Below, in pieces: positions 1 to 64,000 of a stretch of 64,000 nt of DNA. The notes under the pieces were generated by a model that was not told the DNA's origin, did not search any database, and saw only the letters and a list, made by a program, of their open reading frames with translations. Position 1 is the first letter of the stretch. Every line of letters begins with the position of its first letter. This DNA comes from Methanoculleus caldifontis (GTDB taxonomy: Archaea; Halobacteriota; Methanomicrobia; Methanomicrobiales; Methanoculleaceae): contig NZ_WBKO01000001.1 in assembly GCF_032842345.1 (NCBI RefSeq), positions 1,240,001-1,304,000 of the forward strand. Reading direction: 5' to 3'. A program made the translations under genes and the position numbers.

Positions 1-27
1 AGGCCGGTTCGCCTCCCCGCCCTGCGT

Positions 28-795
28 CTAGACGATCAGCCGCCTCCGCATCAGCCTGATGGCAAGGACGAAGAAGACCACGGTCGCGACTGCTATCCAG
101 GCGAGGTTGAGGAGGTTTGCCGGCGCAAACGCCGCGAGGGTGATTGCCCGGTTGATGCTGACGACGTGCGTGAGCGGGAGCACGGCGAGGGCGAAGTACC
201 GGATCGGCTCCGGGAGCAGTTCCAGAGGGAAGAACGTCCCCGAGAAGAGGAACATCGGGGTGATGAAGAGGAACGAGGGGTAGTTCAGCGCGTCGATGCC
301 CGGCGTGATCGCCGTGAAGCACATCCCGATGGCTGCGAAGAGGAGGCCGGCCAGGCAGGCGAAGGGGATGAGGAGGAGGGACGACGGCATGGCCACGACG
401 TCGAAGAGGAGGAGGACCGGGAGCATCAGTGTTGCGTAGATCGCGCCCCGGGTGGCGCCCCAGAACATCTCCCCCGCGATCACCTCGTCGATGCTGACCG
501 GTGTGGCGATGATGGCGTCAAACGTCTTCTGGTAGTACATCCGGACGAACGACGAGTAGGTGCACTCGAAGAAGGATGAGTACATCACCGATATCGAGAC
601 GAGCGCCGGCGCGATGAAGACCGGATAGGGTATCCCGTCGACCGCCTCGACGTAGGTGCCGAGGCCGAACCCCAGCGCCAGGAGGTAGAGGACCGGCTCG
701 ACGAACGGGGGGATGAAGTTCACCCGGTAGGTCCTGATGAAGGCGTCCCAGTTCCTCCGCCAGACGCTTTGCACCCTGCCGGAGATATCGATCAT
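28..795 (-). CDS. ABC-2 type exporter permease
   Basis: A 255-residue integral membrane protein with about six hydrophobic segments and a cytoplasmic N-terminus rich in Arg/Trp. This is the usual size and layout of ABC-2 (NodJ/DrrB-like) permeases, which form the transmembrane half of a drug, lipid or polysaccharide exporter. The hydrophobic hairpin with the phrase FSGTFFPLE near residue 185 is typical of the family. The ATG at 795 lies seven bases after the stop of the ATPase gene, so the two form one operon and should assemble as a 2+2 transporter. The substrate cannot be told from sequence. Confidence 0.9.
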   Translation of the reverse strand: MIDISGRVQSVWRRNWDAFIRTYRVNFIPPFVEPVLYLLALGFGLGTYVEAVDGIPYPVFIAPALVSISVMYSSFFECTYSSFVRMYYQKTFDAIIATPVSIDEVIAGEMFWGATRGAIYATLMLPVLLLFDVVAMPSSLLLIPFACLAGLLFAAIGMCFTAITPGIDALNYPSFLFITPMFLFSGTFFPLELLPEPIRYFALAVLPLTHVVSINRAITLAAFAPANLLNLAWIAVATVVFFVLAIRLMRRRLIV

Positions 796-802
796 GGTCC
801 GC

Positions 803-1714
803 TCACTCCCGCAGGGTGCGGCCTGTCAGCCGCAGGAAGACGTCCTCAAGGGTCGCAGGGCGGACGGTCACCGCCGCCTCGTGCCGGCAGACCTCGAGGA
901 GGTCGCGTGCCACGTCGTGGGGGCGGTCCGTGAAGATCTGGAGCTGATCGCCGGCAGGGTCGTAGTCCACGCCGAGGTCGTTCAAGCGGGCGACCACCTT
1001 CTCCGTCCGCTCGACTTCGACGACCTCGCCCCCCGCATGCTCCCTGATGAGGTCTGCCGGGGGCCCTTCGACGAGGATCTTCCCGTGGTCCATGATCACA
1101 AGCCGGTCGCAGAGCCGCTCGGCTTCGTCCAGGTAGTGCGTGGTGAGGACGAGGGTGTTCCCCTGCGCCTGAAGGCTCCGGAGTTTCTCCCAGATCAGGT
1201 GCCGCGCCTGCGGGTCGAGGCCGATGGTGGGCTCGTCGAGGATGAGCAGTTCGGGTGCGTTGATCAGGGCCCGGGCGATGATCAGCCGCCGTTTCATCCC
1301 GCCGGAGAGCTTCTCGATCAGGACGTCCCGCTTCTCCTCAAGCTGCATGAACGTGAGGAGTTCTTCCGCCCGGCGTTCCGCCTCCTGCTTCTCGATGCCG
1401 AAGTAGCGGGCGTACACGAGCAGGTTCCGGTAGGCCGAGAAGTCGGGGTCGAGATTGGTCTCCTGGGGCACCACGCCGAGGCGGTTCTTGATCTCCCGCG
1501 GGTGCGTATCCGTATCCAGCCCAAAGACCTGCAGGGTGCCGCTGGATTTCGGGGAGATGCACTGGATCATCTTCATGGTCGTCGTCTTTCCTGCCCCGTT
1601 CGGGCCGAGAAATCCGAATACCTCTCCCTTCCTGACGTGAAAGTTGATGCGGTCGACCGCGGTGAGATCCTCAAACCGCTTGAAGAGGTCGCGGGCTACG
1701 ATGATGTCTCCGAT
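803..1714 (-). CDS. ABC exporter ATP-binding protein, apparent ATC start
   Basis: NodI/DrrA-like ATPase of about 303 residues that powers the downstream permease. Visible motifs are Walker A (GPNGAGKTTT, about residue 40), the Q-loop region VVPQETN, the signature LSGGMKRRL, Walker B LLILDEPT and the H-loop TTHYLDEAE. The first ATG (1576) lies just after Walker A and cannot be the start. Between it and the in-frame stop at 1736-1738 there is no ATG, GTG or TTG. The codon aligned with the usual start of the family (x-G-D-I-I-V-A-R-D-L) is ATC at 1714-1712, eight bases after a good Shine-Dalgarno (GGGAGG). The start is therefore either a rare ATC start or a start-codon mutation. Confidence 0.85.
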   Translation of the reverse strand: MGDIIVARDLFKRFEDLTAVDRINFHVRKGEVFGFLGPNGAGKTTTMKMIQCISPKSSGTLQVFGLDTDTHPREIKNRLGVVPQETNLDPDFSAYRNLLVYARYFGIEKQEAERRAEELLTFMQLEEKRDVLIEKLSGGMKRRLIIARALINAPELLILDEPTIGLDPQARHLIWEKLRSLQAQGNTLVLTTHYLDEAERLCDRLVIMDHGKILVEGPPADLIREHAGGEVVEVERTEKVVARLNDLGVDYDPAGDQLQIFTDRPHDVARDLLEVCRHEAAVTVRPATLEDVFLRLTGRTLRE

Positions 1715-1723
1715 TGTTTCTTC

Positions 1724-1730
1724 CTCCCTG
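1724..1730 (-). promoter_or_regulatory. Shine-Dalgarno deciding the ATPase start
   Basis: AGGGAGG on the minus strand, eight bases before the ATC at 1714. It fixes the expected initiation site of the ABC ATPase gene even though no standard start codon is present. Confidence 0.6.
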
Positions 1731-1913
1731 GGAGGTCATGAGGTCGTGCCGATAGAACATTCTTTCGCCTGCCTGCTACCCGGCCCTCCCCCGCGTGCAT
1801 GCACGCCGATCCCGGAGGGCCGGGCCGGAATTCTCTCCGCCCCGCCCTGCGTCCCGCACTCTTTTTGCCCGGAGAGAACCGAGTATTGTAATTCATCTGG
1901 ATGCGATGATACC

Positions 1914-2357
1914 ATGATCGACGGTGCTGAGGGATACGCCGGGGCGGGCAGGGCCATCTACCCGTCCGACGCGATATATGTCGGTTCGACGGACAACCGC
2001 GGCCGCGGGATCTTCGCCCGCAGGGATCTTGCGGCCGGCGAGTTGATCGAGGTCTGCCCGGTGATCGTGCTCGGCGGGGCGGACGAACAGGAACTCCTTG
2101 ATAAGACGCATCTCTTCGATTACTACTTCGCGTGGGGAGAGCACCAGGAACTGGCCGCCGTTGCGCTCGGCTACGGGTCGCTCTTCAATCACTCCTACCA
2201 TGCAAACGCGGATCACGTCTGCGACGTCGCGAGGGGCCAGATCCGTATCTACGCTCACCGCGGTATCCGGCGGGGCGAGGAGATCACCATCAACTACGGC
2301 GGCCGGCCCGACTGCCCCGACCCGGTCTGGTTCGACGTGGCGGACGAGGGTGAATAA
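1914..2357 (+). CDS. Small SET-domain protein
   Basis: A 147-residue protein that is essentially a bare SET domain. The N-terminal strand with GRGIFARRDLAAGE is followed by the cofactor and active-site motif LFNHSYHANADH (the NHS.xxN box) and EITINYGG. SET domains transfer methyl groups from S-adenosylmethionine to protein lysines; small archaeal versions are known, but the substrate here is unknown. The start is the ATG at 1914. The longer reading frame upstream overlaps the divergent ABC operon and looks like GC-rich shadow sequence. Confidence 0.8.
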   Translation: MIDGAEGYAGAGRAIYPSDAIYVGSTDNRGRGIFARRDLAAGELIEVCPVIVLGGADEQELLDKTHLFDYYFAWGEHQELAAVALGYGSLFNHSYHANADHVCDVARGQIRIYAHRGIRRGEEITINYGGRPDCPDPVWFDVADEGE

Positions 2358-2714
2358 CCCCCGCCCGGTTTTCACGGAGATCCCGGCCCTCCCATGCCGG
2401 GGGTTGCCTGAACCGTAGATCGGCTCATGGGGATGACCTCCCGGTTACTACAGGGAGGGTGCCGGGATCTCCAGTGGAATCCCGGGGGTATCCGGGGATC
2501 ACCGGTGGTCCGGGGGCGCCTCTATAGTTCTCCTGCCGCCTGCCGTCTCCCGGGGAGGTCCTGCCGCCGGATTGAACCCTCGGGGAACTTCCTTTATCTC
2601 GAGGAGATCTTCGGGGCCGGAGGAAGACCTGCGGCGGCAGCGGGGATTCCGGCCGTACGGGTGGATATCCCGGCTCTCTCTCACCCCGTAGCCCGACCCG
2701 GCCGCAGCCGGTGT
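2358..2714. other. Intergenic region without recognisable gene
   Basis: About 360 bases between the SET gene and the convergent exported-protein gene. Reading frames here are uninterrupted only because of high GC. I see no protein family, tRNA or clear hairpin. Confidence 0.5.
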
Positions 2715-3212
2715 CTACCTCCTGATGACCAGCTGCACCTGCTCGGTCCGCACGAGACCGCCGCCGCTCGCGGTCACCGTGGCGTCCACCCTCGCCGTGG
2801 AGACGAGGGGCGGGAGATCGGGGGCTGCGAACTCGTACCTGAGCGGAGGGTAGGGCGGGGAGACCATGGCAAGGTCACGGGTGTCGCGGTATACGCCCCC
2901 GAGCGCCGTAGCGGAGACCCTGACCTGTACGGGCTCGGAGAAGCCGTTCTCGGGCAGCACCGTGAGCGTGAACCTGATCGCGTCGCCGGACCGGGCCGTG
3001 GCGGTTGCGGGCGTCACGCTGATCGAGAACGAGCCGGACGCGCCCGTCACCGGTCTTCCCGTCATGACCGGTCTTCCGGGTCCCTCCTGCACCGGTTCCG
3101 GCTGTCCGCGGGGTGCGACCTCGTCCATGAGGAGTCCGTAGAGGACGACGGTGCCGGTGAGCGCGACGCAGAGGAGGGCCGCGACCAGGAGGGGGGAGTA
3201 TTCTCGTGCCAT
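2715..3212 (-). CDS. Membrane-anchored extracellular beta-sandwich protein
   Basis: A 165-residue protein with an N-terminal hydrophobic segment (about residues 8-29) that would anchor it with the C-terminal part outside. A Pro/Gly-rich linker leads to a domain from about residue 60 with alternating beta-strand pattern (FSISVTPATATARSGDAIRFTLTV), like an Ig/CARDB-type fold. No catalytic motif is visible, and I do not recognise a named family. It appears monocistronic, with a BoxA about 52 bases upstream of the ATG at 3212. Confidence 0.7.
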   Translation of the reverse strand: MAREYSPLLVAALLCVALTGTVVLYGLLMDEVAPRGQPEPVQEGPGRPVMTGRPVTGASGSFSISVTPATATARSGDAIRFTLTVLPENGFSEPVQVRVSATALGGVYRDTRDLAMVSPPYPPLRYEFAAPDLPPLVSTARVDATVTASGGGLVRTEQVQLVIRR

Positions 3213-3263
3213 AATGCCGGTGCCCCGGCGCTCCCGGGGAACTTACGCCGGGGAGCGTTGCCG

Positions 3264-3275
3264 GGATATTTATGC
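3264..3275 (-). promoter_or_regulatory. BoxA (TATA) promoter of the 2715-3212 gene
   Basis: GCATAAATATCC on the minus strand, AT-rich inside GC-rich flanks, at a distance that would give a leader of roughly 25-30 bases. Confidence 0.45.
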
Positions 3276-3395
3276 GTTGCCGCTCTCTGGATCCATGAGC
3301 CGCACAGGCCGATCCGTGGCTGCCTGTACGGGACGAGACTTCTCAATGTTCTATGCGGGCCGGGGCTCGCCGCTTCTGCCGGGTGAACGGGTCTC

Positions 3396-3605
3396 TCAGT
3401 CGACGGCAACCATCACCTCTGTCGACTTCACCACGGCGTAGACCGCTTTACCGGCGGCAAGCCCGAGTTCCTCCACGGACTTCTTTGTGATGACCGCAGT
3501 GAGTTCCCCGCCGCCGTCCAGAGCAATGACGACCTCCGCGGTGACGACGCCTTCATTCACAGCCTTTACTCTTCCCGGGAGCTGGTTTCTTGCGCTCAAT
3601 TTCAT
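3396..3605 (-). CDS. Molybdopterin-binding (Mop/TOBE) protein
   Basis: A 69-residue protein that is a single Mop domain. It begins MKLSARNQLPGRV, with the typical SARN.L.G.V signature, and has the strand pattern VTAEVVIALDGGGELTAVIT ending in the KSVEELGL helix. Mop proteins bind molybdate or tungstate oxyanions as oligomers and serve as storage or sensor proteins, which suits a methanogen with Mo/W formylmethanofuran dehydrogenase. The start is the ATG at 3605; the longer open frame upstream is GC shadow. It has its own promoter with an inverted repeat. Confidence 0.88.
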   Translation of the reverse strand: MKLSARNQLPGRVKAVNEGVVTAEVVIALDGGGELTAVITKKSVEELGLAAGKAVYAVVKSTEVMVAVD

Positions 3606-3633
3606 GGCGCACCGCGGTCCGGCAGCCTGAACC

Positions 3634-3656
3634 ATATAAGTTTCGATCTCCGAAAC
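3634..3656 (-). promoter_or_regulatory. BoxA with overlapping inverted repeat, mop promoter
   Basis: On the minus strand CTTATATGG forms a BoxA about 30-40 bases before the mop ATG. Directly upstream lies a perfect 6-bp inverted repeat (GTTTCG and CGAAAC at 3640-3645 and 3651-3656, spacer 5). A repressor bound there would cover the BRE/BoxA. Confidence 0.45.
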
Positions 3657-3753
3657 CGTGCAGGAGACCGTGGTGAACGAGGGCCGATTACTGTGATCTG
3701 CTCTCTCCCCTTGATGGGGGTGTAAAAATTGGCGGGGCCGTACGCGCCCCGGG

Positions 3754-4761
3754 TCATGCCGCATCGATCCGGCGCATGAACTCCCGCACGGCGGCGAGGT
3801 AGGCATCGGTGGCTTCGAGATGGTGCTCGTGCGAGGCGTCTTCAAAGACCGCCAGTTCCGATCCCGGCACCAGACTCTGGAAATATGCCAGGGTCGCGGG
3901 CGGCGCTTCGTCGTGCTCCCCGCAGGTGAAGAGCACCGGGACCGGGATATCGGCGAGCCGGCCGGTGACGTTGAACGTCCGGAGCGTTCCGGTACAGGTG
4001 AACTCGCTCGGCCCCCACATGCCGAGATAGACCGGGAGGGAGAGTTTCTCAAACGTCCTGTTCAGGCAGTCGGGCCAGGCGGGGAGCCTGCAGACGTGCC
4101 GGGCGTAGTATGCCCCCATCGCCTCCTGGTATTTTGGGGTGTCGAAGTTCCCGGTCGACTCGGCTTTTCGGACGGTCTCCTGGATCTCTTCGGGGAACGC
4201 CGCCAGGTACGCCTGCTGGTCGGCGATCCACCGGCCGGTATCCAGGAGGGGCGCGGAGAGGATCAGGCTCTCCACGCCGTCGGACTCCGGGGAGAGCGCG
4301 TATGCGGCTGCGAGCCCTCCTCCCCAGGACTGGCCGAGGAGGTGCACCCGGCGAAGGCCGAGCGCGTCGCGGACCTCGCCGACCTCCGCGACGTAGCGCT
4401 CCACCGTCAGGAGGGAGGGGTCGTCGGGCCGGTCGGAGTTCCCGCAGCCGAGCTGGTCGTAGAAGACGACCGGCCTCTCGTCCGCGAGGGCCTCGAGCGG
4501 CTCAAGGTAGTCGTGCGATGCCCCCGGCCCCCCGTGGAGGACCAGGAGGGGCGTTCCGGCGCTGCTCCTGCCGACGACCCTGAACCAGACGCGGCCGCCG
4601 GTGACGTCGATGTAGCCTTCATGGGTGTCGCCCCCGGACTTCGTTATGGAGACGTTCGATCGGTCGTCCGTTCCGTCTGTCGTGATGCAGAGCGCGAGCA
4701 GCGCCGCTGCAGCCGTAAAAAAGAGTAGCAGCATGAGATATCCCCGGTACCTGTCTGGCAT
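3754..4761 (-). CDS. Membrane-anchored S33 alpha/beta hydrolase (proline iminopeptidase-like)
   Basis: A 335-residue protein with an N-terminal hydrophobic anchor (about residues 9-27), then an alpha/beta hydrolase domain. The oxyanion motif HGGPGASHDYL, the nucleophile elbow GQSWGGG, the acid region around GEHDEAPP and the catalytic His in EDASHEHHLE all match the S33 prolyl aminopeptidase/tricorn-interacting-factor group. It probably trims N-terminal residues from peptides at the outer face of the membrane. The ATG at 4761 is the first residue before the anchor. It stands alone, facing the mop gene direction. Confidence 0.85.
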   Translation of the reverse strand: MPDRYRGYLMLLLFFTAAAALLALCITTDGTDDRSNVSITKSGGDTHEGYIDVTGGRVWFRVVGRSSAGTPLLVLHGGPGASHDYLEPLEALADERPVVFYDQLGCGNSDRPDDPSLLTVERYVAEVGEVRDALGLRRVHLLGQSWGGGLAAAYALSPESDGVESLILSAPLLDTGRWIADQQAYLAAFPEEIQETVRKAESTGNFDTPKYQEAMGAYYARHVCRLPAWPDCLNRTFEKLSLPVYLGMWGPSEFTCTGTLRTFNVTGRLADIPVPVLFTCGEHDEAPPATLAYFQSLVPGSELAVFEDASHEHHLEATDAYLAAVREFMRRIDAA

Positions 4762-5054
4762 GGTCGAACCCCGGTATGCCCGGCCTGATCCCGGCCGCCT
4801 TTCCGGTATGTGCTCTGAAGATTGTTTGTCGGGGCATCTCTACAAAAGTTCCGAAACGAACCAGAGTCCCCGACGGTTCTCCGGCGCCCCTTCACCTTCG
4901 GGTTCGTGCGGCCGGGCCTGATCCGGTGCAGCGGCCGCGGATCCCCTGTCCGGCCGCGGATTCCGGACACATTCCGGACATTCGCCGCCCCGGCCCCGGG
5001 TTGAATCCGGCACATTTAGATATTCGATCCGATCCTCACTCTTCTGTGAGTGTG

Positions 5055-6644
5055 ATGAACTTCCTGCGCATTGGTATCTTCCTCTTCTGCGTAATCCTGA
5101 GCGTGCCTGCCGTGGCCGCCGGAAACCTTGCCATTACGGAGCCTTCGGAGAACGAGACCGCTTTCGCCGAGATGCGGGACTTCTATGTCTACGGGGTCTT
5201 TCCGGAGCCCCTGGCGCACCCCGGCAACATCCGCGTCGTCCTCAAAGACGAGAGCGGCGCGGTTGTCCGGACGGTGATGAGCTGCGTCAACGAGAGCGGC
5301 GTTACGCCGGAGACCTCGGTGGATATGAGCCTTGTTCCGAGTAGCTGGGGAGACATCCTCGCTCCCGACGCCGTCACGGAGCCCGGGGGAGTTACGAACG
5401 GCAGCAACAAGGTGCTGGTGACCGATACCTACTACCTCGCCCTGGTGCAGGGCGGCGCGACCCGGGAGATGGGGAGCTACACCGATATCAGCGGCGGGAC
5501 GCTCGCGCCGATCACGCGGGACCTGACCGCCGGAGCCTACACGCTGGTCGTCGAGGGGCTGGACGGGGATCTGGCCGGCGAGAGGGCGGAGAAGGAGATC
5601 GTCTTCGGCACGACCCATGCGTCGCTTGGCTCGTTCCGCCCCGATGCGAATAAGCAGAACGTGATCGGCTGGGCGGAGGAGAAGGCACCCCCGCTGCGTG
5701 TATACCTCAACTGGTTCCCGGGATACTTCCGGCTCGGCGAGGCCGGGTACGAGATCCCGGACCGGTGGCAGGCGAACAACGCCGTCGAGGTGGCAAACGA
5801 TCTCGCGGGGACGACGATCGATACCGTCGCCGCCGCAGAGAACGACTGCCTCGTCTACAACATCGGCAACACCTCCGCGACCCTCCAGGTCGAACTTGCC
5901 GCAATCCTCAAGAACGGCCTTGAGGACTCCGGTGGTATGACGTTCACGCACTACGATATCGGCGAGCCCTCGATGGCGTGGACCGACCGGGCGACCGGCA
6001 CGGCCGCGTCGGCGACGGGGAGGCCGGCGGTCTACCCTGCCGGGACCCGGGTCGTCTACACCCGTGCGGAGATCACGGACGGGCCGGTGCGGGAGAACTA
6101 CTTCAATACGGTGATAAACGATACCCGGAAGACCGTCGATACGACGCCGATGCAGGTGACGGTCGTGCAGGGGGAGAACCTGACCTTCTACGGGGTGACG
6201 CGGCCGATTGCAACGACGCTGACGGGCGCCGGGAGCGCCTGCCGCTACATCCCCGACGACCGGATCGCCACCTACGTCTACGAGAACGAGACGCTTGGGG
6301 CGTTCACGTTCACCGGCTGCCTGGTGCGCGAGTTCGACGGCGGGTATCTCGGGTATGCCAACTACGAGTTCGGGCATGCGTTTACGGAGACCGCGGCGAT
6401 GCCCGTGGGGAGATGGCTGCTCGCGGTGAGCGCCTACAACACGACCGGGGCCTTCGTGGAGAGGACGAACGGGACGATCGAACTCGAGATGACGGCACCG
6501 TCGCCGGAGATTCCTCCGCCCACGGCGGGGGTTGCTGCGGTGGCGGCGCCTGCATCGACGAGGGCGCCGGCGGAGGCGCCGGGGTTCGGGGTTGTCCTGG
6601 CGCTCGCGGGGCTTCTGGTGGCGGCCGGGGTCCGGCGGGGGTGA
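5055..6644 (+). CDS. DUF3821 surface glycoprotein with PGF-CTERM sorting signal
   Basis: A 529-residue exported protein. It has an N-terminal signal peptide (MNFLRIGIFLFCVILSVPAVAA), a large extracellular region starting AITEPSENETAFAEMRDFYVYG that matches DUF3821 proteins of Methanomicrobiales, and several N-x-S/T sequons. A Pro/Ala/Thr-rich stalk leads to a C-terminal tripartite signal: the PGFG motif, a hydrophobic helix and a final Arg-Arg pair. That signal is recognised by archaeosortase A, which cleaves it and attaches a lipid. The ATG at 5055 fits the signal peptide; a BoxA-like TTTAGATA lies near 5015. No archaeosortase gene is in the window. Confidence 0.9.
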   Translation: MNFLRIGIFLFCVILSVPAVAAGNLAITEPSENETAFAEMRDFYVYGVFPEPLAHPGNIRVVLKDESGAVVRTVMSCVNESGVTPETSVDMSLVPSSWGDILAPDAVTEPGGVTNGSNKVLVTDTYYLALVQGGATREMGSYTDISGGTLAPITRDLTAGAYTLVVEGLDGDLAGERAEKEIVFGTTHASLGSFRPDANKQNVIGWAEEKAPPLRVYLNWFPGYFRLGEAGYEIPDRWQANNAVEVANDLAGTTIDTVAAAENDCLVYNIGNTSATLQVELAAILKNGLEDSGGMTFTHYDIGEPSMAWTDRATGTAASATGRPAVYPAGTRVVYTRAEITDGPVRENYFNTVINDTRKTVDTTPMQVTVVQGENLTFYGVTRPIATTLTGAGSACRYIPDDRIATYVYENETLGAFTFTGCLVREFDGGYLGYANYEFGHAFTETAAMPVGRWLLAVSAYNTTGAFVERTNGTIELEMTAPSPEIPPPTAGVAAVAAPASTRAPAEAPGFGVVLALAGLLVAAGVRRG

Positions 6645-6943
6645 GGGGGTGGGGCCCTTCTTTTTGTCTTTCCGGGAAGGGGGCCGGGAGTATCCGGAGC
6701 AACGCTGGATGAGCTGGACGGAGAACTATGGGGGGCTTTTGGGCGGCTCCGTAGTGTATCAGGTCTCTGAAAGGGCCTATCGAGCATCCTCATGCACTTG
6801 CCGGGCTGCTTCTGACGTAATTGGCTTCCTACTCATGATCCTGGTTGGCGTCATCCCACGTAAAGCCCCTGGTGCGGAGCAGGCTCCGAACCTCGGCACC
6901 AATCTCAAGATGCTGCATGATCAGTCAATCGGGCTCTTTTGAT
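6645..6943. other. Intergenic region at the trailer end of the CRISPR array
   Basis: About 300 bases. A T-run at 6660-6665 just after the surface-protein gene could end its transcript. The rest holds only short open frames. One minus-strand stretch reads as a plausible peptide fragment (EVRSLLRTRGFTWDDAN) with nearby stops, so it may be gene debris. No intact gene is seen. Confidence 0.4.
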
Positions 6944-9564
6944 ATTTCAATCCACACACTCGTGAAGGGTGTGACTGTCGTCGCGGGGTCGAGGACCAGG
7001 ACGCTCGTGATTTCAATCCACACACCCGTGAAGGGTGTGACTCCGCTTCCGGCCCTCGTCATAGAGCGAGCAATACGATTTCAATCCACACACCCGTGAA
7101 GGGTGTGACGCGCCGGCCCCCGGATGTCGTCAGCCAGAGAGGCATTTCAATCCACACACCCGTGAAGGGTGTGACGACGACGTCGGGGTAGTGACCCTGC
7201 AGGGCGATCGAATTTCAATCCACACACCCGTGAAGGGTGTGACTAGTATGCGCCGGGTGTGAGGTCATCGAGGAGATAATTTCAATCCACACACCCGTGA
7301 AGGGTGTGACCGCGTGGTCTCCGTAGAGGATCTGCTGCTCCTTATTTCAATCCACACACCCGTGAAGGGTGTGACTTGAGCGCCGCGAGCAGACTCCCCA
7401 GCCCGGCGGAGGAATTTCAATCCACACACCCGTGAAGGGTGTGACTCGAAAAGTGGGTCACAATCACCGACGCCCTCTCATTTCAATCCACACACCCGTG
7501 AAGGGTGTGACCAGGCCCACCGGGGCCACCGGGGGAAGGCAGGCGCATTTCAATCCACACACCCGTGAAGGGTGTGACGGGAGCGCCGAGGTGGTCCCGG
7601 TCGGGGCGGACGGATTTCAATCCACACACCCGTGAAGGGTGTGACGTCCTTGCAGATTACTCGACTACGTGCGCCTTGGATTTCAATCCACACACCCGTG
7701 AAGGGTGTGACGTGCCTATTGAGGACATGAACGCCGCGATCAGTATTTCAATCCACACACCCGTGAAGGGTGTGACCGTAGCCGGCAACGACCCCCGCCT
7801 GAAACGCCTGATTTCAATCCACACACCCGTGAAGGGTGTGACAGCTAAGAGCCCCATCCCCATCCCTCCGCTGAAATTTCAATCCACACACCCGTGAAGG
7901 GTGTGACGTGTTAACCGAACAGACAATAGGCGATATACAAATTTCAATCCACACACCCGTGAAGGGTGTGACGCCGCACCGGATGTTGTTGAGGTTCGCC
8001 TCCGTATTTCAATCCACACACCCGTGAAGGGTGTGACCGGTCGCCCTCGCGGCGGTCGTCAAGGCCCTGCGCGTATTTCAATCCACACACCCGTGAAGGG
8101 TGTGACAAGCGGCCGAGAGGACGCGCCAGCAGTATCAGGAATTTCAATCCACACACCCGTGAAGGGTGTGACCGTGACCGTGCCCGGCCGCGGCGGCGCC
8201 ATTGCAATTTCAATCCACACACCCGTGAAGGGTGTGACGCATATTCCGCGCCGCCCGCTGCTGGAGGAGTCGATTTCAATCCACACACCCGTGAAGGGTG
8301 TGACTGCCATGTCCGTGCTTACACCTCCTGTCCACCTGATTTCAATCCACACACCCGTGAAGGGTGTGACCGCTCGGCGTGAAGAGCAGCTACGTAGATA
8401 TCAATTTCAATCCACACACCCGTGAAGGGTGTGACATACCTCGGCAAGGAGTGTGTAAAGTTATGTTAATTTCAATCCACACACCCGTGAAGGGTGTGAC
8501 TCTCGAGCGCCAGGGCCTCGTCCGGGCTGCCGATGACATTTCAATCCACACACCCGTGAAGGGTGTGACGTTCGGCGAATGTCATTATTAACGAATCACT
8601 GCGGATTTCAATCCACACACCCGTGAAGGGTGTGACCTTCGAGACCATCAGCCGCATGGCGGACATCTGGCAATTTCAATCCACACACCCGTGAAGGGTG
8701 TGACAGGTGCGTTCCTCCTCTTTCTGAAAGAATTTCAATTTCAATCCACACACCCGTGAAGGGTGTGACAGGGCGCGACGCCCTACACGAAGGCAAGCAC
8801 GTTATTTCAATCCACACACCCGTGAAGGGTGTGACGACGGCACCCGGGGCGCGTATTGTGTTATCGAGATTTCAATCCACACACCCGTGAAGGGTGTGAC
8901 GGCCGCGGGGGATCGTCGTCGCCCGCGAAGTCAAGATTTCAATCCACACACCCGTGAAGGGTGTGACGGGCATCCCCGACTATCACCAGATCGTAAGCGA
9001 GATTTCAATCCACACACCCGTGAAGGGTGTGACACGATGCCCCACAAGGCAAAGGGAGACCTCCAGAGCATTTCAATCCACACACCCGTGAAGGGTGTGA
9101 CGCGATCGGCGGTCTCCTGGGTCCGGGCCTCGATATTTCAATCCACACACCCGTGAAGGGTGTGACATCGGAGCCAGCCTCCGGAGGCGAGCGCGGTGAA
9201 ATTTCAATCCACACACCCGTGAAGGGTGTGACGCTCGGAGCCGTGACGCTCGCCAACGGAGGCACCGTATTTCAATCCACACACCCGTGAAGGGTGTGAC
9301 GGGAGGCCCTTGCCCGGGTGGGACCAGATGGAGTATTTCAATCCACACACCCGTGAAGGGTGTGACAGGGCATCCCCGACTACCGGCAGATCGTGAGTGA
9401 GATTTCAATCCACACACCCGTGAAGGGTGTGACTGCCGCGTTCATGGTGCGGGCGTTCGCGCAGCGATTTCAATCCACACACCCGTGAAGGGTGTGACGA
9501 GATGCGGTGAATTCGACGACGTTTGCGTGCCGATTTCAATCCACACACCCGTGAAGGGTGTGAC
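6944..9564 (-). CRISPR. Type I-C CRISPR array, 40 repeats and 39 spacers
   Basis: A 32-base repeat occurs 40 times with spacers of 33-38 bases. Read on the minus strand it starts GTCACACCC and ends GGATTGAAAT, the classic I-C form. A CACACCC/GGGTGTG hairpin of 7 bp with loop TTCAC is followed by the TGGATTGAAAT tail that becomes the 5' handle of crRNA. All repeats are identical apart from the one at 6944-6975, which has one substitution. A degenerate end repeat marks the trailer, so transcription runs from the cas2 side (9564) down to 6944, in the same direction as the cas genes. The newest spacer should be 9499-9532. Confidence 0.97.
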
Positions 9565-9802
9565 CGCAAAACGATCCGGACCACGCCAGACCCTTCGACG
9601 ATCGGGAGGCTGAACCGAATCTATCGGTATTCAACCAGATGGCAAATAAATGTTGTTTTCACCGAAATGAACGCGTCTGGTGCAATTTCAACTGAACCAA
9701 ATTAATTCATGCATGTTCCCACAAAGGTCGGTCCCATTCCTGGGCGAACACTCACTATGCATATCGGGGTTGCCATACTCGTAAAGATAATAAAGGACTT
9801 TC
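9565..9802 (-). promoter_or_regulatory. CRISPR leader and array promoter
   Basis: A gene-free, relatively AT-rich stretch between cas2 and the first repeat, in the position expected for the leader of a minus-strand array. A BoxA candidate on the minus strand (ATTTATTTGCC, 9641-9651) would start transcription some 50-60 bases before the first repeat. Function as leader is inferred from position and from the degenerate repeat at the other end. Confidence 0.7.
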
Positions 9803-9830
9803 AAAAATTCCCCGCGAACCTCCCGGGGAA
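9803..9830 (-). terminator. Terminator of the cas operon
   Basis: On the minus strand a 7-bp stem (TTCCCCG and CGGGGAA, 9-base loop) is followed at once by five T residues, 27 bases after the cas2 stop. It would end the cas message before the leader, so that cas genes and array are transcribed separately. Confidence 0.65.
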
Positions 9831-9856
9831 TCACTGTGCGCCGGGGGTTCGCAGGG

Positions 9857-10147
9857 TCATGCGACTAATAATCCCTCCGGATCGTATCCCTCTTTTGCAC
9901 CGAAGTGCTCCACCCTGTTTTTCCAGTTCTTCCCCAGATAGTAGAACCGGAGGCTGTCCTTGTCCTCGTCGATTATATCACAGAGATCATGTTTAAGCTT
10001 TGCAAACCGGGCAGGATCGACGAGACACTCAAAGACGGAGTTCTGCACCCGCTGTCCGTAGTTTACGCACTCTTTCGCTACTCTGCGGAGACGCTTCTTC
10101 CCTTCAGGGGTCTCCGTGTTGACATCGTAAGTGACCAGGACCATCAT
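9857..10147 (-). CDS. cas2: CRISPR-associated endoribonuclease Cas2
   Basis: A 96-residue Cas2, the normal length. The ferredoxin-like fold starts MMVLVTYDVNTE, with the conserved Asp of the metal site after the first strand, and continues with KRLRRVAKECVNYGQRVQNSVFEC and RFYYLG. It forms the adaptation complex with Cas1. It begins 11 bases after the cas1 stop and is the last gene of the operon. Confidence 0.97.
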   Translation of the reverse strand: MMVLVTYDVNTETPEGKKRLRRVAKECVNYGQRVQNSVFECLVDPARFAKLKHDLCDIIDEDKDSLRFYYLGKNWKNRVEHFGAKEGYDPEGLLVA

Positions 10148-10158
10148 CAGAAAACACC

Positions 10159-11190
10159 TCAGTTCATAAAGTATGGCGGATAGCCGTCGATATCCCCCCG
10201 CAGGAAACGAGCCATCAGCATTGCCTGAACATACGGAAGCAGCCCGATGGATATCTTCTCGTTCAGGTATGGGTGTGTAATCGTATCCTGCTTCCGCTTC
10301 TGCCAGGCTCCAATGACCGCTTTGCGTCCGTTCTCGGTCAGGATGACACCCCCGTTCTCTTTTTTGAGGAAATCGCCAGCACTGACCTGTTTCATATTCA
10401 CGAGGTTCAGCGCAAGCCGGTCGGCCAGAAACGGCCGCAGTTCTTCCATCATGTCAAGCGCCAGGCTCGCCCGACCAGGCCTGTCGGTATGAAAGAACCC
10501 GACGTAAGGGTCGAGCCCCACTGTCTCCAGGGCAGACTCGACATCGTGAGCAAGGAGCGTATACAGGAAGGAGAGCAATGCGTTCATGTTGTCCAGCGGC
10601 GGCCTCCGGTTCCGCTCGATCAGGTAGAAATCATCCTTCTGCTTGAGGATCAACTCGTCAAGCGTGATGAAGTAGAATTTTGCACAGTTCCCTTCAATCC
10701 CGCGAAGGGTATCGGCAGAGTCACACCCTTCTATCTTTAAGAGGTTCTCGATCAGCAGGGCATCCACTGTTCGGACCCTGTCGCAATCGATGACGGCGCC
10801 GTGGTCGCGGGCGCCACGGCCAAGCACCGTCCGGCAGTTCACGATCTTGCCGATGATAAAGGACTTTGCGATCTCCAGTGACGCGTCGCAACAATCCGCT
10901 CTCCGGTACTGAGTCCGCCGCAGCAGAACATTGCCGCGTACCCTCCCGTTGACCCGTGCCAGGAACTTTCCGGACGGCGTTAAAAACGACAGGCCGACGT
11001 TGTTATCCGAACAAAGCCGCATCAGGTGGGGGCTCGCCCCCATATACCCAAAACAGACGATCCCCTCAAGGTTGTGAATCGGGATGCGGAATCTCTCCTC
11101 GTTCTCGACCCTGACGATGACGTTCTCCCCCTCGCGGGTGAGGTAGGATTCCGGCGTGGTCACGTACAGCGTGTTCAGTAGTTTCCTCAT
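10159..11190 (-). CDS. cas1: CRISPR-associated integrase Cas1 (type I-C)
   Basis: A 343-residue Cas1 that inserts spacers next to the leader. The start is the ATG at 11190 (MRKLLNTLYVTTPESYL), the family's usual N-terminus; the longer frame upstream would run into cas4. The N-terminal beta domain with EGIVCFGYMGASPHLM is followed by the helical catalytic domain. There the conserved Glu lies in IEGNCAKFYF, the His in LLAHDVESALE and the Asp/Glu region in GFFHTDRPGRASLALDMMEELRP. A 68-base gap separates it from cas4. Confidence 0.97.
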   Translation of the reverse strand: MRKLLNTLYVTTPESYLTREGENVIVRVENEERFRIPIHNLEGIVCFGYMGASPHLMRLCSDNNVGLSFLTPSGKFLARVNGRVRGNVLLRRTQYRRADCCDASLEIAKSFIIGKIVNCRTVLGRGARDHGAVIDCDRVRTVDALLIENLLKIEGCDSADTLRGIEGNCAKFYFITLDELILKQKDDFYLIERNRRPPLDNMNALLSFLYTLLAHDVESALETVGLDPYVGFFHTDRPGRASLALDMMEELRPFLADRLALNLVNMKQVSAGDFLKKENGGVILTENGRKAVIGAWQKRKQDTITHPYLNEKISIGLLPYVQAMLMARFLRGDIDGYPPYFMN

Positions 11191-11258
11191 GTACAGCGTT
11201 TCCTGACGAAAGAGATCGACCTTCTGCGATATTCGTGCCGCTATACTCTCCTCAATGC

Positions 11259-11945
11259 TCAAACGTCCTTTGAGCAGGCCTCTTTCACATGTTTTCGCAC
11301 ATATTTGCCGACGGAGAGGGTCTTCTTCGTCAGCTTCGGCATGCAGATGTTCTGAAGGGAACAGAGATTGCACTTCCGGGAGACATCGGCAGGGGGCGTT
11401 ACGCCCTTTTTGAATAGATCGTGCATCTCCTCCGACAACGAGCGGACCCGCTCTCTCAGTTCGGCGGATAACGAGAGCGGCACTCTCCGCCGGATCTCGT
11501 TGTAGTAGAAGTCGCCCCGCCCAACCCGAACGCCGAACATCTCCTCAAGGCAGATCGCCTGAGCGCACAGCTGGACCTCGTCACGCTCATCGGTCTTCGG
11601 TTTCCCTCGCTTGTACTCCACCGGTCTCATCGTCCAGAGGCCTTCGTGGCCCGGAAGGGATATGCCGTCCCCGGAGCGGATGTACTCGACCACGTCGGCC
11701 ACGCCGTAGAGGCCGAGTGTATGCGAGACGAGGGGAAACGCCCGCGAGATGACGATATCCCCGCGGCTCTCGGTGAAGAACGGGTCATCTACCCGCTGGT
11801 GGATCAGGTGGCCCTCCGCCGTCCGGAGGTTCTCCTCCCACTGGCGCTCGACATGGATGAGTGCCCACTGCCGCGGGCAAAAACAGATGTGCTGGATGCC
11901 CGACAACGCAAGCAGTTCGTCATCGGGATACCTTACATTCCTCAT
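11259..11945 (-). CDS. cas4: CRISPR-associated exonuclease Cas4
   Basis: A 228-residue Cas4 that helps select PAM-flanked prespacers. It shows the single N-terminal cysteine in ICFCPRQW, the RecB-like nuclease residues (GVADVVEY; RPVEYKRGKPK; QLCAQAICLEEM) and the C-terminal three-cysteine cluster CNLCSLQNIC, which together would bind a 4Fe-4S cluster. Its ATG overlaps the cas7 stop by four bases, so translation is coupled. Confidence 0.96.
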   Translation of the reverse strand: MRNVRYPDDELLALSGIQHICFCPRQWALIHVERQWEENLRTAEGHLIHQRVDDPFFTESRGDIVISRAFPLVSHTLGLYGVADVVEYIRSGDGISLPGHEGLWTMRPVEYKRGKPKTDERDEVQLCAQAICLEEMFGVRVGRGDFYYNEIRRRVPLSLSAELRERVRSLSEEMHDLFKKGVTPPADVSRKCNLCSLQNICMPKLTKKTLSVGKYVRKHVKEACSKDV

Positions 11946-12793
11946 AACTTTTCGATGACCTCAACCCCGGCGGGCACATCTTTGTCAACGGCAACCCGGT
12001 AATCGCCGAATGATCGCGGGGGCATATCCCCGGAGACGCGTTCCACCCTGACCTTGTCGAACAGGAGATGGGACTGGCAGCACCCCAGTGCCGTGTCGTG
12101 CTTGAAGACGATCAGTTTCCGGGCGGACAACTTGCCCCGTGAGGCCGAGTGGTCGTGCTCGAACATATTGACGAGGCCCTCCCAGAAGAGTTCCAGGTCG
12201 CCCTCGGAAAACCCTGTTGTCTTCTGAGCTAAGTTAGCAGAGACATAGCCCTCGGCGCGGTAAAGCGCATAAGGAACGATCTGCTTCTTACCCATCGTCT
12301 GGCCTTTCTCGCTGTCCCGCTCGTTCGCGACCGCCTGGCGGGTGATGGTGACCTCCTGCTGGAAGATCGGGTCGATGCTGCGGGCGAAGTTGAACTGCAC
12401 CGGCCCCCTGACCTGTCCACAGTTCACTTCCGTGGTCATTACGGCCCCGAACGTCCGGATATCAAAGAAATTCTGGCACATGAATGCGGTCAACTGGCTA
12501 TCCTTTGGCTTTTTGCTGGAAGGTTCGATGCCAAGATAGTCATACGCCTTCTTGTGCTGGTCGTTTAAGACCACGCCTGATGTGACGTAGATCCCGTAGC
12601 CCGGCGTGCCGGCCTTTACGAGATCGACGTAATCCCTGACCTTCCGCTTGAGACAGACGTCAGTGACGATCCCATGCCCGGTTTGCGGGTCGACCCGCGG
12701 CATGTTCCCCATGTCCGGGTCGCCGTTCGGGTTCCCGTTCTCAACATCAAACAGCAGTACAAACTCATACCGGTTTTTGATAGGTTCGCTCAT
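11942..12793 (-). CDS. cas7: Cascade backbone protein Cas7 (Csd2)
   Basis: A 283-residue Csd2-type Cas7. It starts with the hallmark RYEFVLLFDVENGNPNGDPD and later has VNCGQVRGPVQFNFARSIDP, the usual I-C pattern. Several copies coat the crRNA spacer. The ATG at 12793 is preferred; a GTG six bases upstream overlaps the cas8c stop (GTGA) and could also serve. GAGG lies about ten bases before the ATG. It is followed by cas4 with a 4-base overlap. Confidence 0.96.
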   Translation of the reverse strand: MSEPIKNRYEFVLLFDVENGNPNGDPDMGNMPRVDPQTGHGIVTDVCLKRKVRDYVDLVKAGTPGYGIYVTSGVVLNDQHKKAYDYLGIEPSSKKPKDSQLTAFMCQNFFDIRTFGAVMTTEVNCGQVRGPVQFNFARSIDPIFQQEVTITRQAVANERDSEKGQTMGKKQIVPYALYRAEGYVSANLAQKTTGFSEGDLELFWEGLVNMFEHDHSASRGKLSARKLIVFKHDTALGCCQSHLLFDKVRVERVSGDMPPRSFGDYRVAVDKDVPAGVEVIEKL

Positions 12794-12795
12794 GA

Positions 12796-13170
12796 TCACT
12801 CAACCTCGCCTGCAACTTCCTCTTTCTTCTTGTAATTCGCCTTCCGCTGGTGGTAGTAACCGAGCATGAACATCCCCTGCTCCTCAAGGCTCAGGTATGC
12901 CGGGAACTCGTCAACCCCCGTCAACGTCTCTTCGATCGCCTGGGTCGTCCTGAACCCCCAGTCGGACTTCGCTATGTGGTGCTGCGCAAGTTTCAGCAGA
13001 ACCGGGAAGACGACGGCAGGGGTCGTCGACGCGCTGCTGAAGTACTTGCTGTTAATCGTGCTCTTCATCTCTCTGTTCGTATCGGCCTGCGCCTTCTCAA
13101 GCACTGCAAACAGCCTTCCAAGGCGATACGGCACGCTCGGGTTCTCTTCGTTTAGACTCACGGTAATCAT
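12796..13170 (-). CDS. cas11c: Cas11c small subunit, internal start within cas8c
   Basis: In studied I-C systems the small subunit (about 14 kDa) is made from an internal start at the 3' end of cas8c. Here an internal ATG at 13170 would give a 124-residue alpha-helical protein beginning MITVSLNEENPSVPYRLG, of matching length. Directly before it lies a strong Shine-Dalgarno, AGGAGG (13178-13173 on the minus strand). The gap to the ATG is only two bases, so the GTG three codons on (gap 11) is an alternative start. No separate cas11 gene is present. Confidence 0.7.
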   Translation of the reverse strand: MITVSLNEENPSVPYRLGRLFAVLEKAQADTNREMKSTINSKYFSSASTTPAVVFPVLLKLAQHHIAKSDWGFRTTQAIEETLTGVDEFPAYLSLEEQGMFMLGYYHQRKANYKKKEEVAGEVE

Positions 13171-14694
13171 ATCCTCCTGTAAATTTGTCAGGCCGGCTCT
13201 CGCGAGCCGTAGCAGGTAGGCTTTGATAAAGCCCGCCCGGATAGGGTTAATCGACCGGTCTACCTTTGTCCGGTTGAGGATTGCGCTGTACATCTGGACC
13301 GGGTATGGTCCGCCGTTCAGTATCGACCGCATAACGAGGCCGCCAAGGAGCGGGGACGCGGCCTTGTTATCTGAACTCGGAGCAACGGTCTCTCTCAGCA
13401 GGCGGTACATCGATACGTACCGCGGACCGCCGTCCCTGACGATCTCCATGTCCAGGTGGTGGCGTGCGGCCCTCACGATGAAGTTGCCAAAGGTGTCAAC
13501 GTGCCAGAACCGCACCGCAAGTCTTGCGTTATTGGGGGAGAGACCGAGCATGTAGAAATTTGCCTCTGGGTCAGCCCCGATATCTTCGGTGTGGATCTTC
13601 TGGCCCTTCCTGACCTTATCGAGGATAGCCCCGATCAGTTCGATTCGCCGCAGGTCCTGTACCCTCGCCGGATCGGAGGGCGCGGCATCGCTATCCTCCT
13701 CCGTCTCCTCGCGGGGATCGAAGAAGAGGCTTGCAAGGTCCTCGCAGGCGGTTCCGTTCGTCTCCGCCCAGAAGACAACCGTCGTATCAGCGATGCGCAT
13801 GCGGTAGTCCGGGCGGGCAAGGAGATAGTTCAGGACAGTGGTGTACTTGAACATCGCCGATTCGCTGATAGGTGCATTGAGACCCTGCTGTTTTCCCGTT
13901 TTGCCGTAAGAGCAGAAGGAGTCGTCGTTGAAACTGACGAGCGAAGCACCCGACATCTGGGCGCCGGCCACTCCCTTGAGGTTCTGATGAATCCGCGCTA
14001 CTGTATCCATTTCTCCGGTCACGAGGCACTGGGCGGTGAACGTATCCCGGTCTCCACGGCCGTCTGAGGAATACCTTTCCCAGGTCTTCCGCACAGATGG
14101 TTTCCTGTGCAGAAGGACCCCTTCGCACTCAAAGACAAGATTTCCTCCGGCAAGAAGATCGTCCATGTACTCCACAAGCTTGGAGTGCTTGCTGAAGTTT
14201 TCAGGGCTCCAGGAGTCCAGAAATGTGAGTAATGCCCGGATCCCGGGATCGTCAAGGGCATCGAATATCGCATGCTGGCGTTCTCTGAATGCCTCAAAAC
14301 AGTCCCGTGACCGTTGATGAACTAAAACGACCTCTTTCTCATTCCCGGCGAGGATCGTGTAATCTGGAGATGTATCCTTGCCGGAAGGGTTTGGGAACTT
14401 CTCCTCAAACTTGTCTCTCTTGAGTTTCTCGACGCCAAAGACGTACTTCGCGTTGTCGCACAGAACGTAGGGCGCTATACCCGACGAGCGAACCTCCTGC
14501 AGGGGCACATCCATACTCTTAGGCCGGGGTTTCTTGTCGTCGCTCCTGAGATCGGCGATGTAAGACAGTTCACCGTCGGGGCTGAGGACCAGCGCAAACG
14601 AGACCTTTCCGCTGCTGTATCCCGGCCGGGAGATCGTTACGTCCTCGTCCTCCACCAGTATGTCGTAGTAGCGGCAGAGGGACTGGATGATCAT
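12796..14694 (-). CDS. cas8c: Cascade large subunit Cas8c (Csd1)
   Basis: A 632-residue Csd1/Cas8c, beginning MIIQSLCRYYDILVED. It recognises the PAM and completes the I-C surveillance complex. Family marks visible are SFNDDSFCSYGKTGKQQGLN near residue 265 and FWAETNG near 325. The ATG at 14694 overlaps the cas5 stop (ATGA). The C-terminal 124 codons are very likely also translated separately as Cas11c. Confidence 0.96.
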   Translation of the reverse strand: MIIQSLCRYYDILVEDEDVTISRPGYSSGKVSFALVLSPDGELSYIADLRSDDKKPRPKSMDVPLQEVRSSGIAPYVLCDNAKYVFGVEKLKRDKFEEKFPNPSGKDTSPDYTILAGNEKEVVLVHQRSRDCFEAFRERQHAIFDALDDPGIRALLTFLDSWSPENFSKHSKLVEYMDDLLAGGNLVFECEGVLLHRKPSVRKTWERYSSDGRGDRDTFTAQCLVTGEMDTVARIHQNLKGVAGAQMSGASLVSFNDDSFCSYGKTGKQQGLNAPISESAMFKYTTVLNYLLARPDYRMRIADTTVVFWAETNGTACEDLASLFFDPREETEEDSDAAPSDPARVQDLRRIELIGAILDKVRKGQKIHTEDIGADPEANFYMLGLSPNNARLAVRFWHVDTFGNFIVRAARHHLDMEIVRDGGPRYVSMYRLLRETVAPSSDNKAASPLLGGLVMRSILNGGPYPVQMYSAILNRTKVDRSINPIRAGFIKAYLLRLARAGLTNLQEDMITVSLNEENPSVPYRLGRLFAVLEKAQADTNREMKSTINSKYFSSASTTPAVVFPVLLKLAQHHIAKSDWGFRTTQAIEETLTGVDEFPAYLSLEEQGMFMLGYYHQRKANYKKKEEVAGEVE

Positions 14695-15371
14695 GAGACG
14701 CCCCCGAAGGCGAGGCACCTCTGAACGTCGATGATACCGTCTACCATAACCGCCCGGTAAAAGATGGCCTTCATCTCATCAGCGAAATCGATATCATAGA
14801 GCATGAACCCGAGATCCTTCTCCCCCGTGTAGCAGGAGGCCGGCATCTCCTCCTCGACGAGCTCGAACCTGACCGGGAACTCGCGGCAGCCGAAGTAGGG
14901 GTGGGAGAAACACTGCCCTTTCCGTATCCTGCGAAGCACGATGTTGTAGTGCTTCTCGACGGTATCCTCGGGACCGGCCTGATCGGTCAACTCGAAGTGC
15001 GCCTCGATGCCGTAACAGACATCGCGGAGCACCAGGGATGCCCGTTGAACGGCGTCCTGGCTCGAATCCTGGAAAAGAGCAACGTCCCCTCCGCGGAGTG
15101 CGCTCTTTACTTTCCCCGCGGGGATCTTACCCGCCCTCTCGTTCCGGCGGATATTGTCGAACTTTACCGGGTTTAATACATGAATTCTGTCGATCTTCCA
15201 GCGGATGGCGGGCTTCCAGTGAATCGCTTCGAGGATGCCCCGTGCAGCCGACGGGGTCATCACATCGTAACTCACCCGCTCCGTCTTCATCTCCGGTCGG
15301 GTGAAACAGGCGTAATCGCCCCAGACTTTCAGTCGTATTCCATACCCTATCGCCGTCACCTCCCTAAACAA
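14691..15371 (-). CDS. cas5: Cas5 (Cas5c/d), crRNA-processing endonuclease
   Basis: A 226-residue I-C Cas5, which in this subtype replaces Cas6 and cuts the pre-crRNA at the base of the repeat hairpin. It starts with IRLKVWGDYACFTRPEMKTERVSYDVMTPSAARGILEAI, the typical N-terminal region, and later has HPYFGCREFPVRFE and LGFMLYDIDF. The ATG at 15371 overlaps the end of cas3 by eight bases. No cas6 is present, as expected for I-C. Confidence 0.95.
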   Translation of the reverse strand: MFREVTAIGYGIRLKVWGDYACFTRPEMKTERVSYDVMTPSAARGILEAIHWKPAIRWKIDRIHVLNPVKFDNIRRNERAGKIPAGKVKSALRGGDVALFQDSSQDAVQRASLVLRDVCYGIEAHFELTDQAGPEDTVEKHYNIVLRRIRKGQCFSHPYFGCREFPVRFELVEEEMPASCYTGEKDLGFMLYDIDFADEMKAIFYRAVMVDGIIDVQRCLAFGGVS

Positions 15372-17556
15372 TCAGTAGTGATCCCTCCCCACCATTACCC
15401 TTTCTATTTATCAGCCCGGTTTCCTCGGAGTATTTGCTTATATCGTTCAGCACGTAGAACCTATCGCCGAAAAGGTCGATTTCACCCGCGCGTTCCAGTT
15501 CCCTGAATTCGTTGGGATAGATGGCGATCGTATATCCCTGCAGGCGCCGTGCGTACTTCCACGGTGATTCGCTGGTCCGGAGTTCGTCGACGAGTCTTCT
15601 CCCCTCTTTGCCGTAGGGAATGACGAGGTCCTTCGTACCCTGCTCAATGATGCTGAACTTCCAGCCGACATCCTCAAATGGGAATGCAAGGTCCCCGGCT
15701 CCTCTCTCGAATGACGGCAGTATCTCTTCCTGGTCAAGCCCCCCGTCACCCTTGTACGAGTAGAGTTTCTGGAAGTAACTCTCGACGGCCGGAAGGGAGA
15801 GTGGGTCGTCATAGGTATCCATGACCATCCTGCCGACCTCCGCTGTCAACCGCTGCCAGCTGGTGGCCTGGCCGTATCTCTCGGTCGATCGGAAGACGTA
15901 GACCTCCCCCCGTTCTGCCTTCCCCTCACGGTTGCACCGCCCGGCGGCCTGGGCGACGGAGTCGATACCGGCCGTCGCCCGGTAGACGATGGGAAAATCG
16001 ATATCCACCCCGGCCTCGATCAGCTGCGTCGAAACGACACGGCAGTCAGCACCTTCCTTGAGCAGATCTTTAATCTCCTTAAGCTGTTTTCTCCTGTGAG
16101 CGGGGCACATCCGGGCGCTCAGGTGGTAGCACCTGCCATGTTCTGAGAGTGCATCGTGCAGGTGCTGCGCGTGGGCTCTCGTATTGACGATACACAGCAC
16201 CTGGCGATGCCCCTGCAGCCTGGCAGTGAGTTCTTCATCGCTCAACGGTCCAAGATCGTTCACGTTCACCCGCTGGAACATTTTGTAGAGGTCTCGTGGC
16301 GAACGCATGATCTCGATGGGCCTGAGGCATTCATCCAGAAGTTCGCCGAGTTTCGGCTGGGTTGCCGTGCAGATGACAACCGTAGAACCGTAGTTTCGAA
16401 CGAGTTCCGAGAGTGCCTGAAGACAGGGCCTCAGGTAGTCCGTCGGTAGCATCTGGGCCTCGTCGAGTATGATCACGCTTCGAGCGAGGTTATGGATCTT
16501 CCGGCATCTCGACCGCTTATTCGAGAAGAGCGATTCAAAAAACTGGACGTTCGTCGTCACGGTGATCGGCATGTCCCAGTTCTCGGCTGAGAGTTTAAGG
16601 AACTGTTCCAGAGATTCGATGTCGTCGTCGGATAGGGTATTGGGGTCGAAGTTGCTGTGGTGCTCCAGCACGTTCCGGCTCCCGAAGATCTTCCTGAATA
16701 TCGCGGCATTCTGCTCGATAATGCTCGTGTAGGGGATGACGTAGAAGATTCTCTCCAAGCCGTGACGCTGTACGTGCTCAAGTGCAAACGCCATCGACGA
16801 GAGCGTCTTCCCCCCGCCGGTTGGGACGGTCAGGGTAAACATCTGCTGGGGGAGGGCAGCCATCTCTCTGCACTGCTCGTAGATCTCTCTCCTCTGCCTG
16901 TTGATCGGGGTCTCCTCGACACCGGAGAGGAGGGTGGCCATATGTTCGTCGAATTTCCTGGACAGGGTTTCAAACGATTCATACCTCCCCCGAACAGAGG
17001 CTGTAGCAGGATCCGAAAATGCTTCCGTATCAAGAGAGTCCGCATCGACGAGGCATGAATAGAGCATCCGCGTGAAGAAGGCTATCGTAAACCCTGCTCT
17101 CTTCTGCACCGGCCGTACAGCCGGGCGGAATCCAGCAAGGTCTGGGGCCCGGATCTCATCCCGATAGGCCGAGTAGTCCGGCAGAAACTTGTTCCCCAGG
17201 CGTTCCTCAAGCCCGCTCTCGCTGCTGCCGTAGTTCAACAGGCCGCCGTGATGCCCGGTGATGATGTACTCGAGAATACGGCTGAACTGCTTTGGATACA
17301 GCACCCCTACTTCTCGTGCACCGGCGGTCGAGTGGTCGACCCGGATACGAGCTCCTTCCAGGCGCCGTTGAAAGTCGGCCGAGTACTTTCCGATATCGTG
17401 CAGCAGACCTCCGGCATAGGCGATATCGCCGGCATGGAATGTGTTGGCAAAATCCGATGCGATATCGGCAACATTCTGGAGGTGGACGCTGAGCAGTTGC
17501 CAGTCCTGTTTATCGGGGGCATCTGTGGAGTGAGCATAGTAAATAGGGTCGGTCAT
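15364..17556 (-). CDS. cas3: Cas3 HD nuclease-helicase
   Basis: A 730-residue Cas3 that degrades DNA unwound at the Cascade target. The N-terminal HD domain shows AGGLLHDIGKYSADFQ (about residue 48), the later His in DHSTAGAREVG and GHHGG. The superfamily-2 helicase follows: Walker A TVPTGGGKTLSS, DEAQ (DEXX box), VVICTATQP (motif III) and QAAGRCNREG (motif VI). It is the first gene of the cas operon. The upstream region to 17600 is AT-rich (AAATTTATCAC on the minus strand) and probably carries the promoter. Confidence 0.97.
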   Translation of the reverse strand: MTDPIYYAHSTDAPDKQDWQLLSVHLQNVADIASDFANTFHAGDIAYAGGLLHDIGKYSADFQRRLEGARIRVDHSTAGAREVGVLYPKQFSRILEYIITGHHGGLLNYGSSESGLEERLGNKFLPDYSAYRDEIRAPDLAGFRPAVRPVQKRAGFTIAFFTRMLYSCLVDADSLDTEAFSDPATASVRGRYESFETLSRKFDEHMATLLSGVEETPINRQRREIYEQCREMAALPQQMFTLTVPTGGGKTLSSMAFALEHVQRHGLERIFYVIPYTSIIEQNAAIFRKIFGSRNVLEHHSNFDPNTLSDDDIESLEQFLKLSAENWDMPITVTTNVQFFESLFSNKRSRCRKIHNLARSVIILDEAQMLPTDYLRPCLQALSELVRNYGSTVVICTATQPKLGELLDECLRPIEIMRSPRDLYKMFQRVNVNDLGPLSDEELTARLQGHRQVLCIVNTRAHAQHLHDALSEHGRCYHLSARMCPAHRRKQLKEIKDLLKEGADCRVVSTQLIEAGVDIDFPIVYRATAGIDSVAQAAGRCNREGKAERGEVYVFRSTERYGQATSWQRLTAEVGRMVMDTYDDPLSLPAVESYFQKLYSYKGDGGLDQEEILPSFERGAGDLAFPFEDVGWKFSIIEQGTKDLVIPYGKEGRRLVDELRTSESPWKYARRLQGYTIAIYPNEFRELERAGEIDLFGDRFYVLNDISKYSEETGLINRKGNGGEGSLLIV

Positions 17557-17627
17557 CGATCTAACAATTCAATATAGGGGTGATAAATTTAGTCATTCAT
17601 GTCCGCTCCCCTGGCCGCCCCTATGCC

Positions 17628-17634
17628 AAAAAAA
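17628..17634 (-). terminator. U-tract after the Orc1/Cdc6 fragment
   Basis: Seven consecutive T on the minus strand, 17 bases past the stop of the Orc1/Cdc6 fragment. It is probably the terminator of the original gene, kept although the 5' half is gone. Confidence 0.4.
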
Positions 17635-17650
17635 GATTGGATCGTCTGCA

Positions 17651-18061
17651 TCACGAGCAGATGCCGGCCCCCTCCCCCCCGGCGGCACCCCGCTTCCCAC
17701 AGATCTGCACCACCTTCTCCGGCTCGTACCGCAGGACGACCTCGCTCGTCCTCCCGCCGGCCTGCCCCCGGATCAGGTCGACCAGCCGCAGGGCGTCGAG
17801 TTTCTGCAGCCGCTTGAAGAAGGCCGTATAGCTGACCTTCGGTTTCCCCTCCTCATCGGTGTAGATCGTGCCGGAGACCAGCGGCCCGGCCTCCTCCTGA
17901 GACAACTCCGCGATCCGCCGGAGCAGCAACCGCTCGTCTGCAGAGAACGCCCGGATGGTGCAGACATCCTCCTCGACAACCTCGGTGCGGACGGCACACT
18001 CTGCGTTCAGCACCGCCCGCTTCACCAGGTCAAGCCCCACCCGGACGTCGCCAGATTCCAT
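17651..18061 (-). pseudogene. C-terminal fragment of an Orc1/Cdc6 initiator
   Basis: 136 codons that match only the lid and winged-helix end of Orc1/Cdc6. Compared with the intact paralog at 23683-24831, GDVRVGLDLVKRAVLNAECA aligns with GDLRVGIDLLRRATLNAEKA and VLRYEPEKV with SLRYDPGRV. The whole AAA+ ATPase domain is missing. Homology runs two codons upstream of the ATG (Gln-Thr) and is then cut by a TAG at 18068-18070. It may be a silent remnant, or it may still give a small DNA-binding protein from the ATG at 18061. Confidence 0.75.
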
Positions 18062-18140
18062 CGTCTGCTACAACCCCGCGACCGGCAACCCCGGGGGAAA
18101 AGCGTTATCCTGACGGGGGGCAACAGGAGTATGATACGGT

Positions 18141-18443
18141 ATGCTTACGGCCGATGGCATCCTCGGTGCGCTGACAGAACACCGCGAACGGATCAGGAGC
18201 CTGGGCGTCCGGCGGATCGGGGTCTTCGGGTCGTTTGCCCGGGGCGAAGAGCGCGAAGAGAGCGATATCGATATCCTCATCGAGTTCGAGGAAGGAGGCC
18301 GCTCCTTTGACACGTACATGGACCTCAAATTTTTCCTCGAAGATCTCTTGGGGAGGAGAGTCGACCTCGTCGACCGCGATGCCATAAAGCCGGCTCTCGC
18401 GCCGCACATCCTCCGGAGTGTTCGATATGTCCCGGGAGTATAA
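18141..18443 (+). CDS. mntA: MntA-type nucleotidyltransferase antitoxin (module 1, orphan)
   Basis: A 100-residue minimal nucleotidyltransferase. The catalytic motif GSFARGEEREESDID (GS-x10-DxD) is intact, and a third acid is likely in RVDLVDRD. In HepT-MntA pairs such proteins add AMP to a tyrosine of the HEPN toxin and so silence it. Here the partner gene that should follow is reduced to a 3' fragment (18496-18573), so this antitoxin is an orphan. It could still act on the toxins of the neighbouring modules. Confidence 0.85.
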   Translation: MLTADGILGALTEHRERIRSLGVRRIGVFGSFARGEEREESDIDILIEFEEGGRSFDTYMDLKFFLEDLLGRRVDLVDRDAIKPALAPHILRSVRYVPGV

Positions 18444-18461
18444 CCTCTATCGTATGGGACG

Positions 18462-18500
18462 GTTGCACTTTCAGTGCAACTGCCTCAGATCTCCGATCTG
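18462..18500. repeat. Tandem perfect hairpins at the hepT deletion
   Basis: Two adjacent inverted repeats with three-base loops. GTTGCACT/AGTGCAAC (18462-18480, loop TTC) is followed after five bases by CAGATC/GATCTG (18486-18500, loop TCC; extendable to 9 bp with one G-U pair). They sit just where the 5' part of the HEPN gene is missing. Confidence 0.6.
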
Positions 18501-18573
18501 GGGCACTGTTCGGAACAAGATCCCGGAACTACAGGTTGCAGTCAGGCAGATGCTCGATGACGAGGCCGCCTGA
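18496..18573 (+). pseudogene. 3' remnant of a hepT (HEPN toxin) gene
   Basis: 25 codons and a stop read IWGTVRNKIPELQVAVRQML, ending DDEAA. This aligns with the C-terminus of the intact HEPN proteins here (IIWRTIRDDIPPLRSAMQAL). The catalytic part with the R-x4-H-x-Y motif is gone, and no start codon precedes it in frame. The toxin of module 1 is therefore lost. Confidence 0.75.
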
Positions 18574-18717
18574 TCACCCCTCTGCCGTGGTTCGGGGCCC
18601 GAGAACGCTTACTCTGTCGTTTCAGCTCGCCTATTCGTGCCGGGGAACCTTCCTGCACTTCAAAAGACTGATACGGGGTGAGCGTCATACTACCCAGCAG
18701 AGATACGGTCGGGTGAG

Positions 18718-19047
18718 ATGGCAGGACGTACATTGACCGGGACAGCGCGGGAGACCATCGTCGCGATACTCACCAGAAACGATGCCGAGTGGATCGCGAT
18801 CTTCGGCTCGTATTCGCGGGGATCTGCCGGCCCGGAGAGCGATATCGATATCCTGGTCCGGTTCGCCCGCAAAAAAAGCCTCTTTTCGCTTGTCCGGATC
18901 GAGGACGAACTCACCCGGGCTCTTGGCATGAAGGTGGACCTCGTCACCGAGAACGCCGTCAGCCCCTACCTTGCCGATGCAATATACCGTGACGCTGTGG
19001 TGATCTATGACGCCGGAGGACCTCGCATACCTTCATCACATCCTTGA
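18718..19047 (+). CDS. mntA: MntA-type nucleotidyltransferase antitoxin (module 2)
   Basis: A 109-residue MNT-domain protein. It has the intact catalytic motif GSYSRGSAGPESDID (GS-x10-DxD) followed by VDLVTEN. By family it would transfer AMP to the tyrosine of the HEPN partner. Its last 41 bases overlap the start of the HEPN gene in another frame, so the two are translated together. The ATG at 18718 follows GGGTGAG, a plausible ribosome site. Confidence 0.88.
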   Translation: MAGRTLTGTARETIVAILTRNDAEWIAIFGSYSRGSAGPESDIDILVRFARKKSLFSLVRIEDELTRALGMKVDLVTENAVSPYLADAIYRDAVVIYDAGGPRIPSSHP

Positions 19048-19354
19048 TGCCGTAACGAGCATCGAGGAGTTCTCCGAAGGTATCGGATCGGCGGAGGATC
19101 TCCGAAACCGCCGGCTGGAGCGTGCCGGGATCAAGCGCATGCTGACCATTCTCGGCGAGGCGGCAAAGATGGTATCGCCGGAGTTACGCGCTGAGCACCC
19201 GGAGATTCCCTGGAGGGAGGCAGCCGGGATGCGGGATAAGATCGTCCACCACTACTTCGGCGTGGATTACGAAGCAGTCTTCCTGACCCTTCGCGATGAT
19301 CTCCCGCTCCTCGAGCAGGGGATCAGGGCTGTTCTTGGCGAGGCCGGACGCTAG
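19007..19354 (+). CDS. hepT: HepT-type HEPN toxin (module 2)
   Basis: A 115-residue all-helical HEPN protein. The active-site motif RDKIVHHYFGVDY matches R-x4-H-x-Y, where Arg and His cut RNA and the Tyr is the AMP acceptor in HepT. Upstream, IKRMLTILGEAAKMVSPE is the usual family core. It pairs with the antitoxin encoded just before it and is complete at both ends. Confidence 0.9.
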   Translation: MTPEDLAYLHHILDAVTSIEEFSEGIGSAEDLRNRRLERAGIKRMLTILGEAAKMVSPELRAEHPEIPWREAAGMRDKIVHHYFGVDYEAVFLTLRDDLPLLEQGIRAVLGEAGR

Positions 19355-19380
19355 ATCCATGCGAGCACTACACCGCGAAG

Positions 19381-19620
19381 GTGAACTTCGTCAACGAGGA
19401 TACCGGCAAGCGGGTCGGGAACGTCTCCCTGCAGTCCCCCTCGATCGCCGCCTTCGAGGCGAACGCCGCCGCGGTGATGAATAACGCGGCCCTCGCGACC
19501 GCGATGGGCGGGGAGGCCGGGCGGAACTTCGCCCACGAGACCTACTATGCCCAGCTCAGGTGCCACGACCCGTCGGGCGTGTCGCACCTGCCGGTGCTCC
19601 TGCTCCTGTTCGAAGCCTGA
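19381..19620 (+). CDS. Small uncharacterised ORF, possibly a gene remnant
   Basis: About 79 residues from a GTG at 19381 (VNFVNEDTGKRVGNVSLQSP and an Ala-rich helix). The start is uncertain, as the frame is open further upstream into hepT. Its TGA overlaps the ATG of the next small ORF (TGATG), and a strong terminator follows the pair, so a real transcription unit is plausible. I do not recognise the family. Confidence 0.4.
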   Translation: MNFVNEDTGKRVGNVSLQSPSIAAFEANAAAVMNNAALATAMGGEAGRNFAHETYYAQLRCHDPSGVSHLPVLLLLFEA

Positions 19621-19781
19621 TGGCTTCTCAAGCTCCGGGCATTGTCCGTCGCTCCCTGAGGGCCAGTCGCGACTCCTACGTCACCTTCACCCGGAAGACC
19701 GTCCGGATCTCGTCCTACCAGGACGACGCCATCCGGAACGCCGTCGAGACCTGGGCGGACGCGATCCCCGCACCGGGGTGA
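19620..19781 (+). CDS. Small uncharacterised ORF
   Basis: 53 residues from the ATG at 19620 (SYVTFTRKTVRISSYQDDAI and RNAVETWADAIP). Strand-rich halves resembling the preceding ORF suggest two related small modules, or one gene split by a frameshift. It is followed directly by a hairpin terminator. Function unknown. Confidence 0.4.
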   Translation: MASQAPGIVRRSLRASRDSYVTFTRKTVRISSYQDDAIRNAVETWADAIPAPG

Positions 19782-19805
19782 GGGGGACTCTTCCCCCGCT
19801 TTTTT
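19782..19805 (+). terminator. Intrinsic-like terminator
   Basis: GGGGGA and TCCCCC form a 6-bp stem with a CTCT loop, then GC and a run of six T. It lies immediately after the small ORF pair. Confidence 0.65.
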
Positions 19806-19816
19806 GACCGAACCTT

Positions 19817-19846
19817 TGTACCGGCGTACAGGAGATATCTATACTA
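19817..19846 (+). promoter_or_regulatory. Promoter and operator of MNT/HEPN module 3
   Basis: TGTAC and GTACA (spacer CGGC) form an inverted repeat just upstream of a BoxA-like GATATCTATACT. That lies about 30-40 bases before the mntA ATG at 19875. The layout suits autoregulation by the antitoxin complex. Confidence 0.4.
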
Positions 19847-19874
19847 AAGAGAACGGCGCATATCCCGATCAGGA

Positions 19875-20192
19875 ATGGATACCGTCACACGCGAGGCCGG
19901 CGGGGAGTGCGCGAGGATCATCGGCATTCTCCGGGGGAAGAAGGCATACCTGGAGGAGACCTATCATGTCGGATCCATCGGCATCTTCGGCTCGTGCCGG
20001 CGCGGCGAGGAGCGCGAGGAAAGCGACGTGGACATCCTGGTCGAGTTCTCCGAGGTGCCGGGGATCTTCGGGTTTCTCAGGCTTGAGCGATACCTCTCCG
20101 AGATCCTCGGCAAACCTGTGGACCTGGTCGAAAAGAGCGCGCTCAAACCCCGCATCGGCCGCCGCATCCTGAATGAGGTCATCTACGCATGA
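19875..20192 (+). CDS. mntA: MntA-type nucleotidyltransferase antitoxin (module 3)
   Basis: A 105-residue MNT-domain protein with the catalytic motif GSCRRGEEREESDVD (GS-x10-DxD) and PVDLVEKSALKP. It is closely similar to module 1 but not identical. The stop overlaps the HEPN ATG (ATGA), so the two are coupled. Predicted role: AMP transfer to HepT. Confidence 0.9.
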   Translation: MDTVTREAGGECARIIGILRGKKAYLEETYHVGSIGIFGSCRRGEEREESDVDILVEFSEVPGIFGFLRLERYLSEILGKPVDLVEKSALKPRIGRRILNEVIYA

Positions 20193-20554
20193 CGGCCCCG
20201 CGCGGCACGCTCGATTATCTGGACGATATCCTTGATGCCGTCGAGAAGATCGAGATCTTCACCCGGGGCATGTCGTATGAGGAGTTCTCCGGGGACGACA
20301 AGACCGTCTACGCGGTCACGCGAGCGCTGGAAGTGATCGGCGAGGCGGCGAAGTGCATCCCTCGATCGGTCAGGGAGAATTACCCCGGGTACCCCTGGAC
20401 TGAAATGGCCGGTATGCGCGACAAACTGATCCATGCCTACTTCGGGATCAACAGGACAATCATCTGGAGGACGATCCGGGATGATATCCCTCCGCTCAGG
20501 TCTGCGATGCAGGCTCTCCGTGATGACCTGGCTGCGAGCGGCGACCGCCGGTAG
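20189..20554 (+). CDS. hepT: HepT-type HEPN toxin (module 3)
   Basis: A 121-residue HEPN protein with the motif RDKLIHAYFGIN (R-x4-H-x-Y), preceded by LEVIGEAAKCIPRSVR. It is complete, with a C-terminal helix IRDDIPPLRSAMQAL that also identifies the decayed copy at 18496. It is a predicted ribonuclease held in check by the antitoxin. Confidence 0.9.
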   Translation: MTAPRGTLDYLDDILDAVEKIEIFTRGMSYEEFSGDDKTVYAVTRALEVIGEAAKCIPRSVRENYPGYPWTEMAGMRDKLIHAYFGINRTIIWRTIRDDIPPLRSAMQALRDDLAASGDRR

Positions 20555-20733
20555 CACGGACGGCGACGAGGGGGTCCCGGTCCGCAACCGATTCGGGATG
20601 GTTGAGTGCGGTGCTTCCGGTGCACACCCTGTCCTGGCCCAGCGAGACCGGTAAGTGGGCTCACCGGTTATCCGTGCATTTTCAACCCGCGCACGGCCCG
20701 CGTTTAACAACACCCTCTTCTCCAGACTGACGT

Positions 20734-20802
20734 ATGACACATTCCCCTCTCCTCCGCAGCGACCAGACCCTTTTCAGAGATCCCGACGTCTTCGAGCCCG
20801 CG
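20734..20802 (+). pseudogene. N-terminal remnant of an Orc1/Cdc6 gene
   Basis: From the ATG at 20734 the frame reads LLRSDQTLFRDPDVFEP, which aligns with LLMWDETLFRDPEVFEI at the start of the intact Orc1/Cdc6 (24831). Similarity stops after about 22 codons and the frame becomes Pro-rich. The frame then runs on into the HTH-MNT gene, which has its own promoter. This looks like a recombination scar, not the true 5' end of that gene. Confidence 0.65.
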
Positions 20803-20886
20803 GTTCGTCTCTCCGACCGCCCCCACCCCCCTAATGTCCGGAACTCCTCTGGTCCTCCCGGGCCGGGAGTTCGTGCTCCACGTTTG

Positions 20887-20915
20887 TTTAATATATTGAA
20901 CGATCATTCAATATA
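20887..20915 (+). promoter_or_regulatory. BoxA with perfect 9-bp inverted repeat (operator)
   Basis: TTTAATATATTG forms a BoxA about 22-33 bases before the ATG at 20920, which implies a leaderless message. TATATTGAA (20892-20900) and TTCAATATA (20907-20915) are perfect inverted repeats with a 6-base spacer. They cover BoxA to the start, as expected for repression by the encoded winged-helix antitoxin. Confidence 0.7.
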
Positions 20916-20919
20916 CTGC

Positions 20920-21465
20920 ATGCTCCGGGAGTTCGAGACGTTTGTCGGGTTCCGGGTCCTCGCCTGGTTTCTCACTCACCCCACGGGCGAGATCCACATC
21001 AATAAACTCGCCCGGGAGATTGGGGTCAGTCCGGGAAGCGTCAAAGCGTATGCCGATGCCTTCGAGCGCGACGGGTTGATCACCATTACGCGACTCGGCA
21101 CCGCACGGCTCCTCTCCCTCGACAACGACTCCTTTGCTGTCCGGGAGTTAAAGCGGGCCTGCATGGCCCTCCTCCTTGTCCGGGCCGGCATCGAGGACCT
21201 CGCGCCGGAGAGCATCGCGGTCGCGGTCTACGGGAGCACTGCGGCGGGGACCTTCGATGAGCAGAGCGACATCGACATCCTGATCATCGGTGACGAGAGT
21301 CGGGTCGATCACGGCCGGGTGCCGGCACTTGAGGCGGAGACCGATCGAGAGGTGCAGTTGACGGTTGTCCCCTACTACCGGTGGGAGCAGATGAAAGAGG
21401 AAGGCGACCCGTTTGTCGCGAGCGTCCTGCGAAACCACATGCTTGTCAGGGGGGCTCGCCTATGA
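20920..21465 (+). CDS. Winged-helix plus MNT nucleotidyltransferase antitoxin (module 4)
   Basis: A 181-residue protein. Residues about 1-70 form a winged helix (INKLAREIGVSPGSVKAYAD, then FERDGLITITRLGTARLL). Residues about 75-181 form an MNT domain with GSTAAGTFDEQSDID (GS-x10-DxD). It would both silence its HEPN partner and repress its own promoter. The ATG at 20920 is chosen because BoxA and operator lie directly before it; the longer frame contains an Orc1/Cdc6 scrap. Its stop overlaps the next ATG. Confidence 0.87.
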   Translation: MLREFETFVGFRVLAWFLTHPTGEIHINKLAREIGVSPGSVKAYADAFERDGLITITRLGTARLLSLDNDSFAVRELKRACMALLLVRAGIEDLAPESIAVAVYGSTAAGTFDEQSDIDILIIGDESRVDHGRVPALEAETDREVQLTVVPYYRWEQMKEEGDPFVASVLRNHMLVRGARL

Positions 21466-21881
21466 GGTGGCGGGAGTGCGTCGACCGCGGCCTCATCCGC
21501 CCCGACCCCGGAGCGTTGGAGCGTGTCCCCGGCTCTCTCGCATCCGCGGCGAGGTTCCTTCGCGCGGCGGAGAAGAACGTGGCGATCGAAGAGTGCGAGA
21601 TGGCTCACCTTGCTGCGTACAACAGTGCGTTTCATAGTGTCCGGACGTTTCTCTACGCTGCAGGCTACGTCGAGCGGAGCCATGCCTGTCTCGTCACCGC
21701 GGTACGGCATATCTCTGGTGACGAGCCTGAGCTCGCTGATCTCCTGAACGCCTTTGATAAACTCCGGGTTGCCAGGCACAACGTCCAGTACAGCGGATCG
21801 CTTGTCTGTGAGGAGGAAGCAGCGTTCTGCATCCGGCTGGCTCATCGGGCCCTCGTTCTGGCCCGGCAGCGGTTCGGGTAG
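21462..21881 (+). CDS. HEPN-domain partner protein (module 4)
   Basis: A 139-residue helical HEPN protein of the UPF0332-like group. The C-terminal motif is LRVARHNVQYSG, in the position of the R..xR..ADY-type signature, so it differs from the R-x4-H-x-Y of modules 2 and 3. It starts by ATGA overlap with the HTH-MNT gene. Predicted toxin or RNA-binding partner; ribonuclease activity is less certain than for the HepT copies. Confidence 0.82.
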   Translation: MRWRECVDRGLIRPDPGALERVPGSLASAARFLRAAEKNVAIEECEMAHLAAYNSAFHSVRTFLYAAGYVERSHACLVTAVRHISGDEPELADLLNAFDKLRVARHNVQYSGSLVCEEEAAFCIRLAHRALVLARQRFG

Positions 21882-21976
21882 AGGGCGGTTCGCCTCAACT
21901 TCATTGTCTACCGATTTTGAGGGCTCTCATAAGGAAGACGCAGTGAGTGAGACCCGCTGAGAGCAAACCGGGGGTG

Positions 21977-22003
21977 AATTGTGCAGACGGTGTCTGCGCA
22001 ATT
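21977..22003. repeat. Isolated 12-bp hairpin
   Basis: AATTGTGCAGAC and GTCTGCGCAATT pair over 12 positions (one G-U) around a GGT loop, about 95 bases after the HEPN stop. No T-run follows. The rest of 21882-22226 shows no gene. Confidence 0.6.
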
Positions 22004-22226
22004 GGTTGCCCGGCGGGAGCGGCCGCATCGGATTGACACAAGTTACACCAGCCGGGGGACACCCCACTCCGGCCTCCTGGAGAGGTGCCCGGCGATCGGC
22101 CACTACGATGCCACCGTGACGGAGGGCGCTCCTCATCGTGCAGGAGAACGGTACCGCACGGACCGGCGTTTACACTGCGAATCGAACAACAGATGACCGT
22201 GCGGAGAACCAGAAATGCGGGTTAAA

Positions 22227-22248
22227 CGTCATTGTTCAGGCAATGACG
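22227..22248 (-). terminator. Terminator of tRNA-Val
   Basis: CGTCATTG and CAATGACG form an 8-bp stem (loop of six) nine bases after the 3' end of the tRNA on the minus strand, followed by TTTAA. Confidence 0.55.
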
Positions 22249-22257
22249 CACTGCGAT

Positions 22258-22330
22258 GGGCCTGGCCGGATTCGAACCGGCGATCTTCGCCGTGTAAGGG
22301 CGACGTCATGACCAGCTAGACCACAAGCCC
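22258..22330 (-). tRNA. tRNA-Val (anticodon UAC)
   Basis: A 73-base cloverleaf on the minus strand. The acceptor stem is GGGCUUG/CAGGCCC (one G-U), the anticodon stem UCGCC/GGCGA has loop CUUACAC, giving anticodon UAC, and the T arm reads GCCGGUUCGAAUCCGGC. The CCA end is not encoded and no intron is seen. Confidence 0.95.
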
Positions 22331-22676
22331 TGCGGGTGCCTTACAGTATTTTGCACCGTGACGGATAAACGTGTTGCCTCGCCGGGGATTCCCGTCCCGT
22401 CGAGCGCGGCATCTCCCGGCCCTCATGGCTCGCGCTTGTAAACCTCTCCTCAAAAACCCCCACCGTCCGCGCTTCGCGCTCCTCCGGGAGCGTCGTTCGA
22501 GCACCGCTAGGTGCGCAGGAGGATGCTCCTCCGGGAGCGTCGTTCGAGCACCGCTAGGTGCGCAGTCCCATGGAATGCCGTATAATGCGACCCCCAGCGT
22601 TCCAATAAGAAACCGCTCGCCGGATGCCCCGATAGAGATGCCTCTCCTGGAAAGTTGAGGGTATGTATCAGGCCTG
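22331..22676. other. Intergenic region with hairpin repeats
   Basis: Apart from the direct repeat annotated separately, no gene is recognised between tRNA-Val and mch. Confidence 0.4.
22478..22565 (-). repeat. Two exact 41-bp direct repeats, hairpin family
   Basis: Copies at 22478-22518 and 22525-22565 are identical and six bases apart. On the minus strand each carries two hairpins, GCACC-TAGC-GGTGC and GCTCC-CGGA-GGAGC. The first resembles the GCACC-TGAC-GGTGC units near 54.6 kb, so this is a dispersed intergenic repeat. Confidence 0.75.
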
Positions 22677-22684
22677 AAAAAAAA
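22677..22684 (-). terminator. U-tract terminator of mch
   Basis: Eight consecutive T on the minus strand, starting five bases after the mch stop. This is the usual archaeal U-rich termination signal. Confidence 0.6.
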
Positions 22685-22688
22685 GGGT

Positions 22689-23636
22689 TCAGATGAACCC
22701 GAAGGACTTGAGCGTCACTTCGGGGTTGACGGCTCCCACGTGGTAGACCTTACCCTCGGAGAGCTCGTTGATGACGACCTCGGCAGGGGAGAAGAGCGAG
22801 GTGTCGATCTGGTAGAAGTCGAAGTTGGCTTCCTTGAAGATATCGTAGAACGGTTTTCCGTACCCCTTGGACGTGTTGCTCGGGATCTTGTCCAGGTAGT
22901 CCTTGATCTCGGGGGCGTTCATCGTCAACATGATGCTGCCGTGGTAGATCGTGGCGTCGTTGGTGCTGCCCATCGCCTTCGTCCCGTCCTTCTTGACGGG
23001 GGCGATCGGGGCGTGGCCGATACCGGCGGTGATCTTCTTCGTGTCAAAGCCGAGCTCGTTCAGCTTGTAGACCGCGGTCTCGACGCAGCGGCCGGCGACC
23101 TGGATCGAGCCGACGAGGGAGGCCGTGGGGGCGACGACCGCGCAGGTGTTCGCGACGTCCACGTTGCAGGCCTCGGCGATCTTCTCCATCACGGCGGCGT
23201 TCGGGAGGTGGTCGCTCTCAAGGCAGATGACGGCGTAGTCGAACTCGTCCTCGTACTCGATCACCTCGTAGGTGTGCTTGGGCTTCAGGGAGAGCGCCCG
23301 TGCCGGGCCGCTGCCCATCGCGAAGTACTTGTTGACGTTGATCGTCCAGCCCGCTTTCTGGGCGCCGAGGCACGCGATGGACGGGAAGTCGGTGCTGACC
23401 TCGATGAACGGGACTGGGAACTCGCCGATCCGGCCCATCGTGATATCGACCTCGCCGAGCCCGCCCATGCAGATCTCGGTGAACCGTCTTCCTGCCAGGT
23501 ACCCGCCCGTGGTGCTGACGCCGCAGTCTACGATGCGTGCGCCGTTGTCGAGCTCGTGCGGGACAGCATGAAACTCCTCTGCGTATTCGAAGAGCTCCTC
23601 AAATATATCCAGTGCCAGTTCGTTCACGCTGAGCAT
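22689..23636 (-). CDS. mch: Methenyltetrahydromethanopterin cyclohydrolase
   Basis: A 315-residue cytoplasmic enzyme of the CO2-to-methane pathway. It interconverts N5-formyl-H4MPT and N5,N10-methenyl-H4MPT. The sequence matches Mch over its full length, with MLSVNELALDIFEEL, NGARIVDCGVSTTGGYLAG, ICLESDHLPNAAVMEKIAEAC and GIGHAPIAP as familiar stretches. The start is the ATG at 23636, with TGAGGT nine bases before it; 30 further codons are open upstream but overlap the spacer to cdc6. It lies 46 bases after cdc6 on the same strand. Confidence 0.97.
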   Translation of the reverse strand: MLSVNELALDIFEELFEYAEEFHAVPHELDNGARIVDCGVSTTGGYLAGRRFTEICMGGLGEVDITMGRIGEFPVPFIEVSTDFPSIACLGAQKAGWTINVNKYFAMGSGPARALSLKPKHTYEVIEYEDEFDYAVICLESDHLPNAAVMEKIAEACNVDVANTCAVVAPTASLVGSIQVAGRCVETAVYKLNELGFDTKKITAGIGHAPIAPVKKDGTKAMGSTNDATIYHGSIMLTMNAPEIKDYLDKIPSNTSKGYGKPFYDIFKEANFDFYQIDTSLFSPAEVVINELSEGKVYHVGAVNPEVTLKSFGFI

Positions 23637-23682
23637 GTGGAAAACCTCATCAGAATACAAGCGGTGCCAGAACAGATAAGGA

Positions 23683-24831
23683 TTATGAAAGAGATGTCTG
23701 CTCCTCGCGTAGGTACTCGAGGACACGCCCCGGATCGTAACGCAGGCTGATCAGCCTGGTCCGTCCTCTCCCCTGGCGGTAATGCAGGTTCAAGAGCCGC
23801 ATCGCGTCGAATTTCCCGATAATCTCGTAGAATTTGGTGTAACTGACGTTCACCTCCTCCTTGACGAACCGGTAGACATCGCCGGCGTTCATCTCCTGGT
23901 CGTCGCGTCCCGACATCTCCGCGATCCTGGCAAGAACCCCCCTCTCCTCGCCCCTGAGCGTCCGGAGCGAGAACGCAAGGTGCAGGTACCGGGAGATCTC
24001 GTAAGCGCTGCAGATATCCTCCCGCTCGATCGAGCGGCGTGCCGCCTTTTCGGCGTTCAGCGTCGCCCGCCTGAGGAGATCGATGCCTACCCGGAGGTCG
24101 CCGTTCTTCATCGTCTGCTCCACCACGAGGTCGAGCATCTCGGACCGGACGACGTTCGGGTAGAGGCCCTGCATCACCCGCTCCTCGAGGATGTCGTGGA
24201 CCTCCTCCTTTGAGTAGGGCGGGAAGTAGATCTCCGTGGGGCGGAAGACCGACGCCACCCGTGCGTCCACCTCGCTCTGCAGGTGAACGGACATATCGCT
24301 CACGATCGCGATCACGCCTATCCGGACGCCGGGATAGGCCTCGTGCGACCGGAGGAGCGGGTAGAGGACGTGGTTGATCTCGTTCTCGTAGAGGAGGTAG
24401 TTGGCATCGTCGAGGGCCACCAGAAGCACCTGCTCCTCACGCAGGAGGACCCGGGCTATGGCGTCGAAGACCTGCTTGAACGACGTGCCCGAGGCCGGGG
24501 GCAGGTGCCCGGTGACCCGGCGGTAGATCTGGGAGAAGATGGCGAACTTGGTGTTGTCGATCTGGCAGTTGATGTAGACGGGGACCAGTTTCTTCGTGGT
24601 CTCCTCGATATCGGAGAAGATCTTCTTGACGCTCGTTGTCTTTCCCGTCCCCGGGAGGCCCCGGCAGATGGTGTTCAGGGGCCGGACACCTCGCAGGCCC
24701 GGTTTGACCTGGAACGCAATCTCCTGGATCTGGGCGTCACGATGGTTGAACTGCTCGGGGACGTAATCGATCTCGAAGACTTCAGGGTCCCGAAAGAGCG
24801 TCTCGTCCCACATGAGCAGGTTCTTCTTCAT
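23683..24831 (-). CDS. cdc6: Orc1/Cdc6 replication initiator
   Basis: A 382-residue Orc1/Cdc6 that binds origin DNA and loads the MCM helicase. The AAA+ domain shows Walker A GLPGTGKTTSVKK, Walker B LLVALDDANYLL, and sensor regions around VIAIVSDMS and VASVFRPTEIYFPPY. The C-terminal winged helix includes VSYTKFYEIIGKFDAMRLL. The length is normal. It is the intact member of the family here, while remnants of paralogs flank the MNT/HEPN island. Its promoter has a BoxA about 25-30 bases before the ATG, with an inverted repeat. Confidence 0.93.
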   Translation of the reverse strand: MKKNLLMWDETLFRDPEVFEIDYVPEQFNHRDAQIQEIAFQVKPGLRGVRPLNTICRGLPGTGKTTSVKKIFSDIEETTKKLVPVYINCQIDNTKFAIFSQIYRRVTGHLPPASGTSFKQVFDAIARVLLREEQVLLVALDDANYLLYENEINHVLYPLLRSHEAYPGVRIGVIAIVSDMSVHLQSEVDARVASVFRPTEIYFPPYSKEEVHDILEERVMQGLYPNVVRSEMLDLVVEQTMKNGDLRVGIDLLRRATLNAEKAARRSIEREDICSAYEISRYLHLAFSLRTLRGEERGVLARIAEMSGRDDQEMNAGDVYRFVKEEVNVSYTKFYEIIGKFDAMRLLNLHYRQGRGRTRLISLRYDPGRVLEYLREEQTSLS

Positions 24832-24845
24832 TATACACTCCTCGG

Positions 24846-24865
24846 ATACTGTAGTATAAATAACC
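24846..24865 (-). promoter_or_regulatory. BoxA and palindrome of the cdc6 promoter
   Basis: On the minus strand GTTATTTATACT is a BoxA. It overlaps the inverted repeat ATACT-AC-AGTAT (24846-24857), and GAGGAG precedes the ATG. The palindrome sits where the transcript should begin, so self-control by an initiator is possible. Confidence 0.45.
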
Positions 24866-24905
24866 TCCAGGTTTTATTTTCCCTATCGAGCAGATTTGGC
24901 GCAGC

Positions 24906-25556
24906 TTACGGTTGTTCCATGCACTTCTTGCAGAGCGTTTTGCTCATGAAGAGCTGAGAGAGCTTCGCCTGCGATTTCGTCACTGCTGCACCGCAGATCT
25001 CGCAGACCTCTCCCGCGGAGGCTGCGGGCGGCTGTGCTGCAGCCGGTTCCTGGTGCGGCGGCGCTTCTTCCGCTGCCGGCTCCTCCGGTTTTGCGGCCGG
25101 CTCGGGGGTCGGAGGCTGCTCCGGTGCCGGGGGGATTGCTGCCGCGATCAGCTCGACAGAAGGGCAGGCCCTCTTCTCCTCCGGGTGTGCCGGTTCTTCC
25201 TCGCGGAGAGCAGGTGCCGCCGGTTCTTCTGCCCGGACAGGGGGCGCTGCCGGCTCTTCCTCGCGGACAGGGGGCGCTGCCGGGGCGGGGGTCTCGGCCT
25301 CAGCCTCTACCGGCTCTTCTGCAGGTCTCTCCTGGTCTGCAGACCTGGCCTTCAGGACGCGCCGGCGATACGCATCCACCCGTTCGGCGGTCGCCGGATC
25401 GCCGCGGCCGAGCCGGGCAAGCACTCCGTCGAGAAACGTGATCAGTTCGTCCACATCTTCCTGGGTCTCTACATCACCCTCGACCTCGAGGCGGAGGTTT
25501 TCATAGTTCTGGAGGTTGATGGTGATCCCGATGGTGACTTCCCTTTTTCCGGACAT
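24906..25556 (-). CDS. Uncharacterised protein with acidic Pro/Ala linker and C-terminal zinc finger
   Basis: 216 residues in three parts. Residues 1-75 form a small folded domain (VTIGITINLQNYENLRLEVE). Residues about 75-185 are a low-complexity Glu/Pro/Ala linker with repeats of REEEPAAP type. The C-terminus (from about 188) is CEICGAAVTKSQAKLSQLF then LCKKC, a CxxC...CxxC zinc finger. The N-terminal domain is shared by archaeal proteins of unknown function; the zinc finger suggests nucleic-acid or protein binding. It lies upstream of cdc6 on the same strand, with 74 bases between. Confidence 0.7.
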   Translation of the reverse strand: MSGKREVTIGITINLQNYENLRLEVEGDVETQEDVDELITFLDGVLARLGRGDPATAERVDAYRRRVLKARSADQERPAEEPVEAEAETPAPAAPPVREEEPAAPPVRAEEPAAPALREEEPAHPEEKRACPSVELIAAAIPPAPEQPPTPEPAAKPEEPAAEEAPPHQEPAAAQPPAASAGEVCEICGAAVTKSQAKLSQLFMSKTLCKKCMEQP

Positions 25557-25977
25557 ATATTGTAATAAATATTGTATTCCATTATATACAATTCCACCGG
25601 CGACTCACGTAGCCTCCCGATTCGGCCCTTCAGGCCTCGATTAACCCTCGCCGGGATCCGTGGCGGCCCGGGGTCCCGGGCGGGTGCTCATGGGGAGATA
25701 TGCGGCTCATCCGGTTTCCAGCCCCGCCCCCGGCGTATCTGATGCCTGTGCAGAACGGACCCCTGCCCTGTCCGTTGCCTGCGGCATCTCAAACCCGGAG
25801 CTCAGGGCATGGATGCCGATTTCAGGACCTACTGTTTTTTATATCTCAATGCTTATATCCGGCGGTGCCTCGTTCGCACCGGGTGGCCCCCGATGCCGTA
25901 TGGAAGTCCGGAGCCGCCGGGAAACTGCCTGATTCGCGGCCGGGGTAGCGTCTCCGGTCTGGACGCTGCGTGATGCA
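25557..25977. other. Divergent promoter region
   Basis: 420 bases between the zinc-finger gene and the first beta-helix gene. AT-rich tracts at 25557-25600 (ATTGTATATAATGG on the minus strand) and 25828-25860 (TTTTTTATATC, CTTATATCC on the plus strand) are BoxA candidates for the two divergent genes. The second implies a leader above 100 bases. No gene is seen. Confidence 0.45.
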
Positions 25978-27531
25978 ATGACGACCTGCCTGCCCGATAC
26001 GTTTGCCAAGTCGCGTTTTGCCCGCCTGCTTGCCATAGCCTTCGGCATCCTGCTCGTCCAGAGCGCTGCTGCCGCATCGCCCGGGACAACGGTCGTTGTG
26101 GCGGCGGGCGACAGCGGCCCTGCGTCGAAGGCGTGGGCAGACTACGCCTGCGACGGCTTCGACGATCACCTGGAGATCCAGCAGGCGCTCGTCGCGCTGC
26201 CGGCAGGCGGCACGGTCGTCCTCTCGGGCGGCACGTTCAACTGTTCGGGGAGCATCATCCCTCCCGCGGGAACGACGCTCCGCGGCAACGGCCCGGAGGC
26301 GACGACGCTCTCGTTCAGCCGGAACGGTACGCTCAACGTCTCCTCTGAGTATGTCACCCTGGACGGATTCCGTGTCGCCGGGGCCGGTTATACCGACCTG
26401 AGCACGGACACGATGCCCGACCTCACCAGGTGGCTCGGGGTGATCACCGTCTACGCGAGCCACGCAACGCTCCACAACATCACAGGCACCGCCGACGCAA
26501 GCATTCAGGCGGTCTTCCTCCTGCTGCACGACCCGAACGTCTACGCTCCCGTCCTCGAAGACGTCGAGCTCGTCAACTGTCGGGTCGTGGACCCCGGGAC
26601 CTACGGGTTCCTCCACAACGCCTGGGGGTCGGAGAACACGACGCTCAAAAACATCCGCTATGAGAACTGCGCCGCGATCAACTGCGGCAGGGACGCCGCG
26701 TTCAACGCCTGGGTGACCGGGTTCGATTTTGCGGAGTTGAACGGCATCGAGGGCCTCCGGGTGACGGACTGCCTCGCCGAGGGCTGCCTCGAGTCCGGGT
26801 TCCACTTCGAGTGGGACCCCGATAAGCGGGACTGCGTCTTCGTCAACTGTTCGAGCAGGAACAACGGACACAAACCCTTCCCCGACGACTACCTCGTGGG
26901 CGACCCGGGGCTCTTCGGGGCAGGGTTCTACCTGCCGGGAGGAGAGGTCTCCCTGGTGAACTGCCGGGCCGAAGAGAACAGCGCGTTCGGGTTCTTCATA
27001 AGCAACCCGGCGGGGATGCTGCTGTATAACTGTACCGAGAGCGGCACCGGGCGTTCCGGGGGCCTCGCTCCAAAACCCGCCGCCTACTGTATCCTCCAGA
27101 CGGAGCGGACCGCAAGAGACCCATCTATCGTTATGGAGCACTGCAGGAGCCTCGATACGAACGGGTGGGGCTTCTTTGCCTGCGGCGCGGAGAACCTGCT
27201 CGTCAGGGACTTCACCATGACCAATCCGGCGGGCGTCGGGCGTTTCGGGGCGTTGCTGGGCTGCCCCCCAACAGAGCTCCCGGCGAACTCGACGATCACC
27301 GTGGGCATTGCGAACTCGACGATCGACCTGACGGCGTCGGGAAACCGGCCGCAGACACTCCTGTACGTCGTCGAGAACTGGAACGTCGTATACTCCGGCA
27401 GGATCTACTCCGATGCCCCCCGGCCGATCCTGCTCGAGGGGACCCGGGCGGGGGACGTGGACCTTGAGGGACTCGAGGTGCTGCCGGTCGATGCGATGGT
27501 CCCGGTTCTCCGGGGAAACGGGTATGTTTGA
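25978..27531 (+). CDS. Secreted right-handed parallel beta-helix protein A1
   Basis: 517 residues: a signal peptide (hydrophobic about 16-34, ending QSAAAASP) and then a pectate-lyase-like beta-helix. The family core reads YACDGFDDHLEIQQALVALP, then GGTFNCSGSIIPP, and later VNCRVVDPGTYGFLHNAWGS. Many N-x-S/T sequons and short Cys-containing coils fit a surface or secreted glycoprotein. No catalytic residues for polysaccharide lysis are obvious. It is the most divergent of the four A-type paralogs here and has no C-terminal anchor or dockerin. Confidence 0.85.
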   Translation: MTTCLPDTFAKSRFARLLAIAFGILLVQSAAAASPGTTVVVAAGDSGPASKAWADYACDGFDDHLEIQQALVALPAGGTVVLSGGTFNCSGSIIPPAGTTLRGNGPEATTLSFSRNGTLNVSSEYVTLDGFRVAGAGYTDLSTDTMPDLTRWLGVITVYASHATLHNITGTADASIQAVFLLLHDPNVYAPVLEDVELVNCRVVDPGTYGFLHNAWGSENTTLKNIRYENCAAINCGRDAAFNAWVTGFDFAELNGIEGLRVTDCLAEGCLESGFHFEWDPDKRDCVFVNCSSRNNGHKPFPDDYLVGDPGLFGAGFYLPGGEVSLVNCRAEENSAFGFFISNPAGMLLYNCTESGTGRSGGLAPKPAAYCILQTERTARDPSIVMEHCRSLDTNGWGFFACGAENLLVRDFTMTNPAGVGRFGALLGCPPTELPANSTITVGIANSTIDLTASGNRPQTLLYVVENWNVVYSGRIYSDAPRPILLEGTRAGDVDLEGLEVLPVDAMVPVLRGNGYV

Positions 27532-27761
27532 ACCCGGACCGGTTCGCCGGCCCTCCCGGGGATGCCGGGGCTCTATGCTCCTCCGCCTTGCCTGCGGGCC
27601 CGCGCCGGCGGGCGCTGTGGGGGAGCGGGCGGACTAAACCCTTAAATGGTACCTCCGCCTCATAGGGGTATCAGCCGGGAGAAGGCGTTGCCGTCCTCCC
27701 CGATCGGGGACGGTCGTCTCTCCCGATCGCCGGCAGGGTAACAACAGGCAGGTCATAGTTC

Positions 27762-29417
27762 ATGTCAGCGAGACCACATCCGGGAGCCGGAGACCGGCGT
27801 ATCCTCATAGCCGTTGCAGTAATTCTTGCCGTGATCGCTGCCGTTATGCTGGTCATGCACTATTATTCGCCGGGGCCGGTCTCCCCGCCTCCTCCCCCGC
27901 CGCCGATCACGCTGATCCCCGCAACGCCGGTGGTACCGCCGGAGGCGAGCGGGCCGACGATCGTCGTCGCGGCAAACGGCAGCAGCGCGGCCGATAAGGC
28001 GAAGGCTACCTATGTCTGTGACGGTAGAGACGATCACGTGGAGCTCCAGGCTGCACTTGACGCCCTGCCGCCGTCGGGCGGCACGGTCGCCCTCACCGCG
28101 GGTACGTTCAACTGTGCCGGGAGCATCTATCCCGGTGCAAACGCCCTGCTCCGCGGAGAAGGGCCTCAATCCACGTTCCTCGAGTTCACCCGGAACGGGC
28201 GGCTCAACGTCTCTGAGGAATCCGTCACGCTCTACAACTTCCATGTCAGGGGAACCGGCTACCCGCAGACCAGGACCGATCGCTGGCTCGGGGTGATCAC
28301 CATCTACGCGAGCCACGCGAAGGTCCTCGCCGTCGAGGGGACCGCCGATGCAAGCACGCAGGCGGTCTTTCTCCTGCTGCACGACCCGAACGTCTACGCT
28401 CCCATCCTCGAGGACGTCGAGTTCGTCAACTGCAGGGCCGTGGACACCGGGACCTACGGGTTCCTCCACAACGCCTGGGGGTCGGAGAACAAGGTGCTTC
28501 GGAACATCCGCTACGAGAACTGTGCCGCGATCAACTGCGGCAGGTTCGGGGCGTTCAACCCCTGGGTGACCGGGTTCGACTTTGCCGAGCTGAACGACAT
28601 CGAGGGTCTCCGGGTGACGAACTGCCTCGCCGAGGGCTGCCTCGAGTCCGGGTTCCACTTCGAGTGGGACCCCCAGAAACGGGACTGCATCCTCGAGAAC
28701 TGTATCAGCCGGAACAACGGGCAGAAAGCCTACCCGACGAAGGCCTACCGGGAGGACGACATGTCGACCCACTACTTCGGGTGCGGCTTCTACGCTCCCA
28801 GGGGCGACATCACGTTTATCAACTGCTACTCGGAGGATAACAGCCGGTATGGGTTTTACGCCACGAACGGTGGGAAACTCTACAACTGTATCGATAGAGG
28901 CGCCGGTGCCGGGAAGACGGATTACCGGATCGTCCAGCCGTCATCGTTCTACGCCGCTCCCACCCGGTCGATATCGCCGTCCCTGGTGCTCGATAACTGC
29001 TCGAGCGTGGATTCGAACGGCTACGGTCTCCAGATCGAGTACGCGAGTTATGTCCTGATCCAGAACTTCCGCCTGGAGAACCCGGCCGGGATCGATGGGA
29101 AGGCGACCAACTTCGGCGGAGCGCAGGGCGGTCCGCTGGCGAACTCGGTTGTCAATATTTACGCATCGGGCGACAGGGTCGAGACGCTGATCTGGGCTCG
29201 CAATAACGAGAATGTCGAGTACTCCGGGCAGATCATCTCCAACACCGCAAAGCCGTTCGTGATCGAGGGCGACCAGACCAGGAACGTCCGGATCAAGGAT
29301 ATGGAGATCGTCTCTGCGAGCCGTTCGCCGTTCACCAACGGCGTGACCCTCGCGAATACGGTGCCTGCCGGAGCGGTGACGTTTCAGAACGTGGCGGTCA
29401 CTTCCGGCACACCGTAG
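27762..29417 (+). CDS. Membrane-anchored beta-helix protein A2
   Basis: 551 residues. Residues about 13-35 form an uncleaved transmembrane anchor, followed by a Pro-rich stalk (SPPPPPPPITLIPATP) and the A-type beta-helix (YVCDGRDDHVELQAALDALP; GGTVALTAGTFNCAGSIYPG; GTYGFLHNAWGSEN). It differs from its neighbour in being tethered to the cell. A 230-base gap separates the two genes, so they may be co-transcribed or separate. Function is inferred only as surface display or glycan binding. Confidence 0.83.
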   Translation: MSARPHPGAGDRRILIAVAVILAVIAAVMLVMHYYSPGPVSPPPPPPPITLIPATPVVPPEASGPTIVVAANGSSAADKAKATYVCDGRDDHVELQAALDALPPSGGTVALTAGTFNCAGSIYPGANALLRGEGPQSTFLEFTRNGRLNVSEESVTLYNFHVRGTGYPQTRTDRWLGVITIYASHAKVLAVEGTADASTQAVFLLLHDPNVYAPILEDVEFVNCRAVDTGTYGFLHNAWGSENKVLRNIRYENCAAINCGRFGAFNPWVTGFDFAELNDIEGLRVTNCLAEGCLESGFHFEWDPQKRDCILENCISRNNGQKAYPTKAYREDDMSTHYFGCGFYAPRGDITFINCYSEDNSRYGFYATNGGKLYNCIDRGAGAGKTDYRIVQPSSFYAAPTRSISPSLVLDNCSSVDSNGYGLQIEYASYVLIQNFRLENPAGIDGKATNFGGAQGGPLANSVVNIYASGDRVETLIWARNNENVEYSGQIISNTAKPFVIEGDQTRNVRIKDMEIVSASRSPFTNGVTLANTVPAGAVTFQNVAVTSGTP

Positions 29418-29820
29418 TTCTCCTCGTCCTCTTCCCGCCGCGGGCGGGTCCGGGTCTCCTCCTTCTCCGGGGTGCGGCAGGGGGGGGTGGCTGCCGGTCC
29501 GGCCGGTCGGAGATCGGGGGCCCGGGATCTTCCCGGGATTCATACGATTCTCGAGATAAAATTCCGTATTTGTGGCCGGTTTGCCTGCCCGGGACACTCC
29601 CTGTCCGGGGGCTCCCGCCGCGGGGTGTGTGCGCTAAAGTTTGATTGCTGATAAATACTTTTCTATTTTCACCTCTGCTGAGCAAACTGCAAAAAAATTC
29701 GATTTCACATGAATTTCTTGGCCTATTTAAAAATTAGAATTATATTTGTCGTTATATTAAATTAAAAAAGATTTTATGTCAGGGTTGTCAGATAATGCAG
29801 TATCTCCCAAGAGGTGAGAT
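29418..29820. other. AT-rich promoter island upstream of the dockerin beta-helix gene
   Basis: The last ~170 bases (29640-29810) are rich in A/T runs within a GC-rich genome, for example TTTAAAAATTAG and TTATATTAAATTAAAAAAG. The gene starts at 29821 behind a good ribosome site (GAGGTGAG). No gene is seen in the island. Confidence 0.55.
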
Positions 29821-32007
29821 ATGCGAGATAGACGGACAATGAAGCTTTTAATCGCAGTGTTCCTGATCGTCGGGCTCATCCCGATTGTCAGTGCACTCGA
29901 TGCGACCCCCACCACGATCGTCGCGGCAAGCGATAGCAGCGCGGCTGATAAAGCAGCGGCTGCCTACGTCTGTGATGGGGTCAATGATCATGTGGAGATT
30001 CAGGCAGCACTGAATGCCCTGCCATCATCCGGCGGTGTTGTCCTCCTGAAAAGCGGCACATTCAACTGTGCAGGGATCATTGCTCCCAAAGCAGGCTCGA
30101 CTCTCAAGGGGGAGGGTGCAGACAAGACAAAACTTGTGTTCACCCGCGACGGACGCATCAACGTCGACCGTGAGTATGTGACCCTCGATGGGTTCCACAT
30201 CAAGGGCAGCGGCTACAGCAGCGGCGTCAAGTGGCTCGGCGTGATGAACATCCGTGCAAGCCACGCGAAGATCCACAACATCACGGGAACCGCAGATGCC
30301 AGCATCCAGGCGGTCTACCTCCTGATCCACGATCCTACCGTGTATGCCCCGACCCTGCAGAATGTTGAGTTCATCAACTGCAGAGCCGTGGACACCGGGA
30401 CCTACGGGTTCCTCCACAACGCCTGGGGAACGACCAACAAGACCATCAAGAACGTCCGCTACGAGAACTGCGCCGCGATCAACTGCGGCAAGTTCGGCGC
30501 GTTCAATCCCTGGGTGACCGGGTTCAACTTCGCGGAACTCAACGATATGGACGGCCTCTACGTCAAGGACTGCATTGCAGAGGGCACCCTTGAGTCCGGG
30601 TTCCACTTCGAGTTCGACCCCAAGGTGACAAACGCGGTTCTCGAGAACTGCACGAGCAACAACAACGGGATCAAGCCTTTCCCGACAAAGGCTTACAACG
30701 TGAACGACATGTCGACCCACTACTTCGGGTGCGGCTTCTACGCCCCGAACTGTGACGTGACGTTCATCAACTGCACGGCAGTGGGCAACTCCATGAACGG
30801 GTTCTACACCACCAACGGCGGCAAGCTCTACAACTGTGTCGAGAAGGACACCGGTATCGGGAGGACCGACTTCTCCTACCGGGTGCCTGCCGGCTACTAC
30901 AGCATTCCGTCCCGTTCGGTCAACCCGTCCACAGTGATGGAGAACTGCACGAGCATCACCTCGCGTGCGTTCGGCCTCCAGGTCGACCTCGCGAACAACG
31001 TGAAGATCCGGAACTTCCACCTGATTGACCCTGTCGGGTACAAGGGTAAGGGTTCCAGCCTCGGCGGCACGAACGGCCAGTTCGACAACTCCGAAGTGAG
31101 CATCTACGCGTCGGGCAACCGTGTCGAGACGCTTGTCTGGGCGAAGGAGAACGTGAACACCGTCTTCTCCGGCCAGATCGTCTCCGACTCCGCAAAGCCG
31201 TTCGTCATCGAGGGCTACAGGACCAAGAACGTCCTCGTGAAGAACATGGAGATCGTCTCAAAGACTCTCCCCGCCGGCTCCTCCGGTGTGACCGTCGTGA
31301 GCACGGTCCCGGCCGGTCAGGTGACCCTCCAGAACGTGAAGGTTACGTCCACCGGTTCGCCGACACCGACCCCGACCGTTCCGGTTACCACCCCGACGCC
31401 GGTGCCCACCACGCCGACACCGGCCCCCACCACGCCCGCTCCCTCCGGGAAGCCGGACCTCGTGGTGACCGATGTCTCCTGGGAACCCAAGAACCCGGCT
31501 CCGGGAAGCGCGGTGACGCTCAAGGCCACCATCAAGAACCAGGGGACCGCCGCCACGCCTGCGGGCGTGAAGCACGGCGTCATCTTCACGTTCAATGACG
31601 GTGCCTCCGGGCCGGGCGTCTGGTCCGACACCCACACCGCATCGATCGCTCCGGGGCACTGGGTCACGCTGACCGCCACCGGCGGCTCTGCAGGCGCGAC
31701 CTGGAAGGCCGCCCTCGGCACTCACACCGTGAAGGCCAACGTGGACGATGTCAACCGGATCTCCGAGAGCAATGAGAACAACAATGTTATGAGCAAGCAG
31801 ATCGTCGTTGCCCAGCCGGCCCCCGTCAAGGGAGACCTCAACGGAGATGGCAGCGTTGACTGGACCGACGTGATGATTGCTGCCGAGATGGCGCAGGGGA
31901 AGACCACCTCCCGGACGGCTGCCGACCTTGACGGGAACGGCACCGTGGACTGGAAGGACGTTGCCCTGCTGACCGACTTCTTCTTCGGCAGGATCTCCTC
32001 GCTCTAA
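29821..32007 (+). CDS. Secreted beta-helix protein A3 with CARDB and dockerin modules
   Basis: 728 residues. A signal peptide (about 1-25) leads to an A-type beta-helix (about 35-505; GTYGFLHNAWGTTNKTIKN). Next come a Pro/Thr linker (about 510-546), a CARDB adhesion domain (about 547-660; KPDLVVTDVSWEPKNPAPGS) and a C-terminal type I dockerin (about 669-728). The dockerin has two calcium loops, DLNGDGSVDWTDV and DLDGNGTVDWKDV. Dockerins bind cohesins to build extracellular assemblies; none of the proteins in this window shows a cohesin. A strong hairpin terminator follows. Confidence 0.88.
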   Translation: MRDRRTMKLLIAVFLIVGLIPIVSALDATPTTIVAASDSSAADKAAAAYVCDGVNDHVEIQAALNALPSSGGVVLLKSGTFNCAGIIAPKAGSTLKGEGADKTKLVFTRDGRINVDREYVTLDGFHIKGSGYSSGVKWLGVMNIRASHAKIHNITGTADASIQAVYLLIHDPTVYAPTLQNVEFINCRAVDTGTYGFLHNAWGTTNKTIKNVRYENCAAINCGKFGAFNPWVTGFNFAELNDMDGLYVKDCIAEGTLESGFHFEFDPKVTNAVLENCTSNNNGIKPFPTKAYNVNDMSTHYFGCGFYAPNCDVTFINCTAVGNSMNGFYTTNGGKLYNCVEKDTGIGRTDFSYRVPAGYYSIPSRSVNPSTVMENCTSITSRAFGLQVDLANNVKIRNFHLIDPVGYKGKGSSLGGTNGQFDNSEVSIYASGNRVETLVWAKENVNTVFSGQIVSDSAKPFVIEGYRTKNVLVKNMEIVSKTLPAGSSGVTVVSTVPAGQVTLQNVKVTSTGSPTPTPTVPVTTPTPVPTTPTPAPTTPAPSGKPDLVVTDVSWEPKNPAPGSAVTLKATIKNQGTAATPAGVKHGVIFTFNDGASGPGVWSDTHTASIAPGHWVTLTATGGSAGATWKAALGTHTVKANVDDVNRISESNENNNVMSKQIVVAQPAPVKGDLNGDGSVDWTDVMIAAEMAQGKTTSRTAADLDGNGTVDWKDVALLTDFFFGRISSL

Positions 32008-32016
32008 CATCTGAGC

Positions 32017-32050
32017 CGGGGGTGAACCCCCGTCTCCCACCCCGTTTTTA
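32017..32050 (+). terminator. Terminator of the dockerin beta-helix gene
   Basis: CGGGGG and CCCCCG with a TGAA loop, followed 13 bases later by five T. Confidence 0.55.
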
Positions 32051-32214
32051 TTCTTGTTCTCGCCGGCATCCTGCCGCGTAAGCCGGCGACAGGCTCCTGC
32101 GGATAAAACTTTCCTATCTCTACGAAGACCGCCGGGGCTTATCCCGGTCGGCAGGACCTCAAAGAGCCTCTCCTACGGGTCCCTCAACCCGAAAGCAGCC
32201 GGACCGGTGGATAC

Positions 32215-32225
32215 ATCTATATAGG
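32215..32225 (+). promoter_or_regulatory. BoxA promoter of the flippase gene
   Basis: ATCTATATAGG, 23 bases before the ATG at 32248, which points to a leaderless or nearly leaderless transcript. Confidence 0.6.
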
Positions 32226-32247
32226 TGCCGCCCGATACTGGCGCCCA

Positions 32248-33489
32248 ATGGCAGTAGCACTCCCCAAAAACTTCAGTGAGGTGAGAAGGCAGTTCCAGGA
32301 GCCGCTTATCCGGAACTCGTTCTTCATCATGGCTTCATCGTTCGTCGCAGCGGGATTCGGGTTCTTCTTCTGGATGATCGCGGCCCGGTTCTACTCGCAG
32401 GCGGACGTGGGCATCGCAACTGCCCTGATGTCGTCTGTCGGGCTCCTCATCCTCATCTCCCGGCTCGGCCTGGACCAGTCGGTGATCCGGTTCTTTCCCA
32501 GCCGTGACAAGAACCGGGTGCTCGGGACCGCCATCCTCGTGCCGACGGCGATCGCGCTCGGTGCGGGCCTGCTCTTCATCGCCACGGTCGACTTAGTTTC
32601 ACCGGAGCTCGCGATCGTCCGGACGATCGCGCCGCTTTACCTCATCATCCTCGGAGCATACTCCGTCACCTGGGTCCTTGAGGGCGCGCTCAACGCCCTG
32701 CGGAGATCCGAGCACTACTTTGCCTTGAACCTCCTCTACGGGTCGAGGATCCTCTTCCTGGTGCCCCTGGTCTTCCTCGGGGCGACGGGTATCTTCGGGG
32801 CCTTCGGCCTCTCGTTCGTCATCGGCCTCTTCCTTGCTCTCTTCCTCCTCTCGCGGTCCTCCGTGCGCCCGGTACTGGGCGTGGACCGGGTCTTCCTGCG
32901 GGAGGCCTGGCAGTTCTCAGCCGGCGCATACGTCGCCGGGATACTGATGTCGGCACCGAACATGGTCATCCCGATCATGGTGCTCCACGTGCTCGGCGCC
33001 GAGAGCACCGCCAACTACTACATCACCTACGCCATCGTCTCGGTGCTCTTCATGATCCCCTACGCGTTCACGACCTCGCTCTTCGTCGAGGGGAGCCACG
33101 GCGGGGAGATGAAGGGGAGCGTGCTCCGGACGCTCGCGAGCATGTTCGCCCTGCTCATACCTGCAATCATCGTTCTCTCCCTCTTCGGGGAGCAGATCCT
33201 CAGCCTGATCGGCAAAGACTACGTCGAGGGGATAGCCCTGCTCCAGGTGCTCGCGGTCTCCGCCCTCTTCGTCTCGATCTGCCAGACCTTCATATCCATA
33301 GCAAAAGTCCGGAACGATATCCGGAGCCTCATCATCCTGAGCGGTTTTGTCAGCATCGCCCTGCTCGGCCTCGGCTATACCCTGATGGACCGGTTCGGCC
33401 TCATCGGGATGGGGTATGCGTGGTTTACCACGTATCTTGCAGGCACGCTCCTCGTGGGCCTGATCCTGAAGAAGAAAGGGTGGGTATAA
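32248..33489 (+). CDS. Wzx-type lipid-linked oligosaccharide flippase
   Basis: 413 residues with about 12 predicted membrane helices, of the polysaccharide-transporter (MOP) superfamily. The N-terminal part (NSFFIMASSFVAAGFGFFFWMIAARFYSQADVGIATALMSS) is typical. It should move lipid-linked glycans from the cytoplasmic to the outer face of the membrane. It faces the DUF2206-like gene convergently. Confidence 0.87.
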   Translation: MAVALPKNFSEVRRQFQEPLIRNSFFIMASSFVAAGFGFFFWMIAARFYSQADVGIATALMSSVGLLILISRLGLDQSVIRFFPSRDKNRVLGTAILVPTAIALGAGLLFIATVDLVSPELAIVRTIAPLYLIILGAYSVTWVLEGALNALRRSEHYFALNLLYGSRILFLVPLVFLGATGIFGAFGLSFVIGLFLALFLLSRSSVRPVLGVDRVFLREAWQFSAGAYVAGILMSAPNMVIPIMVLHVLGAESTANYYITYAIVSVLFMIPYAFTTSLFVEGSHGGEMKGSVLRTLASMFALLIPAIIVLSLFGEQILSLIGKDYVEGIALLQVLAVSALFVSICQTFISIAKVRNDIRSLIILSGFVSIALLGLGYTLMDRFGLIGMGYAWFTTYLAGTLLVGLILKKKGWV

Positions 33490-33613
33490 GCCAGGTTCTC
33501 CCGGCCGATCGGCCGGAGGCTCTTCTCCTCCCGGCGCCCGCCTCCGGCATATGCGCGGAGGGCAGCTCCGGATGATGCCGTCAGAACCGCTGCAGGGGCC
33601 GGACGCCCGCCCG

Positions 33614-35827
33614 TCACCGGTAGTAGACGGCTGAACCGGCGTTGTCGTAGATCCTGTTCTGGTTCTCTACGAAGAGTCCGGCATCGACGTACATCGCCGT
33701 CGTGACCGTGTTCTTCTGCGCCTCAAGCCGGATGTCCTCCCGGACGAGGTTGTAGGTGCCGAAGTAGGTGTAGGAGTTCGGCTCTATCAGCGACGCATTT
33801 GCCGGGAGGTATCGCTGATGGCCCGGGTCGAAGCCGAGGAGGAGCCACCAGCGCATACCGTCGACGTAGATGGGGCGCTGGTTGCCTTCCGAGAGGAGCC
33901 ATCTTGCTCCCTGGACCTCTTTGCCGTTGAAGACCGGCTTGTCCCCGGTCGTCTCGAGCGCCATCGATGTCGGGCTGTCGCCCACGACCTGGTAGATGAC
34001 CCCGCTGTTGAAGAGGAGGAAGACGACGAAGAAGAGCGAGAGCGCCTGGTACGCCGTCCCCATGAACGGCACGGCGCTTATGGCGCGTAGCCTCCCGGCC
34101 ACTGCCTCGTACAGCGTTATGCCGCCGATGATCGCGAACGGCGCGAGGAGGAGCAGCGTGATGTGGTACAGCCTGCTGGTGTTGAGCGAACTCGCAAAGA
34201 ACGGCACGACGATCCCGGCCACGTTGATGAGGAGGAAGACCAGGGAGACGGCGAGGTACTCGGGCTCGATCCGCCACCGCCCGCGCTTTGCGAGGGCCGC
34301 GAGCAGCCCCACGGCGATGAGCCCCTGGGTCGCGATATGGACGACCTTCGCGAGGCTGTGCAGGGGCGTCGCCGACTGGCCGGTGAGGATCTGCATCCCC
34401 TGGGCGGGGGTCGCGCTGTGGGTCTGGATGAACAGGGTGGTCCAGATCTTATCCCCGATCCCGGCGATGGTGGCGAACGCCGTTCCTTCCGCCACCGTCG
34501 AGTACCAGAGGTAGGTGAGGATGGCAAAGACCAGGATGTAGGGGAGGACGAGCGTCCTGACTTCCGGCCGGGGAGCGGCTCCCCCCGGGGCCAGCGGGTC
34601 GTGCGCCAGGGCGTCCGGAATCCCGCGGAGCATTCCCTTTATGCGGGACGGCAGGTGCTCGGGAAGGATCAGCAGGAGCCATGCCGGAACGAGCGAGAAG
34701 AGGTAGATGTACGAGAGGCCGTAATGCGAGACGATCATCGCAAAGCCGAAGGTGACCATGAGGAACGCCCGGCTGCTCCGGGCCATGGACTTGTCGATCA
34801 GCACGAGGATGGTCAGCACCAGGAAGAGTTCCGCGATCTGCTGGCGGGCAAGGGAGATCATCTCCGTGTAGAACGTAAAGAACGAGACGAAGAAGAAGGC
34901 GGAGAGAAACCCGACCTTCGCGTTCGTCTGTTTCTCGACGGCCCTGTAGACGCCGAGCGGGACGAGGGCAAAGATGAGGGGGTAGATGATCTTGAGGACC
35001 CAGACCGGGTCTAAGTCGCAGATGAGCGAGTAGATGGGGACGAGCGCGACGATCGAGAGCATCCCGTTCGTATTGTAGGGGATGGTCATGTCCCAGAGTC
35101 CCGGCACCAGCACGCTGTTGATGAGGTGGAGCTCGTGGTGGATGTCGTAGCCCCAGATATACTCCGATATCAGCGAGGTGTGGTAGAGAAGCGAGAGTGC
35201 GATCGCGTAGACCGCGAGCGGATAACACGATGGCGGGATGAGGCGGTCGAACCCGACGGCAAGGCCGATAACGGCGAGCAGGACGAGGAGGAGGAAGAGG
35301 AGCGTCACCATGTGGTACTCGTTCCTGAGGTGGGTCCCGATGATCGCAAAGAACGGGAGCAGCGCCAGAAGCGGGGCTGCGGGAGGGGGGATGGAGATCT
35401 CCGCCCCCGCAGAACTCGCGCCGGCGTATTCCCTGTCCCTGACGAGCGCGAGGTAGAAGAGGACCTGGACGACGGCGACGATCGTGATAAAGAGGATCGC
35501 GAATGAGAACGGCCGTGCGTACCCGATCAGCGGGTAGACGACATTTGCGGCAAGGCCGGTGAGCATGAGGACCGCAAGGCTCAGCCCGACCGAGTAGAGC
35601 GTCGTCTCGACCGTGCCGAGGTTATGGAGCCTGAGCGCCTTCAACACGAGAAGGCCGGGCAGGAACGTGAGGTAGAGGAGGGCCAGAACTTCCCGCGCGA
35701 TCGGTATGTGGTATCCGACGAGGCTGAGGCAGACCACCGCGACGAAGGCGACCTGAAATGCCTGAAACGCCCAGAAGAACGTCCTGTTATCCCAGTCGTT
35801 CATCCTGAACGGGTTGAGCAGGTGCAT
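33614..35827 (-). CDS. Large polytopic membrane protein, DUF2206-like
   Basis: 737 residues with about 14 hydrophobic segments and a soluble C-terminal part (from about 620) ending DNAGSAVYYR. A periplasm-facing loop after YDIHHELHLINSVL holds an Asp/His/Glu cluster, as in GT-C glycosyltransferases. I assign it to archaeal DUF2206-like proteins found in surface-glycan clusters; a GT-C or polymerase role is inference. The ATG at 35827 could give way to a second one eight codons on (MNDWDNRTFF). Confidence 0.7.
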   Translation of the reverse strand: MHLLNPFRMNDWDNRTFFWAFQAFQVAFVAVVCLSLVGYHIPIAREVLALLYLTFLPGLLVLKALRLHNLGTVETTLYSVGLSLAVLMLTGLAANVVYPLIGYARPFSFAILFITIVAVVQVLFYLALVRDREYAGASSAGAEISIPPPAAPLLALLPFFAIIGTHLRNEYHMVTLLFLLLVLLAVIGLAVGFDRLIPPSCYPLAVYAIALSLLYHTSLISEYIWGYDIHHELHLINSVLVPGLWDMTIPYNTNGMLSIVALVPIYSLICDLDPVWVLKIIYPLIFALVPLGVYRAVEKQTNAKVGFLSAFFFVSFFTFYTEMISLARQQIAELFLVLTILVLIDKSMARSSRAFLMVTFGFAMIVSHYGLSYIYLFSLVPAWLLLILPEHLPSRIKGMLRGIPDALAHDPLAPGGAAPRPEVRTLVLPYILVFAILTYLWYSTVAEGTAFATIAGIGDKIWTTLFIQTHSATPAQGMQILTGQSATPLHSLAKVVHIATQGLIAVGLLAALAKRGRWRIEPEYLAVSLVFLLINVAGIVVPFFASSLNTSRLYHITLLLLAPFAIIGGITLYEAVAGRLRAISAVPFMGTAYQALSLFFVVFLLFNSGVIYQVVGDSPTSMALETTGDKPVFNGKEVQGARWLLSEGNQRPIYVDGMRWWLLLGFDPGHQRYLPANASLIEPNSYTYFGTYNLVREDIRLEAQKNTVTTAMYVDAGLFVENQNRIYDNAGSAVYYR

Positions 35828-36068
35828 GGGTCCCGGTACCTCCTGTAAATTGTTCGCTGGCTGTGTACATGGGAATGGTCTCTCTGTCCTGGTGGTCTCC
35901 GGTAAGTCCGTATCTGCACTGACTATCTGGTTACTCTATAAAAACTTTTGGCATGGCCCGCCTGCCGTGGGGGCGATATGCTCCTCCCCCCCGGCCATCC
36001 GGCCCCCGGTGCGGTGTGGGCCGGAAGATCCGGCCCTGAAGATCCCCCTCAGCCCGGCAACCCCCGTC

Positions 36069-37226
36069 TCATCGCTCTTCTCCGGCGATCGAGACCGGAT
36101 CGTGAGGCTTCTTGCCTGCGAAGGAGTCGCTCCTCCCCGGAACGGGTACCAGTTCGTTGTAGACCGCGAGGAGAGACTTCACGATCGTGGACCAGGCCAT
36201 ATCCGTCTTCAGTTTCGTGTAGCCCTGCTCCCCCATGCGCCGGCACGCCTCCGGATCTTTGAGCAGGCTCACGAGTGCGGCGGCCAGCGCCTCCGGGTCT
36301 CGCGGCGGCACGACGTATCCGGTCCTGCCGTCGTCGACGATCTCGGGTAATCCTCCCACATCCGTGGCGACGACCGGCCGCCTGAACCCGTACGCGGTCG
36401 GGATGACGCCGCTCTGGGACGCTTCGATATACGGGAGCGCCACGAGGCTTGCCTGCTGGAAGAGCCGGGCGCCCTCCTCGTAGGGTATCCTGTAGTTTCG
36501 GACCTCGAAGGCGTCCCTTCCTGCCATCATCGCCTCGTACCTGCCGAACTCCTCCCCCGTCCCGGCGATGACGATCCGGGCGTCGGGGACCTCGCGGGTG
36601 ATGAGGGGTTCGGCCCGGATCAGGCACTCGAGCCCTTTGTAACGATGAATCCGGCCGAAGAAGAGGATCCGGCGCCCGTCGGGCCCCAGCCCCTCCTGCT
36701 CGAACTTCGTGAACGGCGTAACCTCGTGTTCGCCTATCGGGATGACATGCACCTTCCGGCCGGGGACGCGGTACTCCCGCACCAGGGTCTCTTTGAGCGC
36801 TCTGCCGTGGACGAAGATCCGGTCGGGGAGGAGCCGGGACGTGAGCAGGGTGAGCCGGTAGAGGAGGGAGCCGATGTCCAGGAGGCGGTCTTCGCCGGGG
36901 TGCGGTTCGATGTCGTGGAACGTCGCCACCAGCGGGTATCTCCGGAGCATGGGGAGGAGCGGGCAGAGCATGGGGTTGTTCACCTGGAAGTGAACGACGT
37001 CGGGCTTGAAGCCGTCGACCGTCGCGACGATCTCCCGGAGCATCGAGATCCGCGACGTATCGGAGTAGGGGAAGACGCTGACCTTCACCCGGGGGTCGAT
37101 GCTCTCCAGGTACTCCTCCGACCTGTAGTCCGGCAGCAGCAGCAGCACCTCGGCGTGCCGGGCGAGCTCGTTTGCCATCTGGATGGTGTAGTCGTAGAAC
37201 CAGAAGGTCAGGCATGCCACTCGCAT
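36069..37226 (-). CDS. GT4 family glycosyltransferase
   Basis: 385 residues with two Rossmann domains. The N-terminal part begins MRVACLTFWFYDYTIQMANELA. The C-terminal donor site shows ILFFGRIHRYKGLECLI and the EX7E-like stretch EASQSGVIPTAYGFRRPVVATDVGGLPE. It is a retaining nucleotide-sugar transferase, acting in the cytoplasm on lipid-linked surface glycan. It is the only gene of its unit, with a BoxA at 37249-37260 that places the start close to the transcript end. Confidence 0.88.
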   Translation of the reverse strand: MRVACLTFWFYDYTIQMANELARHAEVLLLLPDYRSEEYLESIDPRVKVSVFPYSDTSRISMLREIVATVDGFKPDVVHFQVNNPMLCPLLPMLRRYPLVATFHDIEPHPGEDRLLDIGSLLYRLTLLTSRLLPDRIFVHGRALKETLVREYRVPGRKVHVIPIGEHEVTPFTKFEQEGLGPDGRRILFFGRIHRYKGLECLIRAEPLITREVPDARIVIAGTGEEFGRYEAMMAGRDAFEVRNYRIPYEEGARLFQQASLVALPYIEASQSGVIPTAYGFRRPVVATDVGGLPEIVDDGRTGYVVPPRDPEALAAALVSLLKDPEACRRMGEQGYTKLKTDMAWSTIVKSLLAVYNELVPVPGRSDSFAGKKPHDPVSIAGEER

Positions 37227-37248
37227 ACGGGCACTCTGTATGGGGATG

Positions 37249-37260
37249 CTCTATATAGAG
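37249..37260 (-). promoter_or_regulatory. Palindromic BoxA of the GT4 gene
   Basis: CTCTATATAGAG, a perfect 12-base palindrome 22-34 bases before the ATG at 37226. The minus-strand context GCAATCTCTATATAG resembles GCAATCTTTATATCG at 57.59 kb. Confidence 0.6.
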
Positions 37261-37767
37261 ATTGCGTCCGGAAGCCCCGTTGGCCCGGAAGGCTCCGGGC
37301 AGGGGCCTGCGGTCGGGGAGATCGCTCTCCGGGGGCTCCTGCCACCGGGGACGTCACTGCGGGGCAGGGCAGAATCCCGCCTGCCCTGGCCCTCCGCCCG
37401 GCAAACCGGATGGCTCCGGCAACGCTTCAGGCTGCCGGGCACCGGTGGGGGCCGGGGTCCGGGGGGCCTGCCGACGCATGGAGCCGGGCGTTCATCCCCC
37501 GTGCGAGGAGGCGGTTCTGCCGGGGCTGTTACCGGGGTCCGACGGCAGAAAGCGCGAATATTTATACTCTTCGATTTTAATTCATTAAATGATATAATAT
37601 GTTTTTGCAGACTTCGATATCTCCTCTCCTGACCTATCATCGTGAGCCGACCTCATTTATTGAATTATATATTAAAATAATTATAATAATGAATTTTATT
37701 TTTTGAATAAAATATTTATACTGCGATTGAAAGACGGTAGTGATACCTCACAGAGAGGCTGAATGGC
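37261..37767. other. Intergenic region with AT-rich promoter island
   Basis: 37261-37545 is GC-rich without a recognisable gene. From 37555 to 37740 the sequence is very AT-rich, with two copies of AATATTTATACT (37557-37568 and about 37708-37719), each a good BoxA for the beta-helix gene at 37768. Confidence 0.6.
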
Positions 37768-39228
37768 ATGACAGAAAGGCGAAATATATTCAGACTGGCT
37801 GCAGTGCTCCTGGTATGCTGCCTGATCCCGGCATTCTCGCCGGTCAGTGCGGCGGAGTCTGCAACAGGAGCCACGCTCACCGTGGCTGCAAGCGATAGCA
37901 CCGAACTGTCGAAGAACCAGGCAGACTATGTCTGTGACGGCGTCGACGACCACGTGGAGATCCGGCAGGCGCTCGCCGCGCTGCCCGAAGGCGGTAAGGT
38001 CGTCCTCTCGGAAGGTACGTTCAACTGTGCGGGCATCCTCGCTCCGGCGGGAGGCACGACGCTCTCCGGCCAGGGTCCGGACGCGACGAACCTTGTGTTC
38101 ACCCGTGACGGGCGCATCAACGTCGACCGCGAGTACGTGACCCTCGACGGGTTCAGCGTCAAGGGCAGCGGCTACAGCAGCGGCGTCAAGTGGCTCGGCG
38201 TGGTGACCGTCCGTGCAAGCCACGCAGAGATCCACAACATCACGGGAACCGCGGATACGACCATCCAGGCGGTCTTCCTCCTGATCCACGACCCGGCTGT
38301 CTATGCGCCGACCCTCGAGGATGTCGAGTTCGTCAACTGCAAGGCCGTGGACACCGGGACCTACGGGTTCCTCCACAACGCCTGGGGAACGACCAACAAG
38401 ACCATCAAGGACGTCCGCTACGAGAACTGCGCCGCGATCAACTGCGGCAAGTTCGGCGCGTTCAACCCCTGGATCACCGGGTTCGACTTTGCCGAGCTCA
38501 ACGATATGGACGGCCTCTACGTCAAGGACTGCCACGCCGAGGGCAATCTTGAGTCCGGGTTCCACTTCGAGTTCGACCCCAAGGTGACAAACGCGGTTCT
38601 CGAGAACTGCACGAGTGTAAACAACGGGCAGAAGCCCTACCCGACGGTGCCTTACAAGCAGAGCGACATGTCGACCCACTACTTCGGGTGCGGCTACTAC
38701 GCCCCGAACTGCGACGTGACGTTCATCAACTGCACGGCGGAGGGCAACTCGCTGTATGGCTTCTACGCCACGAACGGCGGCAAGCTCTACAACTGCGTCG
38801 AGAAGGAGTCCGGCGCCGGGAAGACCGACTACACCCACCGCAAGCCGGCCGGCTACTACGCCATCCCGACCCGCTCGGTGAACCCCTCTCTGGTCCTGGA
38901 GAACTGCACGAGCATCGACTCCCACGGCTACGGCATCCAGATCGATCTCGCGAAGAATGTCCAGATCAAGAACTTCCAGATGATCAACCCGGCCGGGATC
39001 GGCGGCAAGGGTGCGAGCCTCGGCGGCACGAACGGCCAGTTCAGCGACTCGTCGGTCGACATCATCGCATCCGGCGACCTGGTCGAGACTCTGGTCTGGG
39101 CAAAGAACAACCAGAACGTCGAGTACACAGGAGAGGTCACCTCCGACTCCGACCGCGCCTTCGTGGTTGAGGGTGGAGGCGACGTCCGGACGACAGGCAT
39201 GAAGGTCGTGCCTGCCGACGGCGCCTGA
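37768..39228 (+). CDS. Secreted beta-helix protein A4
   Basis: 486 residues: a signal peptide (about 1-29, LLVCCLIPAFSPVSAAES) and an A-type beta-helix (YVCDGVDDHVEIRQALAALP; GTFNCAGILAP; GTYGFLHNAWGTTNKTIKD). It ends soon after the helix (MKVVPADGA), so it lacks the CARDB and dockerin found in A3. Long stretches are nearly identical in DNA to A3, for example around 38350-38470 against 30390-30510. A strong terminator follows. Confidence 0.86.
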   Translation: MTERRNIFRLAAVLLVCCLIPAFSPVSAAESATGATLTVAASDSTELSKNQADYVCDGVDDHVEIRQALAALPEGGKVVLSEGTFNCAGILAPAGGTTLSGQGPDATNLVFTRDGRINVDREYVTLDGFSVKGSGYSSGVKWLGVVTVRASHAEIHNITGTADTTIQAVFLLIHDPAVYAPTLEDVEFVNCKAVDTGTYGFLHNAWGTTNKTIKDVRYENCAAINCGKFGAFNPWITGFDFAELNDMDGLYVKDCHAEGNLESGFHFEFDPKVTNAVLENCTSVNNGQKPYPTVPYKQSDMSTHYFGCGYYAPNCDVTFINCTAEGNSLYGFYATNGGKLYNCVEKESGAGKTDYTHRKPAGYYAIPTRSVNPSLVLENCTSIDSHGYGIQIDLAKNVQIKNFQMINPAGIGGKGASLGGTNGQFSDSSVDIIASGDLVETLVWAKNNQNVEYTGEVTSDSDRAFVVEGGGDVRTTGMKVVPADGA

Positions 39229-39241
39229 ACCTGTTGATACC

Positions 39242-39277
39242 GCCGGGCCCCGTCCGGGCCCGGCCCCAATCTTTTTT
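39242..39277 (+). terminator. Terminator of beta-helix gene A4
   Basis: GCCGGGCCC and GGGCCCGGC form a 9-bp stem with a five-base loop, then six T at 39272-39277. Confidence 0.65.
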
Positions 39278-39334
39278 AACCCTTATCGGGCTCCGCACCG
39301 TCTGCGGCCCTGCCGGTCACGGTGTAAAACCCCT

Positions 39335-40540
39335 TCAGATACCCGGCGGCGAGCGCCCCTTCGGGCTCCGGTCTGCGGCCTTCGCGTAGAACGTCTCGAT
39401 ATCGTGGACGATCGCCTGCCAGTTGTACTTCGTCCGGACGAGCTCCTTTGCCTGCCTCCCGAACTCCGCCCGCAGAGCGTCGTCGGCAAGCAGGCGCCCG
39501 ATGGCGCCGGCAAGCGCCTCAGGCGTGTAATCGGCCGTGAACCCGACGGTATTATCGACCCAGCCGAGCAGGTCTCCCTTGCCCGTCGTCACGATGGGCG
39601 TCCCGCAGAGACACGCCTCGAGGAACGTGACGGGAAAGCCGGTGAAACTCGGCGTCACGAAGACATCGGCGTCGGTGTATGCCGCCATCTTGTCTTCCTT
39701 GCTCACGAACCCCGTGAAGATCACCCGGTCCTCAAGGCCGAGCTCGCTGACCCGCCGCCTGAACTCGTCGTTGTAGCCCATGTCTCCCCCGACGAGCATC
39801 AGGACGGCGTCGTCGAACTTCCGCGCGACCTCTTTAAACGAGCGGATCAGGAGGTCGATCCCCTTCGTGGGGTCGAGCCGTCCGAGGTAGAGCACGACCT
39901 TTGCGGCGGGGTCGATCTCCCACGCCGCACGGAACGCGCCGCGGGCCGGGAGGTCGGGATACTCGGCGAGGTCGATGCCGTTCGGGACGATCGCGATCTT
40001 CTCCTCGTCGACGCCGAGAGCCCGGTAACGCTCGGCCTCCGTCTCGTTGAGCGCGATCACCCCTGCGGCGCCGAGGATCACCTTCTCCGACCAGAGCAGG
40101 TCGAAGAGCCGCTTCATCCGCGTGGAACCCGTGTCCTGCGGGAGCGCCCCGTGCGCCTGGAGCACGTACGGGATGCCGTATCTCCTCGCGTAATGCGAGG
40201 CGGTGACGGTGAGCAGGGTCCGGTGGTCGTGGATGTGGATCAGATCGAACTGCTTCATCTCCTTTCTCGCGACCGCCGGCATGCGGTAGGGAACCACCGG
40301 CGGGGTCACCACGGTCGGGGCGTACTTTCGCAGGTTCTCAAAGTAGTAGACGCCCATCCCGTCGACCTCGGTCAGGCGGTTCGTCGGCAGGTCGTTTGGA
40401 TAGATGCTCCTGTTCGTCGTGTAGACCGTGACCGCATGCCCGTTCTCGTGAAGGGCGTGGGAGATGTCGTATGCGACCCGTGCCACCCCTCCGGACTCCC
40501 AGAGCGGTTTGAAGAATGGAGTAACCTGTAGTATCTTCAT
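39335..40540 (-). CDS. GT4 family glycosyltransferase
   Basis: 401 residues starting MKILQVTPFFKPLWESGGVAR, the usual GT4 N-terminus with the acceptor-side GG loop. The donor domain shows VVLYLGRLDPTKGIDLLI and a C-terminal acid motif in PSFTGFPVTFLEACLCGTPIVTT. It probably adds a sugar to a lipid-linked intermediate. The ATG at 40540 overlaps the stop of the CapA-like gene (ATGA), so both are co-translated. Confidence 0.9.
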   Translation of the reverse strand: MKILQVTPFFKPLWESGGVARVAYDISHALHENGHAVTVYTTNRSIYPNDLPTNRLTEVDGMGVYYFENLRKYAPTVVTPPVVPYRMPAVARKEMKQFDLIHIHDHRTLLTVTASHYARRYGIPYVLQAHGALPQDTGSTRMKRLFDLLWSEKVILGAAGVIALNETEAERYRALGVDEEKIAIVPNGIDLAEYPDLPARGAFRAAWEIDPAAKVVLYLGRLDPTKGIDLLIRSFKEVARKFDDAVLMLVGGDMGYNDEFRRRVSELGLEDRVIFTGFVSKEDKMAAYTDADVFVTPSFTGFPVTFLEACLCGTPIVTTGKGDLLGWVDNTVGFTADYTPEALAGAIGRLLADDALRAEFGRQAKELVRTKYNWQAIVHDIETFYAKAADRSPKGRSPPGI

Positions 40541-41619
40541 GCATGTCCCCCGGTATGCCGTTGCTTCAGCCGCTTCCGGATCAGGCCCGCGTAACAGTTC
40601 AGGCAGAACGGCGTCAGCAGCCAGACCCCGCACTCGACCAGGGGCGCGAACCCGTGCTGCCGGATGCGGTAGCGGTAACTCTCGAGGTTGTATGTCAGGT
40701 AATCCGCGCCGACCTCCTCAAACCACCACTTCCGGGTGACGTTCCCGTTTCGCACCCGGTCCGAGCACTTTGCGAGCCAGCGCTGCACCTGCTCGCGGGT
40801 CCTTCCCTCCGCCACCTCCGGCTGGAAGTCGCTGTTGATGACGCAGGGAGTGACCGCGTAGCCCTGGATGCCGTGCCGGTCGAGGTCCACTGAGAGGATC
40901 ATGGTGCTGTTGACCTCCTCCTTGAAGAGTTCGGTGTCGAACTGGAAGTTGCCGAGCGAGTAGGCGATCAGGCCGCCGTTGTACTCCTCTAGCCCCTGGA
41001 CGGTGTGCGAGTGGTGGCCGAGGATCAGGGTCGCCCCGTTGTCGATGAAGGCATGGGCGAGCCCGACTTGGTCAGGGGATGGATAGTAGACGTTCTCGAT
41101 CCCCCAGTGGAGGGAGACGACGACATGGTCGCAGTGCTCTTTGAGCACCCTGATATCCTCGATGACGGCCTTCTTCTTCAGTTTGGCCACCGTGACCCCC
41201 GGCGGCGACCGGAACATCCCCCGCGTGTAGGCAAGGAAGCCGAGCCGGAGCCCGTTCCGCTCGACGATCAGCCCCGGCAGGGGGTTGTCGCCCCGTGCGC
41301 CCCCGATGTAGGAGATGCCGTGGCCCTCGAGGACGTCGAGGGTCTTCTCAAACCCCTCCCGTCCCAGGTCGAGGGTGTGGTTGTTTGCGAGGCTCAGGAT
41401 ATCGAACCCGGCGTCTTTGAGGTGCCCGGCCGATTCGGGTGGGTTTGAATTGATCCAGCGCTTCCTGCTCTCGGTACCGCTCTCGGTGAGGACCGTCTCG
41501 AGGTTCCCGAAGAGCAGGTCTTTCCGGCGGAGTTCGTGCTCGATCCGGGCGAACGGTTTTTTGCCGTTTCTGGTCCAGAGCAGCACGTCCCCGACGGCCT
41601 TCAGCCGCACTGGTGTCAT
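40537..41619 (-). CDS. CapA-like metallophosphatase (PGA_cap family)
   Basis: 360 residues. The calcineurin-like PGA_cap motifs are clear: VGDVLLW at the start, LFGNLETVLT, LSLANNHTLDLGREG, VVSLHWGIE and LGHHSHTVQGLE, which would hold a two-metal site. In bacteria CapA-type proteins take part in poly-gamma-glutamate capsule export. In this archaeon a role in surface polymer processing is inferred from its operon with a glycosyltransferase. No signal peptide is seen. A BoxA lies about 200 bases upstream (41819-41830), so the leader is long. Confidence 0.87.
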   Translation of the reverse strand: MTPVRLKAVGDVLLWTRNGKKPFARIEHELRRKDLLFGNLETVLTESGTESRKRWINSNPPESAGHLKDAGFDILSLANNHTLDLGREGFEKTLDVLEGHGISYIGGARGDNPLPGLIVERNGLRLGFLAYTRGMFRSPPGVTVAKLKKKAVIEDIRVLKEHCDHVVVSLHWGIENVYYPSPDQVGLAHAFIDNGATLILGHHSHTVQGLEEYNGGLIAYSLGNFQFDTELFKEEVNSTMILSVDLDRHGIQGYAVTPCVINSDFQPEVAEGRTREQVQRWLAKCSDRVRNGNVTRKWWFEEVGADYLTYNLESYRYRIRQHGFAPLVECGVWLLTPFCLNCYAGLIRKRLKQRHTGGHA

Positions 41620-42632
41620 ATCGCTCTCCCGGCAGCCGTTCTGCCGCCCGTGGAAGGCCCGGGCCTGCGGTCTGCCCGTCCTGCCTGTCTACGGGTTGTC
41701 GTGGTGCCCCCCGGCAGCAGTTCTCCGTTGTTGTTTGAGTAAAAGACCTTCAAGAATGAATTCCCTGGAATACTGCCTTCCCTCCCTTGACGCGTTGAGC
41801 TCCAGACAGGCCGTACAGAAATATATATCTTTTCCCCGGTTATGGGGCCGGGCGTGCCGCTCCCGGCGCATACGACGTTCCCGGGACCGCTATTGCTCCG
41901 GATGTTCGTGAACCGATGCCGGTAACTCTACCGTCCGGGTGCCGAACCATTAACTGCTCGTACATCGACTACCTTATCGGACTATCGAGCGGCAGATGAT
42001 GAGAGTTACCCCCACTGATCGGTGATGAAGCAGGGGGCTGATGCCGCTCTTCCGTGAAACGGGCGTCCGTGCCTCCGAAGGCGTTCTTCATCTCTTCTCG
42101 CAACGCTCTCCTCCTCACGGCAAGTTATCCCCGGTACCGGACGGCAGGGTTCCATCCGGAGAGTGCCCCGTCGGATCTGAAAGGCTATGACGGCCAGATA
42201 GGCCTCGAGGAAGCAGGTTGCCGGAATCCGTGCCGACGGGCATATCGGGAAAAATATATATGGCAGAAGATGTATGGCAGGGTCCGTGCGGTGCGACCGG
42301 GAGAACAGCATCCGGCTGGATGCGTGCCCGGGGCTGTCCTGTATCGTACCGGTCCGTATAGAGTCTCAGCACTTTGATGCGGCACTTGATGGGGGGATCA
42401 TGTGTACTGGCCTGTTCTTACTACTGTGTATGACGTTCTTGCCGATAAGGCAAAGGTAACTTCCCGGAAAGCTCTCTTGGATCCTCGCAGGGCTTCGTGC
42501 TCGGATTCTCCTGCCGGCGGCATCTCCGTGCAGACCGCCGGGAGGGAGAACTCCCTGAGTTCCCCCCTCCCGCAGACTCCCCTGCCGGGGACCGGCGCCC
42601 CGAAAGACGATCGTCTCCCTCGTACCGCGCCC
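41620..42632. other. 1-kb divergent control region with long leaders
   Basis: No protein family is recognised in any frame. BoxA candidates face away from each other: GATATATATTT on the minus strand (41819-41830) towards the CapA-like gene, and AAAAATATATATGG on the plus strand (42250-42263) towards the GT2 gene. The implied leaders are about 180 and 350 bases. A hairpin at 42541-42570 (GGAGGG/CCCTCC outer, GAACTC/GAGTTC inner, loop CCT) lies in the GT2 leader. Confidence 0.5.
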
Positions 42633-43589
42633 ATGACGGAGTTCGATCCCGAAGCGGCGGAACAGGAGGCCGCACGGGTGCGTGGATACCCGTTCGCCGT
42701 CATTGCTCCCGCATACAACGAGGGCCTGGTCATCGGCTCCGTCGTCCTCCTCGCAAAGAAGCACGCCGACCGCGTCATCGTCGTCGACGACGGCTCGGCC
42801 GACCGGACCGCGGAGATCGCCCGGCTCGCAGGTGCCGACGTCATCGAGATGCCGAAGAACGGCGGGAAGGCAAAGGCGATGATGGCCGGATTCGCCCGCG
42901 CCCAGGCCCTGGGTTACCGGGCCGTCGTGATGCTCGACAGCGACGGCCAGCACAACCCCGACGAGATCCCGGCCGTGGCGGCCCCGGTCCTCGCCGGCGA
43001 GGCCGACCTCGTCATCGGCTCCCGGTTTCTCGGCACCGGAGCGAAGATCCCCGCCTACCGGCGGGCCGGGCAGACGGTCCTCAACGGGTTCACGAACCTC
43101 TCGGTCGACGGCGGCACCTTCGCGACGACCGACTCGCAGTCGGGCTTCCGGGCGCTTTCGCAACGGGCCCTCGAGAACCTGACCTTCTCTTCGGAGGGCT
43201 ACAACATCGAGTCGGACATGATCGCCCACTTCGCCCCCCTCGGCCTGAGGATGGCCGAAGTCCCGATCTCGGTCACCTACGACGTTCCCCATAAGCACAA
43301 GAAGAACCCGATATCCCACGGCCTGGGGGTGATGACAAAGGTTCTCGGACTGATCGGCTACAAGCGGCCGATGCTCTTCTTCGGCATTCCGGGGAGCATC
43401 ATCACGATATCGGGATTCAGCCTGGGGATCTACACCTTCTCCGAGCTCTACCGGAGCGGCGAGTTCCACTATGTCATGTTCACGCTGGGGATAACCGCGC
43501 TCATTCTCGGCCTCCTCCTGATCGAGTCCGGGCTGGTCTTGAACGTCCTCCTGCAGGTGATGCAGCGCCGGACGGAGGGAGATAAGTGA
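42633..43589 (+). CDS. GT2 family glycosyltransferase, dolichol-phosphate sugar synthase type
   Basis: 318 residues. The catalytic GT-A domain starts FAVIAPAYNEGLVIGSV, has VVDDGSADRT and the metal-binding VVMLDSDGQHNPDE, and later SGFRALSQRALE. Two C-terminal membrane helices (about 240-265 and 280-305) anchor it. It most likely makes polyprenyl-phosphate-linked sugars as donors for surface glycans. The ATG at 42633 is preferred; the frame is open 77 codons further but the extra peptide is low-complexity and lies in a structured leader. Confidence 0.88.
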   Translation: MTEFDPEAAEQEAARVRGYPFAVIAPAYNEGLVIGSVVLLAKKHADRVIVVDDGSADRTAEIARLAGADVIEMPKNGGKAKAMMAGFARAQALGYRAVVMLDSDGQHNPDEIPAVAAPVLAGEADLVIGSRFLGTGAKIPAYRRAGQTVLNGFTNLSVDGGTFATTDSQSGFRALSQRALENLTFSSEGYNIESDMIAHFAPLGLRMAEVPISVTYDVPHKHKKNPISHGLGVMTKVLGLIGYKRPMLFFGIPGSIITISGFSLGIYTFSELYRSGEFHYVMFTLGITALILGLLLIESGLVLNVLLQVMQRRTEGDK

Positions 43590-43704
43590 GTATCACCATG
43601 CCGGCCGACGCGTGCGGTGGACGGTCTCGGGCGAGACGACCGGCGGTGCAGTCAGCCCCGGTCTCCGCAGGTATTATATGGACGGGTTCATGATAGGTTC
43701 AGCG

Positions 43705-43974
43705 ATGCGTAAGACGGATGCTGCGTCGATCACTCTGCTGGCCTGGATGCTCTCTGCGAGCGGTCTTCTCTATCTCCTGCACCCCCCGGATCACAAGCTC
43801 TTTCTGGTCATCGCGCTCGTAGGATTCTTCATCGTCGTCTATACGATCCATCCGGTCTTTTCGAAGCCCGGATACATCCGGAATATTCATCGTATGGCTC
43901 TGGCCGGTACGGCGGTCTTTGGCCTGGTCATACTCCTGAGAATACTGGAACTCGTTGAATACTGGGGCCTCTGA
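43705..43974 (+). CDS. Small membrane protein, three helices
   Basis: 89 residues with three hydrophobic segments (about 8-22, 29-46, 64-82). A BoxA (TATTATATGG at 43673-43682) stands about 23-32 bases before the ATG at 43705, which implies a nearly leaderless message and decides between three in-frame ATGs. I do not recognise the family. Confidence 0.65.
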   Translation: MRKTDAASITLLAWMLSASGLLYLLHPPDHKLFLVIALVGFFIVVYTIHPVFSKPGYIRNIHRMALAGTAVFGLVILLRILELVEYWGL

Positions 43975-44021
43975 CCGGCGGGTCGAGTTGTGCCTCCTAT
44001 GAAACAGCCCGGGTGAGAGAG

Positions 44022-44819
44022 ATGGCAGCAGACAGATCGAAACATTACAGGATCGGCTCCTATATCCTTGTCGGCTTTGCAGTTCTGCTCTTCGTTGCAG
44101 TTCTGTTTGCTGATCCGCGGCGTATGGAGAGCCCGACACTCATGCTGAGCGCAAGCAGTTTCATCGCCGGCGTCTTCCTCTTCGCGCTCGACGGCGACGC
44201 ATCCATCGATGCGCGGCTGGCCAGCCGGCTCTCCCTGCAGGGCATCTCCGCCCTCGGGGGTATCATCCGCGACCTGGGCGGTTCGGGAGCCGCAGTCTTT
44301 CTTCCGCCGGACGGCGACGGGGGGAAGGTCATGCAGTTCATTCCGACCCAGCCTGCCTTCAGGTCGGTTCTCGGCGACGGGGGGGGATTCGCCTGTCACG
44401 ACGGGAGCACGGGAACCCTGAGCCGCCCCCTGGCGGCCCCCATCCTCGAGGACCTCAAGAGCAGCGACGCCCTCGTTCTGCCCTCCGAGTTCGGTCCGCT
44501 GATGGGTGCGGTCCGGGAGGTCTGCGAAGACTTGCTCTCGGTCGCCGACCGGGTGACTGTAAAGCGGGAAAGCGACACGGTCCTCGTCAGCCTCCACAAC
44601 TACCTCCTCTACCCTGGCTGTGCCTCCCTCCGCGAGACCTCTCCGGAGTTCTGCATGCTCTCTCCCTGCTCGATCTGCAGCCTGATCGCGTGCATGATCG
44701 CAGAGGGGCTGGCGTGCGAGGTCAGCCTCGCCGGGGTTACCCTGGATGATGCGGCCGGTTCCCGCCGCATGGAGATCCGTTACGCACTCAAAGAGTGCGC
44801 CGGGGCGGGAGAGCCCTGA
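44022..44819 (+). CDS. Membrane-anchored protein of unknown function
   Basis: 265 residues. Two hydrophobic segments near the N-terminus (about 12-30 and 40-57) are followed by a cytoplasmic domain with an Asp/Gly-rich loop (PPDGDGGKVMQF) and a Cys-rich stretch (CMLSPCSICSLIACMIAEGL). The Cys pattern might bind a metal, but no named family is certain. The ATG at 44022 follows GGGTGAGAGAG; a GTG three codons earlier is possible. It is convergent with nothing and is followed by a flippase gene. Confidence 0.65.
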   Translation: MAADRSKHYRIGSYILVGFAVLLFVAVLFADPRRMESPTLMLSASSFIAGVFLFALDGDASIDARLASRLSLQGISALGGIIRDLGGSGAAVFLPPDGDGGKVMQFIPTQPAFRSVLGDGGGFACHDGSTGTLSRPLAAPILEDLKSSDALVLPSEFGPLMGAVREVCEDLLSVADRVTVKRESDTVLVSLHNYLLYPGCASLRETSPEFCMLSPCSICSLIACMIAEGLACEVSLAGVTLDDAAGSRRMEIRYALKECAGAGEP

Positions 44820-44931
44820 GAGAGGGGTCTGGGGTGGAACCGACAGTCGCACTCGCCTCATGTATCAGGGTGCCGGAGAGGCGAGCAAAAGGTATATTGC
44901 CATCCCCCGAGGTAGGGCGTGAGATCCCCGC

Positions 44932-46422
44932 ATGACGAGTTTCCTCAGCAATCTCTTCAAACTGACCTCGGGCACTGTGATTGCCCAGGTGGCTGCCGTC
45001 CTCCTCATCCCTGTGGCAACGCGCATCTATGCCCCGGAGTTCTTCGGGGTCAACCAGCTCTTCCTCTCCATAGCAACGGTGATCACGGTCGTTTCCTCGC
45101 TCTCCTACCACTTCGCGATCATGGTGACGGAGGAGGACGAAGATTCCGTAAACGTCCTCGCGCTCTGCGTCGTCTGTGTGCTGGGTATCGCCACGCTGGC
45201 CGGCATTGTCTTCGTCGCGTTCGGCGATTGGTTCGGAGCGCTCTTCAATATGCCCATGATCGCCGATTATCTGATACTGCTGCCGTTTTTCGTCATATTC
45301 AGCAGTCTCTTCGTGGTCCTGAACGACTGGCTCTCGCGGAAGGTCCGGTACGGCCCCATCGCCAGGGGTACGGTCATAAACTCCGTATCGACACGGGTCT
45401 TCCAGATCGGAGCCGGGTTGGTCCATGCCTCCCCGCTCGGACTCATCCTCGGCTCGGTGGTCGGGGCGGGCCTCGCGATCATCCCCCACCTCCGGAGTCT
45501 CAGGGAGGATGCTCACCTCTTGAGATCGGTCACACCCGGACGGATGAAGGACCTCGCCCGCCGGTACAGCCGCTTCGCGATCTACGCGTCGTTTGGAAGC
45601 CTCGCAAACAGTGCATCCTGGGAGCTGCCGGCGTTCATGCTCGCCTACTTCTTCAATCCCGTCATCGTCGGATTCTATGCTCTTGCGATCATGGCGGTGC
45701 GGCTGCCCATGATGCTGGTGGGAACGTCCATCACGCAGGTCTTCTTCCAGAAAGCAAGCGAGGAGAGGATCCAGACGGGGAGCGTCAGGAACGTGGTCCG
45801 CGAGGTCCACACGAGGCTCATCGCCGTCGGCCTCTTCCCCTTCGTTCTCTTCGCGATCCTCGCCGAAGACCTCTTCACCTTTGTCTTCGGTGCGGACTGG
45901 CTCACCGCGGGGACTTATGCCATGATCCTTACCCCGTGGCTCTTCACCACGTTTGCCGTCTCCCCGATCACATCTCTCTTCGGCGTCCTCGACCGGCAGA
46001 GGGCCTTCTTCTTCTTTGAGGTCACGACCCTCTGCACGTGGCTGCTCCTCTTCTCCGTCAGCGGCGTTCTCGGCAACCCCGTCATGGTGCTCATGCTCTT
46101 CTCGGCTGCAGGCGTGATCCTCTGGGGGGCAAAGAGCGTCTATCTCATACGGGAGTCAGGGATCGGCTACCGGGACAGCTTCTCCAGTCTGGCCCGGCAC
46201 CTCCTGATCAGCGTCGTTCTTGCGCTCCCCCTCATCGTGGGGAGGTATATGGAGGTCCCGTTCCTGCTTCTGCTCGTTGTTGCAGGGATAGCCGCGGTTG
46301 CCTATTACCTCCTGATCTTCTTCACGGATACCCTGATCCGGAGGGAGGTTATCGGGATGATCCGGGGTTCGGTCTCCCCGAAGTACCTGAACTGGCTGGA
46401 GCACCTTGCTCTGCTCCGGTGA
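44932..46422 (+). CDS. Second Wzx-type oligosaccharide flippase
   Basis: 496 residues with about 14 membrane helices and the MOP-superfamily N-terminus (NLFKLTSGTVIAQVAAVLLIPVATRIYAPEFFGVNQLF). It is only distantly similar to the flippase at 32248. It would export a second lipid-linked glycan or serve the gene set to its right. It is convergent with the deacetylase gene, 41 bases apart. Confidence 0.87.
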   Translation: MTSFLSNLFKLTSGTVIAQVAAVLLIPVATRIYAPEFFGVNQLFLSIATVITVVSSLSYHFAIMVTEEDEDSVNVLALCVVCVLGIATLAGIVFVAFGDWFGALFNMPMIADYLILLPFFVIFSSLFVVLNDWLSRKVRYGPIARGTVINSVSTRVFQIGAGLVHASPLGLILGSVVGAGLAIIPHLRSLREDAHLLRSVTPGRMKDLARRYSRFAIYASFGSLANSASWELPAFMLAYFFNPVIVGFYALAIMAVRLPMMLVGTSITQVFFQKASEERIQTGSVRNVVREVHTRLIAVGLFPFVLFAILAEDLFTFVFGADWLTAGTYAMILTPWLFTTFAVSPITSLFGVLDRQRAFFFFEVTTLCTWLLLFSVSGVLGNPVMVLMLFSAAGVILWGAKSVYLIRESGIGYRDSFSSLARHLLISVVLALPLIVGRYMEVPFLLLLVVAGIAAVAYYLLIFFTDTLIRREVIGMIRGSVSPKYLNWLEHLALLR

Positions 46423-46463
46423 CGGGAGGGGGAGTTCCGGCAGGACGGGCTCCGGGGCGGCCG

Positions 46464-47729
46464 TCAGATCCCTTCCCGGAACCCGGCCGCGTCGGCACCC
46501 GCCGGAGGCCGCAGCCCGTTCTTCGCCCACCAGGCCGCAAGCTCATGACCGCCCGTCATCCAGGCGCCCTCCTCACGGCCGTACTTCAGGAGCTTCTCAT
46601 AGAACCGGAGCGATGCCGACGGATCGAGCAGGAACTCGTTATGCCAGAGGACGGTGACCACGCCGTGGTGCCGTTTTGCGGCGGCGAGGAGACGCTCCAT
46701 CTCGCTCCAGGCCTGTTCTGGACTCAGCCGCATGTGCAGGAGCAGCGCACGGTCCATCACGACGAGCGGGACCTCCAGGATCTCCATCTCGCGGCCTGTT
46801 CTCAGGTTGAACGGCCGGAAGGGGTGGCACATGCCGTTCCGGAACCCGGTGCAGTCCGGGTACCCGAGGGTGGTGTCGTAGAGGAACCCTGCCTCTTCCA
46901 GCAGCTCCCAGGTATCCGGCACCCGGAACCTGAGGTAATGGTTCCTGTATCCGGCAACCTCCCGGTCGAGGACCTTCTCAAGGCTCCTCTTCTCCTCGAG
47001 CAGCTGCGCCGGATCGCGATACGCCCTGCACCCACCGTGCAGGCCGATCTCCCACCCCCGGTCCCGGAGCGTGCAGATCTCCTGCTTGAGGTCCTCGATA
47101 GCGTATGAGCACTCCCGGTCGCCGTTCTTTAAGGCCATGAAGTAGAAGCTCGAGCGGGCGCCGTAGGCCTCCTCAAGGTCGGCGATCTCGCGGAAGTTCC
47201 ACGCGGGGAGCTTCTTTGAGCGGAGCTGGAGAGCAATGCGACCGGCACCCGCGAGATCCCCGTCTCTCAGCGACCTGGCGATCTCGTAACCCTTCATGGA
47301 GAGGGGCCGGTACACCGTGTCGATATCGTGGGTGAGGCAGATCGCAAACGGCTGCGACTCCGGGTAATCGCATCGGAAGCCCTCTTCTGTGAGGGCCTGC
47401 GATGCCCGGGGCACGCATACGTCCCGGTGCCGGCTGCGGTAGTAGGGAAACCGGTCGTACCCGTCCCGGTCGCCTCCCGTGTACTCCTCCCTCCTGGTGA
47501 AGAGATCCCAGATCTCCCCATCCCGTCTGAGCAGGTCCGTCATGCGGCAGGCGGCCTCCCTGCCAGCCTGCATCCGTGGACCGGGGGGTGCATCTACTTC
47601 CCGGACGCTGCCGGGATACGCCGGCGTTCCCGGATCCGGCCGGGCTTCCGTCTCGGCCCCGGGCACCTCCGGGGCATTGCCTCCTCCCTGTGCCTCCCTG
47701 GTGGCCGGGCTCCCGGACGGCCCTGTCAC
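46464..47729 (-). CDS. Polysaccharide deacetylase family protein
   Basis: 421 residues. From about residue 125 the NodB-like barrel shows FAICLTHDIDTVY (metal-binding Asp/His), RSSFYFMAL, EIGLHGGCRAYRD, AGYRNHYLRF and GFLYDTTLGYPDCTGFRNG. It would remove N-acetyl groups from a surface glycan. The start is the GTG at 47729, because GAGGAGGT stands seven bases before it and GTGA overlaps the stop of the upstream hydrolase gene. The first 60 residues are Pro/Gly-rich and not part of the domain; an ATG at 47543 is the alternative. Confidence 0.8.
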   Translation of the reverse strand: MTGPSGSPATREAQGGGNAPEVPGAETEARPDPGTPAYPGSVREVDAPPGPRMQAGREAACRMTDLLRRDGEIWDLFTRREEYTGGDRDGYDRFPYYRSRHRDVCVPRASQALTEEGFRCDYPESQPFAICLTHDIDTVYRPLSMKGYEIARSLRDGDLAGAGRIALQLRSKKLPAWNFREIADLEEAYGARSSFYFMALKNGDRECSYAIEDLKQEICTLRDRGWEIGLHGGCRAYRDPAQLLEEKRSLEKVLDREVAGYRNHYLRFRVPDTWELLEEAGFLYDTTLGYPDCTGFRNGMCHPFRPFNLRTGREMEILEVPLVVMDRALLLHMRLSPEQAWSEMERLLAAAKRHHGVVTVLWHNEFLLDPSASLRFYEKLLKYGREEGAWMTGGHELAAWWAKNGLRPPAGADAAGFREGI

Positions 47730-49498
47730 CGGAAGACCTCCTCAAAGGAGAACTTCGTGAAGTTCGCGTATGTTGCGTCGAGTATCTTCCTCTCCAGGTC
47801 CTCCTGCGAGACGGCGAAGGACATGTCGTCGGGGTAGCCTATGTAACTGTACTCGGTTACCCCGCTGTAACTGGTGGAGTTCGATGCCGACTGCAGGACC
47901 TCTATCATCTCGGGCGTGCCGATGCTGCGGCCCTCGTGTATGAACCCGTTCAGGGTATCGTTCATCGCTATGTAGCGGTGGTGGGTCGGGAGGATGGGTG
48001 CCGGGTCTCCCTCCGCCGCCGCGCCTGTCTTCGGGTCGTAGAGATAGAAGTTGTTGGTCGTCAGGATCGCGGGAATGCCGGTCGGCGGGATGTCGCCGGG
48101 CATCCGGACCGCCATCCCGTAGGAGTCCGACTCGAACGTCACCGACGGGACCCCGTCGGGATCGATCTTCCGGGGCTCCGAGATCGCGGTGTTCCAGCCC
48201 CCCGTCCGGGTTATCTCCCGCGATTTCCAGTAGGTCTCCGCCTCGGTGATGTTCTGGCAGTGCAGGAGGGTCTCCATGTAGAGGGTGGAGTAATCGAGCA
48301 GGTCCGTTGCACTGAGGGCGGGGTCGGCCCCGGTCGATGAGTGCGTGGCCAGGATCAGGCCTTCCTCGTTCATGCCGTTGTAGGTCCCATAGAAACCGGG
48401 CCAGTCGACACCCACCACCCGTTTTCCCTCCGGGGGTTCGGTTGCGACGATGAGCAGGGTGTTCACCGTGACCTTCCGCAGGTCGTTCTCCCCGTCCATG
48501 TTCTTGCCGTGGATCACGCCGCCGGCCAGTTCGTCGTTCTCCGTCAGGTTGCCCCAGACGACGGCGTTTGAGCACATCGGACCGCCCTCCCGGGCGTCCT
48601 CCTCGTGTAAGACGAAGTCCCTCATGAGCATCAGGGCATACAGGGAGTTTATCGCCACGATATCGTCGCGCGTGACGTCTCGATCGAGGGCGTCGATGTG
48701 CATATCGGTTCCCGAGTCCTGCATGCCCCGGATCATCTCGTCGACGGCGGGGACGTAGGGGTCGTTCGCCGAGAAGTTGCTCCTGATGAAGGGGAGAAGG
48801 TTGTTCTCGTACAGCGTCGGGGAACGGGCGTAATACTCGATCACGACGTACTCGACCCAGTCGCGGATCTGCGGACCCGCGAGATACCCCTGGGCGTATG
48901 CCCGCTCCTCGACGGTCCCCCGGAGTTGCAGGACCGGGTAGCCTTTCATCCACTTCAGGGTTCCCCCGCCGCCCCCCCGGCTGACACTCCGCTCCTCTTC
49001 AGGGTAGGGGGTCGGGGCGATCAGTTCCAGGTCGATACCCTCAACGCCATCACCGGTCGCACGGACATTCGCCGGGAGCAGGTAGTCGTCGGTCCGGTAC
49101 CACCCGATGGGCTCCTGGTAGTCCTCGTGATTGATCCCCCCGTCCCCGTTCGTATCTCGCCATGCGTAGATGAGGTACTCGCCGGGCCGGGGCACCGTGA
49201 TGGTATAGGTGCCGGGGGCGTCGAGGGTCGTGTACGCGACGACGTGCTCCGACTCGTAAGGCGCTGCCTCCGTCTCCATCTCGCGTATCTTCTGGAGAAC
49301 GACGGGGTAGAGCGCGAGAACATACGTCGTGCCGGAGCCGGTCTCCCGGGAGGTGAGGTTGCCGGATATCGTAACCTCCCTATCCCCTGCCGGGAGTTGC
49401 CAGATCCCCGGATAGAGAGCGATCCCTGCCACGAGGGCGATAAGAATGATGATTGCAGCGAATATCGCTGCGACCAGGATGGAGTTTCGTTGTCCCAT
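47726..49498 (-). CDS. Membrane-anchored C45-type NTN hydrolase/acyltransferase
   Basis: 590 residues. A transmembrane anchor (about 8-28) is followed by a small beta-sandwich (about 35-130; DREVTISGNLTSRETGSG, GTYTITVPRPGEYLIYAWRD). The catalytic part starts near 160 (YPVLQLRGTVEERAYAQGYLAG). The probable nucleophile is Cys at about 309 in GPMCSNAVVWG, where C45/acyl-CoA:6-APA acyltransferase relatives self-cleave, and NMDGENDLRKV follows. It would cut or transfer amide-linked acyl groups outside the cell. The ATG at 49498 fits the anchor. It is coupled to the deacetylase gene. Confidence 0.8.
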   Translation of the reverse strand: MGQRNSILVAAIFAAIIILIALVAGIALYPGIWQLPAGDREVTISGNLTSRETGSGTTYVLALYPVVLQKIREMETEAAPYESEHVVAYTTLDAPGTYTITVPRPGEYLIYAWRDTNGDGGINHEDYQEPIGWYRTDDYLLPANVRATGDGVEGIDLELIAPTPYPEEERSVSRGGGGGTLKWMKGYPVLQLRGTVEERAYAQGYLAGPQIRDWVEYVVIEYYARSPTLYENNLLPFIRSNFSANDPYVPAVDEMIRGMQDSGTDMHIDALDRDVTRDDIVAINSLYALMLMRDFVLHEEDAREGGPMCSNAVVWGNLTENDELAGGVIHGKNMDGENDLRKVTVNTLLIVATEPPEGKRVVGVDWPGFYGTYNGMNEEGLILATHSSTGADPALSATDLLDYSTLYMETLLHCQNITEAETYWKSREITRTGGWNTAISEPRKIDPDGVPSVTFESDSYGMAVRMPGDIPPTGIPAILTTNNFYLYDPKTGAAAEGDPAPILPTHHRYIAMNDTLNGFIHEGRSIGTPEMIEVLQSASNSTSYSGVTEYSYIGYPDDMSFAVSQEDLERKILDATYANFTKFSFEEVFR

Positions 49499-49702
49499 GT
49501 TCTGCACCCGGGTTATCTCGTGCCCTCTCCCGGCAGGCGGGAAGAGCCTGCCATGGTCAAAACCTGAGGGCATATTAAAATTTCGCTCACGCCGGAACCG
49601 GTCGCCGGGGAGAAGGGCGATCGCGGCCCCCGTCCCCTCCTCCCATCCGGCCATCCCGGCGGGGCAGGCAGCCCGACGAAGGCAGGGCGTCGTGCAGGTG
49701 CT

Positions 49703-50719
49703 CTACGCCGTCCGGGAACCCATGCCTCCGGCGATCCCCTTTATTCCTCTCAGGAGGCGGAACCGGATCCCGCAACGCTCGACGCCGTAGTACGGGACAA
49801 GATCCGGGTTGAAACTTGCTATGAACGTGCTCAGGTGGGCCCGGTTCCCGGCCATCAGGTTGAGCGAAGAGCAGTTCCTATCCGCACAGGAAGCGGCGAT
49901 TTCGCCGAGGAGCAGTGATGCCGCTCCGGTGTTGAGGTGCTCTTCCGCGGAGGCGGCGGACCAGCGGTGGACCGCCTTTTCGTCGCGGACGATGATCTCG
50001 GCCGCAGCAATCTCGTCTGAGGGGGTCCTCGCGACCCACATCTCGCCGAGATCCTTCTCCCTGACAATCTCCAGAAGGCTCATGAGGTGCTGCCGGGAGA
50101 ACGGCGGCTGGGAGTTCTGTTTTGAGAAAGTGTTCTCCGTGAGCGTCCAGTAGCCCTCGGGATCGAAATGCTCCGCCGCCACGATGCCCAGTTTCTCGGC
50201 CTTCCGGATGCTCCTCCGCGCATTCTTTGATATCCGCTCAAAAACACCGCTGTTCACCGGGAGCACGTAGGTGTAGTAGACCTTTGCCTCCCAGCCGTTT
50301 CTGGTGAAACCCCGGATATCTCCAAGCCCCGGGGAGTTGACCAGGTTCACGTGGTCGAACCTCTCCCCGATGATATGATCGCGGATGGCCGCGACGACCC
50401 TGTCGGTATGCAGCTCCCTCTCCCGCTGCTTCGTGCTCTCTGTCCCGGCCGTCACCACCCCGCCGTATGGGGCGAGGAGCGCCGCGGACATGGCCATTCT
50501 GAGCATTTTATACGGGTTTGACAGGAGAAGGGGGCACCCCCCGATCAGCGTGTCGTCTTCGTAGCAGCCGAGTATCGCCAGGGCCTGGTTCAGCGACCCC
50601 GCCGTCCGGACCAGCCAGCCGCTCGTGTGAAAGACCGTTCCCTGGGGAGAGGTTGCGACCAGTGCGTCCCATGCAGGATATTCGTCGATATCGAGTACCC
50701 TGACTTCTGTCCGATCCAT
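49703..50719 (-). CDS. FemAB/GNAT-like peptidyl or acyl transferase
   Basis: 338 residues with the double-GNAT layout of FemAB-like proteins. The N-terminal half has FHTSGWLVRTAGSLNQALAILG; the C-terminal acyl-transferase half starts ISKNARRSIRKAEKLGIVA and ends with the Acetyltransf_6-like HRWSAASAEEHLNTGAASLLLGEIA. Bacterial relatives use aminoacyl-tRNA to add amino acids to cell-wall precursors. The archaeal substrate is unknown. Its ATG follows the stop of the next paralog directly (TGAATG). Confidence 0.8.
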   Translation of the reverse strand: MDRTEVRVLDIDEYPAWDALVATSPQGTVFHTSGWLVRTAGSLNQALAILGCYEDDTLIGGCPLLLSNPYKMLRMAMSAALLAPYGGVVTAGTESTKQRERELHTDRVVAAIRDHIIGERFDHVNLVNSPGLGDIRGFTRNGWEAKVYYTYVLPVNSGVFERISKNARRSIRKAEKLGIVAAEHFDPEGYWTLTENTFSKQNSQPPFSRQHLMSLLEIVREKDLGEMWVARTPSDEIAAAEIIVRDEKAVHRWSAASAEEHLNTGAASLLLGEIAASCADRNCSSLNLMAGNRAHLSTFIASFNPDLVPYYGVERCGIRFRLLRGIKGIAGGMGSRTA

Positions 50720-51742
50720 TCAGGACACCCTGCCCCGGGAAGGCTCATCCGCCTGCCCGCTCCCCTGGACGGCTTTCTTCAACCGGTATAGCCGGGAAGC
50801 CGCTTTTGAGAGGAGGACGACCCGCGAATGGACTGGAACCGGTTCCGCGCCGAACCTCTGTTTGCCCCGGACGCGGGGGTTGTCCGGCCGCTCCCGTCCG
50901 AACGATATCCGTTCGTAGCCGTTCTCGTACGCCCAGTTGATGCCCTCCCACGAGAGGTAGTGGGTGGGCGAGTATTTGTTCGGGAGGTTCCGGTTCAGTG
51001 CAAGGAGTATGAAGTAGGCCGTCTTCGTTAAGGGATCCAGTAATGCCAGATTGCCGCCGGCAAAGACGCCGTTGTTCGTCAGAACCGCAACTCTCACCTC
51101 ATCCGGGGAAAAGATGTCGATGATCCTCTGGAAGTATGCACGCGGCAGGACGTACCCGTTTATGTGGTTCAGGTTCTCGGTATAATACCTGTAAAAATCC
51201 TCGATGGCGTCCCCGTCCGAGACCTCCCGAACCGTGAACCCTCCTTTTTCAAACCGGGTGACCTTATAGCGGTCGTCTTTGGAGAGAATATCCTTCCATA
51301 TAGCCTCCGGGGGGTTATGGTTTAAGTCGAGCAGCATGTTGCTCCCGGCCTCGTTCTGGATGTTGTCGTACTCGATCCCCTCCACCAGGGCCGGGTCGTA
51401 GGTGTCAAAGAACAGGTACGAGTATCGCTTTGAGAAGAGGGATAAGACCTCGTTGACGTCGTCGGGATCGAAACTCTCTTGAAGCACGATATTGTTGTAG
51501 TCGGAACGGGGTATGCCGTTGAGGCCTCTGAATACGTTCATCGACTGCTCCACGAAGGGGCATATCCCGGCGACCTTTCCGTCCTTTAAGATCAGGAAAT
51601 ATCTTGATTTCAACTTCATCGCATCTTCTATCGTATCTCTCCATTTCAGACGGTGAAACGGAGTCCCTTCCGGGGATCGGGTGATGAACCCCTCCCACCG
51701 GTGAGCGTTGCTCTCCGATAGCGGTTCGATCGCATACGCCAT
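50720..51742 (-). CDS. FemAB/GNAT-like transferase, paralog 2
   Basis: 340 residues, closely related to the protein at 52119 ([69 protein letters not shown]). The C-terminal half carries the GNAT-like motif. It is transcribed with the FemAB-like gene at 49703. Upstream is the 12-bp tandem repeat and the divergent third paralog. Predicted to form amide bonds on surface glycan or lipid; this is inference. Confidence 0.8.
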
Positions 51743-51876
51743 GAGCGGGCACCTTGAACGACACCGGCATTAATGGTTTCCCTCGCCACAGGGCCGGTTG
51801 AACCGGTGTCCCGGCAGAACTGCCCGATCGTCAAGACCTGCCAGGATATTCTTTCTTTGCACGATTCCGGAGAGCG

Positions 51877-52070
51877 CCCGGGCACCCCCCCGGGCACCCC
51901 CCCGGGCACCCCCCCGGGCATCCCTCCGGGCATCCCTCCGGGCATCCCTCCGGGCATCCCTCCGGGCATCCCTCCGGGCATCCCTCCGGGCATCCCTCCG
52001 GGCATCCCTCCGGGCATCCCTCCGGGCATCCCTCCGGGCACCCCTCCCGGGCCTCCCTCCGGGGCATCCC
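51877..52070. repeat. 12-bp minisatellite, about 16 units
   Basis: Fourteen units in exact 12-base register (51877-52044) of the form YCCGGGCAYCCC, followed by two units of 13 bases with changes. Most differ only at two C/T positions. It lies between the divergent FemAB paralogs and ends about 50 bases before the start of the right-hand gene. The rest of 51743-52118 shows no gene. Confidence 0.95.
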
Positions 52071-52118
52071 TCCGGGAAGTGAAAATGTTAATACCGGTTA
52101 GCGGGCAGGTAACCCCTC

Positions 52119-53117
52119 ATGGCCTGCACGATCGAACTGTTATCCGATGACAACGCTCACTTGTGGGAGGAATTCAATGACCAATCTTCGAAAGGGACGC
52201 TCTTTCATGGTTTGAGGTGGAAGCAGATCCTTGAGGATGTCTTTGACCTGAAGCTGCGATACTATCTCATCTTAAACGATAGCCGGGTCGTCGGGATAAG
52301 CCCCTGGATCGAGCAGTCGGTGTTGAATTTTCGAGGGCTCGTCAGCGTCCCTCATTCAGAAGAGAACGGCATCGTGCTCGACGATCGGCTCGGCGCCGAC
52401 TGCCTCGATACGATCTTTTCGCTCTTCGCGAAGAAGTACTCGTTTCTCCACTTCAATGCGAGTCACCCCGCCCTGTCGAACGGGATCGGGTTCACTCATG
52501 AGGCGACCGTGGATACGGGCCATATGGTCGCGGACCTGCGGGAGACCCCGCCCGAAACCCTGTGGGCCGGGCTCTCGAAGAGCACGAAACGTAGCATACG
52601 CACGTTCGAGAACGACGGGTTTCAGGTACACGAGGTCCGCCAGTCCGGTGATCTCAAAGATTTTTACCACTACTACACCCGGAACCTGACGCACATCGGC
52701 GGCGAGATCCTGCCGCTTGCCTTCTTTGAGAGGGTATGGGACCTCTTCCCCCAGGAAGAACTGCGGAGCACCGTTTTAACAAAGGACGACATCTTTGCAG
52801 GCGGTTCGGTGGCCCTCCTCGATCCGGCCAGAAAGACCTTCTATGGGAGTTACATGGCGTTGAACCGGGATCTCCCGAACCGGTACACCCCTGCGTACTA
52901 CGTCATGTGGGAGAATATCAACTGGGCGTGGAAGAACGGGTATGAGCGGCTGTTCTTCGGACGACAGCGACCGGACCCGGAGAACCCCCGTTTCCAGAAT
53001 AAGGTAAAATTAGGAGCCCGGTACCAGCCGATCCGTTACAATCTCGTCCTGCTCTCCAGGCCCATCCAGATATCGTATAAGGTCCGGGGTATGCTCTCCG
53101 GGATCCGGAACGCTTAA
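52119..53117 (+). CDS. FemAB/GNAT-like transferase, paralog 3
   Basis: 332 residues, clearly a sister of the protein at 50720 (FHGLRWKQILEDVFDLKLRYYLIL; YMALNRDLPNRYTPAYYVMWENINWAWKNGYERLFFGRQRPDPENPR). The basic stretch SKSTKRSIRTFENDGF begins the transferase half. It is transcribed away from its sister, across the minisatellite. The pair looks like an inverted duplication. Substrate unknown. Confidence 0.8.
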   Translation: MACTIELLSDDNAHLWEEFNDQSSKGTLFHGLRWKQILEDVFDLKLRYYLILNDSRVVGISPWIEQSVLNFRGLVSVPHSEENGIVLDDRLGADCLDTIFSLFAKKYSFLHFNASHPALSNGIGFTHEATVDTGHMVADLRETPPETLWAGLSKSTKRSIRTFENDGFQVHEVRQSGDLKDFYHYYTRNLTHIGGEILPLAFFERVWDLFPQEELRSTVLTKDDIFAGGSVALLDPARKTFYGSYMALNRDLPNRYTPAYYVMWENINWAWKNGYERLFFGRQRPDPENPRFQNKVKLGARYQPIRYNLVLLSRPIQISYKVRGMLSGIRNA

Positions 53118-53200
53118 CCGTGCGTAATCCCCGGAATACGCTCTCGTACCGTCGAGGCCTCCCTCCTGGGGCAGCCCCCTGGTCTCGCGGGGGTCTCCGG

Positions 53201-54406
53201 TCAGAGACCGGAGACAGTACCGGGAGCGAGCAGCCGGGTGTAGAGCTCGACGTACCGGCACGCCACGGACTCCCAGGTGTAGCCGGTGCTCAGCTCCCTT
53301 GCGGTGCTCATGTGCCGCTTCAGTTCTTCGGGGTTAGCCAGCAGGTCGAGGACCGCCTGTATGACCGTCTCATTCTCGTCCGTCCGGTCAAAGATCAGCG
53401 AGCATGCTCTCAGCCGGTCGGCGTGATCGATATCGGCCCTGACGATGGGAACCGTGCCGCAGACCAGGTACTCGTAGATCTTGTTCGGCGAGGTCTTCAC
53501 CCAGTACCTCGCGTCCGGCCTCACCAGGAGGAAGCCGATGTGCGCCTTCTCGGTGAGTTCGACCGTCTTCTCCCGGTGGACATAGCCGAGGAACCGGAAC
53601 CTGCCGTCGTGCTTTCGGGCGAGCTCCTCTATCTTCGCCCTCGACCCCTCGTCCATGGAGGTTCCGCCGATGGAGAAGGTCACGTTATCGTATGCGCGGA
53701 TGGCCGAATCGGCGATCTCGAGGAGGAGGTCGACGTCCCTGTCGGCAGCATTGTTGAGGCTCCCTATGTATACGGCGTGTATCTCCGGGTGAGGGCCGGA
53801 ATGATGGACCTTCTCATCGATCGCGCTCGTATCGTAGGCTGCCGATGCCGCATAGTTCGGGACCGCTACAACCTGCGACCCTGGAAACAACCCGCCGACC
53901 GCGTCCAGGTGGCGCTCCGAGACGACGACCGCTCCGGAGATCCACCGCTTTGCGAGGTCTTCGTAGAAGAGCGGTATGGAGAACCGCCCGAAGTGAACCC
54001 ACTCCTCATAGACTTCATGCCTGTCGTAGACGACACGGGAGTTCGGCAGGCTGTTCTTCGCCAGCATGCCTGCCAGCGGCAGCAGCAGGGGATCGTGGAC
54101 GTGAATGATGGATGGCCGTGCGGGGTCGATCCCGAGTGCGCTGAGCGCTTCGCGGCAGTCGGCAAGTATCTTCCGCCTCAAACAGTATCCCATAAAAAAC
54201 AGGGTCCTGGTCTTCCCCTGGAACTGGAAGCGGTTTATCCTGAACCCCTTTGCCCCGTACTGGGAGAAGATGCCCGGTTCGGCGGACTCGTCGGGGTAGT
54301 TGAAATGTATCCGGCAGACATTGAGACCCTGCCCGGCAAGGTAGGTGATATGCCGCTCAATCCTTACATCCTCCACCGGATGTGCATCCAGAACGATGAC
54401 GTCCAT
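53201..54406 (-). CDS. GT4 family glycosyltransferase
   Basis: 401 residues from the ATG at 54406 (MDVIVLDAHPVEDVRIERHI). The N-terminal domain has IIHVHDPLLLPLAGMLA and VVYDRHEVYEEWV. The C-terminal donor domain has HAVYIGSLNNAADRDVDLLLEI and KIYEYLVCGTVPIVRADID. The open frame continues 72 codons upstream but with no GT-like sequence. It is convergent with the FemAB paralog (84 bases apart). Confidence 0.87.
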   Translation of the reverse strand: MDVIVLDAHPVEDVRIERHITYLAGQGLNVCRIHFNYPDESAEPGIFSQYGAKGFRINRFQFQGKTRTLFFMGYCLRRKILADCREALSALGIDPARPSIIHVHDPLLLPLAGMLAKNSLPNSRVVYDRHEVYEEWVHFGRFSIPLFYEDLAKRWISGAVVVSERHLDAVGGLFPGSQVVAVPNYAASAAYDTSAIDEKVHHSGPHPEIHAVYIGSLNNAADRDVDLLLEIADSAIRAYDNVTFSIGGTSMDEGSRAKIEELARKHDGRFRFLGYVHREKTVELTEKAHIGFLLVRPDARYWVKTSPNKIYEYLVCGTVPIVRADIDHADRLRACSLIFDRTDENETVIQAVLDLLANPEELKRHMSTARELSTGYTWESVACRYVELYTRLLAPGTVSGL

Positions 54407-54618
54407 ACAGGTACCCGCCGGCACTGACGTCTCGATCCGGCTTATATCTAGCGACCTCCGGCATGCCGTGACAGACCCCTGCAGGTGCTCGTATCCGCGA
54501 AAGCCCCTCTCCCCTCGAACTCCTGCCTCAGCCGCGGCGGCGGGGGCCGTGCCTGTACACGGTAATTCGTTAGAATATTTGAAGCAGTCCACCCGGAGAT
54601 CAAACCATTGACTTCCCT

Positions 54619-54776
54619 TCACACCTGACGGTGCTCAAACTCCGTTTCTGAGGGAACGTCGCCTTTCGCACCTGACGGTGCTCACGCTCACTTCGTTCAC
54701 GCTTCACACCTGCGGTGTTCGAACTCCGTTCCTGATGGAACGTCGTCCTTCGAAGCCTGAGGGCTTCTCATGCTCG
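54619..54776 (+). repeat. Cluster of tandem-hairpin repeats
   Basis: Three related units: CACCTGACGGTGCTC at about 54623 and 54671, and CACCTGCGGTGTTCG at about 54708. The first and third are followed by a second hairpin with CTCCGTT and GGAACGTCG. A further one, GAAGCC-TGA-GGGCTTC, lies near 54755. The units match the reverse strand of the repeat at 22478-22565. Confidence 0.7.
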
Positions 54777-54783
54777 CTTACGC

Positions 54784-54868
54784 TCGCACTTCGCGTTCTT
54801 CGCGGCTTCGCGTGAGGCTCTGTCACACCCCTCTGTACTGAAAACTCACGCGAAGACGCGAAGTGCGA
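54784..54868. repeat. Long imperfect inverted repeat
   Basis: CTTCGCGTGAG (54806-54816) and CTCACGCGAAG (54845-54855) are perfect complements 28 bases apart. The stem extends with TCGCACTTCGCG (54784-54795) against CGCGAAGTGCGA (54857-54868). Such a stem could be a transcript end or part of a mobile repeat. Confidence 0.65.
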
Positions 54869-55065
54869 CGGACGGGACGTCCGGAGTTCGAGTGCCGAGA
54901 GGTGCGAAGTCCAGTGTCTGGGTGATGCGAACCCCGTGTTAAGTCATCGCACGAGGCCGTATCGTCCGATGTCGGGTGCCAAAATTAGCGAAGTACCGGT
55001 ACCGGGGAGCAGCCGGACGGGCCCCGGCCCGGTCTCCCCGCGGGCCGGGCGTCTTCCCCGCCCCT

Positions 55066-56184
55066 TCATCCCGCAGCAAGGCGCTCGAGCATATTCGCGT
55101 AGTTCATCGAGAGGACCTCCCAGTTCAGCATCCTCTCGGCGTAGGCCCTCGCATTCGATGCATGGTCGGGGTGCTCCCCGTCCAGGTAGCGGACGATCGT
55201 ATCAGCGGCCGTTGCGGTATCGTCGAGGGAGACCGTCGTCCCGCAGTCGGCCTCCCTCACGATGGCGAGGTTCGGGATATCGGAGACGATGCATGGCAGC
55301 CCCGAGGCCATCGCCTCCGCAAGGGTCAGGGGCGGCATCCCTCCTTCGTACTTCGATGTCATGATGTAGTAATCCGCGCAGGCGTAGAGGCCGGGGAGAT
55401 CCCTGTCGTGGTCCACGCTCCCGAGGAAGATGACGTTCTTTACTCCTATCTTCTCTGCCAGCTCTCTTGCCGCCTCCAGGAGTTCGCCCCCTCCGGCGAC
55501 GCAGAGGGTCACGTCTTTCTGTCGCCTCTCGATCTGCGAGAAGACCTCGATCAGGGCGAACGGCTGTTTCGCAGGGATCAGCCGTCCGACACTCAGGAGT
55601 ATGGTGCCGTCCTCCGGGAGGCCAAACCTCTTCCTGATGGCCTTCCTGTCGGGCGAGGGACGGAACCGCCTGACGTCAACCCCGTTCGGGATGTAGAATA
55701 TCCGGTCCCGGGCGATCCCTATCCGTTCGAGTTCCTCGCGAACCGGTTGCCCGACGCCGGTGAAGAGGGTGGCGGGAGGCATGCGGGTCAGGCAGGAGCG
55801 TTCTATCCGGGCGACAACCGACTCGTACAGGTGAAATGGAAGATTGCCGACCCCGAGATCGCTTGACCCGGAGTACGTCGAGTGCATCGTCACCAGACAG
55901 CGCTTGAACGGGTTTTCAGCGACGATGAACGGATTCTGGAGCCAGGCAGCATCGTAATCGTTGTCCCTGAAATGCTGCGAGACCCGGTACCAGTAGTTGA
56001 GCAGCCCGACGACACCCGCCTTCTCTATCAGGGGCCAGCTCCCGAGCCTGATATCGGGGCCTTTCGGGGAACAGACCGTACACTCCACGCCTCTCGATTT
56101 GAGTTGCTCGACGATGTTGTAGACGACGTTGGCCATGCCTGCGCCGTGGGGGAAGTATTCCGTCGTGCAGACGAGCAGTCTCAT
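55066..56184 (-). CDS. GT4 family glycosyltransferase
   Basis: 372 residues from the ATG at 56184 (MRLLVCTTEYFPHGAGMANV). The donor domain shows ILLSVGRLIPAKQPFALIEVF, and the acid motif lies in SKYEGGMPPLTLAEAMASGLPCIVSDIPN. It follows the next GT gene on the same strand (77 bases), so both probably come from the promoter near 57.59 kb. Confidence 0.9.
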   Translation of the reverse strand: MRLLVCTTEYFPHGAGMANVVYNIVEQLKSRGVECTVCSPKGPDIRLGSWPLIEKAGVVGLLNYWYRVSQHFRDNDYDAAWLQNPFIVAENPFKRCLVTMHSTYSGSSDLGVGNLPFHLYESVVARIERSCLTRMPPATLFTGVGQPVREELERIGIARDRIFYIPNGVDVRRFRPSPDRKAIRKRFGLPEDGTILLSVGRLIPAKQPFALIEVFSQIERRQKDVTLCVAGGGELLEAARELAEKIGVKNVIFLGSVDHDRDLPGLYACADYYIMTSKYEGGMPPLTLAEAMASGLPCIVSDIPNLAIVREADCGTTVSLDDTATAADTIVRYLDGEHPDHASNARAYAERMLNWEVLSMNYANMLERLAAG

Positions 56185-56260
56185 GCGAACGTCTCCGTCT
56201 CCCCCGGAAAGGGCGTTGTCGGGCAGGGTACGGCGGGAGAAACCGGCAGCCATCCGGTTC

Positions 56261-57415
56261 TCATCTCAGCACCTGATCGTATACGCCGACGATCTCTCTC
56301 GTGATGTTCTCCCATGTATACTGCTCCGAGCATGCGAGGATCGCCTCCCGGTCCCATTCCCGGTCCAGCGCAGTCAGGACTTTCTCGGCAAGATCGTCGG
56401 GGTTCGCGGGATCCACCAGCAGGCCGTAATCGTCTGAGGTGACGATCTCCGGAACTCCGCCGACTCTCGTTCCCACGAAGGGCTTCCCGCATCCGAAGGC
56501 CTCGAACATGACCGTCGGGTTGCCTTCGCTGAGGCTCGGCAGGACAAAGAGGTCGCAGGCGTTCAGCCAGAGCGGGATCTCGTCGTGAGGCTTCCCGCCG
56601 GCGAGCACGACATACTCTTCGAGGCCGAGCGACCGTATCTGCCGGTCAAGGGTGTCATAGAGCCTTCCGGGACCGACGATCACGCAGAGGACGTCCTTTC
56701 GCTTCTTCACGATCCGTGACATCGCCTCGATGAGGTACTCGTGCCCTTTGACTGCGCCGTAGAGTCTCCCGACGTTCAGGATCATCTTCCTGTCCGGGGG
56801 CAGGCCCAGCGCCTCCTTGCACTCCCGGGTGTCCATCGGCCGGAATTTTCCGTCATCGTAGCCGTTCGGAATCGTGACCACGTTTCGAGGGTGACCGGAC
56901 GGGCTGCGATCTGCCGCCGTGCCGCCGTTCTGCTGCGATATCTGTCTGGCGTCGGAATCCGAGAGGGCTACGGCCGTATCAACGGAGTTTAAAACGACCC
57001 CCCTGGCGCTCTTCTCGTAGATCCGCACGCACAGGTCTTTCATCGGCTCGCCGAACATCAACTGGCCGTGATGCGTGAGGACGATGGGGATCTTGCAGAA
57101 CTTCTTCAGTATCGGAAAGGAGAGCGCGGTGAAACTGTAGACGTTATGGATATGGATGACATCGAACTTTTTGAGTTCGTTTAAGAGAAGGAATATGGAC
57201 GGAACGAGAGGGTTTCTCAGCGGCTCCCCGAGGCATTTCAGCCTCCGGACGAGGATCCCGTCCATAACCTCGACGCTCCTTCCTTCGGGAACGTTTGCGG
57301 TTATCACCTCGACCGTGTGACCCTCGTTGATCAGGTTTTTGCTCAGGTTGTAGACGTACATCTCCATTCCGCCGTTATGCGGTAGAAAATACGGAGTTAC
57401 CTGTGCCACCCTCAT
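56261..57415 (-). CDS. GT4 family glycosyltransferase
   Basis: 384 residues starting MRVAQVTPYFLPHNGGMEMYVYN. It has VIHIHNVYSF, the donor-site MILNVGRLYGAVKGHEYLIEAM and the acid motif in PSLSEGNPTVMFEAFGCGKPFVGTRVGGVPE. It is the first gene of a two-gene unit with the GT at 55066. A BoxA about 175 bases upstream of the ATG implies a long leader. Confidence 0.9.
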   Translation of the reverse strand: MRVAQVTPYFLPHNGGMEMYVYNLSKNLINEGHTVEVITANVPEGRSVEVMDGILVRRLKCLGEPLRNPLVPSIFLLLNELKKFDVIHIHNVYSFTALSFPILKKFCKIPIVLTHHGQLMFGEPMKDLCVRIYEKSARGVVLNSVDTAVALSDSDARQISQQNGGTAADRSPSGHPRNVVTIPNGYDDGKFRPMDTRECKEALGLPPDRKMILNVGRLYGAVKGHEYLIEAMSRIVKKRKDVLCVIVGPGRLYDTLDRQIRSLGLEEYVVLAGGKPHDEIPLWLNACDLFVLPSLSEGNPTVMFEAFGCGKPFVGTRVGGVPEIVTSDDYGLLVDPANPDDLAEKVLTALDREWDREAILACSEQYTWENITREIVGVYDQVLR

Positions 57416-57753
57416 CGTATACCTCCATCGGCGCCGGTATTGTCGTTGCTCATTGCAGCGACTCTCTCTCTTGCAGCCGCAAAGGTGCTCTCAGGCCCGG
57501 AGATGGGCAAATGTCTCTCAGCTCTCTGAGATACTACGAATATTATGAACTCTGGACCCGGCATAGGGGGATGCCCTTCCGGGTATACGATATAAAGATT
57601 GCGAGCATACCGTGCAGGGCACACTGAGCCCTCGCATGTGGCCCGCAACGGCTGCCCGGCCGGGTATCCCGGGGACCTGTCCGGACCCCCGCGTCCTCGC
57701 CGGATTTCGGGGTCGGCATCGGCGAAGCGGGCGGCTGGACGGTCTCCCGTCCG
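57416..57753 (-). promoter_or_regulatory. Leader and BoxA of the GT4 pair
   Basis: The minus-strand sequence AATCTTTATATCG at 57588-57600 is a clear BoxA in GC-rich surroundings. It lies 170-185 bases before the ATG at 57415, so the message would have a leader of about 150 bases. No gene is seen between here and 57753. Confidence 0.5.
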
Positions 57754-59700
57754 TCAGCGTGCGAGGTAATAGACCTCAATGCCTCTGTTTGAGTAGAGTT
57801 TGTCTTCTGTGGATACCCTGCCGGTCATGTTCCGGACGTTCTCCTCTGTGGGAAGGTACGGCAGGAGACCCTTCTCCGGGTCGAAATCCTCCTCCGCCAT
57901 CACCGCTTCCTGCCCGAGAAGCAGCCCGCCGCGCCGGAGCTGGGCGTCCGGGAGGATGATGTACCCGCCGCTTCCCGAGATGTTCAGGTCTCCCGGTATC
58001 AGGCGGTTGGTATAATATGGCAGCCCCAGACTCTCGGACTCGTTGATCTTCTTTCTTCCGAAAAACCGCAGCGTATAATAGTCTGAGTGGAGGGTGGATC
58101 CGTCCGGCGCCTTATCGAGTACGTAGCCGAACCCCGTGATCTCACCCTGATCGAAGGAGTAGCGGGTATAACTCGCCTCTTCTCTGACACAGCCCAGAGA
58201 GGTGATGCCGTAGAGGACGATCAGGGTGATCATCACGGCTCCAATCCATCTGGGCGAGATCTTCAGAGCGGCAAGGTACCGGGTGAGGACGTAGACCCCC
58301 ACGCCCACGGCGACGGCAAGGATGGGCAGGAACAGGATGGCAAACCGGTCGATCCGCAGAACCGATACCAGCTGAAAGATCACCGTAAGGACGCTCGGGA
58401 CATTCAGGATGATCGCTGCCAGTCCCAGCACGCCGAATATGATCGAGTATCCGGGCTGCTGTTTCCATATGAGATAAATGGCCCCGATCAGTGCGAAGAA
58501 GACGACGAAGAGGGTGTCGACCTGGCTCAGCAGGAAGTTCCAGCCCTGGTATACCGCCTCGGTGAGGACGATATTCTGATAGACGGCCAGGTCAGCGCGC
58601 GGGAAGAGGTCTTTCACGAATGGATAGGCTACGAAAAGCCAGTACCCGGCGAAGAGGGAGGCGGGGACCATCAGGAAGGCGAAACTCACACGTCTCCTCT
58701 CGCCGGTGAACCGCTCGAGGAAGAGTACGAGCCCGATCATGACGATGACCATGGGCATCGAGACTTGGTGAGTCAACAGGACGAACATGACCATGATCAC
58801 GGCAAAGACCCTCCTCGCGGCGGGCCTCGTGACGATGTAGCCCGTCTCCGGCTTTGCCTCCACCATCGAGTAGACCAGGTACAGGAGGATGATGAACCCG
58901 ACGTAGGCCATGGTCCTCGTCACCATATACGTGCCGTAGTAGATGACGTCGGAGTTCATTGCGTATGAGAGGACGATCAGGAGGGTGATCTGAGCGTTGC
59001 GGAAGACGCTGTTCGCCAGATAATACAGGAAGAGCACGGTCGTCGAGAAGATCAGGCCGGTGGTGATGAAGAGCGCGGTGTCTATGTCCAGGCCGAGCAC
59101 GTGCGATGACAGCGCCACGAAGACGTGGTACAGAGGAAAGTACGTGTACGTTCCAAGCTCGCCCGGAATGACGTGCCCCGAGAGGTAGGTGATGGTGGCC
59201 ATGTAACTATGCGGCATGAGATCCGTCGTCCCGAAGTAGAGTGCCGGCCGCAGGGTGTAACTGTAGATCGTGACCGCAAGCGTGAGCATGATCTCGACGA
59301 GCACTGTCGCCGGGCGCAGCCGCGCAGACATGATCTGGGCGAATATTACGGCATACAGGACGACCACCCCGAAAAGGCCTATTACAGAGTTGCTCGGGGT
59401 TACAAGGAAGGCCAGGACGGAGAGCATGAAGGCCGCCAGGAAGAACTGGGGCGAGATCAGGCGCCGATAAGGAAATAACTCCAGCGACCCTGAGAGGTCG
59501 ACATCCTTCTTCTTGATGAATACGAACGTAAATGCCCCGATAATTGCAGGAACCGCAAGGATCGAGCCGTTGATCAGATAACTCATCCTGTCGATCAGGA
59601 GGCAGAAGATGCAGCCTGCGATGTACGTGAAGAGTATCAGGTAAGGGAAGATCCCGGCCAGCCTCTTAAGTGCCGGCCTCACCAGTAATTGGACGTTCAT
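57754..59700 (-). CDS. Large polytopic membrane protein, probable GT-C type transferase
   Basis: 648 residues with about 14 membrane helices and a soluble C-terminal part of about 130 residues (from SYTRYSFDQGEITGFGYVLDKAPDG). The first large outer loop (YFGTTDLMPHSYMATITYLSGHVIPGELGTYTYFPLYHVFVALSS) has Asp, His and Tyr residues in GT-C style. This is a plausible membrane glycosyltransferase or polymerase, but no family name is certain. It is similar in plan, not in sequence, to the protein at 33614. Confidence 0.7.
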   Translation of the reverse strand: MNVQLLVRPALKRLAGIFPYLILFTYIAGCIFCLLIDRMSYLINGSILAVPAIIGAFTFVFIKKKDVDLSGSLELFPYRRLISPQFFLAAFMLSVLAFLVTPSNSVIGLFGVVVLYAVIFAQIMSARLRPATVLVEIMLTLAVTIYSYTLRPALYFGTTDLMPHSYMATITYLSGHVIPGELGTYTYFPLYHVFVALSSHVLGLDIDTALFITTGLIFSTTVLFLYYLANSVFRNAQITLLIVLSYAMNSDVIYYGTYMVTRTMAYVGFIILLYLVYSMVEAKPETGYIVTRPAARRVFAVIMVMFVLLTHQVSMPMVIVMIGLVLFLERFTGERRRVSFAFLMVPASLFAGYWLFVAYPFVKDLFPRADLAVYQNIVLTEAVYQGWNFLLSQVDTLFVVFFALIGAIYLIWKQQPGYSIIFGVLGLAAIILNVPSVLTVIFQLVSVLRIDRFAILFLPILAVAVGVGVYVLTRYLAALKISPRWIGAVMITLIVLYGITSLGCVREEASYTRYSFDQGEITGFGYVLDKAPDGSTLHSDYYTLRFFGRKKINESESLGLPYYTNRLIPGDLNISGSGGYIILPDAQLRRGGLLLGQEAVMAEEDFDPEKGLLPYLPTEENVRNMTGRVSTEDKLYSNRGIEVYYLAR

Positions 59701-59848
59701 TCCGGACCCGGCCTCCGCGTCTACTGGACCCCCATTCGATGCTCAACCCTGATAAAGGTGAGTTTACATCCCCGGCACTTCCGGGTCCGGAGATGCCGGT
59801 CTTCTCCCGCAGGCGATCAGGGGGAACCGCTGGCGGTCGGGGCCCGGC

Positions 59849-61468
59849 TCAGTAATACTCGATCGGCCCCGATGCGGAGAACGTTCTGTTCTCGCCGATC
59901 AGGTTCTCCGTCACGAAGACCCCTCCCTGCCCGCCCGTCTGCCAGACCGGCGGTGCCTGGGTGTAGTAGAACCAGTTGTTGTGGATATACGCGCCGTCGC
60001 GTGGGACGCCCCGGATGGCGACCGGGAATGCGTTCAGGGGTCCCGTGGCAGTGAAGGTGTTGTGGTGGATCCGGATCGTGTCCCCCGCGATCATATCCGT
60101 ACCGGACGCCACCCCGTGCATATCGAAGTTGTGGGATGAGCCCGCGATGAAGTTCGGACCGCAGATGTTGTACCGCGCCTCGTACCCGTCCCCGGCGACC
60201 CCGCTTCCGGCGATGGCGTGCCGACAGTAATCGAAGTAGTTCGCCTCGATGAGAGCCACCGCCCCTGCCGAGACCACGACCCCGTATCCGAACCCCTCCG
60301 CCTGGCAGTGGTGGATGTAGTTGTGGTGGATGTATCCGCCGGTCTTCATCTCAGAACCGCCCGTGCCGGTGACTCCGATCGCTGCCCCGCTCCATCCCCG
60401 GATCTCGCAGTTGTCCACCTCCAGGTTGCGGTAGGCCGAGTAGATCCCGATGACGGTCGGGTCTACCGTCTCGATCCCGCTATGCGGCCCCTCAAGACGG
60501 AGACCGGTGATCCTCACGCCCTCCCCGCCGGCGACAAACCCGATCCGGTGGTCGGGGTCTGCCTGATCTAGGTAGATCAGCCCTCCCTCTGAGAGTGGGT
60601 ACTCGCCCTCGGGAGGGCTGTCGGGAGCCGCGACGTAGGCCCCGCCCGACGCCGTGAGGTCTCCGGTCTCTTCCAGGCCGGGCGACAGCACCCCGGACTC
60701 CGCCTCCATGCGGATCTCGCTCTCGCCGGCCGCCTCATCCGCGGTAACGCCGGGGAGGCGATCCGGGTTGCCGGTGATGAAGATCTCATCAAGGTTCAGG
60801 CCCCCCTCGCGCCAGTGGATATTCAGGATATGCTCTCCGGCGGGAAGGTAGCGGGCTCCTGCCCTGTTCCAGCGCCACGCCCCGTCCACTTCGAGATCCC
60901 ACCGCCTGATCTCCTCCTCGTCCACCGATACCCAGATAGCGCCCCTGCCCTCATCCCCTGCGGATGCCCGGACCCAGAGCACGTACTCCCCCGGCTCGCC
61001 GATCTCGAACGGATATGTTGCCGTCCCGGTTACGCTTCTCTCTCCCCTGTTTCCGGCAAGCGTGACGCCTCCCGGTATGGTCACGCTTCCCGGGGCGTCC
61101 GTGAGGTTGATCCTGGCTGTCTCATCGATGTAGATGATATCCCCGCTCTCCGCGTCCTGGAGGGCGGCGAGCAGTTCGTCGATGGTCGTGACGAGCATTT
61201 TGACTCCGGGATCCGCCGGGGTGAGCATATTCCGGTAACTCTCTCCCCCTCCGATGGGGCTTCCCGTGGGGTTTGATTCGGCACCGAATGCCTGCTCCGG
61301 ATCGAGAGTCGCGTTTGCCGGATCGGGCATCTCTGCAGAAAAGGTGGAAGCGACAGGATCCGTCACGCCCCTCTCCGGCACGTGGAAGTGGATCTCGATA
61401 GCCGAATGGATGACCAGACCCGCACAGAGCAGGACCAGACCCGTGAGGATGATCTCTCGTAGACGCAC
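59849..61468 (-). CDS. Membrane-anchored beta-helix protein B1 with nested carbohydrate-binding module
   Basis: 539 residues from a GTG at 61468. An N-terminal anchor (about 6-26) and linker lead to the B-type pectate-lyase-like fold (SNPTGSPIGGGESYRN; SGDIIYIDETARINL; GGVTLAGNRGER). At about residue 145 the helix is interrupted by some 150 residues of CBM6/35-like sequence. It resumes at GGLIYLD (about 295), then ITGLRLEGPHSG and ALIEANYFDYCRHAIAGSG, ending FSASGPIEYY. The paralog upstream lacks the insert. A BoxA lies about 30-42 bases before the start. Confidence 0.85.
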   Translation of the reverse strand: MRLREIILTGLVLLCAGLVIHSAIEIHFHVPERGVTDPVASTFSAEMPDPANATLDPEQAFGAESNPTGSPIGGGESYRNMLTPADPGVKMLVTTIDELLAALQDAESGDIIYIDETARINLTDAPGSVTIPGGVTLAGNRGERSVTGTATYPFEIGEPGEYVLWVRASAGDEGRGAIWVSVDEEEIRRWDLEVDGAWRWNRAGARYLPAGEHILNIHWREGGLNLDEIFITGNPDRLPGVTADEAAGESEIRMEAESGVLSPGLEETGDLTASGGAYVAAPDSPPEGEYPLSEGGLIYLDQADPDHRIGFVAGGEGVRITGLRLEGPHSGIETVDPTVIGIYSAYRNLEVDNCEIRGWSGAAIGVTGTGGSEMKTGGYIHHNYIHHCQAEGFGYGVVVSAGAVALIEANYFDYCRHAIAGSGVAGDGYEARYNICGPNFIAGSSHNFDMHGVASGTDMIAGDTIRIHHNTFTATGPLNAFPVAIRGVPRDGAYIHNNWFYYTQAPPVWQTGGQGGVFVTENLIGENRTFSASGPIEYY

Positions 61469-61497
61469 TCGATTCCCGTCTCTGGTTCGGGTGAAGA

Positions 61498-61510
61498 CTA
61501 ATATACTTAT
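61498..61510 (-). promoter_or_regulatory. BoxA promoter of beta-helix gene B1
   Basis: ATAAGTATATTAG on the minus strand, about 30-42 bases before the GTG at 61468. Confidence 0.55.
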
Positions 61511-61711
61511 TGTCCCGAAGCGAAATGACGGCCCGCCGGCGGATCGGGGTTTCCCGGGAGCCCGACTCCCGGCATAATCGGCCGCTCCGGATCTCTCTGC
61601 GGGTGTCGCGGGTATCGGGCGGCAATCAGGAGGGGGCCAGAAAAGGTCTCTGTCTGCAGAAAAGGAGGGGGAACGGGGGTCGCGAGGGACCTTCCCGCCC
61701 GCTCTTCCTCT

Positions 61712-64000
61712 TCAGTAATACTTGATCGGACCCGATGCGGAGAGAGTTCCGCTTGAGCCAATCAGGTTGTTCGTCATGCTGATCCCTGTCTTTCCGCCGG
61801 TCTGCCAGACCGGTGCATCCCTGGTGAAGTAGAACCAGTTGTGGTCGATGTATGCACCGACACGGGGGACACCCCGGATGGCAATGCACGTCGGCATCTG
61901 GGAGGTCGTACCCAGGAACGTGTTGTGGTGAATCCGGATCGTGTCTCCTGCGATCGTGGTGGAGCCCGACGAGGTGCCGTGCATGTCGAAGTTGTGAGGC
62001 GACGTCGTGATCCAGTTCGGACCGCAGATGTTGTACCGTGCCTCATACCCGTCTCCGGCGTTTCCGGCTCCGGTGATGGCGTGCCGGCAGTAGTCGAAGT
62101 AGTTCGCCTCGATGAGCGCTACCGCGCCACCGGAGAGGCAGACACCATATCCAAGACCCGCCACCTGGTTGTGGTGGATGTTGTTGTGGTGGATGTACGC
62201 GCCCGTCTTCATGTCGGAACCGCCGGTGCCGACAATGCCGATTGCGGCATTGCCCCAGCCGAAGATCTCACAGTTGTCCACTTCGAGATTCCGGTAGGTG
62301 GTGTAGATACCGACGTTCGTCGACGATGCGCTGGTGCCCTTCTGAGGGCCTTCGATACGGAGACCGGTGATCCTCACATTCTGGCCCCCGACCGTAAAGA
62401 GCCGGGTTCCGGCCGTCGTCTGGTAGATCCTGCCGCCGAGCGACCCGTTCTCGCCACGGTTGCTCGCGAGGGTAACCCCGGCGCGTATCGTGGTGGTCCG
62501 GCCGCTCATGTCGATGTTGGCGTTCTCCTCAACCCAGATGATCTCTCCGGACTTTGCGGAGCTGAGCGCGTTTACGAGCTGGTTCGTCGTGCTGACGACG
62601 TAGTTCGCACTGCTCTTGCTGACGCCGTTCTTGTACCCGCTACCTCCCCCTACCGGGCTTCCCGTGGGGTTGGCGTCCGCCCCATAGACGTTCTGGCCGG
62701 GCGTCGGCGTCGGTGTCGGCGTCGGTGTCGGCGTCTTCGTCGGCGTCGGGGTCGGAGTTGCGGTAGGTGCCGGTGTCGGCGTCTTTGTAGGCGTCGGCGT
62801 CGGCGTTGCCGTGGATGCACTCACCGTCATCGTCCTGGTGAGGACGTTGTTGGTCTCGTTGCTCTCCGCGATCCTGTCCACGTCGTCGACCGTCGCGGTG
62901 ATCGTGTAGGTGCCTGCGGCTGCAGTCCAGGTTGAACCGGAAACGCCGCCGTTGGCAGTCACCGTGGCCGATTCGCCGGGAGCGATCGAGGCCGTGTGGT
63001 TGTCGGACCAGACCGCGGATCCCAGACTTCCGCTCGACGTAAAGGCTACGCCATGAGCCTTGCCGGACGGTGTCGCAGCAGTACCCTGGTTCGCAATCAC
63101 CGCTTTCATCGTGATCGTGTCACCGGTTACCGGGTTTTCCGGCACCCAGGAGATCTCGGTCACGACAAGGTCGGGCGTGCCGGGTGCTGCCGTGGGGGTT
63201 GCCGTCGGCGTCGCGGTCGGCGTTGCCGTTGGCGTGGGTGTTGGTGTCGCCGTCACTGTCGGTGTCGGCGTGGGAGACGACGTCGATTTAAACTCGACGT
63301 ATGCCATGTCGACCCATCCGGTGTCCATGGCTATCTGCACTGTGTGCTTGCCGGCGGTGAGCGGAATCTGCGCTGTGACCGGGGCAAACGTGTACCAGCT
63401 GCTGGTGTTGGGAGCGTTGACCGTGGCGACCTTCTCCCCGTCCACCAGCACCGAGAAGGTTCTGTCGTTCCCGGTGGTGCTGACGTAGAATGTGGCGTCG
63501 TAGGTGCCCGATGCAGCCACCTCCACTCCGGAGAACGTAAGCCATTCTCCTGCGTAGGTGTAGGCAATGACCGGCACGTCGACGGCGTTCCGTGTGCTGA
63601 TATCCACGTCTGTGTCATCGGTGCGGTATGTTGCATCGCCCTGGTTGCCGGCTACGGTGTCATGGTAGGCAACCCCTTCCCCTCCATAGTCGAAATCAAC
63701 AAAGTTGATACGGCCGGGCACTGAGTGCGCCTTGTAGGGCTTCTGCGCATCGGAAGGATCTTCCGTGCCAGTATCGGGGTTTGAGACTTTAACTTCGACC
63801 GGACTGCCCAGAGCATAGGTTCCGGCCTGGAAGAGTATGGTCCCGTTGCCGATGGCCTTTACTGCGGTCTGTATGACGTTGCTGTCATCCTGTCCCGCGA
63901 CTCCGCTGCTGATCACCTGACCAGTGCTGTCTTCTGCAATGACCGTTGTACCGTCGATGTACACAAGGATATCGTAGGTACCCTGTGATACCTCCTGATT
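61712..64000 (-). CDS. Beta-helix protein B2 with CBM-like, CARDB and Pro/Thr linkers (5' end outside the window)
   Basis: 762 codons are visible and the frame is open to the window edge, so the N-terminus is missing. In order: a carbohydrate-binding-like domain (RINFVDFDYGGEGVAYHD ... WYTFAPVTAQIPLTAGKHTV), a Pro/Thr repeat linker, a CARDB domain (TPDLVVTEISWVPENPVTGD) close to that of A3, a second Pro/Thr linker and a C-terminal B-type beta-helix (DANPTGSPVGGGSGYKN ... ALIEANYFDYCRHAITGAG ... LSASGPIKYY). It is a surface adhesin or glycan-binding protein by architecture. The GTG at 63964 is inside a beta-strand and is not the start. Confidence 0.85.
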   Translation of the reverse strand, partial: NQEVSQGTYDILVYIDGTTVIAEDSTGQVISSGVAGQDDSNVIQTAVKAIGNGTILFQAGTYALGSPVEVKVSNPDTGTEDPSDAQKPYKAHSVPGRINFVDFDYGGEGVAYHDTVAGNQGDATYRTDDTDVDISTRNAVDVPVIAYTYAGEWLTFSGVEVAASGTYDATFYVSTTGNDRTFSVLVDGEKVATVNAPNTSSWYTFAPVTAQIPLTAGKHTVQIAMDTGWVDMAYVEFKSTSSPTPTPTVTATPTPTPTATPTATPTATPTAAPGTPDLVVTEISWVPENPVTGDTITMKAVIANQGTAATPSGKAHGVAFTSSGSLGSAVWSDNHTASIAPGESATVTANGGVSGSTWTAAAGTYTITATVDDVDRIAESNETNNVLTRTMTVSASTATPTPTPTKTPTPAPTATPTPTPTKTPTPTPTPTPTPGQNVYGADANPTGSPVGGGSGYKNGVSKSSANYVVSTTNQLVNALSSAKSGEIIWVEENANIDMSGRTTTIRAGVTLASNRGENGSLGGRIYQTTAGTRLFTVGGQNVRITGLRIEGPQKGTSASSTNVGIYTTYRNLEVDNCEIFGWGNAAIGIVGTGGSDMKTGAYIHHNNIHHNQVAGLGYGVCLSGGAVALIEANYFDYCRHAITGAGNAGDGYEARYNICGPNWITTSPHNFDMHGTSSGSTTIAGDTIRIHHNTFLGTTSQMPTCIAIRGVPRVGAYIDHNWFYFTRDAPVWQTGGKTGISMTNNLIGSSGTLSASGPIKYY

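Follow-up and report, generated by a model that had tools for sequence, protein, structure and literature searches.

The window is a stretch of 64,000 nt from Methanoculleus caldifontis (positions 1,240,001–1,304,000 in the 1.78 Mb contig NZ_WBKO01000001.1; the genome is 2.6 Mb). Gene B1 is located at positions 59849–61468 on the minus strand. Its ORF is intact, starts with GTG and encodes 539 aa, including a hydrophobic anchor or signal segment at the N-terminus; the N-termini of the orthologs read MRSKE-VVLVALILL.... The ORF, Pfam and an ortholog alignment show that the whole gene consists of a beta-helix with a nested, permuted CBM35-like domain. B1 adjoins, on its upstream side, the paralog B2 (61712–64000, minus strand; ORF and Pfam). 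B2 extends beyond the window end and has a canonical CBM6, a CARDB domain, Thr/Pro linkers and a B1-type beta-helix without the insert. Downstream of B1 is a gene for a multi-spanning membrane protein of 648 aa (57754–59700, minus strand), for which a Pfam scan gives no match, and further downstream in the B1 cluster there are three GT4-type glycosyltransferase genes (53201–57415, minus strand), both identified from ORFs and locus comparison. The order B2, B1, membrane protein is kept in most orthologous loci, and glycosyltransferases are often nearby. Elsewhere in the window, at positions 51646–52150, short-period repeats (GGMP / PPGI) that are readable on both strands are found directly upstream of a FemAB-like gene.

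The sole Pfam match in B1 is Beta_helix (PF13229, aa 341–498, E = 1.4e-6). The N-terminal part of this host beta-helix consists of aa 59–144 (61037–61294, minus strand) and ends right after the invariant R141-G142, as determined from alignments A3 and A4. The C-terminal part consists of aa 294–539 (59852–60589, minus strand; alignment, Pfam and structure match), and its DNCE, HHNYIHH, EANYFDYCRH, YEARYN and DMHG motifs are conserved. The host is a right-handed beta-helix, with a VIA-align 2 Z of 28.0 and an rmsd of 2.5 over 264 residues when compared with the PL31 alginate lyase 6KFN, and Z values of 20–25 when compared with AlgE epimerases, tailspikes and PL6 lyases. The right-handed parallel beta-helix typical of PL31 and PL6 is thus present by both this match and Pfam Beta_helix. 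A profile of the host alignment A3 matches BcAlyPL6 at 6.9e-9. B1 appears to be a beta-helix protein of the cell surface, of the structural type seen in polysaccharide lyases and epimerases and most like PL31. PL31 PsAly (6KFN), the PL6 lyases and the AlgE epimerases share the fold of the B1 host, but their sequence identity to B1 is ~18 percent or less. We know of no nested CBM35-like module in PL31, PL6 or AlgE proteins.

The original prediction was that B1 carries about 150 residues more than B2 between RGER and GGLIY. The insert is found to be 149 residues (aa 145–293), located between the invariant RG and the GG(L/R)IY of the host, and both the host alignment and the host structure match place it inside the beta-helix, as proposed. 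B1 and its orthologs have 142–147 extra residues after NRG(E), except for 103 in the arm-less B1 of locus L052. The host comparison set has ~100 sequences from 77 genome loci, mostly bacterial (Latescibacterota, Planctomycetota, Gemmatimonadota, Armatimonadota and others), and in this set an insert at the RG site is exclusive to B1 orthologs. One other host in the set bears an insert, but a different one in a different place. This member (L068:4585–7497, from an Acidobacteria MAG) has a laminin-G domain nested at another loop, and the WWGFEED strand, which is normally first, seems to be last. A permuted laminin-G is no more than suggested here, as rotation adds only 3.5 bits and shuffles score as well as the short arm; it is a lead only.

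The insert consists of a body, a linker and a displaced arm. The body (aa 145–240; 60749–61036, minus strand) represents canonical CBM35-like positions 42–136, as defined by the rotation scan, the AlphaFold2 sandwich and PDB matches. The linker (aa 241–250; 60719–60748, minus strand) joins the canonical C-terminus to the canonical N-terminus and is fast evolving according to the ortholog alignment and the dN/dS count. The displaced N-terminal arm (aa 251–293; 60590–60718, minus strand) represents canonical positions 1–41, as defined by alignment, rotation scan, shuffles and predicted strands. In the window the order is body (YPFEIGEPGEYVLWVRA...LDEIFITGNPDRLP), linker and arm (MEAESG...ASGGAYVAAP). 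EAESG is invariant across all armed orthologs and is followed by ASGGAYV. The unpermuted relatives start with the arm, e.g., in L035: EAESGTL..PM....ASGGKYIVVP...GTATYAFDV...WREDGTKLDKLFIT. The linker is 10–20 residues in length, which is similar to the linkers between adjacent canonical copies.

The strand order was compared with a reference HMM made from six canonical copies, i.e., three tandem copies in each of the loci L035 and L036 of a sister genus. For each of 12 B1 inserts, every other circular rotation was aligned to this profile. In the native order the best alignment spans profile positions 42–136 only, with a mean of 76.6 bits. When rotated at the linker, all 12 inserts show a single alignment that spans positions 1–136 (± 2 positions at the start), with a mean of 100.8 bits, and the peak of the scan is at the linker in each case. 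Because this is one non-overlapping alignment, the insert represents one whole domain with each position present once. The cut is between canonical positions 41 and 42, in the loop that leads from strand two (GGxYV) to strand three (TATYxF). The arms of the 12 orthologs score 15–47 bits against a canonical N-arm profile (23.0 bits for the arm in the window). Among 2,400 shuffled arms the highest score is 10.6 bits, which is exceeded by every real arm; the homology of the arm is therefore not due to chance. The predicted order, with the body first and the N-terminal strand last, is found in 12 of 12 inserts. Neither two partial domains nor a non-CBM fold is seen at the sequence level, where the pieces form one complete domain without overlap, and by sequence comparison the permuted arrangement of the insert is confirmed to be real.

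The insert had also been proposed to be a CBM6/35 domain, which agrees with the fold of its body but not with a Pfam family match. The body displays a beta-sandwich jelly-roll characteristic of the CBM35/CBM6 superfamily, with a Foldseek E of 1.1e-5 to a GH26-CBM35 and VIA-align 2 Z values of up to 9.7 (rmsd 2.3, 91 aligned residues) to CBM35/CBM6 chains (3zm8, Z 9.7; 2cdp, Z 9.5; 2w47, Z 8.4). No CBM60 chain is present among the matches listed for the body, which has no bearing on kinship. The body aligns to CBM35/CBM6 domains from about residue 36–42 on, to ~131, so it lacks strands one and two of the canonical domain, a stretch of ~35 residues that equals the arm in length. The insert has an EAE(S/N) strand and then a GG.Y(V/I) strand as in this superfamily, and the conserved Trp, Asp and EAES positions are retained. 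The canonical strand order of CBM35 or CBM6 is absent, as determined by the rotation scan. The Pfam CBM models PF16990, PF18099 and PF03422 show no match to native or rotated inserts at E up to 10, and Pfam plus NCBIfam scans of both forms give no usable CBM match. A search of PDB sequences with the insert profile yields a best E of only 0.18, to the agarase CBM6 2CDO. A close canonical relative has a sub-threshold CBM_35 match (7e-5). Because a Pfam CBM match is lacking, the insert is termed CBM35-like and is not filed as a family member.

AlphaFold2 modeling of B1 aa 56–539 with 57 sequences has a mean pLDDT of 83.8 and a pTM of 0.83. The beta-helix is confident, the body has a pLDDT of ~67–83, and arm residues ~257–288 reach only about 30, yet the model has a strand at the EAES position of the arm. 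A model of the insert alone, from a 12-row alignment, has a pLDDT of 62, with a good body (75–83) and a poor arm, and shows strands at both expected arm positions (aa 251–255, as in the longer model, and also 278–280). Structure prediction therefore reproduces the body as a CBM35/CBM6 sandwich without its first ~35 residues, but the arm is poorly modeled (pLDDT about 30–60 across both models). Since the confidence of the arm is low, we infer its packing: it most likely folds back on its own body as strands beta1-beta2, which would complete the domain. The same low confidence in a monomer model, together with the existence of one arm-less ortholog, would also fit a domain swap, in which the arm, though a genuine beta1-beta2, docks on the body of a neighboring B1 to form a dimer or an array. 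The linker of 10–20 residues should be able to reach the body of its own chain, and a swap is considered unlikely.

The original prediction called for a search for the same permutation in other archaea. The full insert is found in 15 genomes of five genera and two families, and the permuted order is kept in 15 of 16 B1 genes, all within one order. The exception is B1 of Methanoculleus chikugoensis (L052:5902–7377), where the body is kept and the arm (~40 aa) is deleted. Among 393 sampled genomes of the phylum there is no other nested permuted copy; other matches are canonical, tandem or partial. A scan of viral contigs yielded no relative. Candidates for further permuted copies in G036/G037 and L152 were rejected, as they are tandem arrays read out of register. 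In a phylogenetic tree the rotated inserts and the canonical copies form two groups (99/97 support), with all permuted inserts in one clade, which is consistent with what was probably a single permutation event. In all usable pairs dN is lower than dS in the body and in the arm, as determined by a simple Nei-Gojobori count in which some synonymous distances are saturated. At the level of these counts, body and arm are shown to be under purifying selection. The linker is the fastest-evolving part of the insert, and in most pairs the insert evolves faster than the C-terminal part of the host.

The host-domain tree has a different feature: B1 pairs with B2 of the same genome in L050 (100/99), and there is an L051/L053 clade (100/100). 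This suggests that gene conversion may have occurred between B1 and B2 in the L050 and L051 lineages, with the nested insert spared. Locus L039 (G035) has two B-type genes (~1–3081 and 3400–5030), both with an N-terminal canonical CBM6-like domain and without a nested domain; the second begins with a B1-like membrane-anchor sequence.

The closest canonical relatives of the nested domain by sequence are the arrays of L035 and L036 (G036/G037), which differ from the insert in that they are in canonical order, are present as three copies at the C-terminus of an unlike protein and are separated by PTPTP linkers. In such an array, the body of one copy, the linker and the arm of the next copy form a contiguous stretch that is collinear with the insert, e.g., G037:C2:54488–54919 (profile positions 5–144, E = 3.5e-36). 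The permuted unit probably has a single origin, and this collinearity suggests that its source was a tandem CBM array read or excised out of register. Because the canonical relatives are in tandem arrays and L052 has no arm, the insert might instead be the leftover of a tandem pair that lost its first arm and last body after insertion, i.e., two partial domains with a vestigial arm. As an origin this equals permutation by duplication then trimming, but a vestigial arm is not in keeping with the invariance of EAESG and with dN below dS in the arm, and this explanation is very improbable.

Permutation had been proposed to be needed to bring the ends of the module together for insertion into a loop. 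The termini of canonical CBM6/35 domains lie side by side, and an unpermuted CBM35 is nested in the barrel of the CITase described below, so this argument is weak. An out-of-register unit, or duplication then trimming, accounts for the permutation with no particular requirement that the ends be adjacent. It is conceivable, though doubtful, that out-of-register excision from tandem CBM or lectin arrays is a general route to nested permuted modules in the B1-type beta-helix family, with the B1 insert as the conserved example, the laminin-G insert of L068 as an independent second, and permutation selected since it would set the binding face over the catalytic groove.

The separate elements of this architecture have precedents. 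A natural circular permutation relates CBM36 to CBM60, two Ca-dependent families (Montanier et al. 2010, J Biol Chem 285:31742, as described in PMC4725902 and PMC4444583). CBM36 belongs to the same class of beta-sandwich folds, and a CBM36 chain matches the B1 body at Z 8.5, but these families differ from that of the B1 insert. To our knowledge, the permuted module in that case is appended and not nested in a catalytic domain. In GH66 CITase (PDB 5x7g, 3wnk) a CBM35 (Gly421–Gly547) is nested in the catalytic barrel and protrudes from it; it binds sugar at the joint and at a loop region (PMC5408701). The insertion of a CBM35 in a catalytic domain resembles B1, but the host is a TIM barrel and the CBM35 is in canonical order: the B1 body aligns to CITase residues 454–548, compared with 421–547 for the whole CBM35. 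In phage depolymerases, e.g., KP34gp57, a beta-barrel of ~100 aa is inserted near N-terminal cap 1 and completes the substrate pocket (PMC10653864; Class 2A, PMC13385381). Its fold and its place in the beta-helix resemble the B1 insert; these hosts are phage tailspikes, however, and the insertion domain is without description as CBM35 or as permuted. Two candidate precedents were rejected, GH141 XynE, proposed for a CBM6 in a beta-helix, and KP32gp38, as the CBM6 of the former and the CBM of the latter are C-terminal. Permuted CBMs, nested CBM35 and nested beta-helix domains are thus each known singly. Permutation and nesting in a beta-helix combined were not found in the open-licence papers searched, in agreement with the earlier statement that no described example with a beta-helix host is known, and within that literature the combination in B1 is new.

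The reading that we consider likely is that B1 is a surface beta-helix with a nested, permuted CBM6/35-like jelly-roll, which has its arm folded back, holds a glycan and originated in a tandem array. The jelly-roll is permuted between canonical strands two and three and sits in a helix loop close to the N-terminal cap. By analogy with the insertion domains of phage depolymerases, the module most likely keeps an acidic extracellular glycan in place above the groove of the beta-helix, and B2 may do the same job with its ordinary N-terminal CBM6. It is possible, but less probable, that the insert has lost sugar binding and serves the beta-helix only as a structural lid or stalk. The absence of a Pfam CBM match and the faster evolution of the insert relative to the C-terminal host part would be consistent with a lid, and in depolymerases the main effect of the beta-barrel insertions is on the shape of the active-site cleft (PMC10653864). 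On the other hand, the CBM35/CBM6 fold is kept with its Trp, Asp and EAES positions, and the partner B2 carries a canonical CBM6. For the glycan-holding module, the membrane-anchored B1 would likeliest act on the acidic surface polysaccharide of its own cell, with the nested domain presenting the chain to the groove. Sugar binding, catalysis and the biological role of B1 are putative and are drawn by analogy.

Profile libraries miss domains such as the B1 insert, as Pfam detects only the beta-helix. The insert is a clean natural example of a carbohydrate-binding-type module that is both permuted and nested. Because unpermuted relatives and an arm-less derivative are present in the same archaeal family, the route that leads from a tandem array through an out-of-register unit to a nested domain can be tested by comparison. 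The content of the gene cluster around B1 suggests that the protein helps to trim or modify the polysaccharide on the surface of its own cell.
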